Assembly: GCA_947494195.1 (NCBI GenBank)
Contig: CANLUC010000002.1
Span: forward strand, 62,001-126,000
Source: an uncultured Nesterenkonia sp.
GTDB lineage: Bacteria; Actinomycetota; Actinomycetes; Actinomycetales; Micrococcaceae
Length of the DNA stretch: 64,000 nt
Direction of reading: 5' to 3'
Shown: piece by piece, positions 1 through 64,000 of the stretch
Layout: the number at the start of each line of letters is the position of its first letter
Position numbering within the stretch: the stretch's first letter is position 1
The notes under the pieces: model-generated
What the model was told of the DNA's origin: nothing
Databases searched by the model: none
The model's input: only the letters and a program-made list of their open reading frames with translations
Translations under genes and position numbers: made by a program

Positions 1-98
1 AGCTGCCGGGCGACAGCGGATCCGGTGATGCCGGAGGCGCCGACGATCAACGCAGTGCGCTCGGCGGGCAGGGATGAGTTTTCCACAGCGGAGGTCAT
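1..98 (-). CDS. NAD(P)-binding SDR-family oxidoreductase, N-terminal fragment
   Basis: The gene starts at the ATG whose complement is at 96-98 and runs off the left edge, so only about 32 residues are visible. They contain a hydrophobic beta strand followed by the Rossmann dinucleotide loop GASGITGSA near residues 20-28, typical of short-chain or extended SDR oxidoreductases that bind NAD(P)H. Substrate and pathway cannot be judged from this fragment. It is divergent from the glycosyltransferase cluster that begins about 90 bases away. Confidence 0.7.
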   Translation of the reverse strand, partial: MTSAVENSSLPAERTALIVGASGITGSAVARQ

Positions 99-177
99 GC
101 ACGGTCCAAGGCCTGAAGCACCGCGGAAATTCCTCCACGCAGGAGTCACCACTGTCCTGACTCCTGTGACGACCGCC

Positions 178-183
178 TAGAAT
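178..183 (+). promoter_or_regulatory. Possible -10 box of a leaderless promoter for the glycosyltransferase cluster
   Basis: TAGAAT lies seven bases before the GTG start at 191, and no Shine-Dalgarno-like purine run precedes that GTG. In-frame stops at 167-169 exclude a much longer N-terminus. This spacing fits a leaderless transcript, common in actinobacteria. I saw no good -35 element, so the call is weak. Confidence 0.3.
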
Positions 184-190
184 CAAGCAG

Positions 191-916
191 GTGAGTGCCG
201 CTGCCGCCCCAGAACTCGATGTCCTCGTCGTCATCCCCGCCCACGATGAGGCGGCCACGGTGTTCGCCGCGATCACTGCCGTTCGCGCCGCGGCGGAGCA
301 CGCCCGCACCGCCCTGCGGCTGATCCTGGTCGCCGATGCCTGCAGCGATGCGACCGCCACTCTGGCACGCGAGGCGGGCGCCGACGTGCTGGAGGTCGAT
401 GTCCACAACGTGGGGGCAGCTCGGGCGGCCGGATTCCGGCATGGGCTCAGCACGGAACTAGCCGGACCGGGTGCCGCTCCCCCAAATCCTCGGAGGACTC
501 GTCCCTGGCTCGCCACCACCGACGCCGACAGCCAGGTTCCGATGGACTGGTTCAGCAGGCAGAGCGCTCATCGAAACCTGGGGGCCGAGGTCGTGATCGG
601 GACGGTGTCCCTCGATCCACGCATCGGGGACGATGCCCTAGGGCGGGCCTGGGCCTCGGACTACACCGGAAAGTTCACCCCCGGCGGCCACGGCCATATC
701 CACGGAGCGAATCTCGCGTTCAGCGGAGACCGCTACCTCGATGTCGAGGGGTTCCGGAATCTCGACGCCGATGAAGACGTGGACCTGGTGCACCGGTTCC
801 GAGAGGCCGGCGCGCGCATCGTGACGGCCACCGATATGCCCGTGCTGACTTCACGGCGCACCACCGGGCGCGTCCCGCGCGGATTCGCCCAGACCCTGGG
901 AGCCCTGCCCGCGTGA
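191..916 (+). CDS. Family 2 (GT-A) glycosyltransferase
   Basis: A 241-residue cytoplasmic GT-A glycosyltransferase, predicted to move a sugar from a nucleotide donor to an unknown acceptor. The N-terminus has the strand and loop VVIPAHDEA (about residues 13-21). A DxD-like metal/nucleotide motif TDADS sits near residue 108, and an acidic DADED near residue 190 may hold the catalytic base. There are no transmembrane segments and it is shorter than processive synthases, so a single-transfer enzyme is likely. The GTG start at 191 is the only plausible one. The stop overlaps the next gene's GTG start (GTGA), so the three genes 191-3385 are translationally coupled. Donor and acceptor are unknown. 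Confidence 0.85.
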   Translation: MSAAAAPELDVLVVIPAHDEAATVFAAITAVRAAAEHARTALRLILVADACSDATATLAREAGADVLEVDVHNVGAARAAGFRHGLSTELAGPGAAPPNPRRTRPWLATTDADSQVPMDWFSRQSAHRNLGAEVVIGTVSLDPRIGDDALGRAWASDYTGKFTPGGHGHIHGANLAFSGDRYLDVEGFRNLDADEDVDLVHRFREAGARIVTATDMPVLTSRRTTGRVPRGFAQTLGALPA

Positions 917-1947
917 ACGAGATTCTGAGAGACGTCCACTCCCATCTACGCGCAGGGCTTCCCGCGCTTCCCGGCCACGGGGACACCCTTGCCCGATGGC
1001 GCAGACTCGCGAGCGTCACCGCGCACCACACAGTGGTCGGACGGCTCTACGAGGCCCACGCCGACGCGGTCGCCATCACGGCCGAGCTGGGACAGCCTGG
1101 CCTGGTCCTGGAGGGTGAGCTGTGGGGCGTATGGGCTGCGGAACCTCCGACGCCGGTGCTGACCGCCGAGCGCAGCGGCCAAGGCTGGAGGCTGACCGGC
1201 ACCAAGCCGTGGTGCTCCGGAGCGTCACTGTGCACCCACGCCCTGGTCACCGCCAGTGTCAGCTCCTCCGTCACTCAGCCCGCGCAGGGTGAGGACGCAG
1301 GAATCTCCGATGAAGCCCCGCAGAAGATGCTCTTCGCTGTCGACCTCTCCTCCTCCGGGGTGGCCCCCGTGGCCGACACCTGGCATGCAGTAGGCATGGC
1401 AGCCAGCGACTCGGGCTGGGTCTCCTTCGAGCGGGTCCACGCGACCGCGCTGGGCACGCATGCCGACTACCTGGACCGCGCCGGCTTCTGGCACGGCGGC
1501 ATCGGGGTGGCCGCCTGCTGGTACGGGGCCGCCCGCGCCGTCGCCGCTCCCCTGCTTCTGCGAGCCTCTGCTCCTACTTCCGCCCCGATCCTCCGCGCCC
1601 ATGCGGGGGCGGTGGCCGCAGCGCTCAGCGCAAGCTGGGCGCTGCTCGAACGGACAGCCGCCTCGGTGGACGCCGACCCGGCGAACCTGCCGCTGGCGAA
1701 GGCACAGGCCTTTGCGGTGCGCACCCTCATCGATCGCATGGCCGCGGAGGTCATCGACCGTACCGGGCGCGCACTCGGACCGGGGCCACTCGCCTCGGAC
1801 GCAGCCCACGCGCAGCGCGTCGCGGATCTCGGCGTCTACATCCGCCAGTCCCACGCTGAGACGGATGAGGCGGAACTGCCAGCCGTGATGGCCGAGGACG
1901 GGCTCAGCTGGGACGACCTGATCGGAGACGGCCATGGAACCCGGTGA
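913..1947 (+). CDS. Divergent acyl-CoA dehydrogenase-like flavoprotein
   Basis: This 344-residue protein has the layout of the acyl-CoA dehydrogenase superfamily: an N-terminal helical part, a beta-rich middle domain (GWRLTGTKPWCSGA, about residues 93-106) and a C-terminal helical bundle. It is shorter than typical enzymes of about 380 residues, and I do not see the usual C-terminal GGxG/GTxEI segment. It may oxidise an unusual acyl or amine substrate rather than a fatty acyl-CoA. It lies between a glycosyltransferase and a deacetylase/methyltransferase with overlaps on both sides, so it presumably modifies the same small molecule. Family is fairly sure; reaction is unknown. Confidence 0.75.
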   Translation: MNEILRDVHSHLRAGLPALPGHGDTLARWRRLASVTAHHTVVGRLYEAHADAVAITAELGQPGLVLEGELWGVWAAEPPTPVLTAERSGQGWRLTGTKPWCSGASLCTHALVTASVSSSVTQPAQGEDAGISDEAPQKMLFAVDLSSSGVAPVADTWHAVGMAASDSGWVSFERVHATALGTHADYLDRAGFWHGGIGVAACWYGAARAVAAPLLLRASAPTSAPILRAHAGAVAAALSASWALLERTAASVDADPANLPLAKAQAFAVRTLIDRMAAEVIDRTGRALGPGPLASDAAHAQRVADLGVYIRQSHAETDEAELPAVMAEDGLSWDDLIGDGHGTR

Positions 1948-3385
1948 GACCGCGCCGACCTTTCACGGCACGCAGACTCCGCGCAGCGCCGCCGTGGCCC
2001 TGCAGGACTTCGACGCGCGCGTCCCGCTCTGGGGAATCGGCGAGCTCGACGACGCGGGACGGTGGATCCCACACCATCTTCCGGGGCTGCTCGTCGTGGC
2101 ACCGCATCCCGACGATGAGGTGCTCGGCGCTGCAGCGTTGATCGCCGCGGCATTGCGTGGCGGATCCCCGGTGACGATCCTGGCCGCCACCGACGGCACC
2201 GGATCGCATCCGCCCAGCACCATTTCCGCCGATCAGCTCGCCGAGATCCGTACTGCTGAGTCCGAGGCGGCCCTGGGGGAGCTGCGCTCGCTGTCCTCCG
2301 GTGTGCCCGGCTCGGACGATCGAGCTGGAATGGAGCGGCTCCGGCTGAGACTGCCCGACGGCGAGCTCGCCGCCCACGTCGGGTCTCTCAGTGAGGCGAT
2401 CGGAGCTGCGCTGCTGCACATGCCCCGCGGGACGTTCATCGCCGCCCCACTCTCCCAGGACGGTCACCCAGATCACGACGCATGCGGGGAGGCCGCGACG
2501 GTGGCGGCCGCGCAGAAGAACGCTCCGCTGGTGCAGTACCCGGTATGGCTCTGGTTGCACAACACCCCACCCGCGTCGTCCTCACCTCCGAAGACACCCT
2601 CCGCCGTTCCGTGGGCGGCTGCGCGCTGCATCCCCATCGATGCTGAGCTTGCCCAGGCTCGCGCCCGCGCCGTCGCCGCTTTCGTCTCTCAGCTCGGCAC
2701 GGAACTGGGCACACCAGTGGACCGGGAACCCGGGGAGCCGGTCCTGACTGCCGCCATGTTGGCCAGTGTGCTGCGTGACCAGCAGATCGTCTTCCCCGGA
2801 ACTCCGCTGGATTTCGAGGGACTTCATGCCGAGCGGGACGACCCCTGGGCGGTGACCAGCCGCTGGTACGAGCGGCGCAAGTACGCGCTGACCATGGCGG
2901 CACTTCCTGGGGAGAGATACCGACGAGCGTTCGAACCGGGATGCTCCATCGGCGGGCTGACCGAGCTGCTCGCGCCGCGCTGCGACAACGTCCTGGCGAC
3001 GGACATCTCCGGCTCCGCCCTCGAGGCCGCGGCGCGCCGGGTCTCCGCTGAGAACGTGACGTTCCGACAGGCCAGCATCGAGGAGTGGCCCGAGGATGCT
3101 CTGGACCTCATCATGATCAGCGAGCTTGCCTATTACCTCAATGACTCGCAGTGGAGCGCCGTGCTCGCTCGGGCCGCGGAGACGCTGGAACCTGGCGGCC
3201 ACCTGGTGTCGGTGCACTGGCGGCATGAGAACGCCGAGGCCTTCCGCTCCGGGGAGCAGATCCGTGAGGATCTGCTCGCGGTGCCGGGCTGGACCAGTCA
3301 CGGCAGCTATGCGGATCTGGACATGCTGATCGACGTGGTGGGACCCGTGGGCCCCAGCGTGGCTCAGGCGGAATTTCTCGATTGA
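1934..3385 (+). CDS. PIG-L deacetylase / NodS-like SAM methyltransferase fusion
   Basis: This 483-residue protein has two enzyme domains. The N-terminal half (about 50-270) is a PIG-L/LmbE zinc amidase: it has the metal motif APHPDDE near residue 56 and a second metal/histidine motif GHPDHD near 177, as in GlcNAc deacetylases. The C-terminal half (about 310-480) is a class I methyltransferase beginning YERRKYAL and carrying the SAM loop FEPGCSIGG near 333, close to the NodS family that N-methylates deacetylated glucosamine in Nod factors. The fusion suggests that a sugar amide is hydrolysed and the freed amine methylated. It overlaps the upstream gene by 14 bases. The substrate is inferred only. 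Confidence 0.85.
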   Translation: MEPGETAPTFHGTQTPRSAAVALQDFDARVPLWGIGELDDAGRWIPHHLPGLLVVAPHPDDEVLGAAALIAAALRGGSPVTILAATDGTGSHPPSTISADQLAEIRTAESEAALGELRSLSSGVPGSDDRAGMERLRLRLPDGELAAHVGSLSEAIGAALLHMPRGTFIAAPLSQDGHPDHDACGEAATVAAAQKNAPLVQYPVWLWLHNTPPASSSPPKTPSAVPWAAARCIPIDAELAQARARAVAAFVSQLGTELGTPVDREPGEPVLTAAMLASVLRDQQIVFPGTPLDFEGLHAERDDPWAVTSRWYERRKYALTMAALPGERYRRAFEPGCSIGGLTELLAPRCDNVLATDISGSALEAAARRVSAENVTFRQASIEEWPEDALDLIMISELAYYLNDSQWSAVLARAAETLEPGGHLVSVHWRHENAEAFRSGEQIREDLLAVPGWTSHGSYADLDMLIDVVGPVGPSVAQAEFLD

Positions 3386-3413
3386 GCGGTGAGACCGGCG
3401 CCTGCCCGGGGAG

Positions 3414-3782
3414 TCAGTCGGCGTAGAGGCTGCGGTTGAAGTGCAGTCGGCGCGCCGCGAAGCTCACACCGAGCATCCGCTCGATGTTCGAGATCACACC
3501 GTTGGAGACTGTCTCCATCAGATCCGAGGGATTGGACTTGGCGGTGATCGTGCAGTTCAAGTGAAAGACCAGGTCGGACGCACCCCCTGAGATCCCCACG
3601 ATGGCAGATTCGACATGCGGGTGGGTCATCAGTCCGGCGGAGGCGGCTTTGGCCATCTGGTCGTACCGGGTGCAGCGGAGTCCACGAGCCTTGTCGGCCT
3701 CAGGAGACGCCGGCGTCGTGGTGGGCGCTTCCGGGGTGATGCTTGATTCGAAGCTGCTCTCGTGGACTGACTGTGCGCTCAT
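3414..3782 (-). CDS. Hypothetical protein, Asp23-like C-terminal part
   Basis: A 122-residue protein. I chose the ATG at 3782 because GGAGAAG sits seven bases upstream; a longer reading to 3830 lacks such a site. The first 40 residues are Ser/Thr/Pro/Glu-rich and probably disordered. The remainder alternates short helices and strands (HPHVESAIVGISG; ISNIERMLGVSF), resembling the Asp23/AmaP envelope-stress fold, but the match is by pattern only. No transmembrane segment. It is convergent with the deacetylase/methyltransferase gene. The AT-rich gap 3783-3895 probably contains its promoter. Function unknown. Confidence 0.6.
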   Translation of the reverse strand: MSAQSVHESSFESSITPEAPTTTPASPEADKARGLRCTRYDQMAKAASAGLMTHPHVESAIVGISGGASDLVFHLNCTITAKSNPSDLMETVSNGVISNIERMLGVSFAARRLHFNRSLYAD

Positions 3783-3895
3783 CTGACTTCTCCATGCCTC
3801 TGCGGACTGCCCCCTGTTGCAGTCACTCATGTACCTCGCTGTGCACCTTACAGTTAGAACGTATAACTATTATTTGGACTCACGCAAGATGAGTA

Positions 3896-4354
3896 TCAAG
3901 CGGGTGTGATGTGCCGCGTCGGGACGGGACTGGAGTAGACCACGCTGGTGGTGATGCTTCCCAGGGTGGCCAGGCGCCCAGTGATGCGTTCGAGGTCACG
4001 CATGGAGCGGGCCAGGACCTTGATGATGAAGCAGTCAGCGCCGGTGATGTGATGGGCCTCAACGATCTCCGATGTGGTGTCCACGAGGTCGTGGAAGGGC
4101 TTGTAGTTGCCAGAGGGGTAGGTCAGCCGGACAAAGGCGCTCACGGCGTAGCCCATGGCTTCCGGGTCCACGGTGACGGAGTACCCCGTGATGACCCCGC
4201 CATCCCGCAGGCGACGAAGCCGGTCCGCCGTGGCACTGGCGGAGAGACTGACGCTGCGTGCCAGCTCGGCCGTGCTGATCCGGCCATCGCGCTGCAGCTC
4301 AGCAATGATGCGATGGTCGGTGGAATCGAGCTGGAGCAAGTCATTCGTCGGCAT
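3896..4354 (-). CDS. Lrp/AsnC-family transcriptional regulator
   Basis: A 152-residue regulator. Residues 8-55 form the AsnC-type helix-turn-helix (LDSTDHRIIAELQRDGRIS; ARSVSLSAS). Residues 70-150 form the RAM/ligand-binding alpha-beta domain with the characteristic HHITGADCF stretch. Members form octamers and sense amino acids. It is transcribed divergently from the rhodanese gene at 4448, which may be its target together with its own promoter. The ATG at 4354 is the only start that fits the family length. Confidence 0.92.
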   Translation of the reverse strand: MPTNDLLQLDSTDHRIIAELQRDGRISTAELARSVSLSASATADRLRRLRDGGVITGYSVTVDPEAMGYAVSAFVRLTYPSGNYKPFHDLVDTTSEIVEAHHITGADCFIIKVLARSMRDLERITGRLATLGSITTSVVYSSPVPTRHITPA

Positions 4355-4447
4355 AGAGATGACAGTACCGAGGAATCGCCGGTGAACCGACGGATCTGCC
4401 CTCGCATCGCCGTTCCATGATCCTCCGCGCTGGGATTGACTGGAGCT

Positions 4448-4870
4448 ATGACTCCACCACTGAGTGCCACAGACTTCTTCGCCGCCAAGCTGCGTTTCGA
4501 GACTGACCCGGCGGATCTCGCCGCTGACCGCGCAGCCGGCGCCTCCCCGCTCGTGATCGATGTCCGCTCCACGGAGGCGTGGAGCCAGGGTCACATCCCA
4601 GGCGCGCTGCACATCCCCGGCCCAGAGCTCGCCATGCGCGCAGGCGAGCTGGGCGCAGACCGTGGCCGCGCCCTCGTCGTCTATTGCTGGGGGCCGGGCT
4701 GCAATGGCAGCACTCGCGCGGCGCTGACTCTCGCGACCCTGGGGTTCGCTGCGGTGCGCGAGCTGATCGGCGGGTTCGAGTACTGGGCGCGTGAGGGCTT
4801 CCTGGTGGAGAGCTCCGCAGGGCGGGACCGCCGGTCTCCGGATCCGCTGACGGCTCCGGCCCGGCCATGA
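4448..4870 (+). CDS. Rhodanese-like sulfurtransferase domain protein
   Basis: A 140-residue single rhodanese domain, cytoplasmic. The strand LVIDVRSTEAW (about residues 37-47) and the HIPGALHIPG segment are typical. The active-site loop is YCWGPGCNGS with catalytic Cys near residue 79. It could carry a persulfide for sulfur trafficking or cyanide detoxification. A TTG start at 4436 is also open; a GGAG only two bases before the ATG at 4448 leaves the choice unsettled. It is divergent from the Lrp-type regulator, which may control it. Confidence 0.85.
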   Translation: MTPPLSATDFFAAKLRFETDPADLAADRAAGASPLVIDVRSTEAWSQGHIPGALHIPGPELAMRAGELGADRGRALVVYCWGPGCNGSTRAALTLATLGFAAVRELIGGFEYWAREGFLVESSAGRDRRSPDPLTAPARP

Positions 4871-4929
4871 CCAGCTTTCGAGCCTCTCTGTAAGGTGGAT
4901 CATGCCCCTGACCTGAGAGGTTCTGCTCC

Positions 4930-6360
4930 ATGACTCGCCACACAGCGCCCGACGCCCGCCACCTGCCCGAACACGAGGTCTCCACGCAGCGCAGCACCAT
5001 CGATGCCCGCATCGCCGAAGCGCAGCGGACATTCCAGACCGGCCGGACGAAGCCGCTGGAGTGGCGTCGTGAGCAGCTGAACGCATTGCTGCGCCTGCTC
5101 GAAGAGCGCGCGGAAGAGATCCACGCCGCCATGGACGCCGACCTGGGCAAGAGCGACGTCGAGACTCACCTCACCGAGGTGCTGGCGGTGAAGTCCGAGG
5201 TCAAAGACACGCTCAAGCACCTTCAGCGCTGGACGGGGGATCAGCGGGTCTCTGTGCCGCTCCTCGTGGGCACCGCACGTGCCCATGTCCAGCGCCAGCC
5301 GCTGGGCACCGTGCTGATCATCGGTCCCTGGAACTACCCGTTCCACCTACTGCTGATGCCGCTCATCGGCGCACTCGCGGCCGGCAACTCCGTGGTGCTC
5401 AAGCCCAGCGAGCTGGCCCCCACGGTCTCCCGAACCGTGGCCCGACTCATCCCGGAATACCTGGACGCCGAAGCGGTGCAGGTCATCGAAGGCGGGGTCG
5501 AGGAGACGACCCGACTGCTGGAGCACCGCTTCGATCACATCTTCTACACCGGCAACGGCACAGTGGGCTCGATCGTGATGACTGCCGCCGCGAAGCACCT
5601 GACGCCGGTGACCCTGGAGCTCGGCGGGAAGTCTCCGGTGTGGGTCGACCCCTCGGCCGATCTCACGCAGACGGCTGAATCCCTGGTATGGGGCAAGTTC
5701 AGCAACTGTGGACAGACCTGTGTGGCACCGGACTACGTGCTGACCACGCCCGACCTCGCCGAACCACTGGCGGCGGAGATCGCTCGGGCCACCGCCCGCG
5801 CCTTCGGCACGAGCCCGCGGACGGCGAAGAACTACGGGCGCATCATCAACGAGCGCCACGCCGAGCAGCTGGCCGGCCTGCTGGGTTCGGGCAGTCCGGT
5901 GATGGGCGGCACGGCAGACATCACGGCGAAGTACGTCGCGCCGACCGTGCTCCTCGACGTCGCCCCCGACTCAGCCATCATGCAGGAGGAGATCTTCGGA
6001 CCGATTCTGCCGATCCTTCCGGTGGCCGATCACCGGGAGGCCATCTCCTTCATCAACGCACGCCCGAAGCCGCTGGCGCTCTACGCGTTCACCGAGCACC
6101 CGGAGGTGCGCGAAGACTTCCTGGAGCAGACCTCCTCGGGCGGGATCACCTTCAACACCGTCATGACGCAGCTGGCGGTCTCCACGCTTCCCTTCGGCGG
6201 CGTCGGCCCCAGCGGCATGGGCCGGTACCACGGGGAGTACAGCGTCGAGACGTTCAGCCACGAGCGCGCGGTGCTGCGCAAGCTGCCCGGCTTCGACCCC
6301 ACCCGGCTGGCGAAGGCGCCCATCTCCTGGGGCATGCGCCGGTTGCTGCTCAAGGGCTGA
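4930..6360 (+). CDS. Aldehyde dehydrogenase, ALDH3-like
   Basis: A 476-residue soluble NAD(P)-dependent aldehyde dehydrogenase. The cofactor region IGPWNYPFH (about 124-132), the general base in LELGGKSP (about 229) and the catalytic Cys in NCGQTCVAP (about 264) are all present. Its length and the short N-terminus match the ALDH3/coniferyl-aldehyde group, which oxidises fatty and aromatic aldehydes to acids. The start at 4930 is preceded by GAGAGG. It stands alone between the rhodanese and a convergent YccF gene. The exact substrate cannot be told. Confidence 0.92.
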   Translation: MTRHTAPDARHLPEHEVSTQRSTIDARIAEAQRTFQTGRTKPLEWRREQLNALLRLLEERAEEIHAAMDADLGKSDVETHLTEVLAVKSEVKDTLKHLQRWTGDQRVSVPLLVGTARAHVQRQPLGTVLIIGPWNYPFHLLLMPLIGALAAGNSVVLKPSELAPTVSRTVARLIPEYLDAEAVQVIEGGVEETTRLLEHRFDHIFYTGNGTVGSIVMTAAAKHLTPVTLELGGKSPVWVDPSADLTQTAESLVWGKFSNCGQTCVAPDYVLTTPDLAEPLAAEIARATARAFGTSPRTAKNYGRIINERHAEQLAGLLGSGSPVMGGTADITAKYVAPTVLLDVAPDSAIMQEEIFGPILPILPVADHREAISFINARPKPLALYAFTEHPEVREDFLEQTSSGGITFNTVMTQLAVSTLPFGGVGPSGMGRYHGEYSVETFSHERAVLRKLPGFDPTRLAKAPISWGMRRLLLKG

Positions 6361-6401
6361 GGTCTGCGACAGGCTGCGTCCTTCCTCAGCCGAGCGAAGC
6401 C

Positions 6402-6812
6402 TCAGGCGTGCCGGTAGGTGGGCAGCAGCGCCCGTGAAGGCACGATGACCTTGCCCAGCGGCATCAGCGACACCGGGATCAGCTTCAGGTTGGCGATGCC
6501 CAGCGGGATCCCGATGATGCTGACGAACATCGGGATCGCGGTGAGCACATGCCCGATGGCGATCCAGATGCCGGCCACCAGGACCCAGATGACGTTGCCC
6601 ACCGTGGTGATGGGACCGGCGCCGCGCGGGCTGCGGTCTACGATGGTCCGGCCGAAGGGCCAGAGCGCGTAGACGCCGATCCGGAAGGACGCGATGCCGA
6701 AGGGGATCGTGATGATCAGCAGGCAGCAGACGATCCCGGCGAGGAAGTAGCCCAGTGCGAGCCAGAGCCCGCCGAAGACCAGCCAGATGACGTTGAGGAT
6801 CGAGGAGACCAT
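6402..6812 (-). CDS. YccF-domain inner-membrane protein
   Basis: About 136 residues with two copies of the YccF (DUF307) hairpin: a hydrophobic pair followed by IPFGIASFRIG and later IGIPLGIANLKL, each preceded by a long membrane helix (WLVFGGLWLALGY; WVLVAGIWIAIGH). The ATG at 6812 has GGAGAG nine bases upstream; upstream ATGs at 6821 and 6839 are possible but less well spaced. The family's role is unknown, though some members sit near transport genes. It is convergent with the aldehyde dehydrogenase gene. Confidence 0.88.
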   Translation of the reverse strand: MVSSILNVIWLVFGGLWLALGYFLAGIVCCLLIITIPFGIASFRIGVYALWPFGRTIVDRSPRGAGPITTVGNVIWVLVAGIWIAIGHVLTAIPMFVSIIGIPLGIANLKLIPVSLMPLGKVIVPSRALLPTYRHA

Positions 6813-6913
6813 GGAGTTCATCTCTCCATTGAATCGCATCAGTCGGCTGGCAAGAAGGGCCTGGCTCGCACATCGCCCCAGAGGACCAGGCCTGCAGGAC
6901 TAGCAGCGACGGA

Positions 6914-7603
6914 TCAGTCGTGTCGCCGGCCGCGGCCGCGGAGCACCGCGACGACGACGGCGGCCAGCAGCCCGAGCACGACGACGCCTCCGGCCACGAG
7001 CACCCAGGTCGGCACCCCGAGGCTGTAGCCCACAGTTTCCTCGGAAACGGCAGCCCCCTCGTCTTCGGAGCCCTGGGTCTCAGAATCACTGGCGGCGTCT
7101 TCTGTGGCCTGACCGCTGGGGCTGGACGCCGCGTCGTCGTCCTCGGAGGACTCGGCAGTGGCAGGCGCGGACGGGCTCTCAGACTCCGTGGGCTCCGCCG
7201 CCACCTCGAAGTCGAAGGACTGCTCCTCAGCGTGGCCATCGGAGTAGACCGCGCGGTACGCCACGGTGTACTCGCCGCCCGGCAGCTCCTCGGGCAGTTC
7301 GGTGGACATGGTGGCACCTTCGATCTCGGTGTCACCCTCCCAGTTCTGTCCCTCGGCGTCGGATATCTGCAGGACGTTGGCGATGGCCTCCCCGTCGGTG
7401 AGTCCGTCTCCGGAGAACTCCAGGACGACCTCCTCGGGACTGGTCTCGAGGACCTCACCGGACTCCGGGGAGGAGGAGATGAGCGAGTCATGGGCCCAGG
7501 CGGGGGCGGCCACGGCCGCCAGCGAGAGGCCGATGCCTGCCGCTGCGGAGAGGGCCGTGATGCGTACAGCCTGCGAGCGGGTGGTGGAGATGCGGTGTGT
7601 CAT
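6914..7603 (-). CDS. copC: CopC-domain copper-binding protein with membrane anchor
   Basis: A 229-residue exported protein. The signal peptide ends AWA, so the mature chain would begin with His, the usual first ligand of the CopC Cu(II) site. The CopC beta-sandwich covers about residues 38-130, and the later YSDGHAEE (about 120) supplies the Asp/His ligands. A long Ser/Glu/Asp-rich linker (about 135-190) leads to one transmembrane helix near 197-218 and a basic tail, so the domain is tethered outside the membrane. It lies 69 bases downstream of a His-rich membrane protein gene, likely in one operon for periplasmic-side copper handling. Confidence 0.9.
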   Translation of the reverse strand: MTHRISTTRSQAVRITALSAAAGIGLSLAAVAAPAWAHDSLISSSPESGEVLETSPEEVVLEFSGDGLTDGEAIANVLQISDAEGQNWEGDTEIEGATMSTELPEELPGGEYTVAYRAVYSDGHAEEQSFDFEVAAEPTESESPSAPATAESSEDDDAASSPSGQATEDAASDSETQGSEDEGAAVSEETVGYSLGVPTWVLVAGGVVVLGLLAAVVVAVLRGRGRRHD

Positions 7604-7672
7604 GGGTCTGGTCTTTCAGTCGTGAGATGACTGGCCCCGCGGCGATGCTGCCACCGGGACCACGATGTGGTG

Positions 7673-8335
7673 TCAGTTCACGAGGAGAGGAGGACCGCGC
7701 AGCGTCTGCGCCCCGCCACCCAGCCAGAGGTCTCGCAGCACGGTGGTGGTGAACGCCCGGTGCGCACGAATGCGGCGCGGTCCGGCCAGCAGCACCGGGC
7801 GCTGCAGCAGCAGGACGATGGGCCGCAGACTGAGCAGTCCGGAGAGCGCCTCCAGCACGAGCTCGCCTCGGCGCAGCACCGCATAGGTGAAGATTCCGGC
7901 GAGCACGTGGGCCAGCATCATGGGCGCATCAGGAAGCACGGCAGCGACCGTCCCGCTCTGCGTCGCCTCGATGCCGACCCCAGCCTGGACTCCGCCGTGA
8001 GCGCCGTGCCCGGCATGCGAGCCCGCGACGACGGCGCCACCTGCTGCACCGCTGGCGGGGAAGAAGGCGAAGAGCCCGTGGAGGACCGCCTGGCTGAAGA
8101 GCACCGCTGCGCCGAGTCGGCCGCGGCTCAGCCGGACCGAGGAGAGCACTGCGCACACCGGCACCGAGATGGCCAGCGCGAGCAGCAGCACGATCCAGTG
8201 CGGCATATGCCCTGCCGCGGAGTGGGACAGGGCGGCGGCACCGGTGGCGAGCACGGCCGCGAGGAGTCCGCGGGAGATCCGGGCACCACCGGTGACGAGG
8301 CGCGGGGAAGGGGCAGCATCCGCAGCATTGACCAC
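7673..8335 (-). CDS. His-rich integral membrane protein next to CopC
   Basis: A 220-residue protein. I chose the GTG at 8335 because AAGGGG lies about six bases upstream. It has roughly five hydrophobic segments and two His-rich stretches (SHSAAGHMPHW; SHAGHGAHGG) that look able to bind metal. Proteins of this sort are often encoded beside CopC in actinobacteria, but I cannot place it in a named family. It is first in a two-gene unit with the CopC gene, and a palindromic operator-like site lies 33 bases upstream at 8369-8387. A role in copper uptake or sensing is inferred from context. Confidence 0.7.
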   Translation of the reverse strand: MVNAADAAPSPRLVTGGARISRGLLAAVLATGAAALSHSAAGHMPHWIVLLLALAISVPVCAVLSSVRLSRGRLGAAVLFSQAVLHGLFAFFPASGAAGGAVVAGSHAGHGAHGGVQAGVGIEATQSGTVAAVLPDAPMMLAHVLAGIFTYAVLRRGELVLEALSGLLSLRPIVLLLQRPVLLAGPRRIRAHRAFTTTVLRDLWLGGGAQTLRGPPLLVN

Positions 8336-8368
8336 AGAAGACCCCTTCTCTCGGCTGACGCGGGCGAG

Positions 8369-8387
8369 TCTACTACAGCGTGTAGAA
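8369..8387 (-). promoter_or_regulatory. Operator-like dyad (CTACTACAG type) upstream of the copper unit
   Basis: Read on the minus-strand gene's upstream side, the plus strand shows TCTACTACAG-CGT-GTAGAA, with inner arms CTACA/TGTAG around GCG. The pattern resembles BlaI/CopY winged-helix repressor sites, which use TACA/TGTA half-sites. The same motif with only the three central bases changed recurs at 21030-21048. No BlaI/CopY gene is in the window. Confidence 0.5.
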
Positions 8388-8519
8388 CTGTCATCGGGCC
8401 GCGGGTGCCACCTGCGTGACCTCCTCTGGGAGGGCGATCTGAGTGGATTCACCGCCCGACTCGCCGCGCGAAGACCATGAAAGCACTTTTCAGGGGCCCT
8501 CCCTGCCCATAATGACGCT

Positions 8520-8939
8520 ATGACCGACTCCCCTGCTTCCCCGGCCCCCCGGCGCGATCGCCGCACTCCTCCCCGCAGGAGCCTGCGCCTGCTGGGATGG
8601 GTGACTTTCGTCGTGCTCGGCTCCGCCGCGGCGTGGTTCGGCTGGATGGCCTGGGACCAGGAGTACTGGACGGATCCGGACACCGGGATGGAACATGGCC
8701 CCTACCGCGCCTGGCAGGTGATCGGGTGCGGTCTCACGCTGGTGGCCATCGCAGTGTGGACCTCGAGGTCACGCTGGTGGCCCACCGTGCTGCTGCCGCC
8801 GTCGTTCACCCTGGCCTGGAGCGTCACCGCGAGCGAGGACACGACGGGACTCTGGATGGTCGGCGCGATCATGGTGGCGATCGGGAGCACTGTCGGGACG
8901 CTGATCGTCCTGGGCATCACTCGCCTGACCCGACCCTGA
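8520..8939 (+). CDS. Small integral membrane protein of unknown function
   Basis: A 139-residue protein with a basic, proline-rich N-terminus (about 1-22) and four predicted membrane helices (about 24-42, 66-80, 88-103 and 110-133). The acidic loop after the first helix contains DQEYWTDPDTG. I do not recognise a family. It is expressed alone, divergent from the copper unit and convergent with the MFS transporter. Confidence 0.65.
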   Translation: MTDSPASPAPRRDRRTPPRRSLRLLGWVTFVVLGSAAAWFGWMAWDQEYWTDPDTGMEHGPYRAWQVIGCGLTLVAIAVWTSRSRWWPTVLLPPSFTLAWSVTASEDTTGLWMVGAIMVAIGSTVGTLIVLGITRLTRP

Positions 8940-8947
8940 GACTCAGA

Positions 8948-8985
8948 GAGCCTCAGCGCGAGCAGCAGGCGGAGCTGCCGGAGGC

Positions 8986-8987
<2 letters not shown>
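8948..8987. terminator. Possible bidirectional terminator between convergent genes
   Basis: Arms GAGCCTC (8948-8954) and GAGGCTC (8981-8987) enclose an inner stem GCAGC/GCTGC (8962-8966 and 8974-8978). It lies just after the stop of the 139-residue membrane protein gene and touches the stop of the MFS gene. No U-run follows. Confidence 0.4.
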
Positions 8988-11186
<2,199 letters not shown>

Positions 11187-11192
<6 letters not shown>

Positions 11193-11234
11193 TCGTGCAT
11201 CTTATGCACGCAGGAAACTTTGCACAAGTGCAAA
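11187..11234. promoter_or_regulatory. TetR operator array (TTGCAC/GTGCAA dyads)
   Basis: Three related dyads lie here: TTGCAC-TC-GTGCAT at 11187-11200, GTGCAT-CTT-ATGCAC at 11195-11209, and the perfect TTTGCAC-AA-GTGCAAA at 11219-11234. The first overlaps the TetR start codon. Position and symmetry fit an autoregulatory TetR operator; the third copy may also act on the divergent gene at 11309. Confidence 0.6.
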
Positions 11235-11308
11235 ATCTGTGATCTGCCTCATCGAGGCTCACCCCTGGGGCTGACGACACCGCGCCGATGCTTCGAAAGA
11301 ATGAGTCC

Positions 11309-11845
11309 ATGTTCGAAACACTCACACTCGCCAGCAATGTCGCCGCCACGATGGGCGAGGACCACTGGATCACCGGCCTGCAGAACTGGACCCAGGACCT
11401 CCCGGCAGCCCTGCAATGGCTCGGTGTCATCCTCGTCTCGGCGATCCCCTTCGTGGAGTCGTTCTTCGGAGGCCCCATCGGAATCCTCGCCGGCATGCAT
11501 CCGGCCATCGCGATCACCGCCGCCGTCGTCGGCAATATGCTCTCGCTCATCCTGGTGGTCTATGTGGCCCACTGGGTGCGCACAGCGATTTTGCACAAGC
11601 GTCCGCAGCCGGATCCGGAGAAGTCCGCCAAGCGGCAGAAGGTGAAGCGCATCTTTGACCGCTTCGGCGTCCCCGGGGTCTCCATCCTGGGACCCCTGGC
11701 GCTGCCCAGCCAGTTCACCGCCCCGCTGATGGTCTCCTTCGGAGCCTCGCGGCATGCAGTCATGGCGTGGATGCTGGTGTCTGTGATCCTCTGGGGCGTC
11801 GGCTTCGGCCTGATCGCCGCCTGGGGACTCAGCCTCGTCGGATAA
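11309..11845 (+). CDS. Small multidrug export-type membrane protein
   Basis: A protein of 178 residues from the ATG at 11309 (an in-frame ATG at 11288 would add seven). It has the signature of the small multidrug export (Sm_multidrug_ex) family: a helix ending SAIPFVESFFGGPIGI, then further helices with a conserved GVPGVSILGPLALPSQFTAP region. Four to five membrane helices are visible. Transport activity for this family is weakly supported in the literature, so the name is only a family label. It is divergent from the TetR/MFS pair and may share the TTGCAC operators. Confidence 0.75.
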   Translation: MFETLTLASNVAATMGEDHWITGLQNWTQDLPAALQWLGVILVSAIPFVESFFGGPIGILAGMHPAIAITAAVVGNMLSLILVVYVAHWVRTAILHKRPQPDPEKSAKRQKVKRIFDRFGVPGVSILGPLALPSQFTAPLMVSFGASRHAVMAWMLVSVILWGVGFGLIAAWGLSLVG

Positions 11846-11883
11846 TCCACAGCACTGTGAGCCAGCGCTGGGCCGTCAGCGGC

Positions 11884-13026
11884 TCAGCGCTGCTCTTCAT
11901 CCTTGGGGTAGCGCTGGAGCTCGCGCGAGCCCTGGGTGAGGTTCTTCAGCTCCACGCTGTCGTCGAAGTTCGCACCCACGGCACCGGCGAAGGTCCCCAG
12001 CGAGGCCGAGAGCCAGGCGATCTCCACATAGTTGATGAAGCCGGCCTCCGAGCCCAGGATGTCGGCCATGAATCCCGGCTCGATCAGCAAGAGCCCGACC
12101 ACCAGGATCGAGGCGAACAGCAGCAGATACAGGGCCGCCACGCTGGCCAGCATGCTGACCACGGTGGAGATGTTGTACATCGCGGCCTCACGTGCACCGC
12201 CGACGTTGGCCGGGCGATCCCAGAACTTGTTGCTGATGATCAGCCAGGAGCTGACGATCGATATGGCGGCCACGGAGACCACCGCGAGCCGCCAGAGCGG
12301 CAGGAAGCTGGCCATCTCCCAGATGGTGGTGAAGAAGATGCCGAATGCTCCGGTGGCGGCGGCGGCGGCGAAGACGCCGGAGAGTTTGGGCAGCGACCAC
12401 ATGGGCTCATTGGCCGCCACCATCCCCAGGGTCGTCCACAGCCGTCCGGGGAACGCCCGGCCCGGGGAGATGAAGAAGGTGTCGTCACCCTTCTGCGGTT
12501 CGACATGCGCGGAGTAGCCGCCGTACTGACGCGCAGCCTCCACAGACTCATGCAGAAAGGCGCTCACCACACGGTGGAGCTCACGGCGCAGGGACCGCAG
12601 AATGAACCAGGGACCCAGCGCAGGCAGGGAGATGATCACCAGTCGATCGCTGAAGTGCAGCTCAGCGGTCTTGGGGCGTTCACCTGCCATTCGTGGGACT
12701 TCGGTGACGATGACGGTGATATCGGCCTCGGATTCGGCCGCCCAGCGCTTGGCATCATCGAGGTCCAGGGTGGCATCATCGCGCAGCGGAACCAGTGCCT
12801 GCTGATGGGTCACCTCTCCGCCGCGGGCCCAGTCGGCGTTGCGGCCGCGTTCGGGCTGCTGGAGCACCCTGCGCACGAGCCAGGAGGTCCTGCCCGGGTC
12901 GGAATACATCATGACGCTCAGGCTTTCGGGAGCCAGGGAGCTTTCGCTGACCTGCTCCACCTGTCCCTGGTTCTGTGTATCCGACTCTCCGGGGGCGGTC
13001 CCCTCATTCGTCTCCTGCGATGCCAT
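11884..13026 (-). CDS. Actinobacterial membrane protein of unknown function
   Basis: A protein of 380 residues from the ATG at 13026. The first 25 residues are acidic and polar. A soluble alpha/beta domain (about 30-150) includes LVIISLPALGP. The C-terminal half has four strong membrane helices (about 205-225, 230-250, 280-305 and 315-335). I do not recognise a family with known activity. It follows the luciferase-like gene on the same strand with a 73-base gap and may be co-transcribed. Confidence 0.65.
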   Translation of the reverse strand: MASQETNEGTAPGESDTQNQGQVEQVSESSLAPESLSVMMYSDPGRTSWLVRRVLQQPERGRNADWARGGEVTHQQALVPLRDDATLDLDDAKRWAAESEADITVIVTEVPRMAGERPKTAELHFSDRLVIISLPALGPWFILRSLRRELHRVVSAFLHESVEAARQYGGYSAHVEPQKGDDTFFISPGRAFPGRLWTTLGMVAANEPMWSLPKLSGVFAAAAATGAFGIFFTTIWEMASFLPLWRLAVVSVAAISIVSSWLIISNKFWDRPANVGGAREAAMYNISTVVSMLASVAALYLLLFASILVVGLLLIEPGFMADILGSEAGFINYVEIAWLSASLGTFAGAVGANFDDSVELKNLTQGSRELQRYPKDEEQR

Positions 13027-13099
13027 ACGGACAACATTACCGGTCCCGCACAGCTCAATGCCCGCCACCAAAGGGGCGACGGGCACGCTCAGACAGGGC

Positions 13100-14194
13100 T
13101 CAGGAGTCGCTGAGCATGTCCAGCACCAGCGGCTTGACCTGCGTGCCATAGAGCTCGACGGCGCTGAGCATATGCTCGTGCGCCAGGCTGCCATTGCCGT
13201 ACTTCATGCCGAAGCGGCTGTTGCCCAGCAGCTTCTGGGTGCGCACGATCTTCTTCGCCACCGTCTCCGGGGAGCCGACGTACAGGGCGCCCTGGTGGAC
13301 CTCCTGCTCGAACTGGGCTCGGCTGGGGTGCCCGTTGCCCCATCCGCGCTCGCGGCCCAGCTTGGCCATCGACTCGGCCCAGGACGGGTAGAACACATCG
13401 AGTGCTTCCTGGTCCGTGGGGGCCACGAAGCCGTGGGAATGGACTGCCACACGCCGGTTGCCGGTGTGAGCAAACTCATCGAGTGCCTTCTGGTAGAGCT
13501 GCGCCAGCGGGCGGAAGCGCTCGGGAGCACCACCGATGATCGCCAGCTCGAGCCCAGCCCCGTAGCGCGCCGCCCGGACCACGGAGTTCGGCGTGCCACC
13601 TACGGCGATCCAAGTGGGCAGTCCGTGCTCGTGATCGGTCTTGGGGTAGATCTCCTGGTTCTGGAGACGGCCACGGGTCTTCCCCTGCCAGCTGACGGGG
13701 CCCTCGCTGCGCAGCTTGGTGAAGAGGTCGACCTTCTCCTCGAAGAGCTGCTCGTAGTCGGAGAGGTCGTAGCCGAAGAGCGGGTAGGACTCGATGAAGG
13801 AGCCGCGTCCCAGCGAGACCTCGGCGCGGCCGCCGGTGAGTCCATCGATGGTGGCGAAGCGCTGGTACACGCGCACCGGGTCATCGGAGGAGAGCACGGT
13901 CACGGCGGAGGTGAGCTTGATCCGCTCGGTCGCGGCGCCAATGGCGGAGAGCACCACGTCGGGTGCCGAGATCGAATAGTCGGCACGGTGATGCTCACCG
14001 ATGCCGATCACATCGACTCCGGAGGCGTCGGCCATCTTGGCCTCTGCCAGGACATTGCGCAGCACCTGGGGCTGCGGGACGTCCTGCTCGCCGTCGAGGG
14101 TCTTGGTGACGTCCCCGAAGGTGTGCAGGCCGAGTTCGAACTGGTCGCTGTGGCGCTCTGTGCTGATGGTCATGGCTGGTACAACGCCAGCCAT
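13100..14194 (-). CDS. LLM-class flavin-dependent oxidoreductase (luciferase-like)
   Basis: A TIM-barrel flavoprotein of about 364 residues in the bacterial luciferase-like monooxygenase superfamily. The N-terminal strand FELGLHTFGDV, the GIGEHH segment (about residues 75-80) and RAEVSLGRGSF (about 128-138) are typical. It would use FMNH2 or F420H2 to oxidise a small molecule. The ATG at 14194 has GGAG five bases upstream; the ATG at 14173 and TTG at 14212 are alternatives. Substrate is unknown. Confidence 0.87.
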   Translation of the reverse strand: MAGVVPAMTISTERHSDQFELGLHTFGDVTKTLDGEQDVPQPQVLRNVLAEAKMADASGVDVIGIGEHHRADYSISAPDVVLSAIGAATERIKLTSAVTVLSSDDPVRVYQRFATIDGLTGGRAEVSLGRGSFIESYPLFGYDLSDYEQLFEEKVDLFTKLRSEGPVSWQGKTRGRLQNQEIYPKTDHEHGLPTWIAVGGTPNSVVRAARYGAGLELAIIGGAPERFRPLAQLYQKALDEFAHTGNRRVAVHSHGFVAPTDQEALDVFYPSWAESMAKLGRERGWGNGHPSRAQFEQEVHQGALYVGSPETVAKKIVRTQKLLGNSRFGMKYGNGSLAHEHMLSAVELYGTQVKPLVLDMLSDS

Positions 14195-14234
14195 CAGCGC
14201 TCCATTCCTCAAAATTTGAAATAGATTGTGAGAC

Positions 14235-14280
14235 TCAACGCATGCGAGCCCCCGCCCTCAGCGCATGCGAGCCCCCGCCC
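14235..14280. repeat. Tandem 23-bp repeat copying the lysG gene end
   Basis: Two adjacent 23-base units (14235-14257 and 14258-14280) differ at a single position. The second unit is the 3' end of the LysR-type gene including its stop codon; the first is a copy lying outside the gene. Confidence 0.85.
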
Positions 14281-15151
14281 GACGCACGGCCTGGGTGAGC
14301 CGGTCCATGACGGCGATCGTGCTGGACCAGTGCTGCCAATGCAGCGTGGTCTCCTGCGGTCCTATCTCACCGACGATCGCGAGATCCCGGTGCGCGCCCT
14401 CCATGACGCCAGCAGGCATCATCCCTTCGGGGATCATTCCCCAGCCCAGGCCGAAGCCCACCGCCGCGTTGTACGCCTCGACCGAGGGCACCATATGGGT
14501 GGTCGGGGTCCCAGCGACCCCCAGTCGGCCCAGGCCGGCGCGCTGCAGCGAATCCCGAATGCCGAACTCCACCAGCGGGACCCGTTCCCAGTCCACACTC
14601 CCATCGGCGCCGCGATGTCGATCCAGGAGCTCGGTGCTGGCCACGGGCCAGTAGCGCATGGTCCCCAGCACCGTGGAGCGACACCCGGAGACCGGCGTGG
14701 GATTCTCGGCCACCGCCGCCGCCACGGTGCCGTTGCGCAGCAGCTCATGCGTGTGCTCCTGGTCCTCGGCGTAGAGATGCAGCTCGACGTCGTCCCAGGT
14801 CGCGGCCTCCTGGAGCACGCGGAGGAACCAGCTCGCCAGTGAGTCGGCGTTGACCGCCACCGAGAGCGTCACCGTGGGGGCGGCCTGGCCTGGAATCCGA
14901 TGAAACCCGAGACTGCGCCGCGCCTCATCCTCGAGCGTCACGGTCTGCCGGGCGATCCGCAGCAGCTCCGCGCCGGACTCCGTGGTCATGACCGGCACCG
15001 TGCGGGTGACCAGCACATGGCCGACCTCCCGCTCCAGGGCTTTGATGCGCTGAGAGAAGGCGGAGCCCGAGATCTGCAGCAGTGCGGCGGCCGCCTCGAA
15101 GGTCCCCTCGTCCACCGCGACGACGAAGGCCCGCAGATGGTCTGTGTTCAT
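14258..15151 (-). CDS. lysG: LysR-type regulator of the ArgP/LysG group
   Basis: A 297-residue LysR-type regulator. The N-terminal winged HTH (about 1-60) contains HLRAFVVAVDEGTFEAAA and SGSAFSQRIKALE, the ArgP/LysG pattern. The effector domain occupies about 90-290. It is divergent from a LysE exporter, the classic LysG-LysE arrangement in which lysine, arginine or histidine activates export. A 13-bp-arm palindrome between the genes is the likely binding site. The ATG at 15151 is clear. Confidence 0.93.
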   Translation of the reverse strand: MNTDHLRAFVVAVDEGTFEAAAALLQISGSAFSQRIKALEREVGHVLVTRTVPVMTTESGAELLRIARQTVTLEDEARRSLGFHRIPGQAAPTVTLSVAVNADSLASWFLRVLQEAATWDDVELHLYAEDQEHTHELLRNGTVAAAVAENPTPVSGCRSTVLGTMRYWPVASTELLDRHRGADGSVDWERVPLVEFGIRDSLQRAGLGRLGVAGTPTTHMVPSVEAYNAAVGFGLGWGMIPEGMMPAGVMEGAHRDLAIVGEIGPQETTLHWQHWSSTIAVMDRLTQAVRRAGARMR

Positions 15152-15167
15152 AGGCCTCAGCCTAGAG

Positions 15168-15196
15168 CACTATCTGAAGCGCTGCTTCAGATAGTG
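15168..15196. promoter_or_regulatory. LysG operator: perfect 13-bp-arm palindrome
   Basis: Arms CACTATCTGAAGC (15168-15180) and GCTTCAGATAGTG (15184-15196) are separated by GCT. The site lies 17 bases upstream of the lysG start and 50 bases upstream of lysE. LysR-type regulators bind T-N11-A within such dyads, and that pattern is present here. Confidence 0.75.
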
Positions 15197-15245
15197 AAGG
15201 ATATTGAGCTGGTGCGGATGCCAGTCGGACCCCCAGGATGGACTC

Positions 15246-15935
15246 ATGACCATCGTGCTCACCGGACTCCTGACCTGCTTGGCCCTCATCGTCGCCATCG
15301 GCCCGCAGAGCGCCTGGCTGCTGCGGCAGGGACTGCGCAGAGACCGGGTGCTGCTGGCGGTGACCTGCTGCGTCGTCGGGGACATCGCCTTGATCGCGCT
15401 GGGCACGGCCGGCGTCGGTGCTGTGCTGGATCACGCGCCCTGGCTCATGGAGGTCCTGCGCTGGGCCGGCGCGGCCTATCTGACCTGGTTCGCCTACCGC
15501 TCCTTCGTCGCCGCGCATCGCGCAGGACGGGCGATGAAGCCCGGCCTCCACGTCGAGCTCTCCAGCCAGGACTCCGACGACGACGCCGGCTCCCTCTCCC
15601 CTGCGACCGGCGGCCTGAAGGTCGCCCAGCAGGTGCAGGTCACCCGGATCTCTTCGATCGCCGCCACCGGCTTGAGCGTGTCCATCCTGAACCCGCATGC
15701 CTGGGTGGACACGATGGTGGTGCTGGGAACCATGGCGAACACCTTCGGCGCCGATCGGTGGCTCTTCGCCATCGGCGCCGTCCTCGCCTCGGTGATCTGG
15801 TTCAGCGCGCTGGCGCTGGGCGGAGCTGTGCTGTCCAAGTGGCTGAACCGGCCGCGGACCTGGCAGGTGCTCGACCTGCTGGTCGGCGCGATCATGCTGG
15901 TGGTGGCAGGGTTCCTCGCCGTCGGCGGCGTCTGA
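15246..15935 (+). CDS. lysE: LysE-family basic amino acid exporter
   Basis: A 229-residue membrane protein with about six helices. The N-terminus includes GPQSAWLLRQGLRR, the family's conserved first-helix/loop motif, and NPHAWVDTMVVLG (about 151-163) is the second signature. It exports L-lysine and L-arginine by proton exchange. AGGA lies seven bases before the ATG at 15246. It is divergent from lysG, which presumably activates it. The last codons lie inside a tandem repeat shared with the convergent gene's end. Confidence 0.93.
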   Translation: MTIVLTGLLTCLALIVAIGPQSAWLLRQGLRRDRVLLAVTCCVVGDIALIALGTAGVGAVLDHAPWLMEVLRWAGAAYLTWFAYRSFVAAHRAGRAMKPGLHVELSSQDSDDDAGSLSPATGGLKVAQQVQVTRISSIAATGLSVSILNPHAWVDTMVVLGTMANTFGADRWLFAIGAVLASVIWFSALALGGAVLSKWLNRPRTWQVLDLLVGAIMLVVAGFLAVGGV

Positions 15936-15974
15936 TCCGCGTCGGCGGCGTCTGATCCGCGTCGGCGGCGTCTA
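15921..15974. repeat. 20-bp tandem repeat at the lysE / oxidoreductase junction
   Basis: Two complete 20-base units (15921-15940 and 15941-15960) and a partial third (15961-15973) of GTCGGCGGCGTCTGATCCGC. The first unit holds the lysE stop; the third ends at the stop of the convergent FAD oxidoreductase gene. Confidence 0.9.
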
Positions 15975-17582
15975 GCCCGAGTGTCGGCGCAGGACAGAGC
16001 GTGCGGCGTGGAAGCCCGCCATGCCGTGAGCGCCCCCGCCCGGAGGGGTCGAGGCGGAGCACAGGTAGATCCCGGCCGCAGATGCCTCAGCAGAGAGCCC
16101 CTCGGGCGTCCCGGGGGCCTCGTCGCCGGCATGAGGCACCCGGTACGGGTCCGGTTTCAGCGCAGGCCGGGCCAGGAACTGACGCAGCGTCGGTCCCCCG
16201 GCGCTGATGGAGCCGCCGACCAGATTCGGATTCCACTCCTGCAGGTCTGCCGGGCTCCAGAGCTTCCGCGCCAGCACACCGGCGCCGAACCCAGGGGCCT
16301 GCGCCTCGATCTCGGCCTCGATCATCACCGCCGCACGCGTCACGGCGCTGCCGGAGAGTCCAAGCGGGACGTGGGCGTAGGCCCAGGCCACCGTGCGTTC
16401 GTCGGGGGTCCGGGTGGGATCCGCCACGCTGGGCTGGGTCAGCAGCACATAGGGCCTGCCGGACAGCGTGCCCCGCACGGCCGCCGCCTCAGAGGTCGCG
16501 ATCTGCGCTGCTCCACCGCCAAGATGCACGGTGCCTGACTGGGCCATCTGCTCATGTCGCCAGGGGATGGGCCCCTCGAGCAGGTAGTCGATCTTCACGA
16601 TGCCGGTCCCGTAGTCCCAACGGCTCAGTGCGCGGGAGTATCCGCGCGGCAGTCGCAGTCCGCCGAAGCGACGCAGCTGGCGCGGGGTGATGTCCAGCAG
16701 CACGGCGTCGAAGTCAGGCCGGGCACTGCCGCCGGCAGCGCCGCGAGCCTCCTGCCCGGCAGCACGGAGGTCCTCCAGGCCCTCGATGCGCCGGCCGGTG
16801 ACCAGCTTCCCTCCGTGGGCCTGCAGCTCCTGGACCAGAGCACGGACCACCTCGCCTGAGCCGCCACGCGCCACCGGCCACCCGGAGGCCTGGGCGGCCC
16901 CGCCGAGCAGCAGGCCGAATGCGGAGGTCAGCGGGCCCCGCAGGTCGGTGGTGGCATGGCCCGCGATGCCGGCGAAGAGTGCCCGGGCAGGCTCCTCGGT
17001 GAAGATCCGCTGCAACCAGGTGGAGGGCCAGGCGCCGCGGGCGCCGATCTGCAGCAGCGCCTGGATCCGCTCCAGCGGTGTGTCTGCGTCCAGATTGCTC
17101 AGCGGCGCGGTCACCGGCGTGAGCCCGGCCCGGAGCGTGCGCTCCCAGTCCCGGACGATCGGGTCGAAGAGGCGCGTCCAGGCAGTGGCGTCCGCACCGA
17201 GTCCGGCGGCGGTCGCGGAGACGGAGGAGTGCAGCAGCGCGGGCGGGGCACCGTCGTCGAGCCCGTGGGCCGCCGGAATCTCGGGGTGGACGTACTCCAA
17301 GCCGTGGAGCGCCAGTCCCGGCACCGGCGGAGGACCAAAGGGGAAGACGCTGGCACCCAGGTCGCTGATGACACCCTCGGTCCCCTGCATCCCCGCGCCC
17401 TGCATCCCCGCACCGCGGTTTCCGCCGCCCAGCTCTCCGGCGAACAGCTCGGCCGAGCGCAGCGCGCCGCCGGGCTGCTCCCCCGCTTCGAAGACCGTCA
17501 CCTCCCAGCCAGCCTGGGCCAGCAGCACCGCGGCGGTGAGCCCGTTGGGGCCGGAGCCGACCACGGCTGCGCGCCGGGTCAC
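15972..17582 (-). CDS. FAD-dependent NAD(P)/FAD oxidoreductase, phytoene-dehydrogenase-like
   Basis: A protein of 536 residues from the GTG at 17582. The N-terminal dinucleotide fold VVGSGPNGLTAAVLLAQAG (about 7-25) and the acidic VFEAGEQPGGA segment (about 30-40) match the CrtI/phytoene-dehydrogenase-related FAD group. A C-terminal FAD motif GGGAHGMAGFHAA lies near the end. No carotenoid genes are nearby, so a carotenoid desaturase role is unsupported; many related proteins are uncharacterised. Its start overlaps by 4 bases (GTGA) the stop of the upstream membrane-protein gene, so the two are coupled. Confidence 0.85.
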   Translation of the reverse strand: MTRRAAVVGSGPNGLTAAVLLAQAGWEVTVFEAGEQPGGALRSAELFAGELGGGNRGAGMQGAGMQGTEGVISDLGASVFPFGPPPVPGLALHGLEYVHPEIPAAHGLDDGAPPALLHSSVSATAAGLGADATAWTRLFDPIVRDWERTLRAGLTPVTAPLSNLDADTPLERIQALLQIGARGAWPSTWLQRIFTEEPARALFAGIAGHATTDLRGPLTSAFGLLLGGAAQASGWPVARGGSGEVVRALVQELQAHGGKLVTGRRIEGLEDLRAAGQEARGAAGGSARPDFDAVLLDITPRQLRRFGGLRLPRGYSRALSRWDYGTGIVKIDYLLEGPIPWRHEQMAQSGTVHLGGGAAQIATSEAAAVRGTLSGRPYVLLTQPSVADPTRTPDERTVAWAYAHVPLGLSGSAVTRAAVMIEAEIEAQAPGFGAGVLARKLWSPADLQEWNPNLVGGSISAGGPTLRQFLARPALKPDPYRVPHAGDEAPGTPEGLSAEASAAGIYLCSASTPPGGGAHGMAGFHAARSVLRRHSG

Positions 17583-18850
17583 AGCTGCGGTCCCCGCAGC
17601 TGAGCCACCAGGGCGGCGATGTTGCGGATGAACACGACCATCCAGGAGAACAGCACCGCGGCCCCGATGAGCTCCAGGGAGGTGAGGTTGTAGTAATCGA
17701 TCGGCTTCCAGAGCGCCACGGCGAAGATCACCGACGCGGCCGAGAGGTAGCTGATGAGATAGAAGGTGCGCGGGAAGCCGGGCAGCAGATAGGGGATGCC
17801 GACCAGCAGCACCAGGAAGGACAGGCCGAAGGTGCCTGTGAAGAGCACGTGCACGTCGTGCTGCAGGCTGATGGGAACGAGTCCCACCCCCGCCAGCGAG
17901 ATTCCCATGCCGATCATCACGGCGCGGATCATGCCGATCCGGGGTCGCGAGACGTGTCGGCTCCACGCCGCGCGGAGCCGAGCCCACCAGGGAAGGTGCC
18001 CGTCCGATCGGCGTTGCCCCTCCTGCCGCTGCTCCAGCTTCGCAGCGCGCTTCGTGGTGATGTATTCGGACCATACCTCCAGATCACGGGTGATGAAGGC
18101 GGTCAAGGTGGTGATGATCGTCCCGGAGACCACCAGCGTCGTGTTGAAGGTCCAGAACGAGGTCAGGCCCGCCGCTCCCGTTCCGAGCTCGGAGAACATC
18201 ACATGCCACCAGAAGGGGTTCTCCGCAAAGATCATCGAGACCAGGACCCCGGAGACCATGAACATGGCCAGCAGGGTGGAGAGCGTGAAGGCGTTGATCC
18301 GTGCGCCGGAGTTGAAAGCGAAATAGCCCGAGATTCCCCCGACGATCGCGAGCAGGACCGAGCCGGCGATGTGGTCGACGGTGAGCCCGATGAACGCCTG
18401 CTGGAAGACCCGGAACAGCCCCAGTGAGACCATCACGGCGATCGAGGCATGCACCACCAGCAGTGCCACAGTGTCCATCACCTGCCGGATGCGCGGCCTC
18501 TCACCCAGCCAGATGTTCGCCAACCGGGTGTTCAGCGAGAACCCCAGCAGGAACGCCAGTGCCGCGGTGATCCCGCCGACGACTGAGCCGTAGACCTGGA
18601 TGGACTCCTCTCCCGCCAAGGGGGGCCGATCACCGGCGAAGGCGAAGAACCCGACAGCCAGTCCGATCACGGCTCCGCCGATCGCGCACCAGATGGCACG
18701 CGACTCGATGAGCACCTGCAGCGTCGCCTGCGACTGCCCGGGCCCCTCACCCTGGGCGGAAGGCGCGGCCACCGGGTGGGCGGCTTCCTCCAGAGCGGCC
18801 TGCGCCGCAAGCCGGCGCGCCATGCCGTGGGAGGAGGGGGACTTGATCAC
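17579..18850 (-). CDS. Polytopic membrane protein of unknown function
   Basis: A 423-residue protein with about eleven hydrophobic helices between residues 48 and 415 and a polar cytoplasmic loop near 255-300 (KRAAKLEQRQEGQRR). A segment HDVHVLFTGTFGLSF is reminiscent of the DUF998 group, but I cannot assign it. It is translationally coupled to the downstream FAD oxidoreductase, suggesting that the pair acts on a membrane lipid or lipophilic substrate; this is inference. Confidence 0.7.
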   Translation of the reverse strand: MIKSPSSHGMARRLAAQAALEEAAHPVAAPSAQGEGPGQSQATLQVLIESRAIWCAIGGAVIGLAVGFFAFAGDRPPLAGEESIQVYGSVVGGITAALAFLLGFSLNTRLANIWLGERPRIRQVMDTVALLVVHASIAVMVSLGLFRVFQQAFIGLTVDHIAGSVLLAIVGGISGYFAFNSGARINAFTLSTLLAMFMVSGVLVSMIFAENPFWWHVMFSELGTGAAGLTSFWTFNTTLVVSGTIITTLTAFITRDLEVWSEYITTKRAAKLEQRQEGQRRSDGHLPWWARLRAAWSRHVSRPRIGMIRAVMIGMGISLAGVGLVPISLQHDVHVLFTGTFGLSFLVLLVGIPYLLPGFPRTFYLISYLSAASVIFAVALWKPIDYYNLTSLELIGAAVLFSWMVVFIRNIAALVAQLRGPQL

Positions 18851-18951
18851 TGCACCAGCCTTACCCCCGGGGATGATTCATGCAAGCTGGTTCGGTGAAC
18901 TCCCAGTCAACGGACGCGCGATGATCGGACTCAGGTCCTACACTGCCGAGC

Positions 18952-19485
18952 ATGAGTACACAGGAGACCGGGCACTCAGGTGTTGGCGACACTTCCCCAC
19001 CTCAGCGACTGCCTTCGGAGAAGCACCTGGTCGCCTACTCCGCCGAGGTCAGCGCCCCGGCTCAGGAGCTCTTCGCGCTGGTCTCGGATCCGCAGCGACA
19101 CCATGAACTCGACGGCTCAGGCACCGTGCAGGCCCGCGCGGTCGGTCCCCGAAGCTTGAAGACCGGGGACCGCTTCAGCGTGGCGATGCGGGTCTTCGGA
19201 GTGCCTTACCGCCTCCCGCTCCTGGTCCTGCAGTCGCAGGCACCCTTCGGGCGGCAGGCGGGCGTGGTGGAGTGGGTTCAACCCACCGGTCATCGCTGGC
19301 GCTGGGAGCTGGCTCCTCTTGCAGCAGATCCCGGCCGCACGCTGGTGACAGAGTCTTACGACGCGCGCACCCAGAACCGGGTGGCGCGAAGGGGGCTGAC
19401 CCTGCTCAGGGTCTATCCGCGCAACGCGGCGGGCATCAGAGCCTCCCTGGAGAAGCTGCAGGGACGATTCAGCGGGGGTGTCTGA
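18952..19485 (+). CDS. SRPBCC-fold protein
   Basis: A 177-residue soluble protein with a START/polyketide-cyclase (SRPBCC) layout: the strand HLVAYSAEVSAPAQELFALVSD (about 25-46) followed by a helix, then a run of beta strands with VEWVQPTGHRWRWEL and a long C-terminal helix (RASLEKLQGRF). Such proteins bind hydrophobic ligands. No enzymatic residues can be picked out. It is a lone gene, divergent from the membrane-protein/FAD pair. Confidence 0.8.
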   Translation: MSTQETGHSGVGDTSPPQRLPSEKHLVAYSAEVSAPAQELFALVSDPQRHHELDGSGTVQARAVGPRSLKTGDRFSVAMRVFGVPYRLPLLVLQSQAPFGRQAGVVEWVQPTGHRWRWELAPLAADPGRTLVTESYDARTQNRVARRGLTLLRVYPRNAAGIRASLEKLQGRFSGGV

Positions 19486-19621
19486 GGAGTCAGTCTTCCA
19501 GCCCCGCGGACCCCCGCCAGAGCCCAGACGGGCAGGGACTAAGATTGGCCGCACACCAGCCCCCGCCGCCGCGAGGCCGCGAATCTCGGCCGGGTGCTCA
19601 TGACAGAAGGAGAGGAGATGC

Positions 19622-20434
19622 ATGTTCGATGTTGACACCGACCGGACCCTCGTGGCGGCGGCAGACCTGGTGAATACCACCGCCGGTCTGCGCAGCGCCA
19701 CGCACAGTCCGGATCAGCTCACCACGGTGGCGCAGCTCAAGGAGTATCTGAACCAACGCGACGCGGACATCCGCTGGCCGTCGTCGAACGCTGATCGAGC
19801 GCAGCTCAACAGCGTGGCGGACCTGAGGGACAAGGTCAGGGAGATCTGGGGGGCCGCTCCCATCGAGACGGAGGCGCCGGTGGAGCTGCTGAACGAGCTC
19901 CTGAGCGGTGTGGGCCTGAAGGTGAGTCGCAGCTCCGACGGCGGGCACCGTGCCGAGCCGGTCCCGGCCTCCCCCGACCTCGCCGATGTGATGACCGCGA
20001 GCATCGCGACCGCCATCCAGCACCTGGTGGTCCGCGATGAGACGGCAAGGATGCGCACCTGTAAGGGAGAGAGCTGTGATGCGGTCATCATCGATCTCAC
20101 CCGCAACAGGTCGCGGCTCTTCTGCGACTTCGGCAACTGCGCGAACCGAGCCCACGTGCGGGCCTACCGTGCACGCCAGGCAGCACACCGCAAAGCCCCA
20201 TCGCCTCACCAGGCCACGGCCACTCGGCCCGCGCACCCTGCCGAATCCGATCTGGCGACAGATCCTCGCCTGGTCAAGCCCAGCGCTGCGGAGAAGGCTG
20301 CGCAGATCCAGGAACCCACGTCTCAGTCGGCCACTGCCGCCAAGGAGTTCAGGGAACGGATGCGCGATGAGCTGATGGAGAAGCGGAACAAGAAGTCGGG
20401 CAAGAAGTCCAAGAAGGGAAAGAAGAAGAAATAG
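19622..20434 (+). CDS. ABATE/CGNR zinc-finger family protein with lysine-rich tail
   Basis: A 270-residue protein. The N-terminal half (about 1-130) matches the ABATE domain of stress-linked actinobacterial proteins. Residues 147-172 form a zinc finger with two C-x4-C pairs (CKGESC and CDFGNC). The usual CGNR motif is CANR here. Further on is a disordered region and a Lys-rich tail (KRNKKSGKKSKKGKKKK), which could bind nucleic acid. A strong purine run, AGGAGAGGAG, precedes the ATG at 19622. Family members are thought to be transcription factors, but targets are unknown. Confidence 0.85.
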   Translation: MFDVDTDRTLVAAADLVNTTAGLRSATHSPDQLTTVAQLKEYLNQRDADIRWPSSNADRAQLNSVADLRDKVREIWGAAPIETEAPVELLNELLSGVGLKVSRSSDGGHRAEPVPASPDLADVMTASIATAIQHLVVRDETARMRTCKGESCDAVIIDLTRNRSRLFCDFGNCANRAHVRAYRARQAAHRKAPSPHQATATRPAHPAESDLATDPRLVKPSAAEKAAQIQEPTSQSATAAKEFRERMRDELMEKRNKKSGKKSKKGKKKK

Positions 20435-20539
20435 CACCCCGGAGGGAGCTTCTGCGCTCAGCAGGACTGGCAGACCGTCACGGAAAACAGGAGGCTGTGA
20501 CGTGCTGATCAGTTCTGGATCGCGAGGCTCAGGCCCAGG

Positions 20540-20977
20540 TCAACGGCGGTCGTCGCGGCGCCCGTAGGTCGGCTCATCGCCGTCCTCGGGCTCCCCGGCG
20601 TCCCGCCGGGCCTGGGCCGCCTCCTCCGCGCGCTTGCGGCGAGCCTCTTCCCGGCGCTTCGCCACCTGCGCCCGGTAGAGCTCCTCGGAGTTCCGGTTGA
20701 CTCCGGAACCTTCCGCGAGGTGCTCAGGGTTCTCCCGCGAGGCCAGGTGGAGCATCGAGATGACCAGCAGCGTGGCGATGAACGCGATGCCGAAGGCGAT
20801 CAGCCCCAGGTCGAGCCGGGCGACGTTGTCGGTGCCGCCCGAGGCGGTGATGAGCGTGACGAAGCCCGCCAGAAAACCCATGGCGAAGGAGAAGATCAGC
20901 GGAGCTTTGACCGTCTCGAGCAGAGATCGGCGCCGCTTTTCGTCGTCAGCCACTGAGCGTTCCTCATTCCTGGACAT
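20540..20977 (-). CDS. Small membrane protein with charged cytoplasmic tail
   Basis: A 145-residue protein with two helices (about 25-44 and 55-79) and a C-terminal coiled, Arg/Glu/Ala-rich tail (about 95-130). I do not recognise a family. An operator-like dyad identical in form to the one before the copper unit lies 52 bases upstream (21030-21048), so it may belong to the same regulon. Confidence 0.6.
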   Translation of the reverse strand: MSRNEERSVADDEKRRRSLLETVKAPLIFSFAMGFLAGFVTLITASGGTDNVARLDLGLIAFGIAFIATLLVISMLHLASRENPEHLAEGSGVNRNSEELYRAQVAKRREEARRKRAEEAAQARRDAGEPEDGDEPTYGRRDDRR

Positions 20978-21029
20978 CGGGATCTGCTGTCGAGCGCCGT
21001 GCGCCTGCGGCGTGGCACCCTTGGTTCAA

Positions 21030-21048
21030 TTCTACGTCCTGTAGTAGA
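21030..21048 (-). promoter_or_regulatory. Second CTACTACAG-type operator-like dyad
   Basis: On the minus strand it reads TCTACTACAG-GAC-GTAGAA, matching 16 of 19 bases with the site at 8369-8387; only the central three differ. It sits in the same position relative to the downstream gene, 52 bases before its start, pointing to a shared repressor of the BlaI/CopY type. Confidence 0.5.
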
Positions 21049-21066
21049 ACGGCGGCGATTCAGCGC

Positions 21067-21636
21067 TCAGCTGGTGCGCGCGCGGCCGCGTCTGGCGTCA
21101 TGAAGAAGCCCCGCGCCGCTGATCAGCAGCAGCACGGCCATGATGATCACACCGGTTCCCGCCATCCCGAGGATCCCATGCGCGTCCAGGTGGAGTCCGA
21201 CGGCGAGCCCGAGCCCGGTGAGCACCCCCACCACACCGAGGATGATCTGATCCCGAGCTGGGACGAACTCCCGCCGCGCTCGAAGACCGCCGATCAGCTC
21301 GGCGAGGCCCATTGCGCCGAACCCGATCGCTGCGACCACAGCGGCCGCCGTAGTGGTGCTCACGAAGATGACGGTGACTCCGGAGATCACCCAGGCGGCC
21401 GCCCCGAGAGCGAGCGCGCCACGCAGGGTCTGGGGCACCGATTCGACCTTGGCGTAATCCCAGACCGCGGTCGCGCCGAACACGAAGAACGCCGCGAGGG
21501 AGACCTTCAGGAGGGTGACCGTCTCCTGCTGCCAGAAGATCGCGACGACGGCGAACGCCACCGTGATGATGGCGCGCAGCCAGACGGGGCGGGTCAGTTC
21601 TTCGGCGGTGGAGGCGGGGATCTTCTTCACAGACAC
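21067..21636 (-). CDS. HdeD/DUF308-like membrane protein
   Basis: A 189-residue protein with six short membrane helices in the paired arrangement of the HdeD family (LRAIITVAFAVVAIF; GALALGAAAWVISG; GVVGVLTGLGLAVG). E. coli HdeD helps in acid resistance, but the family is broad and often uncharacterised. The GTG at 21636 is the best start. It is a single gene. Confidence 0.78.
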   Translation of the reverse strand: MSVKKIPASTAEELTRPVWLRAIITVAFAVVAIFWQQETVTLLKVSLAAFFVFGATAVWDYAKVESVPQTLRGALALGAAAWVISGVTVIFVSTTTAAAVVAAIGFGAMGLAELIGGLRARREFVPARDQIILGVVGVLTGLGLAVGLHLDAHGILGMAGTGVIIMAVLLLISGAGLLHDARRGRARTS

Positions 21637-21722
21637 GCACCCGAGTCTACCGCCGTCGTCAGTGGCAACGGATCAATGGTGCCGGCCAGGGAAAGGGGCA
21701 GGCGCAGAGGCAGGGACACTGG

Positions 21723-23063
21723 TCAGCGGCGCTCCCCGGCGATCATCCAGCGCTCGCCGCGGGCGCGCAGCCCCAGTGATGCTCCACGAGCGCCCATGAA
21801 CAGCGCCGCGAAGCCCGCCCAGAGCCAGGCGATCGCCTCGGTGCCGCTGAACCCGGCCTCCGCGATCCACCACAGCACCGGCAGGTAGATCGCGAGGTTC
21901 GCGAGGCCGACCATCGCCAGGTACCTCACATCCCCGGCCCCCATGAGCACGCCGTCGAGCACGAAGACGAATCCGGCCAGCGGCTGTGCCGCGGCCATGA
22001 CCAGCAGCGCTACGGTGATGCCGGACGCCACCTGCGCATCGGGCGTGAACAGCGCGGGGGCGAAGGGCGCCGCCACTGCGATGACACCGCCGGTGATGAC
22101 GCCGAAGCCCAGTCCCCAGCGGATCATCGTCCGGGTCATCGCCTTGGCCTGGGTCACCCGAGAGGCACCGAGCTCCTTGCCGATCAGTGCCTGCGCTGCG
22201 ATGGCCAGCGCATCGAGCACGAACGCCAGCGTCGAGAAGATGGTGAAGGCGACCTGGTGCGCCGCGAGGGTCTGCGGGCCCAGGTCCGTGGCGACCAGCA
22301 CGGTCGCCACGATCGCGGCGCGCAGCGAGACGGTGCGCAGCATCATCCAGGAGCCGACGCCGGCGGCCTGGCGCAGCGCGACCGGGTCCACTCCCAGCGG
22401 CACTCCTGCGGCGCGCATCTGCGGGACGAGCATGATCAGGTACGCGATCGCCATTCCCCACTGGGCGATCGAGGTGCCCAGCGCGGCACCGGCGGTGCCC
22501 AGTCCCAGCGGGTGCACCAGGATCAGGTTCAGCACGATATTGGCACCGAAGCCCACCGCGGCGACCACCAGCGGAGTCTTGGTGTCCTGCATGCCGCGCA
22601 GCATGCCGACGGCGGCGAAGACCAGCAGGATGGCGGGGATTCCGGGCAGGGACCACAGCAGGTAGTTCCAGGCATGGAGCTGCATCTCGCCGGTGCTGCC
22701 CATGGCCAGCAGCAGCTGCTCGCCGAAGGCGAGGCCGGCGAACGCGAGCACCACTCCTAGCATGATCGAGAGCCAGAGTCCGTCGCGCCCCGCCGCCAGC
22801 GCACGCTTGAGCCGACCGGCACCGATGAACCGGGCCACCGCTGGAGTGGTGGAGTAGGCGAGGAAGATCATCAGTCCGGTGACCGTGTGCATCACCGTGA
22901 TGCCCAGCGCCGCTCCTGCCAGCTCGTCGACGCCCAGGCGACCGATGATCGCGGTGTCGGCCAGCAGGAACAGCGGCTCGGCGATCAGAGCGCCCAGCGC
23001 GGGCACCGCGAGGGCGAGGATCTGCCGTCCCAACGGACGGGGATCCTGAGTCTGCGGGGACAT
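21723..23063 (-). CDS. MATE-family efflux transporter (DinF-like)
   Basis: A 446-residue antiporter with twelve helices in two repeats. The N-terminus ALAVPALGALIAEPLFLLADTAIIGRLG is the MATE/DinF first helix and loop (about residues 14-41), and the second repeat begins near 240 (TLAAHQVAFTIFSTL). It would expel drugs or organic cations with Na+ or H+. Only ten bases separate it from the upstream CPBP protease gene on the same strand, so they may be one unit. Confidence 0.92.
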   Translation of the reverse strand: MSPQTQDPRPLGRQILALAVPALGALIAEPLFLLADTAIIGRLGVDELAGAALGITVMHTVTGLMIFLAYSTTPAVARFIGAGRLKRALAAGRDGLWLSIMLGVVLAFAGLAFGEQLLLAMGSTGEMQLHAWNYLLWSLPGIPAILLVFAAVGMLRGMQDTKTPLVVAAVGFGANIVLNLILVHPLGLGTAGAALGTSIAQWGMAIAYLIMLVPQMRAAGVPLGVDPVALRQAAGVGSWMMLRTVSLRAAIVATVLVATDLGPQTLAAHQVAFTIFSTLAFVLDALAIAAQALIGKELGASRVTQAKAMTRTMIRWGLGFGVITGGVIAVAAPFAPALFTPDAQVASGITVALLVMAAAQPLAGFVFVLDGVLMGAGDVRYLAMVGLANLAIYLPVLWWIAEAGFSGTEAIAWLWAGFAALFMGARGASLGLRARGERWMIAGERR

Positions 23064-23073
23064 CAGCGCCGGG

Positions 23074-24138
23074 TCACCGGCCGATGGTCAGCGCCAACGT
23101 CACCTCGGTGCCCAGTCGGAGCAGACCTCGGGCGGCGTCGAAGAAACCCTGCACATCGTCGAGGTCCATGCCGCTGTCTTCGAGGAACTGCTCCAGCTGG
23201 GGCTGCACGAAGTAGGCCATGACCAGCGCCATGACGTTGTTGAAGGCATGCACCAGCCAGGCATAGACCAGCGACCGGCCGGTGAGGATGTAGGCCAGGG
23301 TGAAGATCGAGCCCATGACCAGATACGGCACCACGGAGATCACGGTCAGGTCCGTGGCGGCACCGGGGCTGACCAGCATGGTCACCAGCGCGGGGATGAA
23401 GTGCAGCAGCGGGAACGTGATCACGGAGATCACGCCGCAGATCCAGATGTTGACGAACCGGGAGAGCTTGCCGATGAGCAGATGCCGGAAGAAGTACTCC
23501 TCCACATAGGGACCCAGGAGCCCCATGACCAGAACTGCGGCGAGGAATGGGACGTATTCCAGCATGCCTTCGATGGCGAGCTGGTTCGCCGAGGTCTCGG
23601 GCTCGGCGCCCATGGACAGGACGATCAGCGCGGTGAGGATCAGCGTGCCCACCCAAGCCGCCGGGATCAGCAGCAGCTTCAGCCACCAGAGGTATCCGAA
23701 GGCCTTGACCGAGCGCCAGAAGGCCTTGGCGGAGAGCGGGAGGGCCAGCGCGAAGATCAGTCCATAGCCGATCACGTTGAGCAGGAACTGCGCCTGCTGC
23801 TCCTGGGCCTCCACCCCCGAGCTGAGCATCGTGGAGAAGGGCCGCACGAGCCCCAGCAGCGCGACGCCGCCGAGCAGCATCACGACGACGTAGGCCAGAA
23901 AAGCGATCAGATCGGACCAGGTGAACCGTCCGGGCTCAGAGTCTCGCTGTCGCTTCCGCGGCGGCGCCGGGTGGGGCTGCTGCCAGCCATCCTGCGGCGA
24001 CTGACCGTAGGGCGGCGGCGCCTGTCCATAGAGCGGAGGCTGACCGTAGGGCTGGTACGGCTCCCCGGGATAGGGTGCCTGGCCATAGGCCTGGGACGGG
24101 TGCCCATAGGGACTGGAGTTCTGCGGAGGCTGAGTCAT
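23074..24138 (-). CDS. CPBP-family intramembrane metalloprotease (Abi/CAAX)
   Basis: A 354-residue protein. The first 70 residues are a Pro/Gly/Tyr-rich repeat region (GQAPYPGEPYQPYGQ). The membrane part has eight helices with the three CPBP motifs: EEYFFR (about 220-225), HFIPAL (about 255) and HAFNN (about 305). These supply the glutamates and histidines of the active site. Members cleave prenylated or membrane substrates; many bacterial ones are unlinked to prenylation. It is adjacent to the MATE gene. Confidence 0.9.
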   Translation of the reverse strand: MTQPPQNSSPYGHPSQAYGQAPYPGEPYQPYGQPPLYGQAPPPYGQSPQDGWQQPHPAPPRKRQRDSEPGRFTWSDLIAFLAYVVVMLLGGVALLGLVRPFSTMLSSGVEAQEQQAQFLLNVIGYGLIFALALPLSAKAFWRSVKAFGYLWWLKLLLIPAAWVGTLILTALIVLSMGAEPETSANQLAIEGMLEYVPFLAAVLVMGLLGPYVEEYFFRHLLIGKLSRFVNIWICGVISVITFPLLHFIPALVTMLVSPGAATDLTVISVVPYLVMGSIFTLAYILTGRSLVYAWLVHAFNNVMALVMAYFVQPQLEQFLEDSGMDLDDVQGFFDAARGLLRLGTEVTLALTIGR

Positions 24139-24149
24139 CGGGTCCCAGT

Positions 24150-25094
24150 CTAGTTCTGTGAGGTGATCGGGCTCGGCGTCAGGAGTGTGGCATTGCGCAG
24201 GTCACGGAGTTTCCGCGCCTGGGCCGCCACGGCGTGATCCTCATCGGTGATCGGCTCCCATGGCGCGATCTGCCGGGCGGAGCCGGTCCCGTCCGGGGCG
24301 ACCATCACGGGCAGCCCGTAGGCGACCACCGCGGGGTGCTTCTCGCGTCGATCCCCAGCCCGAACGCGGACCAGGATGTGCATGGACTTGGCACCGGTGA
24401 GCACCAGACGCGCGTCGACCTCCACCAGGTCTCCGATGGTGATGGGTCGGTAGAAGCGGACGCCGCCGGTGAGCACCGCCGCCGCATCATGGCCGGAATA
24501 GCGCTGGGCGCAGATCTCGGCGGTCTTGTCGATCCACTTCATCACCGCACCACCGCGGATCTTGCCGTCGGGATAGCGCTCATCGGTATCGGCGAGGAAC
24601 CGCATGGTCAGCGCCTCGGAGGTGCCCATGCCCTCGGGCAGCGCCCGAATGATCTCCTCCATCTCACGGCGGTAGACCATGCGCTGGGAGGCATCGAGAT
24701 CGCGGCGGCGCTCCAGCTCCGTCTGCGGATCGAAGGCCACTGCCTCGGCGGGCTCGCCGTCCCCGCCCACCGCCACGTAGATCATGAAGCACTCCGTGCA
24801 GACCACCCATCCCTCATCCTTGCGGATCAGCACGCGGGTCTGGATGTGCACGGAAGTGCGGCCGGTGTGCACCACGCGGGCCTGCACCGTCACCGGCGTC
24901 TCCCGCGGAACCGGCACCGTGAAGTGCATGTTTCCGACATAGGAGGTGACACAGTCGGATCGCGTCCAGGAGGCGGCACAGGCGTAGGCGGTCTTGTCGA
25001 TCCAGTCCACGATCACGCCTGCGGCCACATAGGAGTCGCTCGAGGTGCCCGTGACCTCTCGGAAAGTCAGTTCGATGCTGCTGCGCCGCGCCAT
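24150..25094 (-). CDS. Acyl-CoA thioesterase with two hotdog domains
   Basis: A protein of about 314 residues from the ATG at 25094. It contains two hotdog folds with matching core segments: VDWIDKTAYACAA (about 27-39) and MKWIDKTAEICAQ (about 187-199). Each has the Asp that activates water in BACH-type thioesterases. It would hydrolyse acyl-CoA to free acid and CoA. It is downstream of nothing obvious; the next gene rightwards is divergent. Confidence 0.87.
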   Translation of the reverse strand: MARRSSIELTFREVTGTSSDSYVAAGVIVDWIDKTAYACAASWTRSDCVTSYVGNMHFTVPVPRETPVTVQARVVHTGRTSVHIQTRVLIRKDEGWVVCTECFMIYVAVGGDGEPAEAVAFDPQTELERRRDLDASQRMVYRREMEEIIRALPEGMGTSEALTMRFLADTDERYPDGKIRGGAVMKWIDKTAEICAQRYSGHDAAAVLTGGVRFYRPITIGDLVEVDARLVLTGAKSMHILVRVRAGDRREKHPAVVAYGLPVMVAPDGTGSARQIAPWEPITDEDHAVAAQARKLRDLRNATLLTPSPITSQN

Positions 25095-25261
25095 GACAAA
25101 GACGCTAGCACCCTCGCATGGGAGACCTGCGCCATAGGTCAGAACCCGCCAGGTGTATATCGTGGAGCCTAGAGCCCTAGGATGGAGCACCGTGCCCGCA
25201 CGGACTCCTCCCTGTCCTGGGTGACCATCCGACCTTCGAGACATCTCAGCGTGAGGCAGAT

Positions 25262-28200
25262 ATGCACCCCTTTGAGAATCCGTTCCGACACAGCGCCGAG
25301 GCGAAACGCCACGCGCTGCGTCATTTCCGCACCGTGATCTTCGACATGGACGGGGTCGTCACCGATACGGCTGGCGTTCACACACGGGCGTGGAAGGAGC
25401 TCTTCGACGCCGCACTGCCGGAGATCGCCGGTTCCCCGCAGCCCGAGTTCACCGAAGAGGACTATCTCAACTATGTCGACGGGCGCCCTCGCGAAGACGG
25501 AGTCCGTTCCCTGTTGAAGGCCCGGAACCTCGAGGTGCCCGAGGGAAGCCTCGATGACACCGCAGAGACGCTGAGCATCCACGGGCTCGCTGCACGCAAA
25601 CAGGGGTACTTCGAAGCCGTCCTCGCCCGCGACGGTGTGGAGGTCTTCACCACCACCGTTGAGCTGATCGAAGAGCTGCGCAAGGACGGAATCCCCACCG
25701 CCCTGGTGACCTCCTCGCGCAATGGACGCGAAGTGCTCACCATCGCCGGACTCCTGGACGCCTTCACCGTGATCGTGGACGGCTCCGACGCGTTGGAGCT
25801 GGGCCTGCCGGGCAAGCCGAACCCCCACATGTTCCTCCATGCCGCCGAGCTGCTGCGCGTGGAGCCCCAGGACGCCATCGTGATCGAGGATGCGGCCTCC
25901 GGCGTCCAGGCAGGGCGCGCCGGTGACTTCGGGATGGTCATCGGGCTCAACCGCGGTGATGACCCGGCCCGGCTGAAGGAGGCGGGCGCCGACGTCGTCG
26001 TCACCGATCTCGCGGTGATGAACCTCGCCTCGCGCACCACCCGTCCCTACGACTCCGACTGGGTGCTCTCCTATGACGGGTTCGACCCGAAGCTGGAGCC
26101 CACCCGCGAGGTGCTGATGGCGATGGCCAACGGCTACTGGGGCACCCGCGGGCACTATCCGGGCACCGCGGCCGACGCCACCCACTATCCGGGCAGCTAC
26201 ATCGCAGGCGTGTTCAATCGACTCAAGACGGATCTGATGGGCAAGACCGTGGAGACCGAGCACATGGTCAATGTGCCGGACTGGACCTTCCTGCAGGTCA
26301 CCCCGGAGGCCGGCACTCCCCTGCTGCCCGGCTCCCCTGAGCTGATCGCGTACCACCAGGAGCTCGACATGCGCCGCGGCCTGGTCACCAGGATCGCCCG
26401 CTACCAGGACCTGCACGGACGGCGCACGAAGGTCACCATGCGCCAGTTCCACTCGCTGGCCGGTGTGCAGATCGCCGGACTCGAGATGAAGCTCGAGGCC
26501 GAGAACTGGTCGGGCAACGTCAATGTGCGCTCGATGATCGATGGCCGCGTGGCCAACCGCAACGTCGACGCCGACCGTGAACTCGCCGGCAATCACCTGG
26601 ACCCGGTGCAGTCCCGCGAGGTCGATGGCGAGACGGTGCTGCTGGAGACCCAGACCAACCAGTCCCAGGTGCGCATCGCCCTGGCCACCCGCACCTCGGT
26701 GACCACCTCGGGCACCGGCAACCCGATGCGCCGCCCGATCCATGAGGGCGAGCTGGTGGCTGGCCACGACATCTCGCTGGCGCTGGAATCCGGCAAGCCG
26801 GTCATTCTGGAGAAGATCGCCGCGGTCTCGAACTCCCATGACCACGCGATCTCCACCGTCTGGCACAACGCGGTCAAGAAGGTGCAGCGCGCCTCGAGCT
26901 TCCGCACCATCCTGACCTATCACGAGGAGATGTGGGGCGTGCTGTGGCACCGCTTCGCGGTCTCCATCGGCCAAGACCCCTCACGGCAGCAGATGGCGCT
27001 GAACCTGCACACGTTCCACGTGCTGCAGACCGCCTTCGGCGCGCGCCATGACCTCGATGCGACCCTCCCGGCGCGCGGGCTCACCGGCGAGGGCTACCGC
27101 GGGCACCTGTTCTGGGACGAGATGTTCATGTACCCCATGCTCACGCTGCGCCGCCCGGAGCTCACCCGTGGACTGCTGCTCTACCGCTACCGGCGGCTCA
27201 GCGAGGCCCGCTCGATGGCCCGCAGCGAGGGCTATGACGGGGCGATGTTCCCCTGGCAGGCCGGATCGGACGGTCGCGAGGAGACCCCGAGCGAGCTGTG
27301 GAATCCGCGCTCGGGAATGTGGATGCCGGACAACTCGCACCGCCAGCGTCATGTCTCGCTGGCGATCGCGTATTCGGTGCTGCAGTACTTTGAGACCACG
27401 CAGGACTACACCTTCCTCGCCGATTATGGCGCAGAGATCCTCGTGGAGATCTCTCGGTTCTTCGTCTCCATGACGACCTACGACGCCGAGGCCGACCGGT
27501 TCAGCATCGAAGGCGTCATGGGCCCGGATGAATACCATGACGGCTACCCCGACGCCCACGGTGCGGGCGTCCGCGACAACGCCTATACCAATGTGTTGAC
27601 CTCCTGGATGCTGCGCCACACCTCGCGACTGGTGCGCGATCTCGACGGCCGTGATGATCCGCTCTCCGAGTGGCTGGACATCTTCGAGGACGAGCTCGAT
27701 CACTGGGAGCACATCGCCAAGCGGCTGCATGTGCCCTTCCACGAGGACAATGTGATCAGCCAGTTCGACGGCTACGAGAACCTGGAGGAGTTCGACTGGG
27801 AGGGCTACCGCGCCAAATACGGCAACATCGGTCGGCTCGACCTGATCCTGCAGGCTGAAGGCGATTCCACCAACCGGTACAAGCTCTCCAAGCAGGCCGA
27901 CGTGCTCATGCTCTGCTACATCTTCTCCGCAGATGAGCTCGTCGAGACCCTGGACCACATGGGATACACGCTCACCATGGAGGACTTCGCGAAGACCGTG
28001 GAGTACTACCTGGCCCGGTCCTCGCACGGCTCCACGCTCTCCCGACTGGTCCATGGCTGGGTGGCGGCGCGGTTCGACCGCTCCGGCTCGTGGAACCTGT
28101 TCAAGGAGGCGCTGGAGGCGGACCTCGCCGACACCCAGGGCGGAACGACCCGCGAGGGCGTGCACCTCGGCGCCATGGCGGGCACGGTGGACATGGTGCT

Positions 28201-28483
28201 GCGCTGCTACGGCGGCGTGGAGACCCGCGCAGATGCGCTCTGGCTGCACCCGCTGCTGCCCGACGAGCTGCCAGCGCTGACCTTCCGGATGCGCTACCGC
28301 AACCAGCCCATCGTGGTGTCCATCAATCACCACGAGGTCCAGCTGAACCTCTCCGAAGGCTCCGCGGAGCCCATCGACGTCAACGTCGAAGGCACGCGCA
28401 AGACCCTTGCCCCGGGCGAGAAGTGGGCGGTGAAGCTGGCCCACTCGGCGCGAGTGCACCAGCGCCAGCCCGCCGGGGTCTGA
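25262..28483 (+). CDS. Beta-phosphoglucomutase / GH65 disaccharide phosphorylase fusion
   Basis: A 1073-residue fusion. Residues 20-265 are a HAD phosphatase-fold phosphoglucomutase: motif FDMDGVVTDT (about 27-36) with both Asp residues, and NPHMF/DAASGVQAG later. Residues 270-1060 are a GH65 glycoside phosphorylase: the acid catalyst lies in MGPDEYHDG (about 752-760) and the phosphate-binding SSHGSTLS near 920. Together they would convert an alpha-glucosyl disaccharide (trehalose, maltose or kojibiose type) plus phosphate to glucose and beta-glucose-1-phosphate, then to glucose-6-phosphate. GAGG lies six bases before the ATG. In M. tuberculosis the two activities are separate neighbouring genes. 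The disaccharide is not identified. Confidence 0.9.
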   Translation: MHPFENPFRHSAEAKRHALRHFRTVIFDMDGVVTDTAGVHTRAWKELFDAALPEIAGSPQPEFTEEDYLNYVDGRPREDGVRSLLKARNLEVPEGSLDDTAETLSIHGLAARKQGYFEAVLARDGVEVFTTTVELIEELRKDGIPTALVTSSRNGREVLTIAGLLDAFTVIVDGSDALELGLPGKPNPHMFLHAAELLRVEPQDAIVIEDAASGVQAGRAGDFGMVIGLNRGDDPARLKEAGADVVVTDLAVMNLASRTTRPYDSDWVLSYDGFDPKLEPTREVLMAMANGYWGTRGHYPGTAADATHYPGSYIAGVFNRLKTDLMGKTVETEHMVNVPDWTFLQVTPEAGTPLLPGSPELIAYHQELDMRRGLVTRIARYQDLHGRRTKVTMRQFHSLAGVQIAGLEMKLEAENWSGNVNVRSMIDGRVANRNVDADRELAGNHLDPVQSREVDGETVLLETQTNQSQVRIALATRTSVTTSGTGNPMRRPIHEGELVAGHDISLALESGKPVILEKIAAVSNSHDHAISTVWHNAVKKVQRASSFRTILTYHEEMWGVLWHRFAVSIGQDPSRQQMALNLHTFHVLQTAFGARHDLDATLPARGLTGEGYRGHLFWDEMFMYPMLTLRRPELTRGLLLYRYRRLSEARSMARSEGYDGAMFPWQAGSDGREETPSELWNPRSGMWMPDNSHRQRHVSLAIAYSVLQYFETTQDYTFLADYGAEILVEISRFFVSMTTYDAEADRFSIEGVMGPDEYHDGYPDAHGAGVRDNAYTNVLTSWMLRHTSRLVRDLDGRDDPLSEWLDIFEDELDHWEHIAKRLHVPFHEDNVISQFDGYENLEEFDWEGYRAKYGNIGRLDLILQAEGDSTNRYKLSKQADVLMLCYIFSADELVETLDHMGYTLTMEDFAKTVEYYLARSSHGSTLSRLVHGWVAARFDRSGSWNLFKEALEADLADTQGGTTREGVHLGAMAGTVDMVLRCYGGVETRADALWLHPLLPDELPALTFRMRYRNQPIVVSINHHEVQLNLSEGSAEPIDVNVEGTRKTLAPGEKWAVKLAHSARVHQRQPAGV

Positions 28484-28527
28484 ACTCAGGGTCTGAACCC
28501 GGAGCCTGAACCCAGAGCCTGAACCAG
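28476..28527. repeat. 13-bp tandem repeat over the GH65 stop codon
   Basis: Four consecutive 13-base units (28476-28488, 28489-28501, 28502-28514, 28515-28527) of the form GGGTCTGAACYCR. Each carries a TGA; the first is the true stop of the GH65 gene. Confidence 0.85.
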
Positions 28528-28550
28528 CAGGCAGCTCAACAGCAGACCAC

Positions 28551-28599
28551 CGACGACGGCGGCCGCTCCCTCTTCTGAAGGGGGCGGCCGCCGTCGTCG
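28551..28599. terminator. Strong bidirectional terminator hairpin
   Basis: Perfect 16-bp arms CGACGACGGCGGCCGC (28551-28566) and GCGGCCGCCGTCGTCG (28584-28599), continued by CCC/GGG inside, around a short loop. It lies between the convergent GH65 fusion and madM genes. Confidence 0.8.
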
Positions 28600-28626
28600 T
28601 GCTGGGGGCTGGGAGCTGGGAGGATC

Positions 28627-29388
28627 TCAGCCGAAGAGCCCGACCAGGGTGAAGTAGAACACCGACGGTCCCAGCAGACAGCCCAGGCCGGTGTAGAAGG
28701 TCGCGGTCATCGCACCATAAGGAACCAGCCGCTTATCGGTCGCGGCCAGACCGCCCGCGACGCCCGAGGTGGTTCCCATCAGACCGCCGTAGGCCATGGC
28801 CGACTTCGGGTTGTTCAGCCCGATGAACGGCGCGATCAGCGGGGTGCACACCATGACCACCACAGCCTTGATCAGCCCGGCAGCCACGGAGAGAGCGATG
28901 ACCTCGGAGCTGGCGCCGATCGCGGTGCCGGTGACCGGTCCGACGATGTAGGTCGCGGCACCGGCTCCGATGGTCGCCATCGATTCCGGATCGGTGTAGC
29001 CGAAGGCCGCGGCCACGGCGGCGCCGACCACGAAGGAGACCAGGATCCCGGCGATCAGCGCGACCACGCCGGCGGCTCCGGACTTCTTGATCTCTTGAAG
29101 GTCCACGCCATAGGCGGTGGCGACGATGGCGAAGTCGCGCAGCATGGCCCCGCCCATCAGACCCAGTCCGCTGAAGATCGCGATGTCGGCCAGGCCGTCC
29201 TCTCCGCCGGTCTGGATCCCGCCGAGGTAGGCGAGCACCAGGCCCAGCATGATGGCGATGGCGGAGCCTTGCAGCCGCCCCCTGGTCAGGGTCTTGGACA
29301 GCCACCCGGAGAGCAGCATGAGGGCTCCGACCACCACGAAGGCGAAGAGCAGGCCATTGCGTTCGAGCACGTCTGCGACGATCTCCAT
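28627..29388 (-). CDS. madM: Malonate transporter subunit MadM
   Basis: A 253-residue membrane protein with about eight helices. It is clearly MadM: it follows MadL by one base, and the conserved GATYIVGPVTGTAIGASSEV and GLMGTTSGVAGGLAATDKR segments are present. MadL and MadM together import malonate, probably with Na+. It is last in the malonate operon after the matA/matB fusion and madL. Confidence 0.9.
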   Translation of the reverse strand: MEIVADVLERNGLLFAFVVVGALMLLSGWLSKTLTRGRLQGSAIAIMLGLVLAYLGGIQTGGEDGLADIAIFSGLGLMGGAMLRDFAIVATAYGVDLQEIKKSGAAGVVALIAGILVSFVVGAAVAAAFGYTDPESMATIGAGAATYIVGPVTGTAIGASSEVIALSVAAGLIKAVVVMVCTPLIAPFIGLNNPKSAMAYGGLMGTTSGVAGGLAATDKRLVPYGAMTATFYTGLGCLLGPSVFYFTLVGLFG

Positions 29389-29389
29389 C

Positions 29390-29791
29390 TCAGGCCTCCT
29401 GCTTCTCTTCTTCGGTCATCGGCGGCAGCGCTTCAGACTGACCTCCGATGCGGGCGATCACAGGCACCAGCGCAGCACCTGCGGCGAGCGCCCCGAGTCC
29501 TGCGATCGCGGCCATGGGACCGCCTCCGATGGCTTCGGCCACGTTCTGCGTGGAGGCCATGGCGATCACGATCGGGATGTACAGGGCGCTCCAGAACAGC
29601 ACCCCCTGTTCGGTGGGCTTGGGGAACAGGCCGCGCTTGCGCAGCCGGTCGGTGGCCACCACGAGAAGGATCATGGCGAAGCCGACCCCGCCCACATTGG
29701 CGTCCACTCCGACCAGGACGCCCAGGCCGTCACCGATCAACATTCCTATGAGCATGCACAGCGCCAGCGCTGCAACTCCATAGAGAACCAT
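29390..29791 (-). CDS. madL: Malonate transporter subunit MadL
   Basis: A 133-residue membrane protein with four helices. The N-terminal GVAALALCMLIGMLIGDGLG and central GVDANVGGVGFAMILL segments match MadL of the Malonomonas rubra two-part malonate carrier. It lies about 40 bases downstream of the decarboxylase/synthetase fusion and one base before madM. Confidence 0.9.
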   Translation of the reverse strand: MVLYGVAALALCMLIGMLIGDGLGVLVGVDANVGGVGFAMILLVVATDRLRKRGLFPKPTEQGVLFWSALYIPIVIAMASTQNVAEAIGGGPMAAIAGLGALAAGAALVPVIARIGGQSEALPPMTEEEKQEA

Positions 29792-29831
29792 CTATTTCTC
29801 CAGACTTGGATAAGAGGACCTCGCCGCGCCA

Positions 29832-32738
29832 TCAGGCGCTGAAGAGGTCCGTGTACTGCTTGCGGAGCTCGGCCTTCTGGACCTTGCCCATGACGTTGCG
29901 GGGGAGCGCCTCCACGAAGCGGACGGCGCGCGGCTGCTTGAAGCGGGCCAGCTCACCGGCCAGGGCTCCGAGGATCTGCGCCTCATCGGGGGTGCCATCG
30001 GGGGCGGGGACGACGACGGCGACGAGTCCCTCGCCCAGATCCGGGTGGGGCACTCCGATCACCGCAGACTCGATCACCCCGGGCTGATCATCGATGAGTC
30101 CCTCCACCTCTTTGGGGTAGATGTTGAACCCACCGGAGATCACCAGGTCCTTGTCCCTCCCGACGATGCTCAGGTACCCCTGCTCGTCGATGGTGCCGAG
30201 GTCTCCGGTGATGAAGAAGCCGTCTTCACGGAACTCTTCGGCGGTCTTCTCCGGCATGTTCCAGTAGCCGGCGAAGACATTGGGCCCGCGCACCTCGATG
30301 ATGCCGACCTCCCCCTGCGGCAGGGTCTTCGCGGTCTCGCGGTCGGTGATCCGCACCTCGACGCCGGGCAGCGGATGACCCACGGTTCCCGGCCGACGCG
30401 GACCTCCCCGGTAGGGGTTGGAGGTGTTCATCCCGGTCTCGGTCATCCCGTAGCGCTCCAGGATGGCGTGGCCGGTGCGGGCCTGGAACGACTCATGGTC
30501 GGCGGCCAGCAGCGGGGCAGAGCCGGAGACGAAGAGCCGCATGCTCGAGCAGGACTCCTCGCTGAGCCGGTCCGAGCCGAGCAGTCGGGTGTAGAACGTC
30601 GGGACCCCCATCAGCACGGTGGCACCCACGGCGGAGTCCGTCATCGCATCGAGGACATCGGCGACGTCGAACTTCGGCAGCCAGATCATCGAGGCGCCTG
30701 CGGTGAGCGTCATGTTCACGGCGACGAAGAGCCCGTGGATGTGGAAGATCGGCAGTGCGTGGATGAGCACGTCCTCGGCGGTGAACTCCCAGGTCTGCAG
30801 CAGCGAGGCGCAGTTCGCCGCCAGGTTCTGGTTGGTCAGCACGGCGCCCTTGGAGCGGCCCGTGGTGCCTGAGGTGTAGAGGATCGCACCAGGGTCCTCG
30901 GGGAGTCGCGACGCGATGTCCCGATGCTCCTGCTCGGCGGCGAGCAGAGTGCCCTCTCCCGTGGTGCCGAGGGTCTCGACGACGATGCCGTCCTTGCCGC
31001 GGACGACATGGTCGGCGGCCTGGCTCGGGTCACAGACCAGCACCCGCGGCGCGGCATCGGACATGAAATAGTCCATCTCCGCACCGGTGTACGCAGTGTT
31101 CAGCGGCAGGTACACGCCACCGACCTGCAGCGTGGCGAGGTAGAGCGCGATGGCCTCGGGAGACTTCTCCACCTGCGCGGCGACTCGGTCTCCGGGTGCG
31201 ACGCCGTCTCCGATGAGCTTCGTGGCGATCCGCCGCGAGGTGTGCAGCACCTCGGAGTAGGACAGCGTCGCCCCGCCGGGCAGATGGAACAGCGCCTTCT
31301 CAGGCTGCTCCTCGGCCCGGGCGAGGAAGCCCTGATAGATGCCGCTGAGCGTGTGATCGGTTGCTGGTTCTTCCACTGCGGTGGTTCCTTTCGTACTGCT
31401 GGTCTGGGCGTCTGCCGCGGGCAGCAGCTGGGAGACGCGTGCTCCCAGCGCCACCGTGGCGTTCCTGACGTAGTCTTCGTGCCGCTGCTCGACCATTCCC
31501 GGCTCGTAGCGGTAGTTGATCATCGCGCCGTAGGACTGGTCCCACATGTAGTCGGCCGTGCTCGCGGGCCAGTGAAGCTGCCACGCGGTGGCCCCATTGC
31601 CCAGGTGGAACCGGGCCACGGAATCCAGCGGCTGACCGTCGGCGCGGCGCTCGACGGCGATGTATTGCGCCAGGGCCGAGGCAAGGCGGCCGCGCAGGCC
31701 TTCAACCTCGGCGTCGGAGAGCTGCGCGGCGGATTCGTGACGCTCGAGCTCTGCGGCGAGCTCGTGCAGCGCGCCTCGGTCAGAGCCTGCGGACTGCTCG
31801 CGCAGCCACCTCCTGAACCCAGGGATCGGGGAGAGCGTGACGAACTGCTCGAGGTGCGGCAGTTCGGTGGAGACCTGGTCGATGACCTGCTTGATGAGCA
31901 GGCTGCCGAAGGAGATCCCCGCCAGTCCGTCGAGTGCGTTGTTGATCGAATACAGCACCGCGGTGTCCGCCTTGGCGGGGGACAGTGCCTCGGTGGGCGC
32001 GAGCAGCGGCTCGATGGCGCCGGGGATGCCCTTGACCAGCGCCACCTCCACGAAGATCAGCGGCAGGTCCCCGGTCGCGGGGTGGAAGAAGGCATAACAG
32101 GTCCGGTCCTTGGGACGCAGACGCCGCTTGAGATCGTTCATGTCCTGCATGGGGTGGACCTTCTCGGAGGCGAGCAGGTGCTGGCGCATCTCCCGGGGTG
32201 CATCCCAGCCCACCTGCTCCATGCGCAGAAAGCCGCGATTGAACCAGGAGCTCAGCAGATGCCGGAAGTCACGGTCCAGGGGCGCCAGATCCGGGTGCTC
32301 GCGCAGCAGCCGGCGAAGGTCGGCCCGCATGTTTACCAGATGCAGTGTGGCTCCGTCCGCGTGGTTCAACCGGCGCAGCAGCTGCTGGCGGCGCGGTTCA
32401 CTCGCGTCGAAGAGGTCGGCGAGCTCCGACTGTCCGCGGGTCTGCTCCCAGCGCTGGTACGCCTCGCGCAGCGTGTCGTCATCCACGGCGTAGGAGCTGA
32501 GCATGTGGCTGAAGAACGTCACCCGGTCGGCGTCGTCCTGAAGGTCTCGGTAGGAGGCGAGAGCGCGATCGGCGACGGCGCGCATCGATGCCTCCCCGAT
32601 GTCGCCCATGAGCACATCACACGCGGCGGCGAGCTGTTCCAAGGGGGGCGGCTCGTCACCGTTCGACTCTGCGGGGCCACGGCTGCCGCCCAGAGAGCGC
32701 AGCAGATCCGAGAGTATCCAACCTTGAGTTGTCGGCAT
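29832..32738 (-). CDS. Malonyl-CoA decarboxylase / malonyl-CoA synthetase fusion (MatA-MatB)
   Basis: A single 968-residue protein. Residues 1-440 are malonyl-CoA decarboxylase, with the conserved core KGIPGAIEPLLAP, NALDGLAGISFG and FVTLSPIPGFRRWL (about residues 298-311). A linker about 440-465 is Ser/Thr-rich. Residues 465-968 are an AMP-forming malonyl-CoA synthetase with TSGTTGRSKGAV (about 620-632), and an adenylate-forming hinge GDLGTIDEQGYLSIVGRDKD towards the C-terminus. It converts malonate to malonyl-CoA and then to acetyl-CoA plus CO2. The AAGGAGG site precedes the ATG at 32738. It is the head of the malonate operon with madL and madM and is divergent from a MatR-like regulator. 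Confidence 0.92.
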   Translation of the reverse strand: MPTTQGWILSDLLRSLGGSRGPAESNGDEPPPLEQLAAACDVLMGDIGEASMRAVADRALASYRDLQDDADRVTFFSHMLSSYAVDDDTLREAYQRWEQTRGQSELADLFDASEPRRQQLLRRLNHADGATLHLVNMRADLRRLLREHPDLAPLDRDFRHLLSSWFNRGFLRMEQVGWDAPREMRQHLLASEKVHPMQDMNDLKRRLRPKDRTCYAFFHPATGDLPLIFVEVALVKGIPGAIEPLLAPTEALSPAKADTAVLYSINNALDGLAGISFGSLLIKQVIDQVSTELPHLEQFVTLSPIPGFRRWLREQSAGSDRGALHELAAELERHESAAQLSDAEVEGLRGRLASALAQYIAVERRADGQPLDSVARFHLGNGATAWQLHWPASTADYMWDQSYGAMINYRYEPGMVEQRHEDYVRNATVALGARVSQLLPAADAQTSSTKGTTAVEEPATDHTLSGIYQGFLARAEEQPEKALFHLPGGATLSYSEVLHTSRRIATKLIGDGVAPGDRVAAQVEKSPEAIALYLATLQVGGVYLPLNTAYTGAEMDYFMSDAAPRVLVCDPSQAADHVVRGKDGIVVETLGTTGEGTLLAAEQEHRDIASRLPEDPGAILYTSGTTGRSKGAVLTNQNLAANCASLLQTWEFTAEDVLIHALPIFHIHGLFVAVNMTLTAGASMIWLPKFDVADVLDAMTDSAVGATVLMGVPTFYTRLLGSDRLSEESCSSMRLFVSGSAPLLAADHESFQARTGHAILERYGMTETGMNTSNPYRGGPRRPGTVGHPLPGVEVRITDRETAKTLPQGEVGIIEVRGPNVFAGYWNMPEKTAEEFREDGFFITGDLGTIDEQGYLSIVGRDKDLVISGGFNIYPKEVEGLIDDQPGVIESAVIGVPHPDLGEGLVAVVVPAPDGTPDEAQILGALAGELARFKQPRAVRFVEALPRNVMGKVQKAELRKQYTDLFSA

Positions 32739-32751
32739 GCCGCCTCCTTCC

Positions 32752-32784
32752 GTGTATAACAGGGGTTCTGATGTATATAACAGC
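32752..32784. promoter_or_regulatory. MatR-type operator: two TGT(ATA)ACA-like elements
   Basis: TGTATAACA at about 32753-32761 and TGTATATAACA at about 32772-32782 lie between the malonate operon and the GntR gene. The FCD/FadR subfamily uses GT-N3-AC dyads and MatR binds TGTATACA-like sequences. The first copy is only about 15 bases from the fusion gene start, so binding could block its transcription or translation. Confidence 0.5.
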
Positions 32785-32850
32785 GACTATAGGGTATTAA
32801 CGTGATCCACGCCACAGTGCGCTGACGATATGCTCGATACAGGAGGTGCC

Positions 32851-33543
32851 ATGGTCCGGGTCCCGGAATCCCAGCGCGTACGGGATGCGTTGGAGAACGC
32901 CATCGTCGATGGGCAGTACGGCCCCGGCGAGCGGCTTGACCCTGCCAAGCTCCAGGAAGAGTTCGGCTGCTCCCGCACCCCGGTGCGCGAAGCCCTGCAG
33001 GGACTCGAGCGTTCGGGCCTCGTGCGGATCCGCCCGAAGCAGGGCACCTACGTCACCGAGCTGAGCATCCCCGAGCTCGCCGAGCGCTTCGAGCTCATGG
33101 CGGAGCTGGAGGGGATGGCCGCCCGGCTGGCTTCGCGCCGGATCGAACACGAGCCGCTGGCCGAGCTCCGGAGGGCACTGGAAGAATGTGAGCGTCACGA
33201 GGCCGCCGCAGATGCCGACGGCTACTACTACGCGAACGCCTGCTTCCACAGCATCATCTACGACTCCTGCGGCAATGGATATCTGCAGCAGCAGGCCCAT
33301 GACCTGCGCCGGATCCTTCAGCCCTATCGCCGGCTCCAGCTGCGCGCCCCGGATCGGATGCGCCGTTCGCTGGCCGAGCACCACGCGATCGTGGAGGCCA
33401 TCAGCAGCGGAGACACTGAGACCGCAGAGAACACCGCACGGGACCACGTCCTGGTGCAGGTCAAGGAGTTCAGTCAGCTGGTGCGCACCTGGAACAGACT
33501 GCGCGAAGCGCGAGTGGGCCAGACCCAGGCCCAGCTCCAATGA
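32851..33543 (+). CDS. matR: GntR-family (FCD) regulator, MatR-like
   Basis: A 230-residue regulator. The start is set at 32851 because AGGAGG lies just upstream, overruling an ATG at 32830. The winged helix-turn-helix spans about 8-65 (ERLDPAKLQEEFGCSRTPVREAL). The FCD effector domain (about 80-220) has conserved His/Asp positions that bind a metal/acid ligand. Divergence from the malonate genes makes it the likely malonate sensor that represses them. Confidence 0.9.
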   Translation: MVRVPESQRVRDALENAIVDGQYGPGERLDPAKLQEEFGCSRTPVREALQGLERSGLVRIRPKQGTYVTELSIPELAERFELMAELEGMAARLASRRIEHEPLAELRRALEECERHEAAADADGYYYANACFHSIIYDSCGNGYLQQQAHDLRRILQPYRRLQLRAPDRMRRSLAEHHAIVEAISSGDTETAENTARDHVLVQVKEFSQLVRTWNRLREARVGQTQAQLQ

Positions 33544-33553
33544 AAGGAATCTG

Positions 33554-34402
33554 ATGTCGACGGAGCGAAGCCCCGAGTTCATTGAAGCCATCTCGCGAGG
33601 ACTGTCCGTGATCACGGCCTTCTCCGCCGAGTACCCCAGCCTCACACTGAGCCAGGTGGCCAAGGCCACCGGCCTGGCCCGGCCCACGGCGCGGCGGATC
33701 CTGATGACCCTGCAGGAGCTGGAGTATGTGCGCTCAGACAACGGGCTCTTCGGACTGACCCCCCGCGTGATGGAGCTCGGCATGGCCTATGTGAGCTCGC
33801 TGGGCCTCTGGGACGTGGCCAGGCCACATCTCGAGTCTCTGGTGACCCACACCCACGAGTCCGCCTCGATGACTCAGCTCGACGGGCCGGACGTGGTCTA
33901 CGTGGCGCGCGTCGCGGTGCCGAAGCTGATCGGGCTGCGGGTCGACATCGGCACCCGCTTCCCCGCCCCGCCCACCTCTCAGGGCAAAGTGCTGCTGGCA
34001 GATATGGAGCGCCGCGAAATCCTGCAGCGCCTGTCCGAACCCTCGCGCTCGCCGGTGATCCCGGTGGTGCAGTGGGACCAGAAGTCCTTCATGGACGAGC
34101 TGGACCGGGTGCAGCAGCAGGGGTACGCGGTGGCCGACGAGGAGCTGGCACGCGGCATCCGCTCCATCGCGGTGCCGGTGCGCGATGGCGACGGGCGCGT
34201 CCTCGCCGCGATGAACACCACGGTCCATGCGGCCGAGACCAGCCTCGAGGCACTGCTGAGCAGGCACCTGCCACACCTGAAAGAGGCCGCGGCGGCGGTG
34301 ACCGAGGACTGGACGCGCTGGCAGTCCATGCCCAGTCATGTCCGCGAGCGCGAGGTGCCCGCCGTCGGGCGGATTCCGCTGCTGCCCGCCGAGGAGGGCT
34401 GA
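33554..34402 (+). CDS. IclR-family transcriptional regulator
   Basis: A protein of 282 residues from the ATG at 33554, with AAAGGAA six bases upstream. The N-terminal HTH is about 15-65 (LSQVAKATGLARPTARRILMTL). The effector domain is about 85-255 (QGKVLLADMERREILQRL; ELARGIRSIAVPVRDGDGRV), typical of PcaR/PobR aromatic regulators. It is 10 bases after the MatR-like gene and immediately before the aromatic island, so it may control that island. The 3' end lies in a triplicated junction with ligA. Confidence 0.9.
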   Translation: MSTERSPEFIEAISRGLSVITAFSAEYPSLTLSQVAKATGLARPTARRILMTLQELEYVRSDNGLFGLTPRVMELGMAYVSSLGLWDVARPHLESLVTHTHESASMTQLDGPDVVYVARVAVPKLIGLRVDIGTRFPAPPTSQGKVLLADMERREILQRLSEPSRSPVIPVVQWDQKSFMDELDRVQQQGYAVADEELARGIRSIAVPVRDGDGRVLAAMNTTVHAAETSLEALLSRHLPHLKEAAAAVTEDWTRWQSMPSHVREREVPAVGRIPLLPAEEG

Positions 34403-34470
34403 GGCTGCACCGCCACCGAAGGGCTGAGGGCTACATCGCCACCGGAGGGCTGAGACTACATTGCCACCGA
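34395..34470. repeat. Triplicated 25-26-bp junction between iclR and ligA ends
   Basis: Three imperfect units (34395-34419, 34420-34445, 34446-34470) beginning AGGGCTGAG. Unit 1 holds the iclR stop and unit 3 holds the ligA stop; each unit carries both stop-codon contexts. Confidence 0.85.
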
Positions 34471-34821
34471 GGGGTAGTCCCGGCCGGTCCAGTGACCGAG
34501 CTGCCGGGCCATCTCCGTCTGGAAGGCCAGTGGGCCGTGTGCAGCGGCGTACTCCTCGTCGAAGAGAGCGATGAACAGCGTGAGGTTCAGGAAGAAGTGC
34601 GCGCCGTTCTCGAAGAGCCAGACGTAGTCGTGGGTGGACAGCGCCTCGCGCTCCTCGGCCGTGAACTCCAGCCAGCTGGTCTGCTCTACGGAATTCAGCC
34701 AACGGCCGATCTCCTTCTCCCAGCGATTTACCGTGCCGCGCGGATCATCCTTATAGCTGGCCACCCATTCCGGATCCCGATCGATGGTGAAGAGGAACTT
34801 GTTGACGTAGTACTTGCTCAT
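34456..34821 (-). CDS. ligA: LigA-like small subunit of an extradiol dioxygenase
   Basis: A 121-residue protein resembling the alpha (LigA) chain of protocatechuate 4,5-dioxygenase: mostly helical, with LFENGAHFFLNLTLF and HDYVWLF segments. The ATG at 34821 has AGGAGC just upstream. It is 13 bases after the LigB gene and would complete the active-site entrance of the dioxygenase. Substrate (protocatechuate, gallate or another catechol acid) cannot be decided. Confidence 0.85.
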   Translation of the reverse strand: MSKYYVNKFLFTIDRDPEWVASYKDDPRGTVNRWEKEIGRWLNSVEQTSWLEFTAEEREALSTHDYVWLFENGAHFFLNLTLFIALFDEEYAAAHGPLAFQTEMARQLGHWTGRDYPSVAM

Positions 34822-34834
34822 GCTCGCTCCTGAC

Positions 34835-35824
34835 TCAGGTTTCGGATCCAGCGGCCGTCGCCGCGCGCTCACCGCGGAACTGATCCCAGGCGGCATCGCT
34901 GGCGTAGATAGGCCCGGTGCTCGCCTGCGCGGTCTCCGCCGCGCGGGCCGCCGCCTCGCGCTGGTCCTGATTCTTGTTCGGGTACCAGGTCATGTACATC
35001 TCCCGGGTGTGGAACAGATCGAGGTGATCGACATAGTCCGCGTGGACTCCGGGGCCGGCGATGCCCATCATCAGCAGCAGGTCCATGAAGCCGTGGGTGG
35101 CGTTGCCGGCCCCGGCCATGGATTCGTGGGTGACGTTGTCCAGGATCGCGTCGATGTTGCCGGTGGAGAGCCATTCGATGGCATCGGCGTCGAAGAGCGG
35201 ATCCGGGCCGTGCTCGCCGAACTGCCGGGGTCCGCCGAGCTCCAGCGAGAGATGCCCGGTGCCGATCGCGGCGACCTTCTTGTCACTGGGAAAGCTGTCG
35301 ATGATCTCCCGGATCGCCCGTCCGACCTGGAAGAACCGGCGCGGTGAGGGCAACGGTGGCACGAAGATGTTCGTGTAGATGGGCACGATCGGCAGGTCCG
35401 CGTCGGGGCGGACCGTGATGATCGGGCAGATGATGGAGTGGTCGATCTTCAGTTCGTGGCTGACCGAGAAGTCGAAGTCCTTGCCCAGCAGCTCCTCATG
35501 CATATAGCGGGAGAGCTCGATGTCACCGGCGAGAGTGTACTTCGGGATCCCGAACTCGCGCTCCTCGTTGTAGAAGGTCGCGTCGTAGGTCTCCTGCTTG
35601 CCGATCAGGAACTGTGGATAGTTGTCCAGCCAGAGCTGGTGGAAGTGATCCGCCCCGACCATCACCAGAATGTCGGGCTCCGCGGCGGTGAGCGTCTCGC
35701 GGTAGGCCTCGACCTTGCGCTGCCAGTCGGCGGCGTAGGGCGGTCGCTGATCTTCCGGAGAGGTGGTGGCCTTGTAGTAGAACGGGTGGTGGGTGCTCGC
35801 GAGCACCGCGGTCAGCTCTGCCAT
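34835..35824 (-). CDS. ligB: Class III extradiol dioxygenase catalytic subunit (LigB)
   Basis: A 329-residue Fe(II) extradiol dioxygenase. Predicted metal and active-site residues include His12 (STHHPF), His60/His62 (GADHFH) and a His in IGTGHLS (about residue 192). It cleaves a catechol-type ring next to the hydroxyls. In protocatechuate degraders the product is 4-carboxy-2-hydroxymuconate semialdehyde; with gallate it is 4-oxalomesaconate. It lies two bases after the citryl-CoA-lyase-like gene and 13 before ligA. Confidence 0.9.
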   Translation of the reverse strand: MAELTAVLASTHHPFYYKATTSPEDQRPPYAADWQRKVEAYRETLTAAEPDILVMVGADHFHQLWLDNYPQFLIGKQETYDATFYNEEREFGIPKYTLAGDIELSRYMHEELLGKDFDFSVSHELKIDHSIICPIITVRPDADLPIVPIYTNIFVPPLPSPRRFFQVGRAIREIIDSFPSDKKVAAIGTGHLSLELGGPRQFGEHGPDPLFDADAIEWLSTGNIDAILDNVTHESMAGAGNATHGFMDLLLMMGIAGPGVHADYVDHLDLFHTREMYMTWYPNKNQDQREAAARAAETAQASTGPIYASDAAWDQFRGERAATAAGSET

Positions 35825-35826
35825 GA

Positions 35827-36705
35827 TCAGCTCTCCCTCGGCTCATCAGAATCGGAGGACGCGCCGGAGTCACGATGGGTGTCATCATCGCTCTCGTCCG
35901 GGGTCAGCGGAACGAACCTCGCGTTCCGATCCACATGCATATAGATGTCATTGGCGATCGGGTTGCGCCGCTCCTCGGCGATCTGCCCCAGCAGACCGGC
36001 GGTGCGGGCCAGCAGCGCGAAGCCGCGCAGGAAGTCCACCGGCAGACCGAGATCCGCCAGGGCAGCCCCGCAGACTCCGGCGCCGTTGAGCGGAAGCTTC
36101 TTGCCCAGCACTTCTTCGCTGACCCGACCCATGGCCTCGAACAGGCGCAGGTGTTCCCCGCGGGTCCCTCCCTCCTCCGCGATCTGGATCAGCCGCGGAG
36201 TCCGCGGGTCACCGGCCTTGTGCACCGGATGCCCCAGGCCTGGGACGATCTGCCGGGCGGCGCGTGCCCTGGTGATCGCGTCCCGCGCCAGGGCGTCATA
36301 GTCCGCGTCGGTGCTGCGCTCGCCGTCGTCGGCTGCAAGCACCTGGTGCAGGAACTTGCCGGTGTCCTCGGTGACGCCGAGGAACCGGGAGCCGCCGCCG
36401 AGCAGTCCTGCCGCGATGGCGCCCTGGATGGACTCCGGGGCGGAGAGGTAGGTCAGCCGGGCGGCGATCGCGGTGGGGGTGAACCCGTGGTCCGCGAGCG
36501 CGACGAGCACGGCCTCGAAGGTGCGCAGCTCCCCGGGAGTGGGCCGGCGGGTGGCGCTCATCCAGAAGGCCAGCTCGGCGAACCCGACCTTGCCCATCAG
36601 GTCCTCGGAGAGGGACTGCCCCATGAGGCTGATCTCCTCGGCGGTGGAGGTCCCCAGCGAGGTGGGGTAGCTCGGTGTCTGATTGTTCTGCTCTGCACCG
36701 CTCAT
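35827..36705 (-). CDS. Citryl-CoA lyase-like, citrate synthase superfamily
   Basis: A 292-residue protein with the citrate synthase fold: GLGHPVHKAGDPRTPRL (about 160-176), NGAGVCGAALADLG (about 220) and a C-terminal NDIYMHVDRNARFVPL. These match the short citryl-CoA lyase group, which cleaves citryl-CoA to acetyl-CoA and oxaloacetate. The 4-base overlap with a CoA-transferase gene suggests that its substrate is first activated to a CoA ester. In this island the substrate may be a tertiary-alcohol acid from ring cleavage; this is inference. Confidence 0.82.
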   Translation of the reverse strand: MSGAEQNNQTPSYPTSLGTSTAEEISLMGQSLSEDLMGKVGFAELAFWMSATRRPTPGELRTFEAVLVALADHGFTPTAIAARLTYLSAPESIQGAIAAGLLGGGSRFLGVTEDTGKFLHQVLAADDGERSTDADYDALARDAITRARAARQIVPGLGHPVHKAGDPRTPRLIQIAEEGGTRGEHLRLFEAMGRVSEEVLGKKLPLNGAGVCGAALADLGLPVDFLRGFALLARTAGLLGQIAEERRNPIANDIYMHVDRNARFVPLTPDESDDDTHRDSGASSDSDEPRES

Positions 36706-37895
36706 CGTTGCGCCCCTTCCTCGGTCTGCAGCCAGGCCCGGATCTCCTCGGTGTGCTCACCCAGCGTGGGCGGAGCCAGATCGTAGCGTGGGGTCATCGT
36801 GCTGAAGGTCAGCGGGTGCCGGACCCCGGGCACCGCGGCAGCACCCGTCCCCACCTGCACCACCGGCTGCAGGCCGAGTGCCTCGGCGTATTCGACGCCC
36901 TGCTTGATGGTGTTGATCGGACCGCAGGGCACGCCGACCTCGTTGAGCTTCTCGAAGAGCTCCTGGGCCGTGTGCTTGGCGAGCTCCGCCTCCAGGATCG
37001 GACGCAGCTCGTCACGCCGGTCGGTGCGGTCGCCGACGTCGGCGAAGCGCTCGTCCTCGGCGATCTCCGGTATGCCCAGCACCGTGCAGAGACGGCTGAA
37101 CTGGGTGTTGTTGCCGGCGGCGATGATGACGTCGTCGTCAGCGGTGGGCATGGCCTCATAGGGGTACAGCGAGGGGTGGGCGTTGCCCATGCGCATCGGG
37201 GTGGTCCCGCCGCCGACATAGGCATGGGTCTGGTTGACCAGTCCTGACATCGCCGAGGCCATCAGGGACGCCTCCACGTGGGCGCCCTCCCCCGTATGGT
37301 CGCGCTGCCGCAGCGCTGCGAGGATGCCGATCGTGGAGTGCAGCCCGGCCATCACGTCGAACACGCTGATCCCGGCACGGAAGGGTGGCCCGTCCGGTGA
37401 GCCGGTGAGACTCATCAGCCCTGACATGGCCTGCACGATGAGGTCATAGCCGGGGTATTTGGCGCCCTCCCCCTGCGTGCCGAAGCCAGTGATGGAGGAG
37501 TAGATGACGCTCGGGTTGTCCTGGACCACCGAGTCGTAGTCCAGCCCGAACTTCTGCAGACCGCCCGGCTTGAAGTTCTCGATGACGACGTCGGCCCGCG
37601 CCGCCAGGCGCTGGGCTGCGGCGAGGTCCTCGGCATCCCTGAAATCCAGCACGATCGACTTCTTATTGCGGTTGATCGCCGCGTAATAGGTCGAGACTCC
37701 GTCGGGGCGCCGCGGCGGGACCCAGGTGCGGGTGTCATCCCCGGTCGGCCCCTCCACCTTGATCACCTCGGCGCCCAGATCTGCCAGCAGCATGGTGGCA
37801 TACGGGCCCGCGAGCACCCGCGAGAAGTCGGCGATCACGATCCCCTCGAGCGGCAGCGGCGAGCCTGCCGCGGCATGCGAAGCGGTGTCAGTCAT
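36702..37895 (-). CDS. CaiB/BaiF family CoA-transferase (class III)
   Basis: A 397-residue class III CoA-transferase. Its N-terminus LPLEGIVIADFSRVLAGPYATMLLADLGAEVIKVE (about 15-49) is characteristic. It moves CoA from an acyl-CoA such as succinyl-CoA to an acid. GGAGGA lies about eight bases before the ATG. It leads a four-gene unit with the citryl-CoA-lyase-like gene and ligB/ligA. A CGGAC-N4-GTCCG dyad is 61 bases upstream. Confidence 0.9.
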   Translation of the reverse strand: MTDTASHAAAGSPLPLEGIVIADFSRVLAGPYATMLLADLGAEVIKVEGPTGDDTRTWVPPRRPDGVSTYYAAINRNKKSIVLDFRDAEDLAAAQRLAARADVVIENFKPGGLQKFGLDYDSVVQDNPSVIYSSITGFGTQGEGAKYPGYDLIVQAMSGLMSLTGSPDGPPFRAGISVFDVMAGLHSTIGILAALRQRDHTGEGAHVEASLMASAMSGLVNQTHAYVGGGTTPMRMGNAHPSLYPYEAMPTADDDVIIAAGNNTQFSRLCTVLGIPEIAEDERFADVGDRTDRRDELRPILEAELAKHTAQELFEKLNEVGVPCGPINTIKQGVEYAEALGLQPVVQVGTGAAAVPGVRHPLTFSTMTPRYDLAPPTLGEHTEEIRAWLQTEEGAQR

Positions 37896-37955
37896 ATCGG
37901 GTTCCTCCCGGTCGGCCCTGCTGGCGAGACGTCTGTCGGGTCAACAACCGTCATG

Positions 37956-37969
37956 CGGACAAGCGTCCG
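37956..37969. promoter_or_regulatory. CGGAC-N4-GTCCG operator A (CoA-transferase side)
   Basis: Perfect dyad CGGAC-AAGC-GTCCG, 61 bases upstream of the CaiB-type gene. It is one of four related dyads around the aromatic island (see 38079, 40258 and 43122). Confidence 0.7.
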
Positions 37970-38078
37970 TCCTTGTCGTGACCAGTTTCACACCAGACGG
38001 CCGAGAGCGTCAAGCGTCGAGCCACCTGCACTGCAGCGCGCTCTTGGATGAGAAGGATCCCAGCACATAACCAGCGAA

Positions 38079-38092
38079 CGGACTCTTGTCCA
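38079..38092. promoter_or_regulatory. CGGAC-N4-GTCC operator D (amidohydrolase side)
   Basis: CGGAC-TCTT-GTCCA, one mismatch to the dyad consensus, 58 bases before the amidohydrolase ATG. It lies in the same divergent promoter region as operator A, one site for each gene. Confidence 0.55.
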
Positions 38093-38149
38093 CTGTGCGA
38101 ACACGCGCTATTGTGAGTGGCGTCACAGACATCTTCACAGGAGGCTGAC

Positions 38150-39640
38150 ATGAGTTCTGACGCCGCAGCCAATGGCACCGGCGCGCCCGTGCTGTTCAAG
38201 AACGGGATCGTGCTGACCATGGACAAGGACCGGAGCGTGCTGACCCGGGCCGACGTGCTGGTCCGCGGGGACACCATCGCGGCCATCGGGCCCGACCTCG
38301 AGACCCCCGAGCACGCTCAGATCATCGATGCCGCCGGCGGAATCGTCACCCCCGGCTTCATCGACACCCACCGCCACATGTGGCAGACCGCGATGCGCGG
38401 CTACGGCGCCGACTGGACGCTGACCCAATACTTCGTATGGAACTACCTCGAGCATGGGAAGAAGTTCCGCCCCGAGGACATCTACGCCGGGAACCTGCTC
38501 TCCGCCGTGGAGGCTCTCGACGCCGGGGTCACCACCTCGGTGGACTGGTCCCATGGCCTCTCCACCGTGGATCACGCCGATGCCGCGGTGGACGCTCTGC
38601 AGGAGGTCGCGGGGCGGTTCGTCTTCGCCTACGGCAACATTCATGCTGGCCCCTGGGAATGGTCGACCTCACCCGAGTTCCGCGACTTCGTGGATCGTCG
38701 GATCCCCCGCTCGGGGGGATCGATCGGCGATGACATGCTCGGCTTCCAGATGGCCTTCGACGTCACCGGAGATCCAGAGTTTCCGGAGAAGGCGGCCTTC
38801 GAGGTCGCCCGGGACCTCGACGTCGGGGTGACCACCCATGCTGGAGTCTGGGGCGCGACCAACGACGACGGCATTCGGCTCATGCACGAGCACGGATTCA
38901 TGAATGAGAAGACCGTCTACGTCCACGCGGCCACCCTGGGTCAGGATTCATATCAGCGCATCGCCGCCACCGGAGGCGCCGCCTCGGTCTCTGCGGAGTC
39001 GGAGTCCAGCTGCGGCCAGGGATACCCGTCCTCCTGGCAGCTGCGCAAGCACGGCATCCCTGTCTCGCTGTCCGTGGACACCTCGGTCTGGTGGAGCGCG
39101 GACCCCTTCGCGGCGATGCGCTCCACGTTGAGCTCCGATCGCGCCCGCGAGCACTTCGAACACCACGCCACCGGGGAGACCCTCACCAACCTGGGCCTGC
39201 GTGCCGATCAGGTGGTGGAATGGGCGACTCGAGGCGGGGCGAAGGCACTCGGCATGGAGGAGACCATCGGTTCGCTGGAGGTCGGAAAGAAGGCCGACGT
39301 CGTGCTGATCAAGAACGATGACTCCCCTGCGATGTTCCCGATCCTGAACCCGCACGGTCACGTGGTGTTCCAGGCCCAGCGCGGAGACGTGCACACGGTC
39401 ATGGTCAACGGACGGATCGTCAAGCACGAGCACAAGTTGGTCGACGTCGATCTGGCGAAGGTCCGCCGCACGGTGGAGCAGACCGTGGAGCACATCGCCG
39501 GCGAGCTGGGCCGTGAGGAATGGGAGGCCGGCATGAGCCCGGAGGTTCCCGAGACCAAGATCCTCGACAACCCCTACACCTACACCGAGTACCGCACCGA
39601 CACCACGCACGCGGCACAGGGCCGCGGGCCTGGCGCATGA
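38150..39640 (+). CDS. Amidohydrolase / deaminase of the ATZ-TRZ type
   Basis: A protein of 496 residues from the ATG at 38150, which has AGGAGG five bases upstream. It belongs to the metal-dependent amidohydrolase superfamily: the N-terminal beta-sandwich strand GIVTPGFIDTHRHMW carries the HxH pair near residue 72, and the C-terminus has LEVGKKADVVLI. This group includes guanine, hydroxyatrazine and S-adenosylhomocysteine deaminases. Here it lies in an aromatic island and may open or deaminate a heterocycle, but no substrate can be named. It is divergent from the CoA-transferase unit. Confidence 0.85.
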   Translation: MSSDAAANGTGAPVLFKNGIVLTMDKDRSVLTRADVLVRGDTIAAIGPDLETPEHAQIIDAAGGIVTPGFIDTHRHMWQTAMRGYGADWTLTQYFVWNYLEHGKKFRPEDIYAGNLLSAVEALDAGVTTSVDWSHGLSTVDHADAAVDALQEVAGRFVFAYGNIHAGPWEWSTSPEFRDFVDRRIPRSGGSIGDDMLGFQMAFDVTGDPEFPEKAAFEVARDLDVGVTTHAGVWGATNDDGIRLMHEHGFMNEKTVYVHAATLGQDSYQRIAATGGAASVSAESESSCGQGYPSSWQLRKHGIPVSLSVDTSVWWSADPFAAMRSTLSSDRAREHFEHHATGETLTNLGLRADQVVEWATRGGAKALGMEETIGSLEVGKKADVVLIKNDDSPAMFPILNPHGHVVFQAQRGDVHTVMVNGRIVKHEHKLVDVDLAKVRRTVEQTVEHIAGELGREEWEAGMSPEVPETKILDNPYTYTEYRTDTTHAAQGRGPGA

Positions 39641-39667
39641 GACGCTGAGCCGTTTCGCCGCTGCTGA

Positions 39668-39706
39668 ACTTCGGGACTGCACCCAGACAGGGCGCAGTCC
39701 CGAAGT
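39668..39706. terminator. Bidirectional terminator between amidohydrolase and doxX
   Basis: Arms ACTTCGGGACTGC (39668-39680) and GCAGTCCCGAAGT (39694-39706), a perfect 13-bp stem with a 13-base loop, between convergent genes. Confidence 0.7.
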
Positions 39707-39718
39707 GCGTCCACCCAC

Positions 39719-40240
39719 TCAGCGCGCGGCGGCCTTCTTCACCACGGCGGCAAAGGGGATCACCGCGAGAGCAGCCCCGAGCAGGACCGCTGCGCCCACC
39801 CAGGGGGCCGGCTGGAACACCATCTCGAACGCGGATCCGGGCTCAGCCAGCAGGGCATCGAGCGAGAATGCGCCGGCACCGGTGAAGCCCAGCACGGCCG
39901 CCGCCGCCGCGAGGACATAGGGATACTCCCCGCCTCCGGCGATGTTCCAGAACTTCCCCGAGTTCAGCTGCATGGTCACTCCCGCGACCGCCATGGTTCC
40001 GGCTGCCAGCAGGGCGGCCAGCGGAGTGAGCAGCCCGAACAGCAGGCCGATGGCGGCCAGCAGCTCAGAGACCCCGGCGGCGAGCACCATGGCACGGCCC
40101 GGCCGCAGGCCGAGCGCGGCGAAGATCTCTGCCTGCCGACTCAGCCCGTTTCCCCCGAACCAGCCCGCGAGCTTCTGGGTGGCATGGGTGAACAGGATCA
40201 GCGCCAGGACGAGTCGCAGCAGAAGCAATCCGGTTTCCAT
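39719..40240 (-). CDS. DoxX-family membrane protein
   Basis: A 173-residue protein with four helices in the DoxX pattern (LLLRLVLALILFTHATQKLAGWFGGNGL near the start; ELLAAIGLLFGLLTP). In Bacillus the DoxX protein MhqP is encoded beside a ring-cleaving dioxygenase and helps resist quinones. Here it follows the esterase and dioxygenase genes with a 78-base gap that contains a CGGAC-N4-GTCCG dyad, so it may also have its own promoter. Confidence 0.85.
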   Translation of the reverse strand: METGLLLLRLVLALILFTHATQKLAGWFGGNGLSRQAEIFAALGLRPGRAMVLAAGVSELLAAIGLLFGLLTPLAALLAAGTMAVAGVTMQLNSGKFWNIAGGGEYPYVLAAAAAVLGFTGAGAFSLDALLAEPGSAFEMVFQPAPWVGAAVLLGAALAVIPFAAVVKKAAAR

Positions 40241-40257
40241 CAGCGCCTTTCGCTAGT

Positions 40258-40271
40258 CGGACGCATGTCCG
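40258..40271. promoter_or_regulatory. CGGAC-N4-GTCCG operator B (doxX promoter)
   Basis: Perfect dyad CGGAC-GCAT-GTCCG, 17 bases upstream of the doxX start. It matches operators A and C in both arms. Confidence 0.7.
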
Positions 40272-40318
40272 TTACGAGGTCCAGTCTTGCCCGCCGGGAT
40301 TCTCGCGTCAAGACATCC

Positions 40319-40981
40319 TCAGTCCTTGAGGAACCGCCGCAGATAGTCCGCGAGGCGGCGCGCGGCTTCCTCGGAGATGTGGTGCTCGGAGTCGCGGTAG
40401 ACCGTCAGCGTGGTCGAGGCGACGAGCGCCTCGAAGGCCGCTGCAGTCTCCTTCGCCCGGTGCAGCGGCACCCAGGGGTCCTCATCGGCGCAGAACAGCT
40501 CCACCGAGATGCTGCTCATCGCACCCGACGGAGCCTTGGCGAAGTCCCGGGGCCGCGGACCAAGATATCCGCCGGTGTGCAGCACCGCCCCGTCCACGGC
40601 CGGCTGGCGGGTGAGCAGGTACTCGGCGAGCAGGCAGGCTCCCTGCGAGAACCCCAGGACGACGACGGGCGCCCCGCCTGCGTCCCTGCGCTCGAGCAGC
40701 GCGGAGAGCTGTGCCTCCAGGACCTCCAGAGCCTGTCCGAGCTGGGGCTGATTGGACTCCGGCGGTTCCATGAATCTTCCCGGGTACCAGGAGTTCTCGG
40801 CAGCTTCGGGCAGGAACCAGCAGATTCCTTCCACTTCCAGGCCCTCCACCCCCAGGCGGTCCGCGAGCTCGATCCACGCGCCGGGGCTCTGCGTCCGCCC
40901 GTGGACCCCGTAAACCACCAGCCGGGCATCCTCGAGGTCGGCGCCATGGTGGACCATGGGCAGCTGATCATGGGTGGGCAC
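40319..40981 (-). CDS. Alpha/beta hydrolase, carboxylesterase (MhqD-like)
   Basis: A 220-residue alpha/beta hydrolase. The nucleophile elbow GFSQGACLL (about 115-123) and the C-terminal His in HHISEEAARR fit the phospholipase/carboxylesterase group. B. subtilis MhqD, a similar protein encoded beside a dioxygenase, is induced by methylhydroquinone. It is six bases after the VOC dioxygenase gene and so co-transcribed. Confidence 0.85.
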   Translation of the reverse strand: MPTHDQLPMVHHGADLEDARLVVYGVHGRTQSPGAWIELADRLGVEGLEVEGICWFLPEAAENSWYPGRFMEPPESNQPQLGQALEVLEAQLSALLERRDAGGAPVVVLGFSQGACLLAEYLLTRQPAVDGAVLHTGGYLGPRPRDFAKAPSGAMSSISVELFCADEDPWVPLHRAKETAAAFEALVASTTLTVYRDSEHHISEEAARRLADYLRRFLKD

Positions 40982-40987
40982 GTCGGT

Positions 40988-41947
40988 TCAGTCCTCGGTG
41001 CGCAGCGGCTCGAGCTGGGACATGATGTGCTCACGCTCATGCTCGAACTGCGGCGGCAGCATGAAGTGGCTGCCCAGCTCCTCGGGGGACTCGTCGCAGT
41101 CCCAGCCGCCGTCGGCGTGGGTCACCGCAAGTTCGAAGAGCGCCCCGCCGGGGGTCCGCACGTAGTGGGACTTGAAATAGGTCCTGTCTTTGAGCTCGGA
41201 GATGTCGGTGTAGCCAGCGCCTTCGATCTCGAACTTCGAGGCCTCCTGGTTCTCCAAGGTGTCGAAGTTCCAGGCGAAGTGGTGATAGGTGCCGGCGGCA
41301 AAGCGCCAGGTGCCCTGATCATCGGTGCGGTTCCCGCGCAGCTCGACCCAGTTGCCGAAGTCATCCGAGCCCACCTTGAAGCGGGCCACGTCACCCGCCT
41401 CGTTGATGTCTCCACCGAGGAAGAACACGTCCTTGGCGAAGTCCACCATCCGGTCCTGGTCATAGACGTGGATACCCATCCCATAGATCCCGTGGATGGC
41501 ATGCTCTTCCGGAACGCCGTTGCCGGAGTAGCCGCGTCGCGGGTCGCCGTGCACGCCGACAAGCACGTACTCGAGCCCACAGGGGTGGGTCAGTGCGATG
41601 CGACCTTCCCCGAAGAGCTCGGACTGCACGGCATCGATGTCCATGGACTTCAACCGCTGCATCCAGAACTGCAGGGACCCCGCGGGCACAGCAAGCATGA
41701 CCTCCCGCGCCTGGTTCGTTCCGCGGGTGCCGAAGCGTCCCTGTTGAGCCCAGGGAAACGTGGTGAGCACGGCGGAGGGGTCACCGTTGGCGTTGGAATA
41801 ATAGAGGTGGTAGATCGGGACGGAGCCGTCATAGAGCACGGTCTTCTTGATGAAGCGCATCCCCAGGACCTTGGTGTGGAAATCCACATCCTCCTGGGCC
41901 GCGCCGACGGAGAGTGTCACGTGATGAGAGCCGAGCAGGTAGGTCAT
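40988..41947 (-). CDS. VOC-family ring-cleaving dioxygenase (MhqO/MhqE-like)
   Basis: A 319-residue protein of two vicinal-oxygen-chelate modules. Predicted Fe ligands are His near residue 8 (SHHVTLS), His near 221 (HHFAWNF) and Glu near 271 (LFELAVT). It resembles the Bacillus Mhq hydroquinone dioxygenases. With the downstream maleylacetate reductase it would take a hydroquinone-type ring towards 3-oxoadipate. It is flanked by the esterase and the maleylacetate reductase on the same strand. Confidence 0.88.
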   Translation of the reverse strand: MTYLLGSHHVTLSVGAAQEDVDFHTKVLGMRFIKKTVLYDGSVPIYHLYYSNANGDPSAVLTTFPWAQQGRFGTRGTNQAREVMLAVPAGSLQFWMQRLKSMDIDAVQSELFGEGRIALTHPCGLEYVLVGVHGDPRRGYSGNGVPEEHAIHGIYGMGIHVYDQDRMVDFAKDVFFLGGDINEAGDVARFKVGSDDFGNWVELRGNRTDDQGTWRFAAGTYHHFAWNFDTLENQEASKFEIEGAGYTDISELKDRTYFKSHYVRTPGGALFELAVTHADGGWDCDESPEELGSHFMLPPQFEHEREHIMSQLEPLRTED

Positions 41948-41971
41948 GGTGATGCCCTTCTTGAGACGTGA

Positions 41972-43054
41972 TTACGGGTGGGATCGAAGCTCGGAGGGGT
42001 CCTGGCCGGCCCAGGCCGCGCGCAGCAGCCGGACGGCGTCGTCCTGGTGCATGCCCCGCGGATTGCTGGCGGGGACGACCTCGAGGACCTGTGCTGCCGC
42101 CAGCTGGAGGTCCTGTTCCTGCAGTCCGAGGTCCTTCAGCGCGCGCGGTGCGCCGATCCGTGCGCGAAGCTGTTCCACGGCATCCAGTGCGTCCGCTGCG
42201 CCGAGTGCCCGCGCGATGCGGTCACCGGCCGCCGGGGCGGCGTCAAGGTTGAAGGCGAGCACATAGGGCAGCACGACGGCATGGGTCTGGGCATGCGGAA
42301 GACCGAAGCTTCCGCCCAGCACGTGGCAGATCTTGTGGTGCAGACCCGAGCCCGCGGAGGCGAAGGCGGTGGCCGCGAGGTAGGCGCCATATTGCAGCTG
42401 CTGCGGGCCGTCCACTCCCGCGCCGGGGTCCTCGGTGATCTGCACCAGCCCGAGCGCGAGTGCGCGCATCGCCTCTTCGGCCCAGGCGGCATTGAGCGGA
42501 TCGGCGCCCGGCGCCCAGAGCGAGTCCACACAGTGGGCCAGCGCATTGAGCCCGGAGGGGATGCTCAGGGATGTCGGGAGGGTGACGACGAGGTCGACGT
42601 CGTAGATCACGCTGCGGGGCAGCACCGCGTCGTCGACGCCTGTGGTCTTCCTGCCCTGCTCGGTGATCCCCCAGACGTTGGTCGCCTCGGAACCGGCATA
42701 GGTGGTGGGCGCTGCGATCAGCGGCAGCTTCGAGCCCAGGGCGATGGCCTTGCCCAGACCGATCGCTGAGCCTCCACCCACGCAGACCAACAGATCAGCA
42801 TCGACCTGCTCGGCGATCCGAGCCGCGGACTCGGAGTCCTCTGCGGGGACGTGCTGCCGGGCGCCGTCATAGCGGTGCGCCACCGGAAGGACCTCAGCGA
42901 GCTGGTCTGCGGCGGAAGCGGCGCTGCTGGAGGCGATGAGCATCACGCGGCCGGCGGTGAGCCGCTGGACCTCGGCACCGACATCAGTAATCAGGTTGCC
43001 CGCTCCGAAGTGGACGCGCTGACCGAGGGTCTGATGGCTGAAGCTCATCGACAT
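41972..43054 (-). CDS. Maleylacetate reductase
   Basis: A protein of 360 residues from the ATG at 43054, which has AAGGGG six bases upstream. It is an iron-containing alcohol dehydrogenase-fold protein: GGGSAIGLGKAIAL (about 95-108), PTTYAGSEATNVWGI (about 119-133) and GLHHKICHVLGGSF, the segment characteristic of maleylacetate reductases. It reduces maleylacetate to 3-oxoadipate with NAD(P)H. It is first in the unit before the VOC dioxygenase, esterase and doxX genes. Confidence 0.9.
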   Translation of the reverse strand: MSMSFSHQTLGQRVHFGAGNLITDVGAEVQRLTAGRVMLIASSSAASAADQLAEVLPVAHRYDGARQHVPAEDSESAARIAEQVDADLLVCVGGGSAIGLGKAIALGSKLPLIAAPTTYAGSEATNVWGITEQGRKTTGVDDAVLPRSVIYDVDLVVTLPTSLSIPSGLNALAHCVDSLWAPGADPLNAAWAEEAMRALALGLVQITEDPGAGVDGPQQLQYGAYLAATAFASAGSGLHHKICHVLGGSFGLPHAQTHAVVLPYVLAFNLDAAPAAGDRIARALGAADALDAVEQLRARIGAPRALKDLGLQEQDLQLAAAQVLEVVPASNPRGMHQDDAVRLLRAAWAGQDPSELRSHP

Positions 43055-43121
43055 AGCGCGCCCCTTAGGCCCATGACTCCCCGCCAAGGCTCCAGGTGGG
43101 AAGTCACTTGCAACGAAGATG

Positions 43122-43135
43122 CGGACATGTGTCCG
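43122..43135. promoter_or_regulatory. CGGAC-N4-GTCCG operator C (maleylacetate reductase promoter)
   Basis: Perfect dyad CGGAC-ATGT-GTCCG, 67 bases upstream of the maleylacetate reductase start. The flank GATGCGGACA also matches operator A closely. Confidence 0.7.
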
Positions 43136-43204
43136 TCAAGTCATTATGTGATGCGCACCACAGCTTCTGTCAAGGGGTTCTTCGGCCACTCTGACCATCC
43201 GCGC

Positions 43205-44584
43205 TCATGCCGCGCGGCGGAAGGCGGTCTCGATCTGCTCCAGCGTCCGCTCCTTGGTCTCCGGCACCTTCTTCCAGCAGAACAGGAAGGCGGTGAAGCA
43301 GATGAGGGCGAAGCCGGCGAAGATCCAGCCCACCCCGAAGGCGGCGAGTGCGGTGGGGAACAGCAGCGAGACCAGGCCGTTGGCGAGCCAGTGGGCGGTG
43401 GTCACCACGCCCATCGCGGCGGCGCGGACGCCGAGCGGGAAGATCTCCCCGAGCACCACCCAGACCAGTGCGCCCCAGCTGACCTGGAACATGAAGATGA
43501 ACACCGCCAGACAGGCGAGGGTGGCGATGCCCAGCGCGCCGACTTCGTCCGGGGTGGGCAGCGTCAGGTTCACCACCGCCAGGACCGCGAGCGCCAGCGA
43601 GGTGCCAAGCGCGCCGATCAGCAGCATCGGGCGGCGTCCCCAGCGGTCCGTGTAGCTGATCGCGATCCAGACGGCCACGATGTTGAGCACCCCGATGATG
43701 AGGTTCGAACCGATGGCTCCTTCATCGGAGAAGCCGACGTTCTGCAGCGTGGTGGGTGCGTAGTACAGCACCGCGTTGATGCCCATGATCTGCTGGTAGA
43801 CCCCCAGGCCGAAGCCCACTCCGAGGATCGAGAGCACCCAGGGGCGGCGCAGCGCGCGCAGACCGGAGACGCCGTCGCGCTTCTCGGCCTCATGCACCTC
43901 GTGGATCTCGCCGAGCTCCTGGCGGGCCTCCTCCGGGGTGCGGTCGCGCAGCAGCATCTGCTCCGCCTCCGCCTCGCGCCCCTTGTGGACCAGCCACCGC
44001 GGGGTCTCCCGCACCACCGTCAGGCCCAGCGCGAAGAGCACCGAAGGGATCACCGAGAGCCCCAGCATCCATCGCCAGGACTCCACCGGGGCGAACGCCA
44101 CCCCGACCACGAACCCCAGGAACTGACCGATGACGATGGCCAGCACATAGGAGGCGGTCACGCGTCCGCGGATCTTTGCGGGGGCGATCTCGGAGAGATA
44201 CACCGGAAGGACGACGGCGGCCAGGCCGGTGCCCAGTCCGACCACCAGACGTGCGGCGAAGAGCACCTCGGCGTTCGGCGCGAAGGCCATGCCGAGCGGG
44301 GCGACGAGGAACAGCGCGGCGGTGATCAGCAGCACGGCGCGACGGCCGTAGCGGTCCGAGAGCCGCCCGCCCAGACCCGCGCCGATCGCGGCTCCGATCA
44401 TCAGCCCGGTGACGATCGCGCCTTCGGCCCAGCTGGAGAGTTCGAAGTCGCGGCGCAGGTAGACCAGCGCGGCGGAGATGACGCCGGTGTCATAACCCCA
44501 GTTCAGCCCGCCGAGGGCGCCGAAGAGGTAGATCAGGGTGGAGCCCGCGCGCCGGTTCGGTGCGGTGGGTGATGCTGTTTTCAT
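43205..44584 (-). CDS. Sugar-porter-family MFS transporter
   Basis: A protein of 459 residues from the ATG at 44584 (AAGGA five bases before). It has the sugar porter signatures GGLNWGYDTGVISAA (about 22-36), SDRYGRR and TDRWGRR after helices 2 and 8, and PETKERTLEQIE at the C-terminus. Twelve helices are seen. Members carry monosaccharides, inositol or aromatic/dicarboxylic acids with H+. Its position near the aromatic island does not settle the substrate. Confidence 0.9.
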   Translation of the reverse strand: MKTASPTAPNRRAGSTLIYLFGALGGLNWGYDTGVISAALVYLRRDFELSSWAEGAIVTGLMIGAAIGAGLGGRLSDRYGRRAVLLITAALFLVAPLGMAFAPNAEVLFAARLVVGLGTGLAAVVLPVYLSEIAPAKIRGRVTASYVLAIVIGQFLGFVVGVAFAPVESWRWMLGLSVIPSVLFALGLTVVRETPRWLVHKGREAEAEQMLLRDRTPEEARQELGEIHEVHEAEKRDGVSGLRALRRPWVLSILGVGFGLGVYQQIMGINAVLYYAPTTLQNVGFSDEGAIGSNLIIGVLNIVAVWIAISYTDRWGRRPMLLIGALGTSLALAVLAVVNLTLPTPDEVGALGIATLACLAVFIFMFQVSWGALVWVVLGEIFPLGVRAAAMGVVTTAHWLANGLVSLLFPTALAAFGVGWIFAGFALICFTAFLFCWKKVPETKERTLEQIETAFRRAA

Positions 44585-44663
44585 ACGGTCCTTGTTCTCA
44601 TCCTGCGCTGCGCTGAACCTGGTCAGACTAATCGCCCGAGGCTCCGGTGGCAGAATATTGCGC

Positions 44664-45134
44664 ATGCGCATCACTGAGGGCACCCTAGATCACCCTGCCG
44701 TGCGGGAGCTCATCATCGAACATCTCGCGGACATGCATGAGACCTCCCCGCCGGAGAGCATCCACGCGCTGGACCTTCAGGCGCTGCAGAGTCCGGAGCT
44801 GACCTTCTGGAGCGCCTGGCTGGAGAATTCGGCCGAGGACGTGCTGGCGGGGTGCGCCGCGCTCAAGGAGCTGGATCCCGCCCATGGGGAGATCAAGACC
44901 ATGCGCACCGCTCGCGGCGCCCGGGGACGCGGGGTGGCCAGCACCATGGTCCAGCACCTGGTCACCGAGGCCACCGCGCGGGGCTACTCCCGGCTGAGCC
45001 TGGAGACCGGCGTCGAGGACTACTTCGCAGTGGCCCGCCGGCTCTATGCCCGGCATGGTTTCACGGTGTGTCCGCCCTTCGGCGACTACCTTCCGGACCC
45101 GAACAGCGTGTTCATGACCCGCACGCTGGGGTGA
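44664..45134 (+). CDS. GNAT-family N-acetyltransferase
   Basis: A protein of 156 residues from the ATG at 44664. The acetyl-CoA binding motif is RGARGRGVASTMVQHLV (about 85-101), followed by the usual LSLETG strand and YARHGF near the end. It acetylates an amine on an unknown small molecule or protein. Only four bases separate its stop from that of the convergent acyl-CoA dehydrogenase gene. Confidence 0.88.
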   Translation: MRITEGTLDHPAVRELIIEHLADMHETSPPESIHALDLQALQSPELTFWSAWLENSAEDVLAGCAALKELDPAHGEIKTMRTARGARGRGVASTMVQHLVTEATARGYSRLSLETGVEDYFAVARRLYARHGFTVCPPFGDYLPDPNSVFMTRTLG

Positions 45135-45138
45135 TGAC

Positions 45139-46308
45139 CTAACCGGGCAGGTCCGCGGCGATGGTCTCTTTCAAGATCTCGCTGGTGCCGCCGAAGATCG
45201 TGAGCAGCCGCACCGCGAGATAGGCTTGAGCCACGGGGTATTCCAGGATGTAGCCGTATCCGCCGTGGAGCTGCAGGCAGGCATCCACCGAACTCTTGGC
45301 CTGTTCACTGGCCCAGAGCTTCACCTTGGAGGCGGCCACCAGATCCAGCTCGCCGGCGTTGAACCGCTCCACTGCCGAGGCGACGTAGCGTCCGGCGGCC
45401 TCGAGGCTCACCTGCAGCTCCGCGAGCTGGAACCTGGTGTGCTGGAACTCGCGGATCGAGTGTCCGAAGGCCTCGCGCTCCGCCACGTAGCTGATGGTCT
45501 GGCGCAGCACCTCGGCCGTGACCGCCACCGCCGAGGTGGCGACGCCGAGCCGCCCCTGGGGCAGGATCGCCTTGGCGTATTCGAGCCCGCGGCCCTCCTC
45601 ACCGATCAGGTTCTCTGCGGGGATCCTCACCTCGGAGAAGAAGAGCTCCGCGGTGTCTGAGGCCTTGAGCCCCATCTTCTCGAGCTGGCGGCCCGGCTGA
45701 TAGCCGGCATTGCCCTGCTTCTCCACCAGGAAGAGGCTGAAGGCGGTCTCGGCGCCCCGCTCTCGCGGCTCGGAGCCGTCCGTGCGGGCCAGGACCAGGG
45801 CGCCGTCGCCGGAGATGCCGTTGCCGATGAAGGTCTTCTGCCCGTTCAGGGTCCAGCCGCCGTCGTCGTTCTTGACCGCCTTGGTGCGCACGGCGCGCAG
45901 ATCCGAGCCGGCGCCCGGCTCGGTGAAGGCCACCGAGGAGACGAAGCTGCCATCCATGAACCGCGGCAGCCAGGCCTGCTGCTGCTCGGCCGTCGCGAAC
46001 TGCAGCACGGCGGGAAGCACCCAGTCGTCGTGAAGATGCAGGGCCAGCGCCACCCCCAGCGCGTCCGCGCGGGCGAGCTCCTCGTCGAGGATCATGCGGA
46101 ACCGATAGTCACTGAGCCCCATGCCGCCGTTCTCCTCGCCCACGGCCAGGCCCAACAGCCCGTTCTCCGCGGCGGCGAGCCACATCGAACGGTCGATCAT
46201 GTGGTTCTGGTCCCACGTCTTGTAGTGCGGGGCCACCTCACGGGTGACGAACTCGCGCACCACCTCGCGAAACTCTTCGTGGATCTCTTCGTAGAAACCA
46301 GCGAACAT
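45139..46308 (-). CDS. Acyl-CoA dehydrogenase
   Basis: A 389-residue flavoprotein with the three-domain layout. TEPGAGSDL (about 128-136) and the middle strand TLNGQKTFIGNG are present, and QLHGGYGYILEYP lies near 345. The position of the usual catalytic Glu in IYEGT is IFGGTSEI here, so that residue is Gly as in long-chain/isovaleryl enzymes, where the base lies elsewhere. It is last in the unit with the citE-like and etf genes, which would re-oxidise its FAD. Confidence 0.9.
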   Translation of the reverse strand: MFAGFYEEIHEEFREVVREFVTREVAPHYKTWDQNHMIDRSMWLAAAENGLLGLAVGEENGGMGLSDYRFRMILDEELARADALGVALALHLHDDWVLPAVLQFATAEQQQAWLPRFMDGSFVSSVAFTEPGAGSDLRAVRTKAVKNDDGGWTLNGQKTFIGNGISGDGALVLARTDGSEPRERGAETAFSLFLVEKQGNAGYQPGRQLEKMGLKASDTAELFFSEVRIPAENLIGEEGRGLEYAKAILPQGRLGVATSAVAVTAEVLRQTISYVAEREAFGHSIREFQHTRFQLAELQVSLEAAGRYVASAVERFNAGELDLVAASKVKLWASEQAKSSVDACLQLHGGYGYILEYPVAQAYLAVRLLTIFGGTSEILKETIAADLPG

Positions 46309-46341
46309 CCTGGACGGGCCGCCTTTCAGGCTTGGGCTGGG

Positions 46342-47256
46342 TCAGGCAACCTGACCGATGGATTCGAAGCGGGTGAGGATGCGTTGGACCTGGATGATCA
46401 CCGGCAGGTCGATCATCTCGCCGCGGAAGCTGAACGCTCCGGAGAGTTCCGGGTCCGCACGGTGGCCCTCCCCCGCGTGAAGCCCGGCGTTGGTCTCGAA
46501 GGCGGCGATGACGCCCTTGGCCCATTCCAGGTCGCTGGCGGTGGGGGTATAGGCCCGTCGGATGGGCTCGACCTGATCTGGGTGGATGCAGGCCTTGCCG
46601 ATGAATCCGGAGGCGCAGGCGTCCTCGGTCTCCACCGCCAGACGCTGCAGATCCGGCACACGGGTGAACACCGCGTCGATGGCCGGCACGCCCACGGCGC
46701 CGGCGGTGAGCAGCAGCCGGTTGCGGGTGAAACGGATGATGTCGCGCTGGGTGCCGTCGTTGTTGCGCGAGGTGGTGCCCCCGATGCCCGCGATGAGATC
46801 CTCGGTCCCCCAGAGCAGGGCGACGGTGGCGCGATGCTGGGTCAGCGCGAGGTCATTGAGCACACCGACCGGGGTCTCGATCTGCGGGATCAGCCCCACG
46901 CCGGGCAGCGCCTCGGCGACCTGGTCGAGGACCTCGGTCCGCTCGGCCTTGGAGACCACCACGTAGCGGACCGAGGTCTCAGCCAGCGCCGCCAGATCGT
47001 TCTCCAGCTCGCCGGAGCCGGGAGCATTGACCCGCACCAGGGTGAACCGGGGGTCCAGCCCGACCTGGTCGCGGCGCAGCGCCTGGACCATGTTCTGGCG
47101 TGCGATCTCCTTCGCGCCGGAGATCACCGCGTCCTCGAGGTCGATGATCACGGCATCCGCCGAGGAGGCGGCCTTGCCGAACAGCTCGGGGCGGCTGGCC
47201 GGGCAGAACATCAGTGCAGGGCCCAGGGAGAACCGGGCGGGGGTCTGGTCAGACAT
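46342..47256 (-). CDS. HpcH/HpaI-CitE family lyase
   Basis: A protein of 304 residues from the ATG at 47256. It is of the CitE / citramalyl- or malyl-CoA lyase group: FCPASRPELFGKA near the N-terminus, VIIDLEDAV (about 35-43), and Arg/Glu residues in VRVNAPGSGE and IPQIETPVGV. The TIM-barrel enzyme cleaves a beta-hydroxyacyl-CoA to two smaller acyl or keto acids. It lies between etfA and the acyl-CoA dehydrogenase gene. Confidence 0.85.
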   Translation of the reverse strand: MSDQTPARFSLGPALMFCPASRPELFGKAASSADAVIIDLEDAVISGAKEIARQNMVQALRRDQVGLDPRFTLVRVNAPGSGELENDLAALAETSVRYVVVSKAERTEVLDQVAEALPGVGLIPQIETPVGVLNDLALTQHRATVALLWGTEDLIAGIGGTTSRNNDGTQRDIIRFTRNRLLLTAGAVGVPAIDAVFTRVPDLQRLAVETEDACASGFIGKACIHPDQVEPIRRAYTPTASDLEWAKGVIAAFETNAGLHAGEGHRADPELSGAFSFRGEMIDLPVIIQVQRILTRFESIGQVA

Positions 47257-47315
47257 GTTTTTCTTCTTAGCTGTGGTGGGTGCAGGTGCGCAGGGGAGGG
47301 TGGGCTCGTGCCTAT

Positions 47316-47351
47316 TGTGTCGATCCGCCGGTGCGGAGCGGGATCGACACA
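47316..47351 (-). other. Intercistronic hairpin between etfA and the citE-like gene
   Basis: Arms TGTGTCGATCC (47316-47326) and GGATCGACACA (47341-47351), an 11-bp stem. It lies downstream of etfA and may attenuate read-through or stabilise the etf message. No U-run follows it on the minus strand. Confidence 0.5.
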
Positions 47352-47364
47352 CGGAGGCGGAGCG

Positions 47365-48330
47365 TCACCCCTTGCGGCGGCGCAGCTCTTCGATCATCTG
47401 CGGGATCACTTCATGGAGGTCTCCGACGACGCCGAAGTCTGCGATCTCGAAGACCTGGGCGTCCTCGTCCTTGTTGATCGCCACAATGGTGCCGGCCGTC
47501 TGCATGCCGGCGCGCTGGTGCACCGCACCGGAGATGCCGGCAGAGATGTAGAGCTGCGGGGAGACCGTCACTCCGGTCTGGCCGACCTGGGCGGCGTGCT
47601 CGATCCACCCGGCGTCAGTGGCTGCACGGGAGGCCCCGAGGCCTGCGCCGAGCTCATCGGCCAGCTCCTCGAGCGGAGTGAAGTCGCCGTCGGTGCCGCG
47701 ACCGCCGGCGACGACGACGCGCGCCTCGGCCAGTGCCGGACGGGCGGAGACCTCCATCGCGGTGCGCTCTTCGATCTCCACACCTCCGACGGAGGGCCGG
47801 ACCGGCAGCACGTTGACCTCTGGCTGCTCGCCGTCGGTGACCAGCGTGTCCACGCGCTGCGGGTCGATGTTGTTCGGTTTGAAGGTGACCACCAGCGGCT
47901 GGGCGGGAGTCGCGGCAGAGACCAGCTGCGACGTCGTCGTGTAGGAGCCGGCCAGTTCGGACTTGGTGACCACCAGATCGGCGGAGATGCTCGCCGCCCC
48001 GCTGATCAGTCCGGTGTCGAGCCGCACCGCGAGGCGTGCCAGCGCATCGTTGGCGTCTGCGGTGGAGGAGCCGAGGACGACGACGGCGCCGGACTCGGCC
48101 ACGGAGGTCTCGAGCAGGTCCACGATGGCCACCTCGGGGGCGGGCAGGCTGACCTCGGGGAGATAGACCTCCTGGACGCCGTTGACCGCGAGTACGGGGG
48201 TGGGGTCGCCGTCGTAGGCGGCCACTGCGATGCGGACCTCGCCCAGCGCTGCAGCCTGGGCGATCAGCTCCTTCTGGGCAGGAGTCAGCGCCTCGCCCAG
48301 CTCGTCGAAAAAGACCAGTACATTGCTCAC
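47365..48330 (-). CDS. etfA: Electron transfer flavoprotein alpha subunit
   Basis: A 321-residue ETF-alpha. The C-terminal FAD-binding part has [22 protein letters not shown] (about 254-275), and a Rossmann-like N-terminal part precedes it. With ETF-beta it collects electrons from acyl-CoA dehydrogenases. It overlaps the etfB stop by 4 bases. Confidence 0.93.
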
Positions 48331-49142
48331 AGCAGACGCTCCTTCGCGAGGAATTCCACAATCTTGACGCCGGCGTCTCCCTCGTCGGTGATGATCTCAC
48401 CGGCGGTGCGCGGCGGCCGTGCCGCGGTGGTGAGCACGCGGACCTTGGGCTCGACGTGCTCACGGCGCAGACCGATGTCGGCCAGGGTGAAGCGGGTCAG
48501 CGGCTTCTTCTTCGCCGCCATGATCGCCTTGAAGTTGGGGTACCGGGGGTCGTTGACCTGGTCGGTGACCGAGACGACGGCCGGCATCGTCACGGCGACG
48601 CGCTGCGACTCGGTGCCGCCCGATCGGATGACCACCAGCCGTTCGGACTCGAGGTCCAGGGCGGTCGCGTAGGTGACCACATGAGCACCGAGGCGTTCGG
48701 CCAGCTGGGCAGGAAGCGCCCCGGACTCACCCTCCTCGGAGGCCATCCCGGTGAGCACCAGGTACTCGGGCTCTCCGGAGTCGAACTCGGCGGCGCCGGT
48801 GACGGTCTCCACGGCGGCCTTCAGCGCGACGGAAGTGGCCCAGATGTCGGCGCCGATCAGGTCGTCGTCGGTGAGCTGGTAGGCGTCGTCCGCGCCGATC
48901 TGCAGGGCCTTCTTCACGGCGGTGCTGGCTCCGGCGGGGCCCATGGTCAGGGCGCTCACGCGGATCTCCCGATCCGGGGCTGCTTCCTTGATCTGCAGGG
49001 CGGCTTCGAGCGGGTACTCGTCCAGCTCGCTCAGCACGCCCTCGGAGCGATCGATGCGCCCCTCGGCGTTGTATCGACGCTCCAGCTGGGCGTCCGGAAC
49101 CCATTTGACCAGCGTGATGATGTGCAGGGGTGCATTCACCAT
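48327..49142 (-). CDS. etfB: Electron transfer flavoprotein beta subunit
   Basis: A protein of 271 residues from the ATG at 49142, with GGAG six bases before it. [14 protein letters not shown] near the N-terminus, the [13 protein letters not shown] segment and the [13 protein letters not shown] region are typical of FixA/EtfB. It is co-translated with etfA and heads the operon that ends with an acyl-CoA dehydrogenase. Confidence 0.93.
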
Positions 49143-49242
49143 GTGGTGCTCCCGCCTCACTCTCGAAATTCGTGGAGTATCTGAGAAGTCCATGGTCGCA
49201 TGAAACGCGATCTCGGGCAGGGTTGCGGGGACCACGCAGCCC

Positions 49243-49270
49243 TTGATCTGGGTTTATTTCGCTATATGAT
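49243..49270 (+). promoter_or_regulatory. Promoter of the sunset-domain protein gene
   Basis: TTGATC at 49243-49248 and TATGAT at 49265-49270 are spaced by 16 bases. The -10 matches five of six bases of the consensus. A 5' leader of about 66 bases would precede the ATG at 49343. Confidence 0.5.
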
Positions 49271-49342
49271 CAATCCGTTCAGGAGGCGCTCCTGCGCCGC
49301 CCCGTCCCGCGCAGCGGACGCCTCACACTGGAGACGAATGCC

Positions 49343-50296
49343 ATGGGGACATCCCAGCATTGGCGGAGACTCGCCACGGTCCTGACGACCACCCTTCTCG
49401 CGGCCAGCCTGATCGGCGCCGCCCCGCCACAGCCGACGACGACGGCGCAGCTCAGCCCCTCCGTGCTCAGCCATCCGGTGCCCAGCCAGTCGGCGCCCAC
49501 CCCTGTGGCGCAGGCCGGGACTGCGAGCGCCTCCGTCACGGGCATGACCGTGACGATCAGCGCTGCGAAGAAGACGCTGCGCGCGCCCACCCCGAAGATC
49601 TCCGGCACCGCCGCCGTGGGATCGAAGCTGACCGCGAAGCCAGGCACCTGGACCAGCGGAACCTCGCGAAGCTACCGCTGGTATGCCAACGGCAAAGCGA
49701 TCAGCGGCGGAACCAAGAGCAGCTTCACTCCGAGCACGGCCCATCTGGGCAAGCGGATCACGGTGAAGGTGACCGGGAAGAAGTCCGGATACACCACGGT
49801 GAGCCGCACCTCAGCTCCCACCCTGAAGGTGGCGCGATCCTCCACTCCCAAGGTCAGCGGCACTGCTGTCACCGGGAAGACGCTCTCCGCCAGCGTGGGG
49901 AGCTGGACGCCGTCGACCTCGTTCTCCTACCAGTGGCGCGCCAACGGGACCTCGATCAAGGGGGCGACGAGCAAGAGCTACAAGATCTCCAGCTCGCACG
50001 CGGGCAAGAAGATCTCGGTGCGAGTGACCGGCAAGAAGTCCGGCCACACCACGCTGGTCCGGACCTCGGCACAGACGTCCACGGTGAAGAAGGCAGCTCC
50101 GGCGAAGAAGCCGACGAGCGTGCAGCACACCTCATCTTCCTGGAACTGCCCCAAGGGCTACCCGATCAAGGGCAATGCCAGCTCCCGCATCTATCACGTG
50201 CCCAGCGGGTCCTACTACAAGCGGACCAACCCCGAGCGGTGCTTCTCCACCACCGCGGCAGCCAAGGCGGCCGGGTACCGCGCATCTAAGCGCTGA
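49343..50296 (+). CDS. Secreted repeat protein with C-terminal sunset domain
   Basis: A 317-residue exported protein. Residues 1-27 form a signal peptide. Two homologous Ig-like repeats (about 83-162 and 168-248) each begin TPK-SGTA-G and end with VTGKKSG-TT-RTSA. A linker rich in Lys/Ala/Thr leads to the sunset domain (about 269-317: CPKGYPIKGN...GYRASKR), common at the C-terminus of actinobacterial secreted proteins. The repeats occur in adhesins and cell-wall proteins. No catalytic residues are seen. The GGAG site is nine bases before the ATG. Confidence 0.87.
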   Translation: MGTSQHWRRLATVLTTTLLAASLIGAAPPQPTTTAQLSPSVLSHPVPSQSAPTPVAQAGTASASVTGMTVTISAAKKTLRAPTPKISGTAAVGSKLTAKPGTWTSGTSRSYRWYANGKAISGGTKSSFTPSTAHLGKRITVKVTGKKSGYTTVSRTSAPTLKVARSSTPKVSGTAVTGKTLSASVGSWTPSTSFSYQWRANGTSIKGATSKSYKISSSHAGKKISVRVTGKKSGHTTLVRTSAQTSTVKKAAPAKKPTSVQHTSSSWNCPKGYPIKGNASSRIYHVPSGSYYKRTNPERCFSTTAAAKAAGYRASKR

Positions 50297-50320
50297 CCCG
50301 CCACCCTTCCAGGGTCAGCG
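50291..50320. terminator. Compact bidirectional terminator overlapping two stop codons
   Basis: Arms CGCTGACCC (50291-50299) and GGGTCAGCG (50312-50320) with a 12-base loop. The left arm contains the stop of the sunset-protein gene, and the right arm the stop of the convergent lldD gene. Confidence 0.6.
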
Positions 50321-51550
50321 GGCGCGCGGGACGAGGCGTTCGAGCTGGGTCACGTGTTTGGGCTCGAGCTCGGCGAGGTTCGGGACCTCGAGGAGCTTCA
50401 TGGTGCGCTCGACCTGGTCCGCGAGGATCTCGATCGTGCGGTCCACCCCGGCGCGGCCACCGGCCATCAGCCCGTACAGGTATGCCCGCCCGATCAGCGT
50501 GAACTTCGCGCCCAGCGCGATGGAGGCGACGATGTCGGCACCGTTCATGATCCCGGTGTCGATGGTGACCTCGAGATCGTCTCCGACCTCGCGGACCACC
50601 TCGGGCAGCAGGTGGAAGGGCACGGGGGCGCGGTCCAGCTGACGGCCGCCGTGGTTGGACAGCACGATCCCATCCACTCCGAGGCTGGCGAGCTTCTTGG
50701 CGTCCTCCACGTTCTGGACGCCCTTGACCACCAGCTTGCCGGGGAACAGCTCACGGATGATCTTCAGGTCCTCGAAGCTGATCGAGGGGTCCATGGCCTT
50801 GTCCAGCATCTCTCCCACCGTGCCGCCGGTGGAGGTCAGCGAGGCGAACTCCAGCGGTGGGGTGGTCAGGAAGTCATACCACCACCAGGGCCGTGGGATC
50901 GCGTTGACCACGGTGCCCAGGCTCAGCTGCGGCGGGATCGAGAAGCCGTTGCGCTTGTCCCGGAGCCGGGCTCCGGCCACCGGGGTGTCCACGGTGAAGA
51001 AGAGGGTGTCGAACCCGGCCTTGCCGGCGCGCTCGGTGAGGTCGTAGGAGATCTGCCGGTCCTTCATCACGTAGAGCTGGAACCAGTTGCGCCCGTGCGG
51101 GTTCGACTCCTTCACGGCTTCGATGGAGGTGGTGCCCAGCGTGGAGAGGGTGAACGGGATCCCCGCCGCCCCGGCTGCGGTGGCACCGGCGATCTCGCCC
51201 TCGGTCTGCATCAGTCGGGTGAACCCGGTGGGCGCGATGCCGAAGGGCAGCGCGGAGCGTCCGCCGAAGATCTCGCAGGAGGTGTCGACCTCGGAGACGT
51301 CGCGCAGGATCGAGGGGTTGAACTCGATGTCCTGAAACGCCTCCCGGGCGCGGGTCAGCGAGAACTCGCCCTCGGCGGCGCCATCGGTGTAGTCGAAGGC
51401 TGCCTTCGGGGTGCGCCGTTTGGCGATCTTGTGCAGGTCTTCGATGGTCAGCGCAGCAGAGAGCCGTCGGCGGGAGGCGTTGAAGTCGAACTTCTTGAAC
51501 TTCATCAGCGGCGCGATATCGCGTGGCTTGGGCAGTTGACGCTGAACCAT
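50315..51550 (-). CDS. lldD: FMN-dependent L-lactate dehydrogenase (alpha-hydroxyacid oxidase family)
   Basis: A 411-residue TIM-barrel flavoenzyme. The active-site His lies in [13 protein letters not shown] (about 298-310), and the FMN segments FGIAPTGF and [10 protein letters not shown] are present. It oxidises L-lactate to pyruvate and passes electrons to quinone or oxygen. It is 38 bases after rhaB, at the end of the rhamnose operon, where it can consume the lactate made by the lactaldehyde dehydrogenase half of the rhaEW fusion. Confidence 0.9.
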
Positions 51551-51588
51551 GAGTTGCTCCTAGACCGGTCCTTCAGGACTGTAGAAAT

Positions 51589-53064
51589 TCAGGATTGGGG
51601 ACGATACGTGAGGGGGGAATGGGTGCGGCGGATCAGTTCGCGCAGGTCCTCGAGGCTGCCCGAGAGCGTCCCCGCGGTGCGCGCCTGGATGAGCAGGTTG
51701 CCGATGGCGGTGGCCTCCACGGGACCGGCCACCACAGGATATCCGCTGCGATCCGCCGTGGCCTGGCAGAGCAGCGCGTTCAGCGACCCTCCACCGACCA
51801 TATGGACGACGTCGATCCGCCGCTCAGCAAGCTCCCCGGCGGCTGCGAGCGCCCGGGCGAACCCGGCGGCGATGGACTCCACGATGCTGCGCACCAGCTC
51901 GGCCTTGCCCTCCGGGGCGCGAAGGTCCTGCTCTGCGCAGAGCTGCACGATCCGGGCCGGCATGTCCCCGGGCACCACGAACCGCTCGTCCTGGACATCG
52001 AAGAGGACGACGGCGTCTCGGCTCACCTGGGCTGCGGCGTCGAGCAGGCCGACCAGATCCTGGCTGCGACCCTCCTGACGCTCCCAGGTGCGCAGCGTCT
52101 CGGAGAGCAGCCACGTGCCCATGACATTGGTGAGGAACCGGGTGCGACCGTCGACCCCGCCCTCATTGGTGAAGTTCGCGGCCCGGGAGGCGTCGCTGAC
52201 CACGGGGCCATCCAGCTCCAGGCCGACCAGCCCCCAGGTGCCGCAGGAGATATAGGCGGCGTCGGGGGTGGAGAGCGGGGTGCCCACTATCGCACTGGCG
52301 GTGTCGTGAGAGCCGACCAGGGTGACCGGAAGCTGATGCCCGCCGAGCATGGGCGCGAGCTCTGCGCAGGTCGTGCCCAGCGGGGTGCCCGGTGCGGCCA
52401 CCGGCGCGAAGAGCCCGGAAGACAGGCCCAGGGTGGATATCAGCTCGGTGTCCCACTCCTTGGTGTGCACGTCGAGCAGTCCGGTGGTCGAGGCGTTGGT
52501 CACCTCGGTGAGCTGCTCTCCGGTGAGCCAATAGCCCAGGAGGTCCGGCACCAGCAGCAGCCGATCTGCATGCGGCGCCAGGCCCTCCTGGGCCAGCTGG
52601 TAGAGCGTGTTGAAGGGCAGGAACTGCAGTCCGTTCCGTCGGTAGAGCTCCGCGAAGGAGACTCTGCCGTGGACCTTCTCCACGCCGGCTGCGGTGCGCT
52701 CGTCCCGGTAGTGGAACGGGGTGCCCAGCAGCTGCATCCGGTGGGGGTCGGCTCCGGCGAGCAGACCGTAGTCCACCGCCCAGGAGTCGATGGCCACCGA
52801 GGCCAGTTCGCCCTCGGTCTCGCGCACGGCGGCTCCGAGCCCGGCCAGCGCCTGTTCATAGAGACCCACGAGGTTCCAATGCAGCCCGTCGGGCATCGGA
52901 ACCACGCCGTTGGAGAAGCGCGCGGCCTCATGGAACTCGAGCGTGTCCGGCCCTACCCGGCCCAGCACCACGCGCCCGGAGGAGGCACCGAGGTCCACGG
53001 CCGCGTGCGCCGTCGTCGCTCCCGTCCTCGCTGCGGTTCTCGCCGTCGCTGTCTGCTGTGACAT
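51589..53064 (-). CDS. rhaB: L-rhamnulokinase
   Basis: A 491-residue FGGY-family kinase. The N-terminal strand VDLGASSGRVVLGRV (about 23-37), the phosphate-binding GSHDTASAIVGTP (about 245-257) and the C-terminal GGGSLNALLCQATADR (about 425) match. It phosphorylates L-rhamnulose at O-1 using ATP. It lies 11 bases after the aldolase/dehydrogenase gene. Confidence 0.92.
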   Translation of the reverse strand: MSQQTATARTAARTGATTAHAAVDLGASSGRVVLGRVGPDTLEFHEAARFSNGVVPMPDGLHWNLVGLYEQALAGLGAAVRETEGELASVAIDSWAVDYGLLAGADPHRMQLLGTPFHYRDERTAAGVEKVHGRVSFAELYRRNGLQFLPFNTLYQLAQEGLAPHADRLLLVPDLLGYWLTGEQLTEVTNASTTGLLDVHTKEWDTELISTLGLSSGLFAPVAAPGTPLGTTCAELAPMLGGHQLPVTLVGSHDTASAIVGTPLSTPDAAYISCGTWGLVGLELDGPVVSDASRAANFTNEGGVDGRTRFLTNVMGTWLLSETLRTWERQEGRSQDLVGLLDAAAQVSRDAVVLFDVQDERFVVPGDMPARIVQLCAEQDLRAPEGKAELVRSIVESIAAGFARALAAAGELAERRIDVVHMVGGGSLNALLCQATADRSGYPVVAGPVEATAIGNLLIQARTAGTLSGSLEDLRELIRRTHSPLTYRPQS

Positions 53065-53075
53065 GGGTGCTGGAC

Positions 53076-55112
53076 TCAGCGCAGGAACGCGGCGGCCACG
53101 CCGGCGTCGACGGGCACGTGCAGACCCGTGGTGTGGGAGAGCTCGGGACCGACCAGTGCGAACACCGCGTTGGCCACGTTGCGCGGCAGCACCTCACGCT
53201 TGAGGATGGTGCGCTGGGCGTAGAACTTGCCCAGGTCCTTCTCCTCGATGCCGTAGGTCGCCGCGCGGTTCGCACCCCAGCCGGAGGCGAAGATCCCGGA
53301 TCCCTGCACCACGCCGTCGGGGTTGATGCCGTTGACGCGTATCTGGTGCTCCCCCAGCTCAGCGGCCAGCAGGCGCACCTGGTGCGCCTGGTCGGCCTTG
53401 GTGGCGGAGTAGGCGATGTTGTTCGGCCCGGCGAAGACGCTGTTCTTCGAGGAGATGTAGATGACGTCTCCGCCCAGACCCTGGGCGATCAGCACCGAGG
53501 CCGCCGCCTTGGACACCAGGAAGGAGCCCTTGGCCATGACATTGTGCTGCAGGTCCCAGTCCTTGGCGGTGGTGTCCAGCAGTGACTTCGACAGGCTCAG
53601 GCCGGCGTTGTTGACCACGATGTCGAGTCCGCCGAAGGCCAGCAGGGTCTCGTCGATGGCCTTGACCACGGCGTCCTCGTCGGAGACGTCCACGGCGATG
53701 CCCACGGCCTTGTCCGGGCCGCCGATCTCGGCGGCGGCCTCCCGGGCCTTGGCAAGGTTCAGGTCCGCGATGGCGACGACGGCGCCCTCCTCGGCGAGCC
53801 GCTCCGCGATGGCCTTGCCGATGCCGGAAGCGGCGCCGGTCACCAGCGCGATGCGGGTGGCCAGAGGCTTCGGTGTCGGCATGCGCTGCAGCTTCGCCTC
53901 TTCCAGGGCCCAGTACTCGATGCGGAACTTCTCCGACTCGTCGATGGGTGCGTAGGTCGAGAGCCCCTCGGCGCCGCGCATCACGTTGATGGCGTTGAGG
54001 TAGAACTCACCGGCCACGCGGGCCGTCTGCTTGTCCTTGCCGAAGCTGAACATGCCAACCCCGGGAATGAGCACGATGGCCGGGTCCGCGCCGCGGATCG
54101 CGGGGCTGTCCGCGGTGGCGTGGCGGTCGTAGTAGGCCTGGTAGTCCACGCGGTAGGCCTCATGCAGCTGGTGCAGCCGGGCGATGGAGTCTTCCACCGT
54201 GGCATCGGCGGGCAGATCCAGCACCAGCGGCTTGACCTTGGTGCGCAGGAAGTGATCCGGGCAGGAGGTGCCCATCTCCGCAAGACGCGGGTGCTCGGCG
54301 TGGGCGAGGAACTCAAGCACGGCGTCGTCGTCGCTGAAGTGCCCGATCTGAGGCTTGTCCGCGCTGGCGATGGACCGGATGGTCGGTGTCAGGGCCGCCG
54401 CCTTGGCGCGGCGCTCCGTCTCGGGCAGCGCCGCATAACCCGGAAGCGCAGGCCCGAAGGGCTCGGAGCGGGAATGTTCGGCGATGTAGGCGGCGGCGGT
54501 GTCGATGATCCACAGCGAGTTCTGCTGGGACTCCTCGGAGGTGTCGCCCCAGGCGGTGATGCCGTGACCGCCCAGGATGCAGCCGATGGCCTGCGGGTTG
54601 CGCTCCTTGATCTCGGCGATGTCCAGGCCGAGCTGGAAGCCGGGACGGCGCCACGGCACCCAGACGACCTTCTCGCCGAAGATCGTGCTGGTCAGCTCGG
54701 GCCCATCCACAGCGGTGGCGATCGCGATCCCCGAGTCCGGGTGAAGGTGATCCACGTGCGCGGCGTCCACCAGCCCATGCATGGCGGTGTCGATGCTCGG
54801 TGCCGCGCCGCCCTTGCCGTGCAGGCAGTAGTCGAAGGCGGCGACCATCTCATCCTCGCGCTCCACGCCGGGGTAGACGTTGACCAGCGCGCGCATGCGA
54901 TCCAGCCGCAGCGTGGCCAGGCCGGTCTCCTTCAGGGTGCCGAGGTCTCCACCGGACCCCTTGACCCAGAGCAGCTCGACCTCCTCCCCTGTGACCGGGT
55001 CCTTCTCGGTGCCCTTGGCGGAGGTGTTGCCGCCGGCGTAGTTGGTGTTCTTCGGGTCCGCGCCCAGGCTGTTCGACCGGGAGATGAGTTCTGCGACGCT
55101 CGGGTTGGTCAT
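53076..55112 (-). CDS. rhaEW: Bifunctional rhamnulose-1-phosphate aldolase / lactaldehyde dehydrogenase
   Basis: A protein of 678 residues from the ATG at 55112 (AAGGAG six bases upstream). Residues 1-400 are a class II aldolase domain with the metal His pair HVDHLHPDSG. Residues 415-678 are a short-chain dehydrogenase domain: TGAASGIG (about 421-428) and YSATK (about 566). It splits L-rhamnulose-1-phosphate to dihydroxyacetone phosphate and L-lactaldehyde, and oxidises the latter to L-lactate. It lies 11 bases after rhaI. Confidence 0.92.
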   Translation of the reverse strand: MTNPSVAELISRSNSLGADPKNTNYAGGNTSAKGTEKDPVTGEEVELLWVKGSGGDLGTLKETGLATLRLDRMRALVNVYPGVEREDEMVAAFDYCLHGKGGAAPSIDTAMHGLVDAAHVDHLHPDSGIAIATAVDGPELTSTIFGEKVVWVPWRRPGFQLGLDIAEIKERNPQAIGCILGGHGITAWGDTSEESQQNSLWIIDTAAAYIAEHSRSEPFGPALPGYAALPETERRAKAAALTPTIRSIASADKPQIGHFSDDDAVLEFLAHAEHPRLAEMGTSCPDHFLRTKVKPLVLDLPADATVEDSIARLHQLHEAYRVDYQAYYDRHATADSPAIRGADPAIVLIPGVGMFSFGKDKQTARVAGEFYLNAINVMRGAEGLSTYAPIDESEKFRIEYWALEEAKLQRMPTPKPLATRIALVTGAASGIGKAIAERLAEEGAVVAIADLNLAKAREAAAEIGGPDKAVGIAVDVSDEDAVVKAIDETLLAFGGLDIVVNNAGLSLSKSLLDTTAKDWDLQHNVMAKGSFLVSKAAASVLIAQGLGGDVIYISSKNSVFAGPNNIAYSATKADQAHQVRLLAAELGEHQIRVNGINPDGVVQGSGIFASGWGANRAATYGIEEKDLGKFYAQRTILKREVLPRNVANAVFALVGPELSHTTGLHVPVDAGVAAAFLR

Positions 55113-55123
55113 CGGTTGCTCCT

Positions 55124-56284
55124 TCACCAGCTGAGCTGGGTTCCGCCGACGCGGTCGGCTTCGATCTTCTCTTGGTATCCGGACTCGGCGAAGGCGCGCA
55201 TCGGCTGCGCTGGCAGGCCGCGGGTCTCGCGCCAGTCGGCTAGGTCGGCCCGGACGTCGGTGTAGAAGGCATCCATGAAGACCTCATGAGCTCCAAGCAC
55301 GTCGCCAGCTTCCTGGGCGGCCTTGAGCGCCTCACGATCGATCATCAGTGCACGCGCGGTCATCTCCTGTACGTTGAGCACGCTGCGGATCTGCCCGGGG
55401 ATCTTCTTCTCGATGTTGTGGCACTGGTCGAGCATGAAGGCCACATCCGACTCGGGCCCATAGCCGCCGCCGCGGATCACCTCGAACATGATGCGGAACA
55501 GCTGGAACGGGTCCGCGGAGCCGACGATCAGGTCATCATCGGCGTAGAACCGAGAGTTGAAATCGAAGGAGCCGAGCTTTCCTGCGCGCAGGAGCTGCGC
55601 GACGATGAACTCCACGTTGGTGCTGGGCGCGTGGTGGCCGGTGTCCAGGCAGACCGTGGCGTTCTCGCCGAGGGCCTGCACATGACCCAGTGCGGTGCCC
55701 CAGTCGGGGACGTCCATGTGATAGAACGCCGGTTCGAAGATCTTGTACTCCAGCACCAGCCGCTGATCGTCGGCGATCTGCGCGTAGATCGCGGCGAGGG
55801 ACTCCGCCAGCCAGTCCTGGCGGGCCCGGATGTCAGCCTGCCCAGGGTAGTTGGACCCGTCGGCGAGCCAGATCTTGAGGTCTCGGGAACCGGTCTCGCC
55901 CATCACCCGGATGCACTCCAGGTGGTGGTCGATGGCCTTCTGTCGGACTGCGGGATCGTGGTGGGTGAGCCCGCCGAGCTTATAGTCGTCGTCCTGGAAG
56001 GTGTTGGAGTTGATGGTCCCGATCGCGATGCCCTGGTCTTCGGCGTAGCGGCGCAGCGCCGCGTAGTCCTCCACCTTGTCCCAGGGGATGTGCAGAGCCA
56101 CCTTGGGGGCCAGACCCGTGAAGCGATGCACGGTCGCCGCGTCGGCGATCTTCTCCTCCACGGAGCGCGGGGTGCCCGCTGCGCCGAAGACCTTGAAGCG
56201 GGTGCCCGAGTTCCCGTAGGCCCAGGAGGGCACCTCGATGGCCTGGTGCTCCAGCTGGTGGGAGATCTGGTCAAAGGTTGGCAT
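55124..56284 (-). CDS. rhaI: L-rhamnose isomerase
   Basis: A 386-residue TIM-barrel isomerase of the rhizobial/actinobacterial type. Metal-binding candidates lie in LEYKIFEPAFYHMD (about 179-192), CLDTGHHAP (about 213-221) and FDFNSRFYADDD (about 240-251). It interconverts L-rhamnose and L-rhamnulose with Mn2+. It is six bases after rhaM and 11 before the aldolase gene. Confidence 0.92.
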   Translation of the reverse strand: MPTFDQISHQLEHQAIEVPSWAYGNSGTRFKVFGAAGTPRSVEEKIADAATVHRFTGLAPKVALHIPWDKVEDYAALRRYAEDQGIAIGTINSNTFQDDDYKLGGLTHHDPAVRQKAIDHHLECIRVMGETGSRDLKIWLADGSNYPGQADIRARQDWLAESLAAIYAQIADDQRLVLEYKIFEPAFYHMDVPDWGTALGHVQALGENATVCLDTGHHAPSTNVEFIVAQLLRAGKLGSFDFNSRFYADDDLIVGSADPFQLFRIMFEVIRGGGYGPESDVAFMLDQCHNIEKKIPGQIRSVLNVQEMTARALMIDREALKAAQEAGDVLGAHEVFMDAFYTDVRADLADWRETRGLPAQPMRAFAESGYQEKIEADRVGGTQLSW

Positions 56285-56290
56285 GATTCC

Positions 56291-56659
56291 TCAGTTCTGC
56301 GGTGTATGAGTGGTCGAGGGTTCGACGGCGGCCAGCTGGTCCTCCAGGTGGAAGACCTCCTGGAGCTCCACGAATCCGGTGTCGGGCCGAGCGCCCTCCA
56401 GGTCGACGAAGAACTCGCCCATCTGTTCCTGCCACGTGGCGTTGATCGGCTCGGCGTCCATGGCTTCCTGAGCCTGTTCCAGAGAGTCGACTTCGACGTA
56501 GCCGATCAGGAGCCCGTCCTGACGCAGGAACAGCGAATAGTTGTTCCAACCTGAGCGCTTCAGTGCCCGGAGCATCTCGGGCCAGACGGCGCGGTGTCTC
56601 TCCGTGTATTCCTGGAGGCGGTCAGGCTTCACCTGAAGCTGGAAACAGACTCGTTGCAC
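56291..56659 (-). CDS. rhaM: L-rhamnose mutarotase
   Basis: A protein of 122 residues from the GTG at 56659, with GAGAGGA upstream. ERHRAVWPEM (about 20-29) carries the catalytic His, and ELQEVFHLED at about 92-101 is the usual C-terminal strand. It interconverts alpha and beta anomers. A tail of about 20 residues follows that E. coli RhaM lacks. A hairpin separates it from rhaS. Confidence 0.9.
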   Translation of the reverse strand: MQRVCFQLQVKPDRLQEYTERHRAVWPEMLRALKRSGWNNYSLFLRQDGLLIGYVEVDSLEQAQEAMDAEPINATWQEQMGEFFVDLEGARPDTGFVELQEVFHLEDQLAAVEPSTTHTPQN

Positions 56660-56700
56660 TGGGGTCCTCTCGGCCGTTCGGGCCAGCGTCGGGTGGTGTG

Positions 56701-56731
56701 CCCGGGGCGGAGCATGGTGCCCCGCCCCGGG
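56701..56731 (-). other. Intercistronic hairpin after rhaS
   Basis: Arms CCCGGGGCGG (56701-56710) and CCGCCCCGGG (56722-56731). It lies just downstream of the substrate-binding protein gene and before rhaM. Stem-loops here often protect the binding-protein message and limit read-through, keeping RhaS more abundant than its partners. Confidence 0.6.
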
Positions 56732-56744
56732 GATTGCCTTCGGA

Positions 56745-57785
56745 TCAGAAGTCGAAGTCGCCGATGTTCTCGGAGTCGAAGACGAACGGGTCGCCCAGGA
56801 CGACCTCACCATCGGCGCCGACCGTGTATTCGCCGAGTCGACCGGCTTCAAAGGTGTCGCCCTCCTCGCCGGCGATGTCACCGGACGCCACGGCCCTTGC
56901 AGCGAATGCGGCGAGGTAGCCCAGGTCCTTCGGGTTCCACAGCGCGAAGGCTTCCACGGTCCCGTCTTCGACGTACTCACGCATCTGGTTCGGGGTGCCG
57001 AGACCCGTCACCGCAACCTCGCCGGCGTAGTCAGAGTCTGAGATGTAGCGTGCCGCAGCCGCGATGCCCACTGTGGTGGGTGAGACGATGGCGTCCAGAT
57101 CAGAGTGGGTCTGCAGCAGCGCCGCAGTCTGGTCGAAGGAGCGCTGGTCGTCGTCGTCGCCGTAAACGGTGTCGACCACCTCGATGTCCGGGTAGTCCGC
57201 CGCGAGCTCCTCCTCCATGAGTTCGATCCACAGGTTCTGGTTCGTGGCGTTCGCCGAGGCGGAGAGGATGGCGATCTCTCCCTCCCCGTCGGTCTGCTCC
57301 GCCACCAGCTCGACCTGGGCGCTGGCGATGCCCTCGGCCGTGGCCTGGTTCACGAAGAGGTCGCGGCATTCGGCGTCGGTATCCGAGTCGAAGGTGACCA
57401 CGGCGACGTCGACATCACGTGCTTCATTCAAGGCGCCACAGATTGCGCTGGGATCGTTGGCGGAGAGGACGAGTGCATTCTCGCCCTGCTGGGCGGCGGT
57501 ATTGATGTACTCGACCTGACCGTCTGGTGTGGCCTCCTGCGGGCCGACCTCGGAATATGTGCCGCCGAATTCCTCAACGGCCTCCTCTCCGCCGGCATTG
57601 GAGGTCTCGAAGTAGGGGTTGCCCAGGTTCTTCGGCAGGAAGGTCACGCTCAGTGCCTCTCCGCCTGAATCGCCTTCGCCTGAGTCGGCTTCTCCGGAGT
57701 CGCCGCCGCAGGAGGTCAGCGCGAGTGCTCCGACCGCGAAGACTGCCAGTGCTGGGATGGAACGCTTATGTGCTGTGGTGCGCAT
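56745..57785 (-). CDS. rhaS: Rhamnose ABC transporter substrate-binding lipoprotein
   Basis: A protein of 346 residues from the ATG at 57785 (AAAGGA upstream). The signal peptide ends in the lipobox LTSC near residue 22, followed by an acidic Ser/Gly linker. The periplasmic-binding fold follows (SVTFLPKNLGNPYFETS, about 42-58). It catches L-rhamnose outside the membrane and delivers it to RhaP/RhaQ. Confidence 0.92.
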   Translation of the reverse strand: MRTTAHKRSIPALAVFAVGALALTSCGGDSGEADSGEGDSGGEALSVTFLPKNLGNPYFETSNAGGEEAVEEFGGTYSEVGPQEATPDGQVEYINTAAQQGENALVLSANDPSAICGALNEARDVDVAVVTFDSDTDAECRDLFVNQATAEGIASAQVELVAEQTDGEGEIAILSASANATNQNLWIELMEEELAADYPDIEVVDTVYGDDDDQRSFDQTAALLQTHSDLDAIVSPTTVGIAAAARYISDSDYAGEVAVTGLGTPNQMREYVEDGTVEAFALWNPKDLGYLAAFAARAVASGDIAGEEGDTFEAGRLGEYTVGADGEVVLGDPFVFDSENIGDFDF

Positions 57786-57799
57786 GGTGTTTCCTTTCA

Positions 57800-59020
57800 T
57801 CAAGGTGTAGCAGTCGGCTTCGATGCCGAGTCTGCGGGAGCCGATTCTCGGTGTGCTGTTTCTGGTGGTGTTGTCTTGTGCGGTGTTGAGTTCTGCTGTG
57901 CCGGAGCATCCGGCGATTCAGGGGGTTCAGCAGTGGGCGGCGATCCGCCCGGTCTCGAGGAGGGTCCGCTGAGGCGCGCGCGGATCCGCTGGGCGCCTGC
58001 CACCAGGGTGGGGGCCAGGACCGAGATCACGAGCAGCAGGCCGATGATGATGTTGATGACGTTGACCGTCACTCCCTCCAGGCGCAGCGCGGAGGAGAGC
58101 ACCCCGATCAGCAGCGCCCCGGCGAGGACGCCGTGGATGGCGCCGCGGCCACCGAAGATGAGCACTCCGCCCAGCAGGACGGCGGCGATGACCTCGAGTT
58201 CGAGCCCGGTGGCGTTGTCTCCGCGGGAGTTTCCGAAGCGCAGCGTGTAGAAGATGCCGGCCGCGGCGGACACCGAGCCGGTGAGGATGAATGTGGTCAT
58301 CTGTGAGCGGGCCACATTGACGCCGCTGAAACGCGCGGCCTGCTCGTTGTGCCCGATGTCGTAAAGCCCTCGTCCGAAGGGCGTGAAGTGCAGCAGCACC
58401 ACGAAGATCAGGATGAGGATCACCACCGGGATCATGATCGCGGGTATCCGCGACTCACCGACGCTGGAGGTCGCGAGATCTGACCACCCCTGGTCGAAGT
58501 CAGTCAGCGCAGTGGTGCCCAGGAGGCCCACGGCGATCCCCCGGTAGAGCGCTAGGGTGCCGATGGTCACCGCCAGCGATGGCAGTTTCACGTAGGCGAC
58601 GAGGAAGCCGTTGAACATCCCGCAGAGCACCCCCACCAGGATGGCGAGCAGGCCTGAGACGGGGATGCTCAGCCCGACCTGGACATGGAGGATGCCCACG
58701 ATCACGGTGGAGAGTCCCATGGTGCTCGCCACCGACAGGTCGATCTGACCGGTGATGATCACCAGGGTCATGGGCAGCGCGATCATCAGCAGCGGCGCGA
58801 TGTCCATGAGCAGGTACCGCACTGTGAGCGGGCCGGAGAAGTTGTCCACCGAGGTGGTGGCGATGATCCATACCAGGATCAGCAGAGCGATGATGAGGAA
58901 TTCGGCGCTGATGAAGGTGCGGAACCACCAGGGGCGATGGTAGGCGGCGTAGGTGCGGCTCTCGTCTACGGGCCTTTCGGTCGCGGAGGTGCGCGTCTGG
59001 GCGCGAGTTGCAGCGGTCAT
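57800..59020 (-). CDS. rhaQ: Rhamnose ABC transporter permease
   Basis: A 406-residue membrane protein with about ten helices of the monosaccharide-permease (BPD_transp_2) family; GQIDLSVASTMGLST (about 91-105) is typical. The last 60 residues are a Pro/Thr/Ser-rich tail absent from most homologues. It overlaps rhaP by 4 bases and is 14 bases before rhaS. Confidence 0.9.
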   Translation of the reverse strand: MTAATRAQTRTSATERPVDESRTYAAYHRPWWFRTFISAEFLIIALLILVWIIATTSVDNFSGPLTVRYLLMDIAPLLMIALPMTLVIITGQIDLSVASTMGLSTVIVGILHVQVGLSIPVSGLLAILVGVLCGMFNGFLVAYVKLPSLAVTIGTLALYRGIAVGLLGTTALTDFDQGWSDLATSSVGESRIPAIMIPVVILILIFVVLLHFTPFGRGLYDIGHNEQAARFSGVNVARSQMTTFILTGSVSAAAGIFYTLRFGNSRGDNATGLELEVIAAVLLGGVLIFGGRGAIHGVLAGALLIGVLSSALRLEGVTVNVINIIIGLLLVISVLAPTLVAGAQRIRARLSGPSSRPGGSPPTAEPPESPDAPAQQNSTPHKTTPPETAHRESAPADSASKPTATP

Positions 59021-60051
59021 GCCTTGTCCCTCGCTTCTTGCAGCTTGCGGTGTCGTCTCACGGAGAGGTAGCGATCAAGGACGATCGCGCCGATGATCAG
59101 CGCGCCGACCACGGCGCGCTGCCAGAAGTCCGGGATGCCGACGATGGGAAGTGTGCGGTTGATCGTCATCAGAAGAATGGCTCCGAAGGCGGCCCCCCAG
59201 ACGCTGCCCGAGCCTCCGAAGATCGCGACTCCTCCGATCACTGCGGCACCGATGGCCTGGAATTCCCAGCCCAACCCCGCGCTGGCGCTGACCGTGCCGT
59301 AACGTGCCGCGTACATGACACCTGCCAGACCCGCTAGCGCACCTCCGAGGATGAAGGCCGTGATGACCCGCTTGGTGGTGGGCAGGCCGTAGAGCTTGGC
59401 AGCCTCAGGATCGGAACCGATGGCGTACATCTCGCGCCCGCTTCGAGTGGAGGCCAGCCAGTAGCCTGCAACGATCAGCACGAGCACCGCGACGATCGTC
59501 AGCAGCGGGATGCTGACGATCTGCATGGTGCCCAGGCCGAGGAACTCGCGGGGCATGTCAGAAGCGTTGATTCGATCGCTGCCAGCCCACGTCAGCACCG
59601 CTCCTCGGTAGATGTACATAGTGCCCAGGGTGACGACCAGCGCGGGGACCTTGCCGAAAGCCACGAGGGCCCCGTTGATCAGCCCCAGGACTGCACCGAC
59701 CAGAATTCCTAGAAGGACGACCACGATGATGGGGGTACCGGGAAGATCTACGAACAGGCGTCCACTCATATAGGCAGTGATGGCGAGTGTCGAGCCGACG
59801 GAGAGGTCAACGTTGCGGGTGATGATCACCACCGCAGAGCCCACCGCCATGACCATGAGGATCGAGGGGGTGAGCAGAAGGTCCCGCCAGCCTTGACCAC
59901 TGAAGAGGAAGGACTGGTTCATCGCCGTTGCGACAGCGATGATGGCCAGGATCACCAGCACGATGGCTGTTTCGCGGGAGGCCAGGATCGACCGGACTGC
60001 GCGCGTCGTGGCACTCTGCCGATCGTGGCGAGAAAGGGTCTCGGCGCTCAT
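59017..60051 (-). CDS. rhaP: Rhamnose ABC transporter permease
   Basis: A 344-residue permease with about ten helices; TRNVDLSVGSTLAITAYMSG (about 79-98) is the family motif. It pairs with RhaQ. Start and stop overlap its neighbours by 4 bases (ATGA), as expected for a coupled importer. Confidence 0.9.
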   Translation of the reverse strand: MSAETLSRHDRQSATTRAVRSILASRETAIVLVILAIIAVATAMNQSFLFSGQGWRDLLLTPSILMVMAVGSAVVIITRNVDLSVGSTLAITAYMSGRLFVDLPGTPIIVVVLLGILVGAVLGLINGALVAFGKVPALVVTLGTMYIYRGAVLTWAGSDRINASDMPREFLGLGTMQIVSIPLLTIVAVLVLIVAGYWLASTRSGREMYAIGSDPEAAKLYGLPTTKRVITAFILGGALAGLAGVMYAARYGTVSASAGLGWEFQAIGAAVIGGVAIFGGSGSVWGAAFGAILLMTINRTLPIVGIPDFWQRAVVGALIIGAIVLDRYLSVRRHRKLQEARDKA

Positions 60052-61577
60052 GCGGCGGCCTCCTGTCGGTTTTTCTCATGTCTCGCCGTCGCAGCGTGCA
60101 TGACCTTCTCGGCGGTGGCTTCCTCACGGTCCAGCTCCGCGCTGATACGGCCCTCCCCGACGACTAGGATTCGATCGGCCATCCCCATGACCTCGGGAAG
60201 CTCTGAAGAGATCATCAGGATCGCCATGCCCTCGCCAGCTAGCTGGGAGAGCAGACGATGCACCTCGGCTTTGGTTCCGACGTCGATCCCTCGGGTGGGT
60301 TCGTCGATGATCAGCAGACTGGGATCGGTGGCGAGCCACTTGGCGATGGCGACCTTCTGCTGGTTGCCGCCGCTCATCGTGGCGGCATTCATGGACAGCG
60401 CGGATGTCTTGACCTCGAGCCGTCCAGCCCAGGGACCGGCGGCGCGATTCTCTGCCGAGGTGGTGATCAGGCCGAAGCGGGACAGCCGACGTCGGATCGC
60501 AGCCCCGATGTTGCGGGCAAGCGAGGCATCGACGACCAGTCCCTGCTGCCGTCGATCCTCGGGCACCAAGGCCATCCCGGCGCGGATGGCTGCGGAGGGT
60601 TGTCCCTTCGGGACGGGACTTCCGTTGAGCGCGACCGAGCCCGAGTCATAGGAATCGACGCCGAAGATGGCGCGAACGATCTCACTTCGGCCGGCACCGA
60701 CGAGGCCCGCGAGACCGACGATCTCCCCGGCACGAACCGTGAAGCTGATGTCGGCGAAGGTGCCTGCTGACTTCAGGTTCTCCACCGCGAGGACAACCTC
60801 ACCGACTTCGGCCTGGGTCTTCGGGTAGAGGTCTGCGACCTCGCGTCCGACCATCATGGTGACGAGTTCGTCGTTGCTGGTCTCGGCGGTCGGCGTGGTG
60901 GCCACATAGGAGCCGTCGCGCATCACGGTGATGGTGTCGCAGAGGCTGAAGATCTCATCGAAGCGGTGGGAGATGAAGACGATCCCGCGACCCTCGTCGC
61001 GCAGGCTTCGCGCTACGGCAAAGAGCCGCTCGACCTCCACGCCGGAGAGTGCGGCGGTGGGCTCGTCCATGATCAGCAGGTGCGCGTCCAGCGAGATGGC
61101 CTTCGCGATCTCGATGATCTGTTGGTCAGCGATCGAGAGTCCATCGGCTGGACGATTCAGATCCAGGTTCACTCCGAGCCGAGCGAAGATCTCAGCAGCT
61201 TCATCTTGCATCGCCTGCTTGTCGATCCGTCCGCCGCGGGACCTCGGCTGCCGCCCCATGAAGATGTTCTCGGTCACCGAAAGGTCGGGGAAGAGCGTTG
61301 GCTCCTGGTAGATCACCGCGATGCCCGCGTTCTTGGCCTCAGCGGTGGAGCTGAAGGCGGCGTCTGCGCCACGGAAGCGAAAGATGCCGCTGTCACGGCG
61401 ATGCAGACCGGCGACGATCTTGATCAGCGTTGACTTGCCAGCACCGTTCTCCCCGACCAGCGCGTGGATCGACCCGGGATAGACGGTGATGCTGCCGTCA
61501 GCAAGCGCTGTGACGCTGCCGAACGTCTTACGCACACCGGCAAGTTCCAGCACGGGTGTGGAATCGCTGAGCGACAT
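60048..61577 (-). CDS. rhaT: Rhamnose ABC transporter ATP-binding protein
   Basis: A protein of 509 residues from the ATG at 61577 (GGAGG just before). It has two ATPase halves. The first has Walker A GENGAGKST (about 44-52) and Walker B LLIMDEPTAAL. The second has a degenerate loop GLVGAGRSEI and an intact signature and Walker B (MSGGNQQKVAIAKWL; LLIIDEPTRGID). It powers uptake. It is the first gene of the operon. Confidence 0.92.
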   Translation of the reverse strand: MSLSDSTPVLELAGVRKTFGSVTALADGSITVYPGSIHALVGENGAGKSTLIKIVAGLHRRDSGIFRFRGADAAFSSTAEAKNAGIAVIYQEPTLFPDLSVTENIFMGRQPRSRGGRIDKQAMQDEAAEIFARLGVNLDLNRPADGLSIADQQIIEIAKAISLDAHLLIMDEPTAALSGVEVERLFAVARSLRDEGRGIVFISHRFDEIFSLCDTITVMRDGSYVATTPTAETSNDELVTMMVGREVADLYPKTQAEVGEVVLAVENLKSAGTFADISFTVRAGEIVGLAGLVGAGRSEIVRAIFGVDSYDSGSVALNGSPVPKGQPSAAIRAGMALVPEDRRQQGLVVDASLARNIGAAIRRRLSRFGLITTSAENRAAGPWAGRLEVKTSALSMNAATMSGGNQQKVAIAKWLATDPSLLIIDEPTRGIDVGTKAEVHRLLSQLAGEGMAILMISSELPEVMGMADRILVVGEGRISAELDREEATAEKVMHAATARHEKNRQEAAA

Positions 61578-61600
61578 GGGACCTCCAGGGACTGCCAAAA

Positions 61601-61616
61601 TTAAATCGTTTCAATT
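61601..61616. promoter_or_regulatory. LacI-type operator between rhaT and the LacI gene
   Basis: TTAAATCGTTTCAATT has the AA-N-CG-N-TT core used by LacI-family regulators, 24 bases before the rhaT start and 130 before the regulator. It is AT-rich in otherwise GC-rich DNA. Confidence 0.6.
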
Positions 61617-61745
61617 CGTGATCCCGATCATATGACTCGGGTCACATCGTGTCAACACCTGAATGTGGTTCGGGAACAAGGCCATGACCAACAGGCGCAA
61701 TTCCGCGTGGTCCTGGGCCGCGAGGCGAAAGGTATTCTGAGGCCC

Positions 61746-62753
61746 ATGGCAGTGGCGCAGGTGAGGGACGTGGCAGCACGGGCGGGGGTGTCCCCTGCGA
61801 CCGTCTCGAACGCGCTCAACCACCCGGACAAGGTCTCGGAGAAGACCCGACTGCGAGTCCACCGCGCCATCGAGGAACTCGGCTACGTCCGAAACGACGC
61901 TGCGCGCCAGCTGCGACAGCAGCACAACCTGGCTGTGGGGATGATCGTGCTGGATATTGGCAACCCGTTCTTCGCCGACGTCGCCCGCGGCGCGGAGAAC
62001 AACCTCGCCGCTCTTCAGCGTCCGCTGCTGCTCGGGAACTCGAGTCAGAACGCCGAACGGGAACTGACTCAGCTTCGGCTGTTCGAGGAACAACGCGTCG
62101 ACGGCATACTCATCACGCCCGTAGGAGATGTGTTGGGTCGCCTGGCTCAGATCAAGCAGCGCGGAATCGCCGTGGTGATCGTGGACCGTGAAGCGGGGGC
62201 CGACCAGTTCTCCTCGGTGTCCACCAATGACCGGCTGGGAGGGCGACTTGCCGTCCAACACCTCCTGGACCTGGGACGACGTCGCATCTCGGTCATCGGT
62301 GGACCTCAGATGATCCGTCAGGTCGCCCACCGCCATCAGGGCGCCCAAGACGCCGCGGCGGGTGTGGACGGTGCGCAGGTGTCGCTCTTCGACACCGGCA
62401 CGATGGACTCACAGGCAGGGCGGGAGGCGACGCGCGCGGTGCTCGACCTCCCGAGGCACGAACGTCCGGATGCGGTTTTTGCCACCAACGACCTGGTCGC
62501 TCTCGGCGTGCTCCAGGAGCTCTCGCGGTCGGGGGTGAGAGTGCCCGAGGACATCGCGCTGATCGGCTACGACGACATCCAGTTCGCAGCATCGGCAACC
62601 GTGCCCATCAGCTCGATCCGCCAACCGGCTCAGGAGATGGGGGCGCGGGCGGCCAAATTGCTCGTCGCGGCCATCGAAGATCCCTCCTCGGCAGTGGAGC
62701 ACCCGGTGTTCACCCCCGCGCTGGTGGCTCGAGAATCCACTCTGGGTCACTGA
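61746..62753 (+). CDS. LacI-family regulator of rhamnose catabolism
   Basis: A protein of 335 residues from the ATG at 61746. The N-terminal HTH is VRDVAARAGVSPATVSNALN (about 6-25). A periplasmic-binding-like effector domain follows, with VDGILITPVGD and RPDAVFATNDLVALG. It is divergent from the rhamnose operon and would respond to L-rhamnose or a rhamnose intermediate. Confidence 0.92.
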   Translation: MAVAQVRDVAARAGVSPATVSNALNHPDKVSEKTRLRVHRAIEELGYVRNDAARQLRQQHNLAVGMIVLDIGNPFFADVARGAENNLAALQRPLLLGNSSQNAERELTQLRLFEEQRVDGILITPVGDVLGRLAQIKQRGIAVVIVDREAGADQFSSVSTNDRLGGRLAVQHLLDLGRRRISVIGGPQMIRQVAHRHQGAQDAAAGVDGAQVSLFDTGTMDSQAGREATRAVLDLPRHERPDAVFATNDLVALGVLQELSRSGVRVPEDIALIGYDDIQFAASATVPISSIRQPAQEMGARAAKLLVAAIEDPSSAVEHPVFTPALVARESTLGH

Positions 62754-62784
62754 GCCTCCAGGTCACGAGGGCCGGAACGCATAC

Positions 62785-64000
62785 TCAGCCGCCGGACAGG
62801 GTGCGTGAAGGCAGTCCGGAGAGTGCAGCGGCGTGTCCGATCTCGAGTTCCTCGATACGAATCGCATTACCCGTGTCGATCGATGCGTTGCCGGCCAAGC
62901 CCACGGCTACAGCACGCACTCCGTCCGGCCAGCCCGAAGCCCGCCCAAGAACGTCGTCCTGAGGTCCGCGAAACACCTCACGCAACAGATCGTCGTCTGC
63001 GCCCCCGTGCGCACCGACGCCCTCGGGGATTGGAATTTCCACCGCGGAGGCGAAGTGTTTCTGCAGCAGCAGCTTCTCCGAGACTGCTCGAGCACCGTCG
63101 TCGACCACCACATCGGGACGAGCAGAGGGGTCGACCACAACGTACCCAGCTTCATCAAGTGCTACGGCGCCACGCTCCACCACGGTGAGCTCGGCGCGTC
63201 CGGCAGTGCCGTTGACTGTGACGGTGTAACCCTCCCACGGCCCATGTGCCGAGAGCGTATACGCCATCGAGGCACCGCCCTGGTAGTCCACGACAAGGGA
63301 CATGTTGTCCTCGATGGTGATGCCCTCATCGAAGACGTCACGGTCGCGCAGATATCCGTCGTGGTGTTCCTGTTCATAGTAGAGACCCTTGAAAATCGGG
63401 TCGGTGCGCAGGTCGAGGCTGAAGGCGTCGCGTGAAGGAAGATCTGTAGTCCCACGCGCCGGCCGTGCCGCCAGTCCCCGGGCCCGTGCGTTCTCTGCTC
63501 CGTAGAACCTCAGACCCCCGGAGGCATAGACCTTAGTCGGAACGTCATCGAGCCACCAGTTGACCAGGTCGAAGTGATGCGAGGCTTTATGGATCAGCAG
63601 TCCGCCGGACATGTCCTTCTCGCGGTGCCAGCGGCGGAAGTAGTCCGCCCCGTGAGCGGTATCGAGCAGCCATTCGAAGTGCACTGATGTGACCTCGCCT
63701 ATCGCCTGATCCGCGATCAGGCGTTTCAACGCCCAGTTGCGAGGGGAGTAGCGATAGTTGAATGTCACCACCACATTGCGACCAGTACGCTCGACTGCAT
63801 CTCCGATCGCGCGCACTCCCTCCTGACTGATGGTCAGGGGCTTCTCCACTACGACATCGGCCCCCGCGTCCAGGGCCCTGACGATGTAATCCGCGTGAGT
63901 GAAGTCCGGGGTGGTGATGATGACCCGGTCCAGCCTGAACGCTGCGATCGCCGTCTCAAGGTCCGCGGGGTCGAACCGCGCAGGTTCGCCCAGGTCCCTG
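62785..64000 (-). CDS. Gfo/Idh/MocA-family oxidoreductase, 5' end cut off
   Basis: The frame is open from the stop at 62785 to the right edge, so the N-terminal start is outside the window. About 405 residues are visible. They contain the family motif VVVEKPLT (EKP), preceded by TTPDFTHADYI, and a C-terminal alpha/beta domain. A LIHKASHHFDLVNWWL stretch is the dehydrogenase substrate-site helix. It oxidises or reduces a sugar or inositol with NAD(P). It is convergent with the LacI gene. Confidence 0.88.
   Translation of the reverse strand, partial: RDLGEPARFDPADLETAIAAFRLDRVIITTPDFTHADYIVRALDAGADVVVEKPLTISQEGVRAIGDAVERTGRNVVVTFNYRYSPRNWALKRLIADQAIGEVTSVHFEWLLDTAHGADYFRRWHREKDMSGGLLIHKASHHFDLVNWWLDDVPTKVYASGGLRFYGAENARARGLAARPARGTTDLPSRDAFSLDLRTDPIFKGLYYEQEHHDGYLRDRDVFDEGITIEDNMSLVVDYQGGASMAYTLSAHGPWEGYTVTVNGTAGRAELTVVERGAVALDEAGYVVVDPSARPDVVVDDGARAVSEKLLLQKHFASAVEIPIPEGVGAHGGADDDLLREVFRGPQDDVLGRASGWPDGVRAVAVGLAGNASIDTGNAIRIEELEIGHAAALSGLPSRTLSGG

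Follow-up and report, generated by a model that had tools for sequence, protein, structure and literature searches.

Conserved CGGAC-N4-GTCCG dyads as predicted operators of an IclR-type regulator in an aromatic catabolic island of Nesterenkonia

Four CGGAC-N4-GTCCG dyads in a catabolic gene island of an uncultured Nesterenkonia serve, with high probability, as operators for an IclR-type regulator whose gene lies at 33554-34402 of the same stretch, and this regulator would act as a repressor that a ligand releases from the DNA. The sites lie just before the genes they would control, are conserved, and occur together with the iclR gene across many genomes; from this we infer binding, repression, control by a ligand, and an input from a CRP-type protein.

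Dyads and promoters of the island

The first-pass annotation had pointed to three perfect dyads and one with a single mismatch before the CoA-transferase, amidohydrolase, doxX, and maleylacetate reductase genes, and all four are found where it placed them in the window, the whole 64-kb stretch of DNA analysed. The island comprises the following features.

33554-34402, plus strand: IclR-family regulator, PcaR/PcaU/PobR-like; proposed ligand-controlled repressor
34456-34815, minus strand: LigA-like small subunit, named by its place after LigB and conserved beside it; no Pfam or NCBIfam match
34835-35824, minus strand: LigB-type class III extradiol dioxygenase
35827-36705, minus strand: citryl-CoA lyase-like protein (NF004868, 292.6 bits, cut-off 193)
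36702-37895, minus strand: family III CoA-transferase
37956-37969, minus strand: predicted IclR operator dyad CGGACGCTTGTCCG, before the CoA-transferase unit
38079-38102, plus strand: predicted three-box IclR operator CGGAC-TCTT-GTCCA-ctgtg-CGAAC, before the amidohydrolase; its dyad with one mismatch is 38079-38092
38150-39640, plus strand: amidohydrolase, PRK08204 subfamily
39719-40240, minus strand: DoxX-family membrane protein
40258-40271, minus strand: predicted IclR operator dyad, before doxX
40319-40981, minus strand: phospholipase/carboxylesterase-like hydrolase
40988-41947, minus strand: PcpA/MhqO-like ring-cleaving dioxygenase; best match 2,6-dichloro-p-hydroquinone 1,2-dioxygenase (E 2.3e-63)
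41972-43054, minus strand: maleylacetate reductase; top match 3iv7 (E 1.4e-113, named alcohol dehydrogenase IV), followed by 3w5s and 3hl0, chains named maleylacetate reductase
43122-43135, minus strand: predicted IclR operator dyad, before the maleylacetate reductase

The dyads are 60, 57, 17, and 67 bp away from the start codons of the CoA-transferase, amidohydrolase, doxX, and reductase genes, in agreement with the range of 17-67 bp given before, when the reductase is started at ATG 43054 (the ORF list begins it at TTG 43087). The sites at 37956, 40258, and 43122 are the only perfect ones in the window, where the first-pass annotation had not seen the pattern at other promoters. With one mismatch allowed, the matches in the window number 9 against 8.64 expected, and therefore the amidohydrolase site would not stand on its own. 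A genome scan, which had been proposed as a check, does find perfect sites (nine) but no enrichment by count: the reversed control pattern occurs ten times, and the genome-wide frequency is thus chance-like. The arrangement is less ordinary, since the probability of finding any three of nine sites within 5180 bp is 0.00085 under random placing, and among the 5-bp dyads with gaps of 0-10 in 32701-43300 CGGAC-N4 alone is present three times. The reality of the sites is settled by their conservation across orthologous islands.

Three of the six other perfect genome sites are in coding frames (L005, L007, L009), one is located between frames (L001), and one is intergenic behind purA (L006). The latter is rejected as an operator and treated as chance because no stretch could be aligned over it in seven relatives, five of which match other parts of the query. 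The last, L008, is intergenic, conserved, and outside the window, before a Gfo/Idh oxidoreductase gene whose best match is a dihydrodiol dehydrogenase (PmdC, relevant to a possible LigC-like role, matches weakly, E 2.2e-9). The regulon of four units proposed at first is supported in its four members but missed this fifth site. Two IclR-bearing genomes, G012 and G155, have no dyad at the corresponding position.

The promoters were assigned by consensus only and contain the following elements.

37977-37992, minus strand: CRP/GlxR-like site TGTGAAACTGGTCACG, CoA-transferase promoter; 9-10 of 10 positions in 11 of 13 loci
37984-37989, minus strand: weak -10 GAAACT, CoA-transferase promoter
38008-38013, minus strand: -35-like TTGACG, CoA-transferase promoter; same arrangement in orthologues
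38109-38114, plus strand: -10-like TATTGT, amidohydrolase promoter
38112-38127, plus strand: CRP/GlxR-like site TGTGAGTGGCGTCACA, overlapping the amidohydrolase -10; 9-10 of 10 positions in 12 of 12 loci
40283-40288, minus strand: -10 AAGACT, doxX promoter
40306-40311, minus strand: -35-like TTGACG, doxX promoter
43143-43148, minus strand: -10 CATAAT, reductase promoter, spacer 19
43147-43162, minus strand: CRP/GlxR-like site TGTGGTGCGCATCACA, reductase promoter; at least 8 of 10 positions in 7 of 8 loci, 9 in 2 of 8
43168-43173, minus strand: -35-like TTGACA, reductase promoter

At three of the genus promoters a TTGAC -35 is followed by a -10-like hexamer right before the operator, and 11 of the 12 contexts inspected from other genera have TTGAC between -36 and -49. 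By consensus, the site covers the promoter or transcript start at all four promoters but not at the fifth site, where the dyad is upstream of the putative promoter, a position more typical of activation. Repression is likely because the operators sit just downstream of the -10. The CRP/GlxR pattern TGTGA-N6-TCACA is present at the amidohydrolase and CoA-transferase promoters, partial at the reductase promoter, and absent from the doxX promoter. Among 12 HTH_Crp_2 matches in the genome, two are strong (64.3 and 63.2 bits).

Co-occurrence of the dyads with the regulator

The protein encoded at 33554 contains both IclR domains (PF09339, 51.8 bits, cut-off 22; PF01614, 112.6 bits, cut-off 24). TIGR02431 (PcaR/PcaU/PobR) is the best of eight models but scores 263.8 against a cut-off of 284.75, and the protein is therefore described as PcaR-like only, without being assigned to that family. 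It had been named before as a candidate, and one common regulator had been postulated for the four units; comparing genomes, with the IclR and the adjacent GntR as the regulators weighed, now speaks for both suggestions. IclR is encoded in 13 of 30 genus genomes, of which 12 contain the island, all with dyads, and one (G012) is a deletion remnant that has lost the CoA-transferase, the lyase, and both sites and retained IclR; the dyad scan covered these 13 IclR-bearing genomes.

In the orthologous islands the arms are kept and the spacers drift. The dyad of the CoA-transferase promoter is perfect in all 13 loci with a CoA-transferase orthologue (22 genus genomes have a match, but only the 12 at 82% identity or above were taken as orthologues), and that of the reductase in eight of nine genus loci encoding a reductase, the exception being L076. 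DoxX has a perfect dyad in all seven loci where it heads its own unit, and none where it is located behind another gene (L067, L075, L079, L080, L081). The sites follow the unit heads. In L079 and L081 another gene is found between the site and the amidohydrolase. The iclR promoter itself has a dyad in L079 (at -43) and in L067, where it is shared with the CoA-transferase, and only a word with two mismatches in L080; the iclR gene of the window, which follows gntR, has no dyad of its own.

Within the order, perfect dyads were found in 17 of 18 IclR loci, and the one locus without them has no such cluster; the search comprised 396 genomes sampled from a larger group, and shorter stretches gave 10 of 18 where longer ones gave 17. 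LigB relatives, of which 80 of 493 were kept, belong to over twelve named genera. Perfect dyads are present in 26 of 34 loci whose IclR is at least 49% identical but in none of 40 with a distant proteobacterial IclR (Fisher p 2.7e-13), a contrast that is confounded with phylum and includes, among the 34, nine Nesterenkonia loci already counted within the genus. One locus, L158, has a dyad but no IclR match within the stretch examined. A de novo dyad count places CGGAC-N4 first (26/34) and GTCCG-N5 third (15/34). The 40 proteobacterial clusters have LigB proteins of 67-77% identity and no perfect dyad in the cluster, and six stretches from other genera with a PcpA/MhqO-like gene (L068-L073) lack one as well, which rules out that the motif is simply tied to the dioxygenase genes. 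In the proteobacteria, the three-box spacing was counted in 39 of 40 loci at any place outside the matched genes and with three allowed arms; in upstream regions only, TTTCG-N5 is found in 26 and ATTCG-N5 in 12 of 40.

The three-box operator and related systems

The full operator is predicted to consist of three alternating boxes, CGGAC-N4-GTCCG-N5-CGGAC, with the half-site GTCCG, which fits the consensus KTYCR. Of 47 dyad contexts from other genera, 39 have a third box at gap 5; the other gaps reach 0-6 of 94 flanks; the contexts were made unique, although related species remain, and L113-L115, the same records as L139-L141, were left out. In Nesterenkonia, most of the putative sites keep the N4 pair and the amidohydrolase site keeps all three boxes. 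There, the same mismatch and a third box YGRAM at gap 5 are found in 12 of 12 island loci, giving three alternating half-sites with one N5-6 pair in each. The middle box overlaps the -35 TTGTCC (38086-38091), and the operator keeps its mismatch because this box is also the -35 box. The earlier description of the site was right about the mismatch but overlooked its reason and the third box. The CoA-transferase site has a degenerate third box, CGGTT at 37946-37950, for which gap 5 is the best among 26 gaps (mean 3.0 of 5 against 1.49). The doxX site has a possible one, CGAAA at 40248-40252, overlapping the ribosome-binding site, and none is found at the reductase promoter. Without mismatch, the three-box pattern occurs only twice in the whole genome, both times at this locus; with one mismatch allowed it occurs at five places against six for the control, which is equal to the control.

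The half-site letters are those of the site of PobR, an IclR-family protein of Acinetobacter baylyi (TTGTCCGATSATCGGACAR, GTCCG-N5-CGGAC). PcaU of the same species requires a third half-site, and three boxes are predicted here too. Unlike in PobR and PcaU, it is the N4 pair that varies least in Nesterenkonia, and the site is at the transcription start, the place of a repressor. The predicted targets differ as well, being genes for LigAB, the CoA-transferase, the citryl-CoA lyase-like protein, and the amidohydrolase. Three-box IclR motifs have been described for 32 orthologous groups by Suvorova and Gelfand (2021, PMC8222616). The alternating KTYCR half-sites are shared, with an N5 pair like that of the subgroup TGTYCRYW3RYGRACA, whereas the inner pair is spaced by N4 here. 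NdgR of Streptomyces, also an actinobacterial IclR protein, has GTCC/GGAC half-sites too, but in the other order. The firmicute MhqR regulon (MhqD, MhqO, MhqP) parallels the DoxX, carboxylesterase, and MhqO-like dioxygenase genes of the island, but its operator differs from the CGGAC dyad. Its regulator is of the MarR type (PMC6798810), whereas here similar genes would belong to an IclR regulon and are joined with a maleylacetate reductase. In the open PMC library, no title or abstract among the matches listed describes this regulon, although the group may be contained in PMC8222616. As the same site and regulator are found together in many actinobacteria, the proposed switch is a further, well-supported case of a kind already known.

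Proposed switch and alternative readings

In the absence of ligand, IclR would sit on the transcript start, downstream of the -10, at the CoA-transferase, doxX, and reductase promoters and on the -35 box at the amidohydrolase promoter, and would block RNA polymerase until an aromatic ring-cleavage substrate or product frees it from the DNA. The core regulon would consist of the amidohydrolase, CoA-transferase, citryl-CoA-lyase-like, and LigAB genes. In Nesterenkonia, these would have been joined by a module of the hydroquinone type (PcpA/MhqO-like dioxygenase, esterase, and maleylacetate reductase), while doxX would have received an operator of its own and another would lie before the Gfo/Idh oxidoreductase outside the window. 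Two substrates have been considered for the pathway: a gallate- or protocatechuate-like ring, as LigB homology would suggest, and 4-hydroxypyridine, in whose breakdown the amidohydrolase-family KpiC opens the ring (PMC7356986). Three of the four promoters are probably also subject to a check on the carbon source by a CRP/GlxR-type protein.

The same IclR might instead be an activator or a dual regulator, which we regard as unlikely. The closest family members, PcaU and PobR, are activators and use the same kind of site, the fifth site is upstream of its promoter, and the amidohydrolase site overlaps the -35. However, at three of the four promoters, and by eye also at iclR of L079, the operator is downstream of the -10, and an activator could therefore not work there in the usual way. 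It is clearly less probable still that IclR is a mere neighbour and the dyads are bound by another regulator encoded elsewhere, for example of the TetR or MarR type. Short dyads with a 4-bp spacer would suit further regulator families as well, but of the island's two regulators only IclR stays with the cluster in dyad-bearing loci (L158 excepted), dyads are present at iclR promoters (L079, L067), and IclR proteins typically use KTYCR boxes in alternating direction. The gene of the GntR at 32830 is the neighbour of iclR in the window, as it is in eight other island loci of the genus, but it has no orthologue within the stretches L067, L079, L080, and L081, all of which keep the dyads; its own promoter has a different repeated word (by eye) and it faces malonate-type genes. 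Its control of the island is rejected as very improbable. Chance would fit the window and genome counts, which are at control level, but its probability is negligible given the clustering, the conservation, which and not the counts excludes it, and the spread of the sites.

It seems somewhat more plausible than the opposite that an orthologous pair of regulator and pathway has kept the alternating N4/N5 grammar in Actinobacteria and Alphaproteobacteria while its letters changed from GTCCG to ATTCG or TTTCG, hence forming a natural code book of IclR recognition, and that the Nesterenkonia regulon captured the hydroquinone-cleavage module via new operators. The paired letter sets of the two phyla could then be used to map which IclR residues read which bases. 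An apparently uncharacterised, widespread LigAB/CoA-transferase/citryl-CoA-lyase-like pathway would gain a regulator and an operator together with a regulon that can be tested, and the island may serve as an example of a catabolic regulon growing through operator gain.

The dyads of the aromatic island and their conservation

The first-pass annotation had placed four CGGAC-N4-GTCCG dyads 17-67 bp before four genes of the aromatic island, and both a pattern search and the gene starts agree with it:

37956, perfect dyad, 60 bp upstream of the CoA-transferase gene
38079, dyad with one mismatch, 57 bp upstream of the amidohydrolase gene
40258, perfect dyad, 17 bp upstream of doxX
43122, perfect dyad, 67 bp upstream of the maleylacetate reductase gene

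Counts alone prove the dyads neither in the window, where nine are found with one mismatch allowed versus 8.64 expected, nor in the genome, where a pattern scan gives nine perfect dyads versus ten for the reversed control pattern. They are clustered to an unusual degree (P = 0.00085), and CGGAC-N4 is the sole 5-bp dyad, of all those with gaps of 0-10, that occurs three times within the island.

The genus search covered 30 genomes, 12 of which, the own genome among them, encode a CoA-transferase at least 82% identical. The other eleven genus islands were compared together with a deletion remnant (genome G012, locus L066) and an island from a related genus (L067). The dyad of the CoA-transferase promoter is perfect in all 13 loci having this gene. 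The amidohydrolase site has the identical one-mismatch form, CGGACYCTTGTCCA, across the 12 genus islands, separated from the amidohydrolase by an extra gene in L079 and L081; L066 and L067 contain an amidohydrolase and lack this site. The dyad of the reductase promoter is perfect in eight of the nine genus loci having the reductase, and that of doxX in all seven loci where this gene heads its unit; where DoxX follows another gene (L067, L075, L079, L080, L081) the dyad is absent. Except at the amidohydrolase site, the spacers vary among the species. The remnant retains IclR and LigAB, and CoA-transferase, lyase, and both sites are missing. Its natural deletion (L066 8451-11068) puts LigB beside the amidohydrolase, whose match is split over two frames. 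The extra gene appears by eye to encode a long CstA-like (carbon-starvation) membrane protein, situated between operator and amidohydrolase (L079 8988-10760, L081 9510-11222).

Outside the window, a fifth perfect dyad (G000:C5:81703, own genome) precedes a Gfo/Idh/MocA oxidoreductase gene and lies, by eye, upstream of an apparent leaderless start. Among the nine reductase-bearing genomes of the genus, eight have this dyad in perfect form and G066 has it with a single mismatch; the spacers vary. It is absent from G012 and G155, which both encode IclR, and from nine IclR-less genomes in which the oxidoreductase gene was found, one of these matches being partial. A conserved block around CACCCTGGGGTNCCACCCTAGGGTTT is located immediately upstream of the fifth dyad in seven aligned genomes (L008 1420-1500).

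The IclR protein within and beyond the genus

The candidate regulator, the IclR protein encoded at 33554-34402 (+), is found at E <= 1e-60 in 13 of the 30 genus genomes, namely the 12 island genomes and G012. A GntR orthologue was not found within the fetched stretches L067, L079, L080, and L081, all of which bear dyads; L081 has a GntR match of 38% at a different place. A perfect dyad lies 43 bp upstream of iclR in L079, the related word CGGATGGGCATCCG precedes iclR in L081, the iclR promoter of L080 has a two-mismatch word only, and in L067, where iclR and the CoA-transferase gene diverge, a single dyad lies between the two. The GntR protein may itself belong to a malonate unit and would then be MatR-like. 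By translation, 29832-32738 reads as a 968-aa frame combining malonyl-CoA decarboxylase and an AMP-binding synthetase, and the genes next to it as MadL- and MadM-like transporter genes downstream of the frame. Between this frame and the divergent gntR (32740-32830), TGTATAACA / TGTATATAACA words repeat by eye, and these are perhaps the GntR operator.

Among 396 genomes sampled from the order, 20 encode IclR at E <= 1e-75. Apart from the own genome and G012, CoA-transferase and lyase genes are present in 17 of 18 loci, each with one or two perfect dyads adjoining cluster genes; the sole exception, L127, has IclR and neither cluster nor dyad. LigB is present in 16 of the 17 (the contig of L122 stops before it), the amidohydrolase in 15 (not L125 and L126), and LigA in 13. 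An alignment of LigB gave 493 matches, and among the best 80 a perfect dyad lies in the cluster outside genes in 26 of 34 loci whose IclR is at least 49% identical versus none of 40 with 27-40% identity (Fisher p 2.7e-13), a contrast that is not independent of descent because, by their record titles, the former group is actinobacterial and the latter proteobacterial, nearly all alphaproteobacterial. Of the loci without IclR in this set, one of six has a perfect dyad. The 34 loci include nine from Nesterenkonia, and L139-L141 and L147 duplicate records of the genus and order sets. Eight of them lack a perfect dyad: L137 is the G012 record, and in the other seven a dyad with one mismatch and a half-site-like word at gap 5 can be made out by eye.

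Gene content and the putative pathway

LigB is similar to gallate and protocatechuate 4,5-dioxygenases, the lyase is citryl-CoA lyase-like, and the CoA-transferase belongs to family III. The pathway would start from a trihydroxy-aromatic and pass through first a tricarboxylate and then the corresponding CoA ester. A second, PcpA/MhqO-like dioxygenase, the reductase, with its matches to maleylacetate reductases, and the esterase form a hydroquinone-type module, which among the loci examined is joined to the cluster only in Nesterenkonia, and whose homologues elsewhere have no perfect dyad. DoxX accompanies the cluster also in Arthrobacter, Kocuria, and one Microbacteriaceae bacterium. A possible hint at the substrate comes from Rhodococcus (L163 3695-13148), whose cluster additionally encodes an MhpA-like flavin monooxygenase, an alpha/beta hydrolase, and a LeuD-like aconitase small subunit.

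A predicted three-box operator and its promoters

All 5-bp dyads near core-gene starts were counted without choosing a motif beforehand. In the actinobacterial loci CGGAC-N4 ranks first (26 of 34), followed by TCCGC-N3 (17), which is the N5 pair shifted one base inward, and GTCCG-N5 (15). Of 47 distinct non-Nesterenkonia dyad contexts, 39 have a third box (at least four of the five CGGAC bases) to one side at gap 5; over the 94 flanks, gap 5 has 39 such boxes, other gaps have 0-6, and about 1.5 are expected by chance. Within Nesterenkonia the four sites differ in their third box: the amidohydrolase site has a clear one (YGRAM in 12 of 12), the CoA-transferase site a partial one, and the reductase site none; at doxX it is confounded with the ribosome-binding site. 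The three-box pattern occurs without mismatch at two places in the genome, before amidohydrolase and doxX, and with one mismatch at five versus six for the reversed control. The amidohydrolase site, recorded in the first-pass annotation as a dyad with one mismatch, is therefore the most complete of the predicted operators.

Promoter boxes were assigned as consensus matches. A TTGAC-type -35 begins 36-48 bp upstream of the dyad in 13 CoA-transferase, seven doxX, and eight reductase promoters (TCGACA in one, L065), and a -10-like hexamer follows each -35 after 17-19 bp, ending 6-19 bp before the dyad. TTGAC also lies 36-49 bp before the dyad in 11 of 12 hand-picked contexts from other genera, the exception being L210. 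Relative to these predicted promoters, the dyad occupies the place of a putative repressor site. At the amidohydrolase the -35, TTGTCC, sits in the middle box of the operator, with a TATTGT-like -10 17-18 bp on; this pair ranks best in 11 of 12 loci and second in L079. The mismatch and spacer are invariant here because the -35 is part of the middle box. TGTGA-N6-TCACA words overlap the core promoter, matching 9-10 of 10 positions, in all 12 amidohydrolase loci and in 11 of 13 CoA-transferase loci. They are weaker at the reductase (at least 8 of 10 in seven of eight, reached by 0-54 of 200 shuffles) and absent from the doxX promoter. Two strong matches to a CRP-type HTH occur in the genome, and carbon-source control may be a second input.

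For 32 orthologous IclR groups, Suvorova and Gelfand 2021 (PMC8222616) describe half-sites of the form KTYCR together with three-box sites, and they give the PobR site with GTCCG-N5-CGGAC; the present operator, with half-sites alternating in direction as box-N4-box-N5-box, is of the same kind. The IclR protein is nearest to the PcaR/PcaU/PobR model, below the model cut-off.

In the proteobacterial loci the same count puts TTTCG-N5 first (26 of 40), with ATTCG-N5 (12) and CGAAT-N4 (11) also present. These loci (L155-L209) have the same LigAB pathway and an IclR that is only distantly related; WTTCG-N5-CGAAW boxes occur in 39 of the 40, frequently accompanied by a third box at N4. Most interesting is that the letters of the boxes differ across the phyla while their spacing stays constant.
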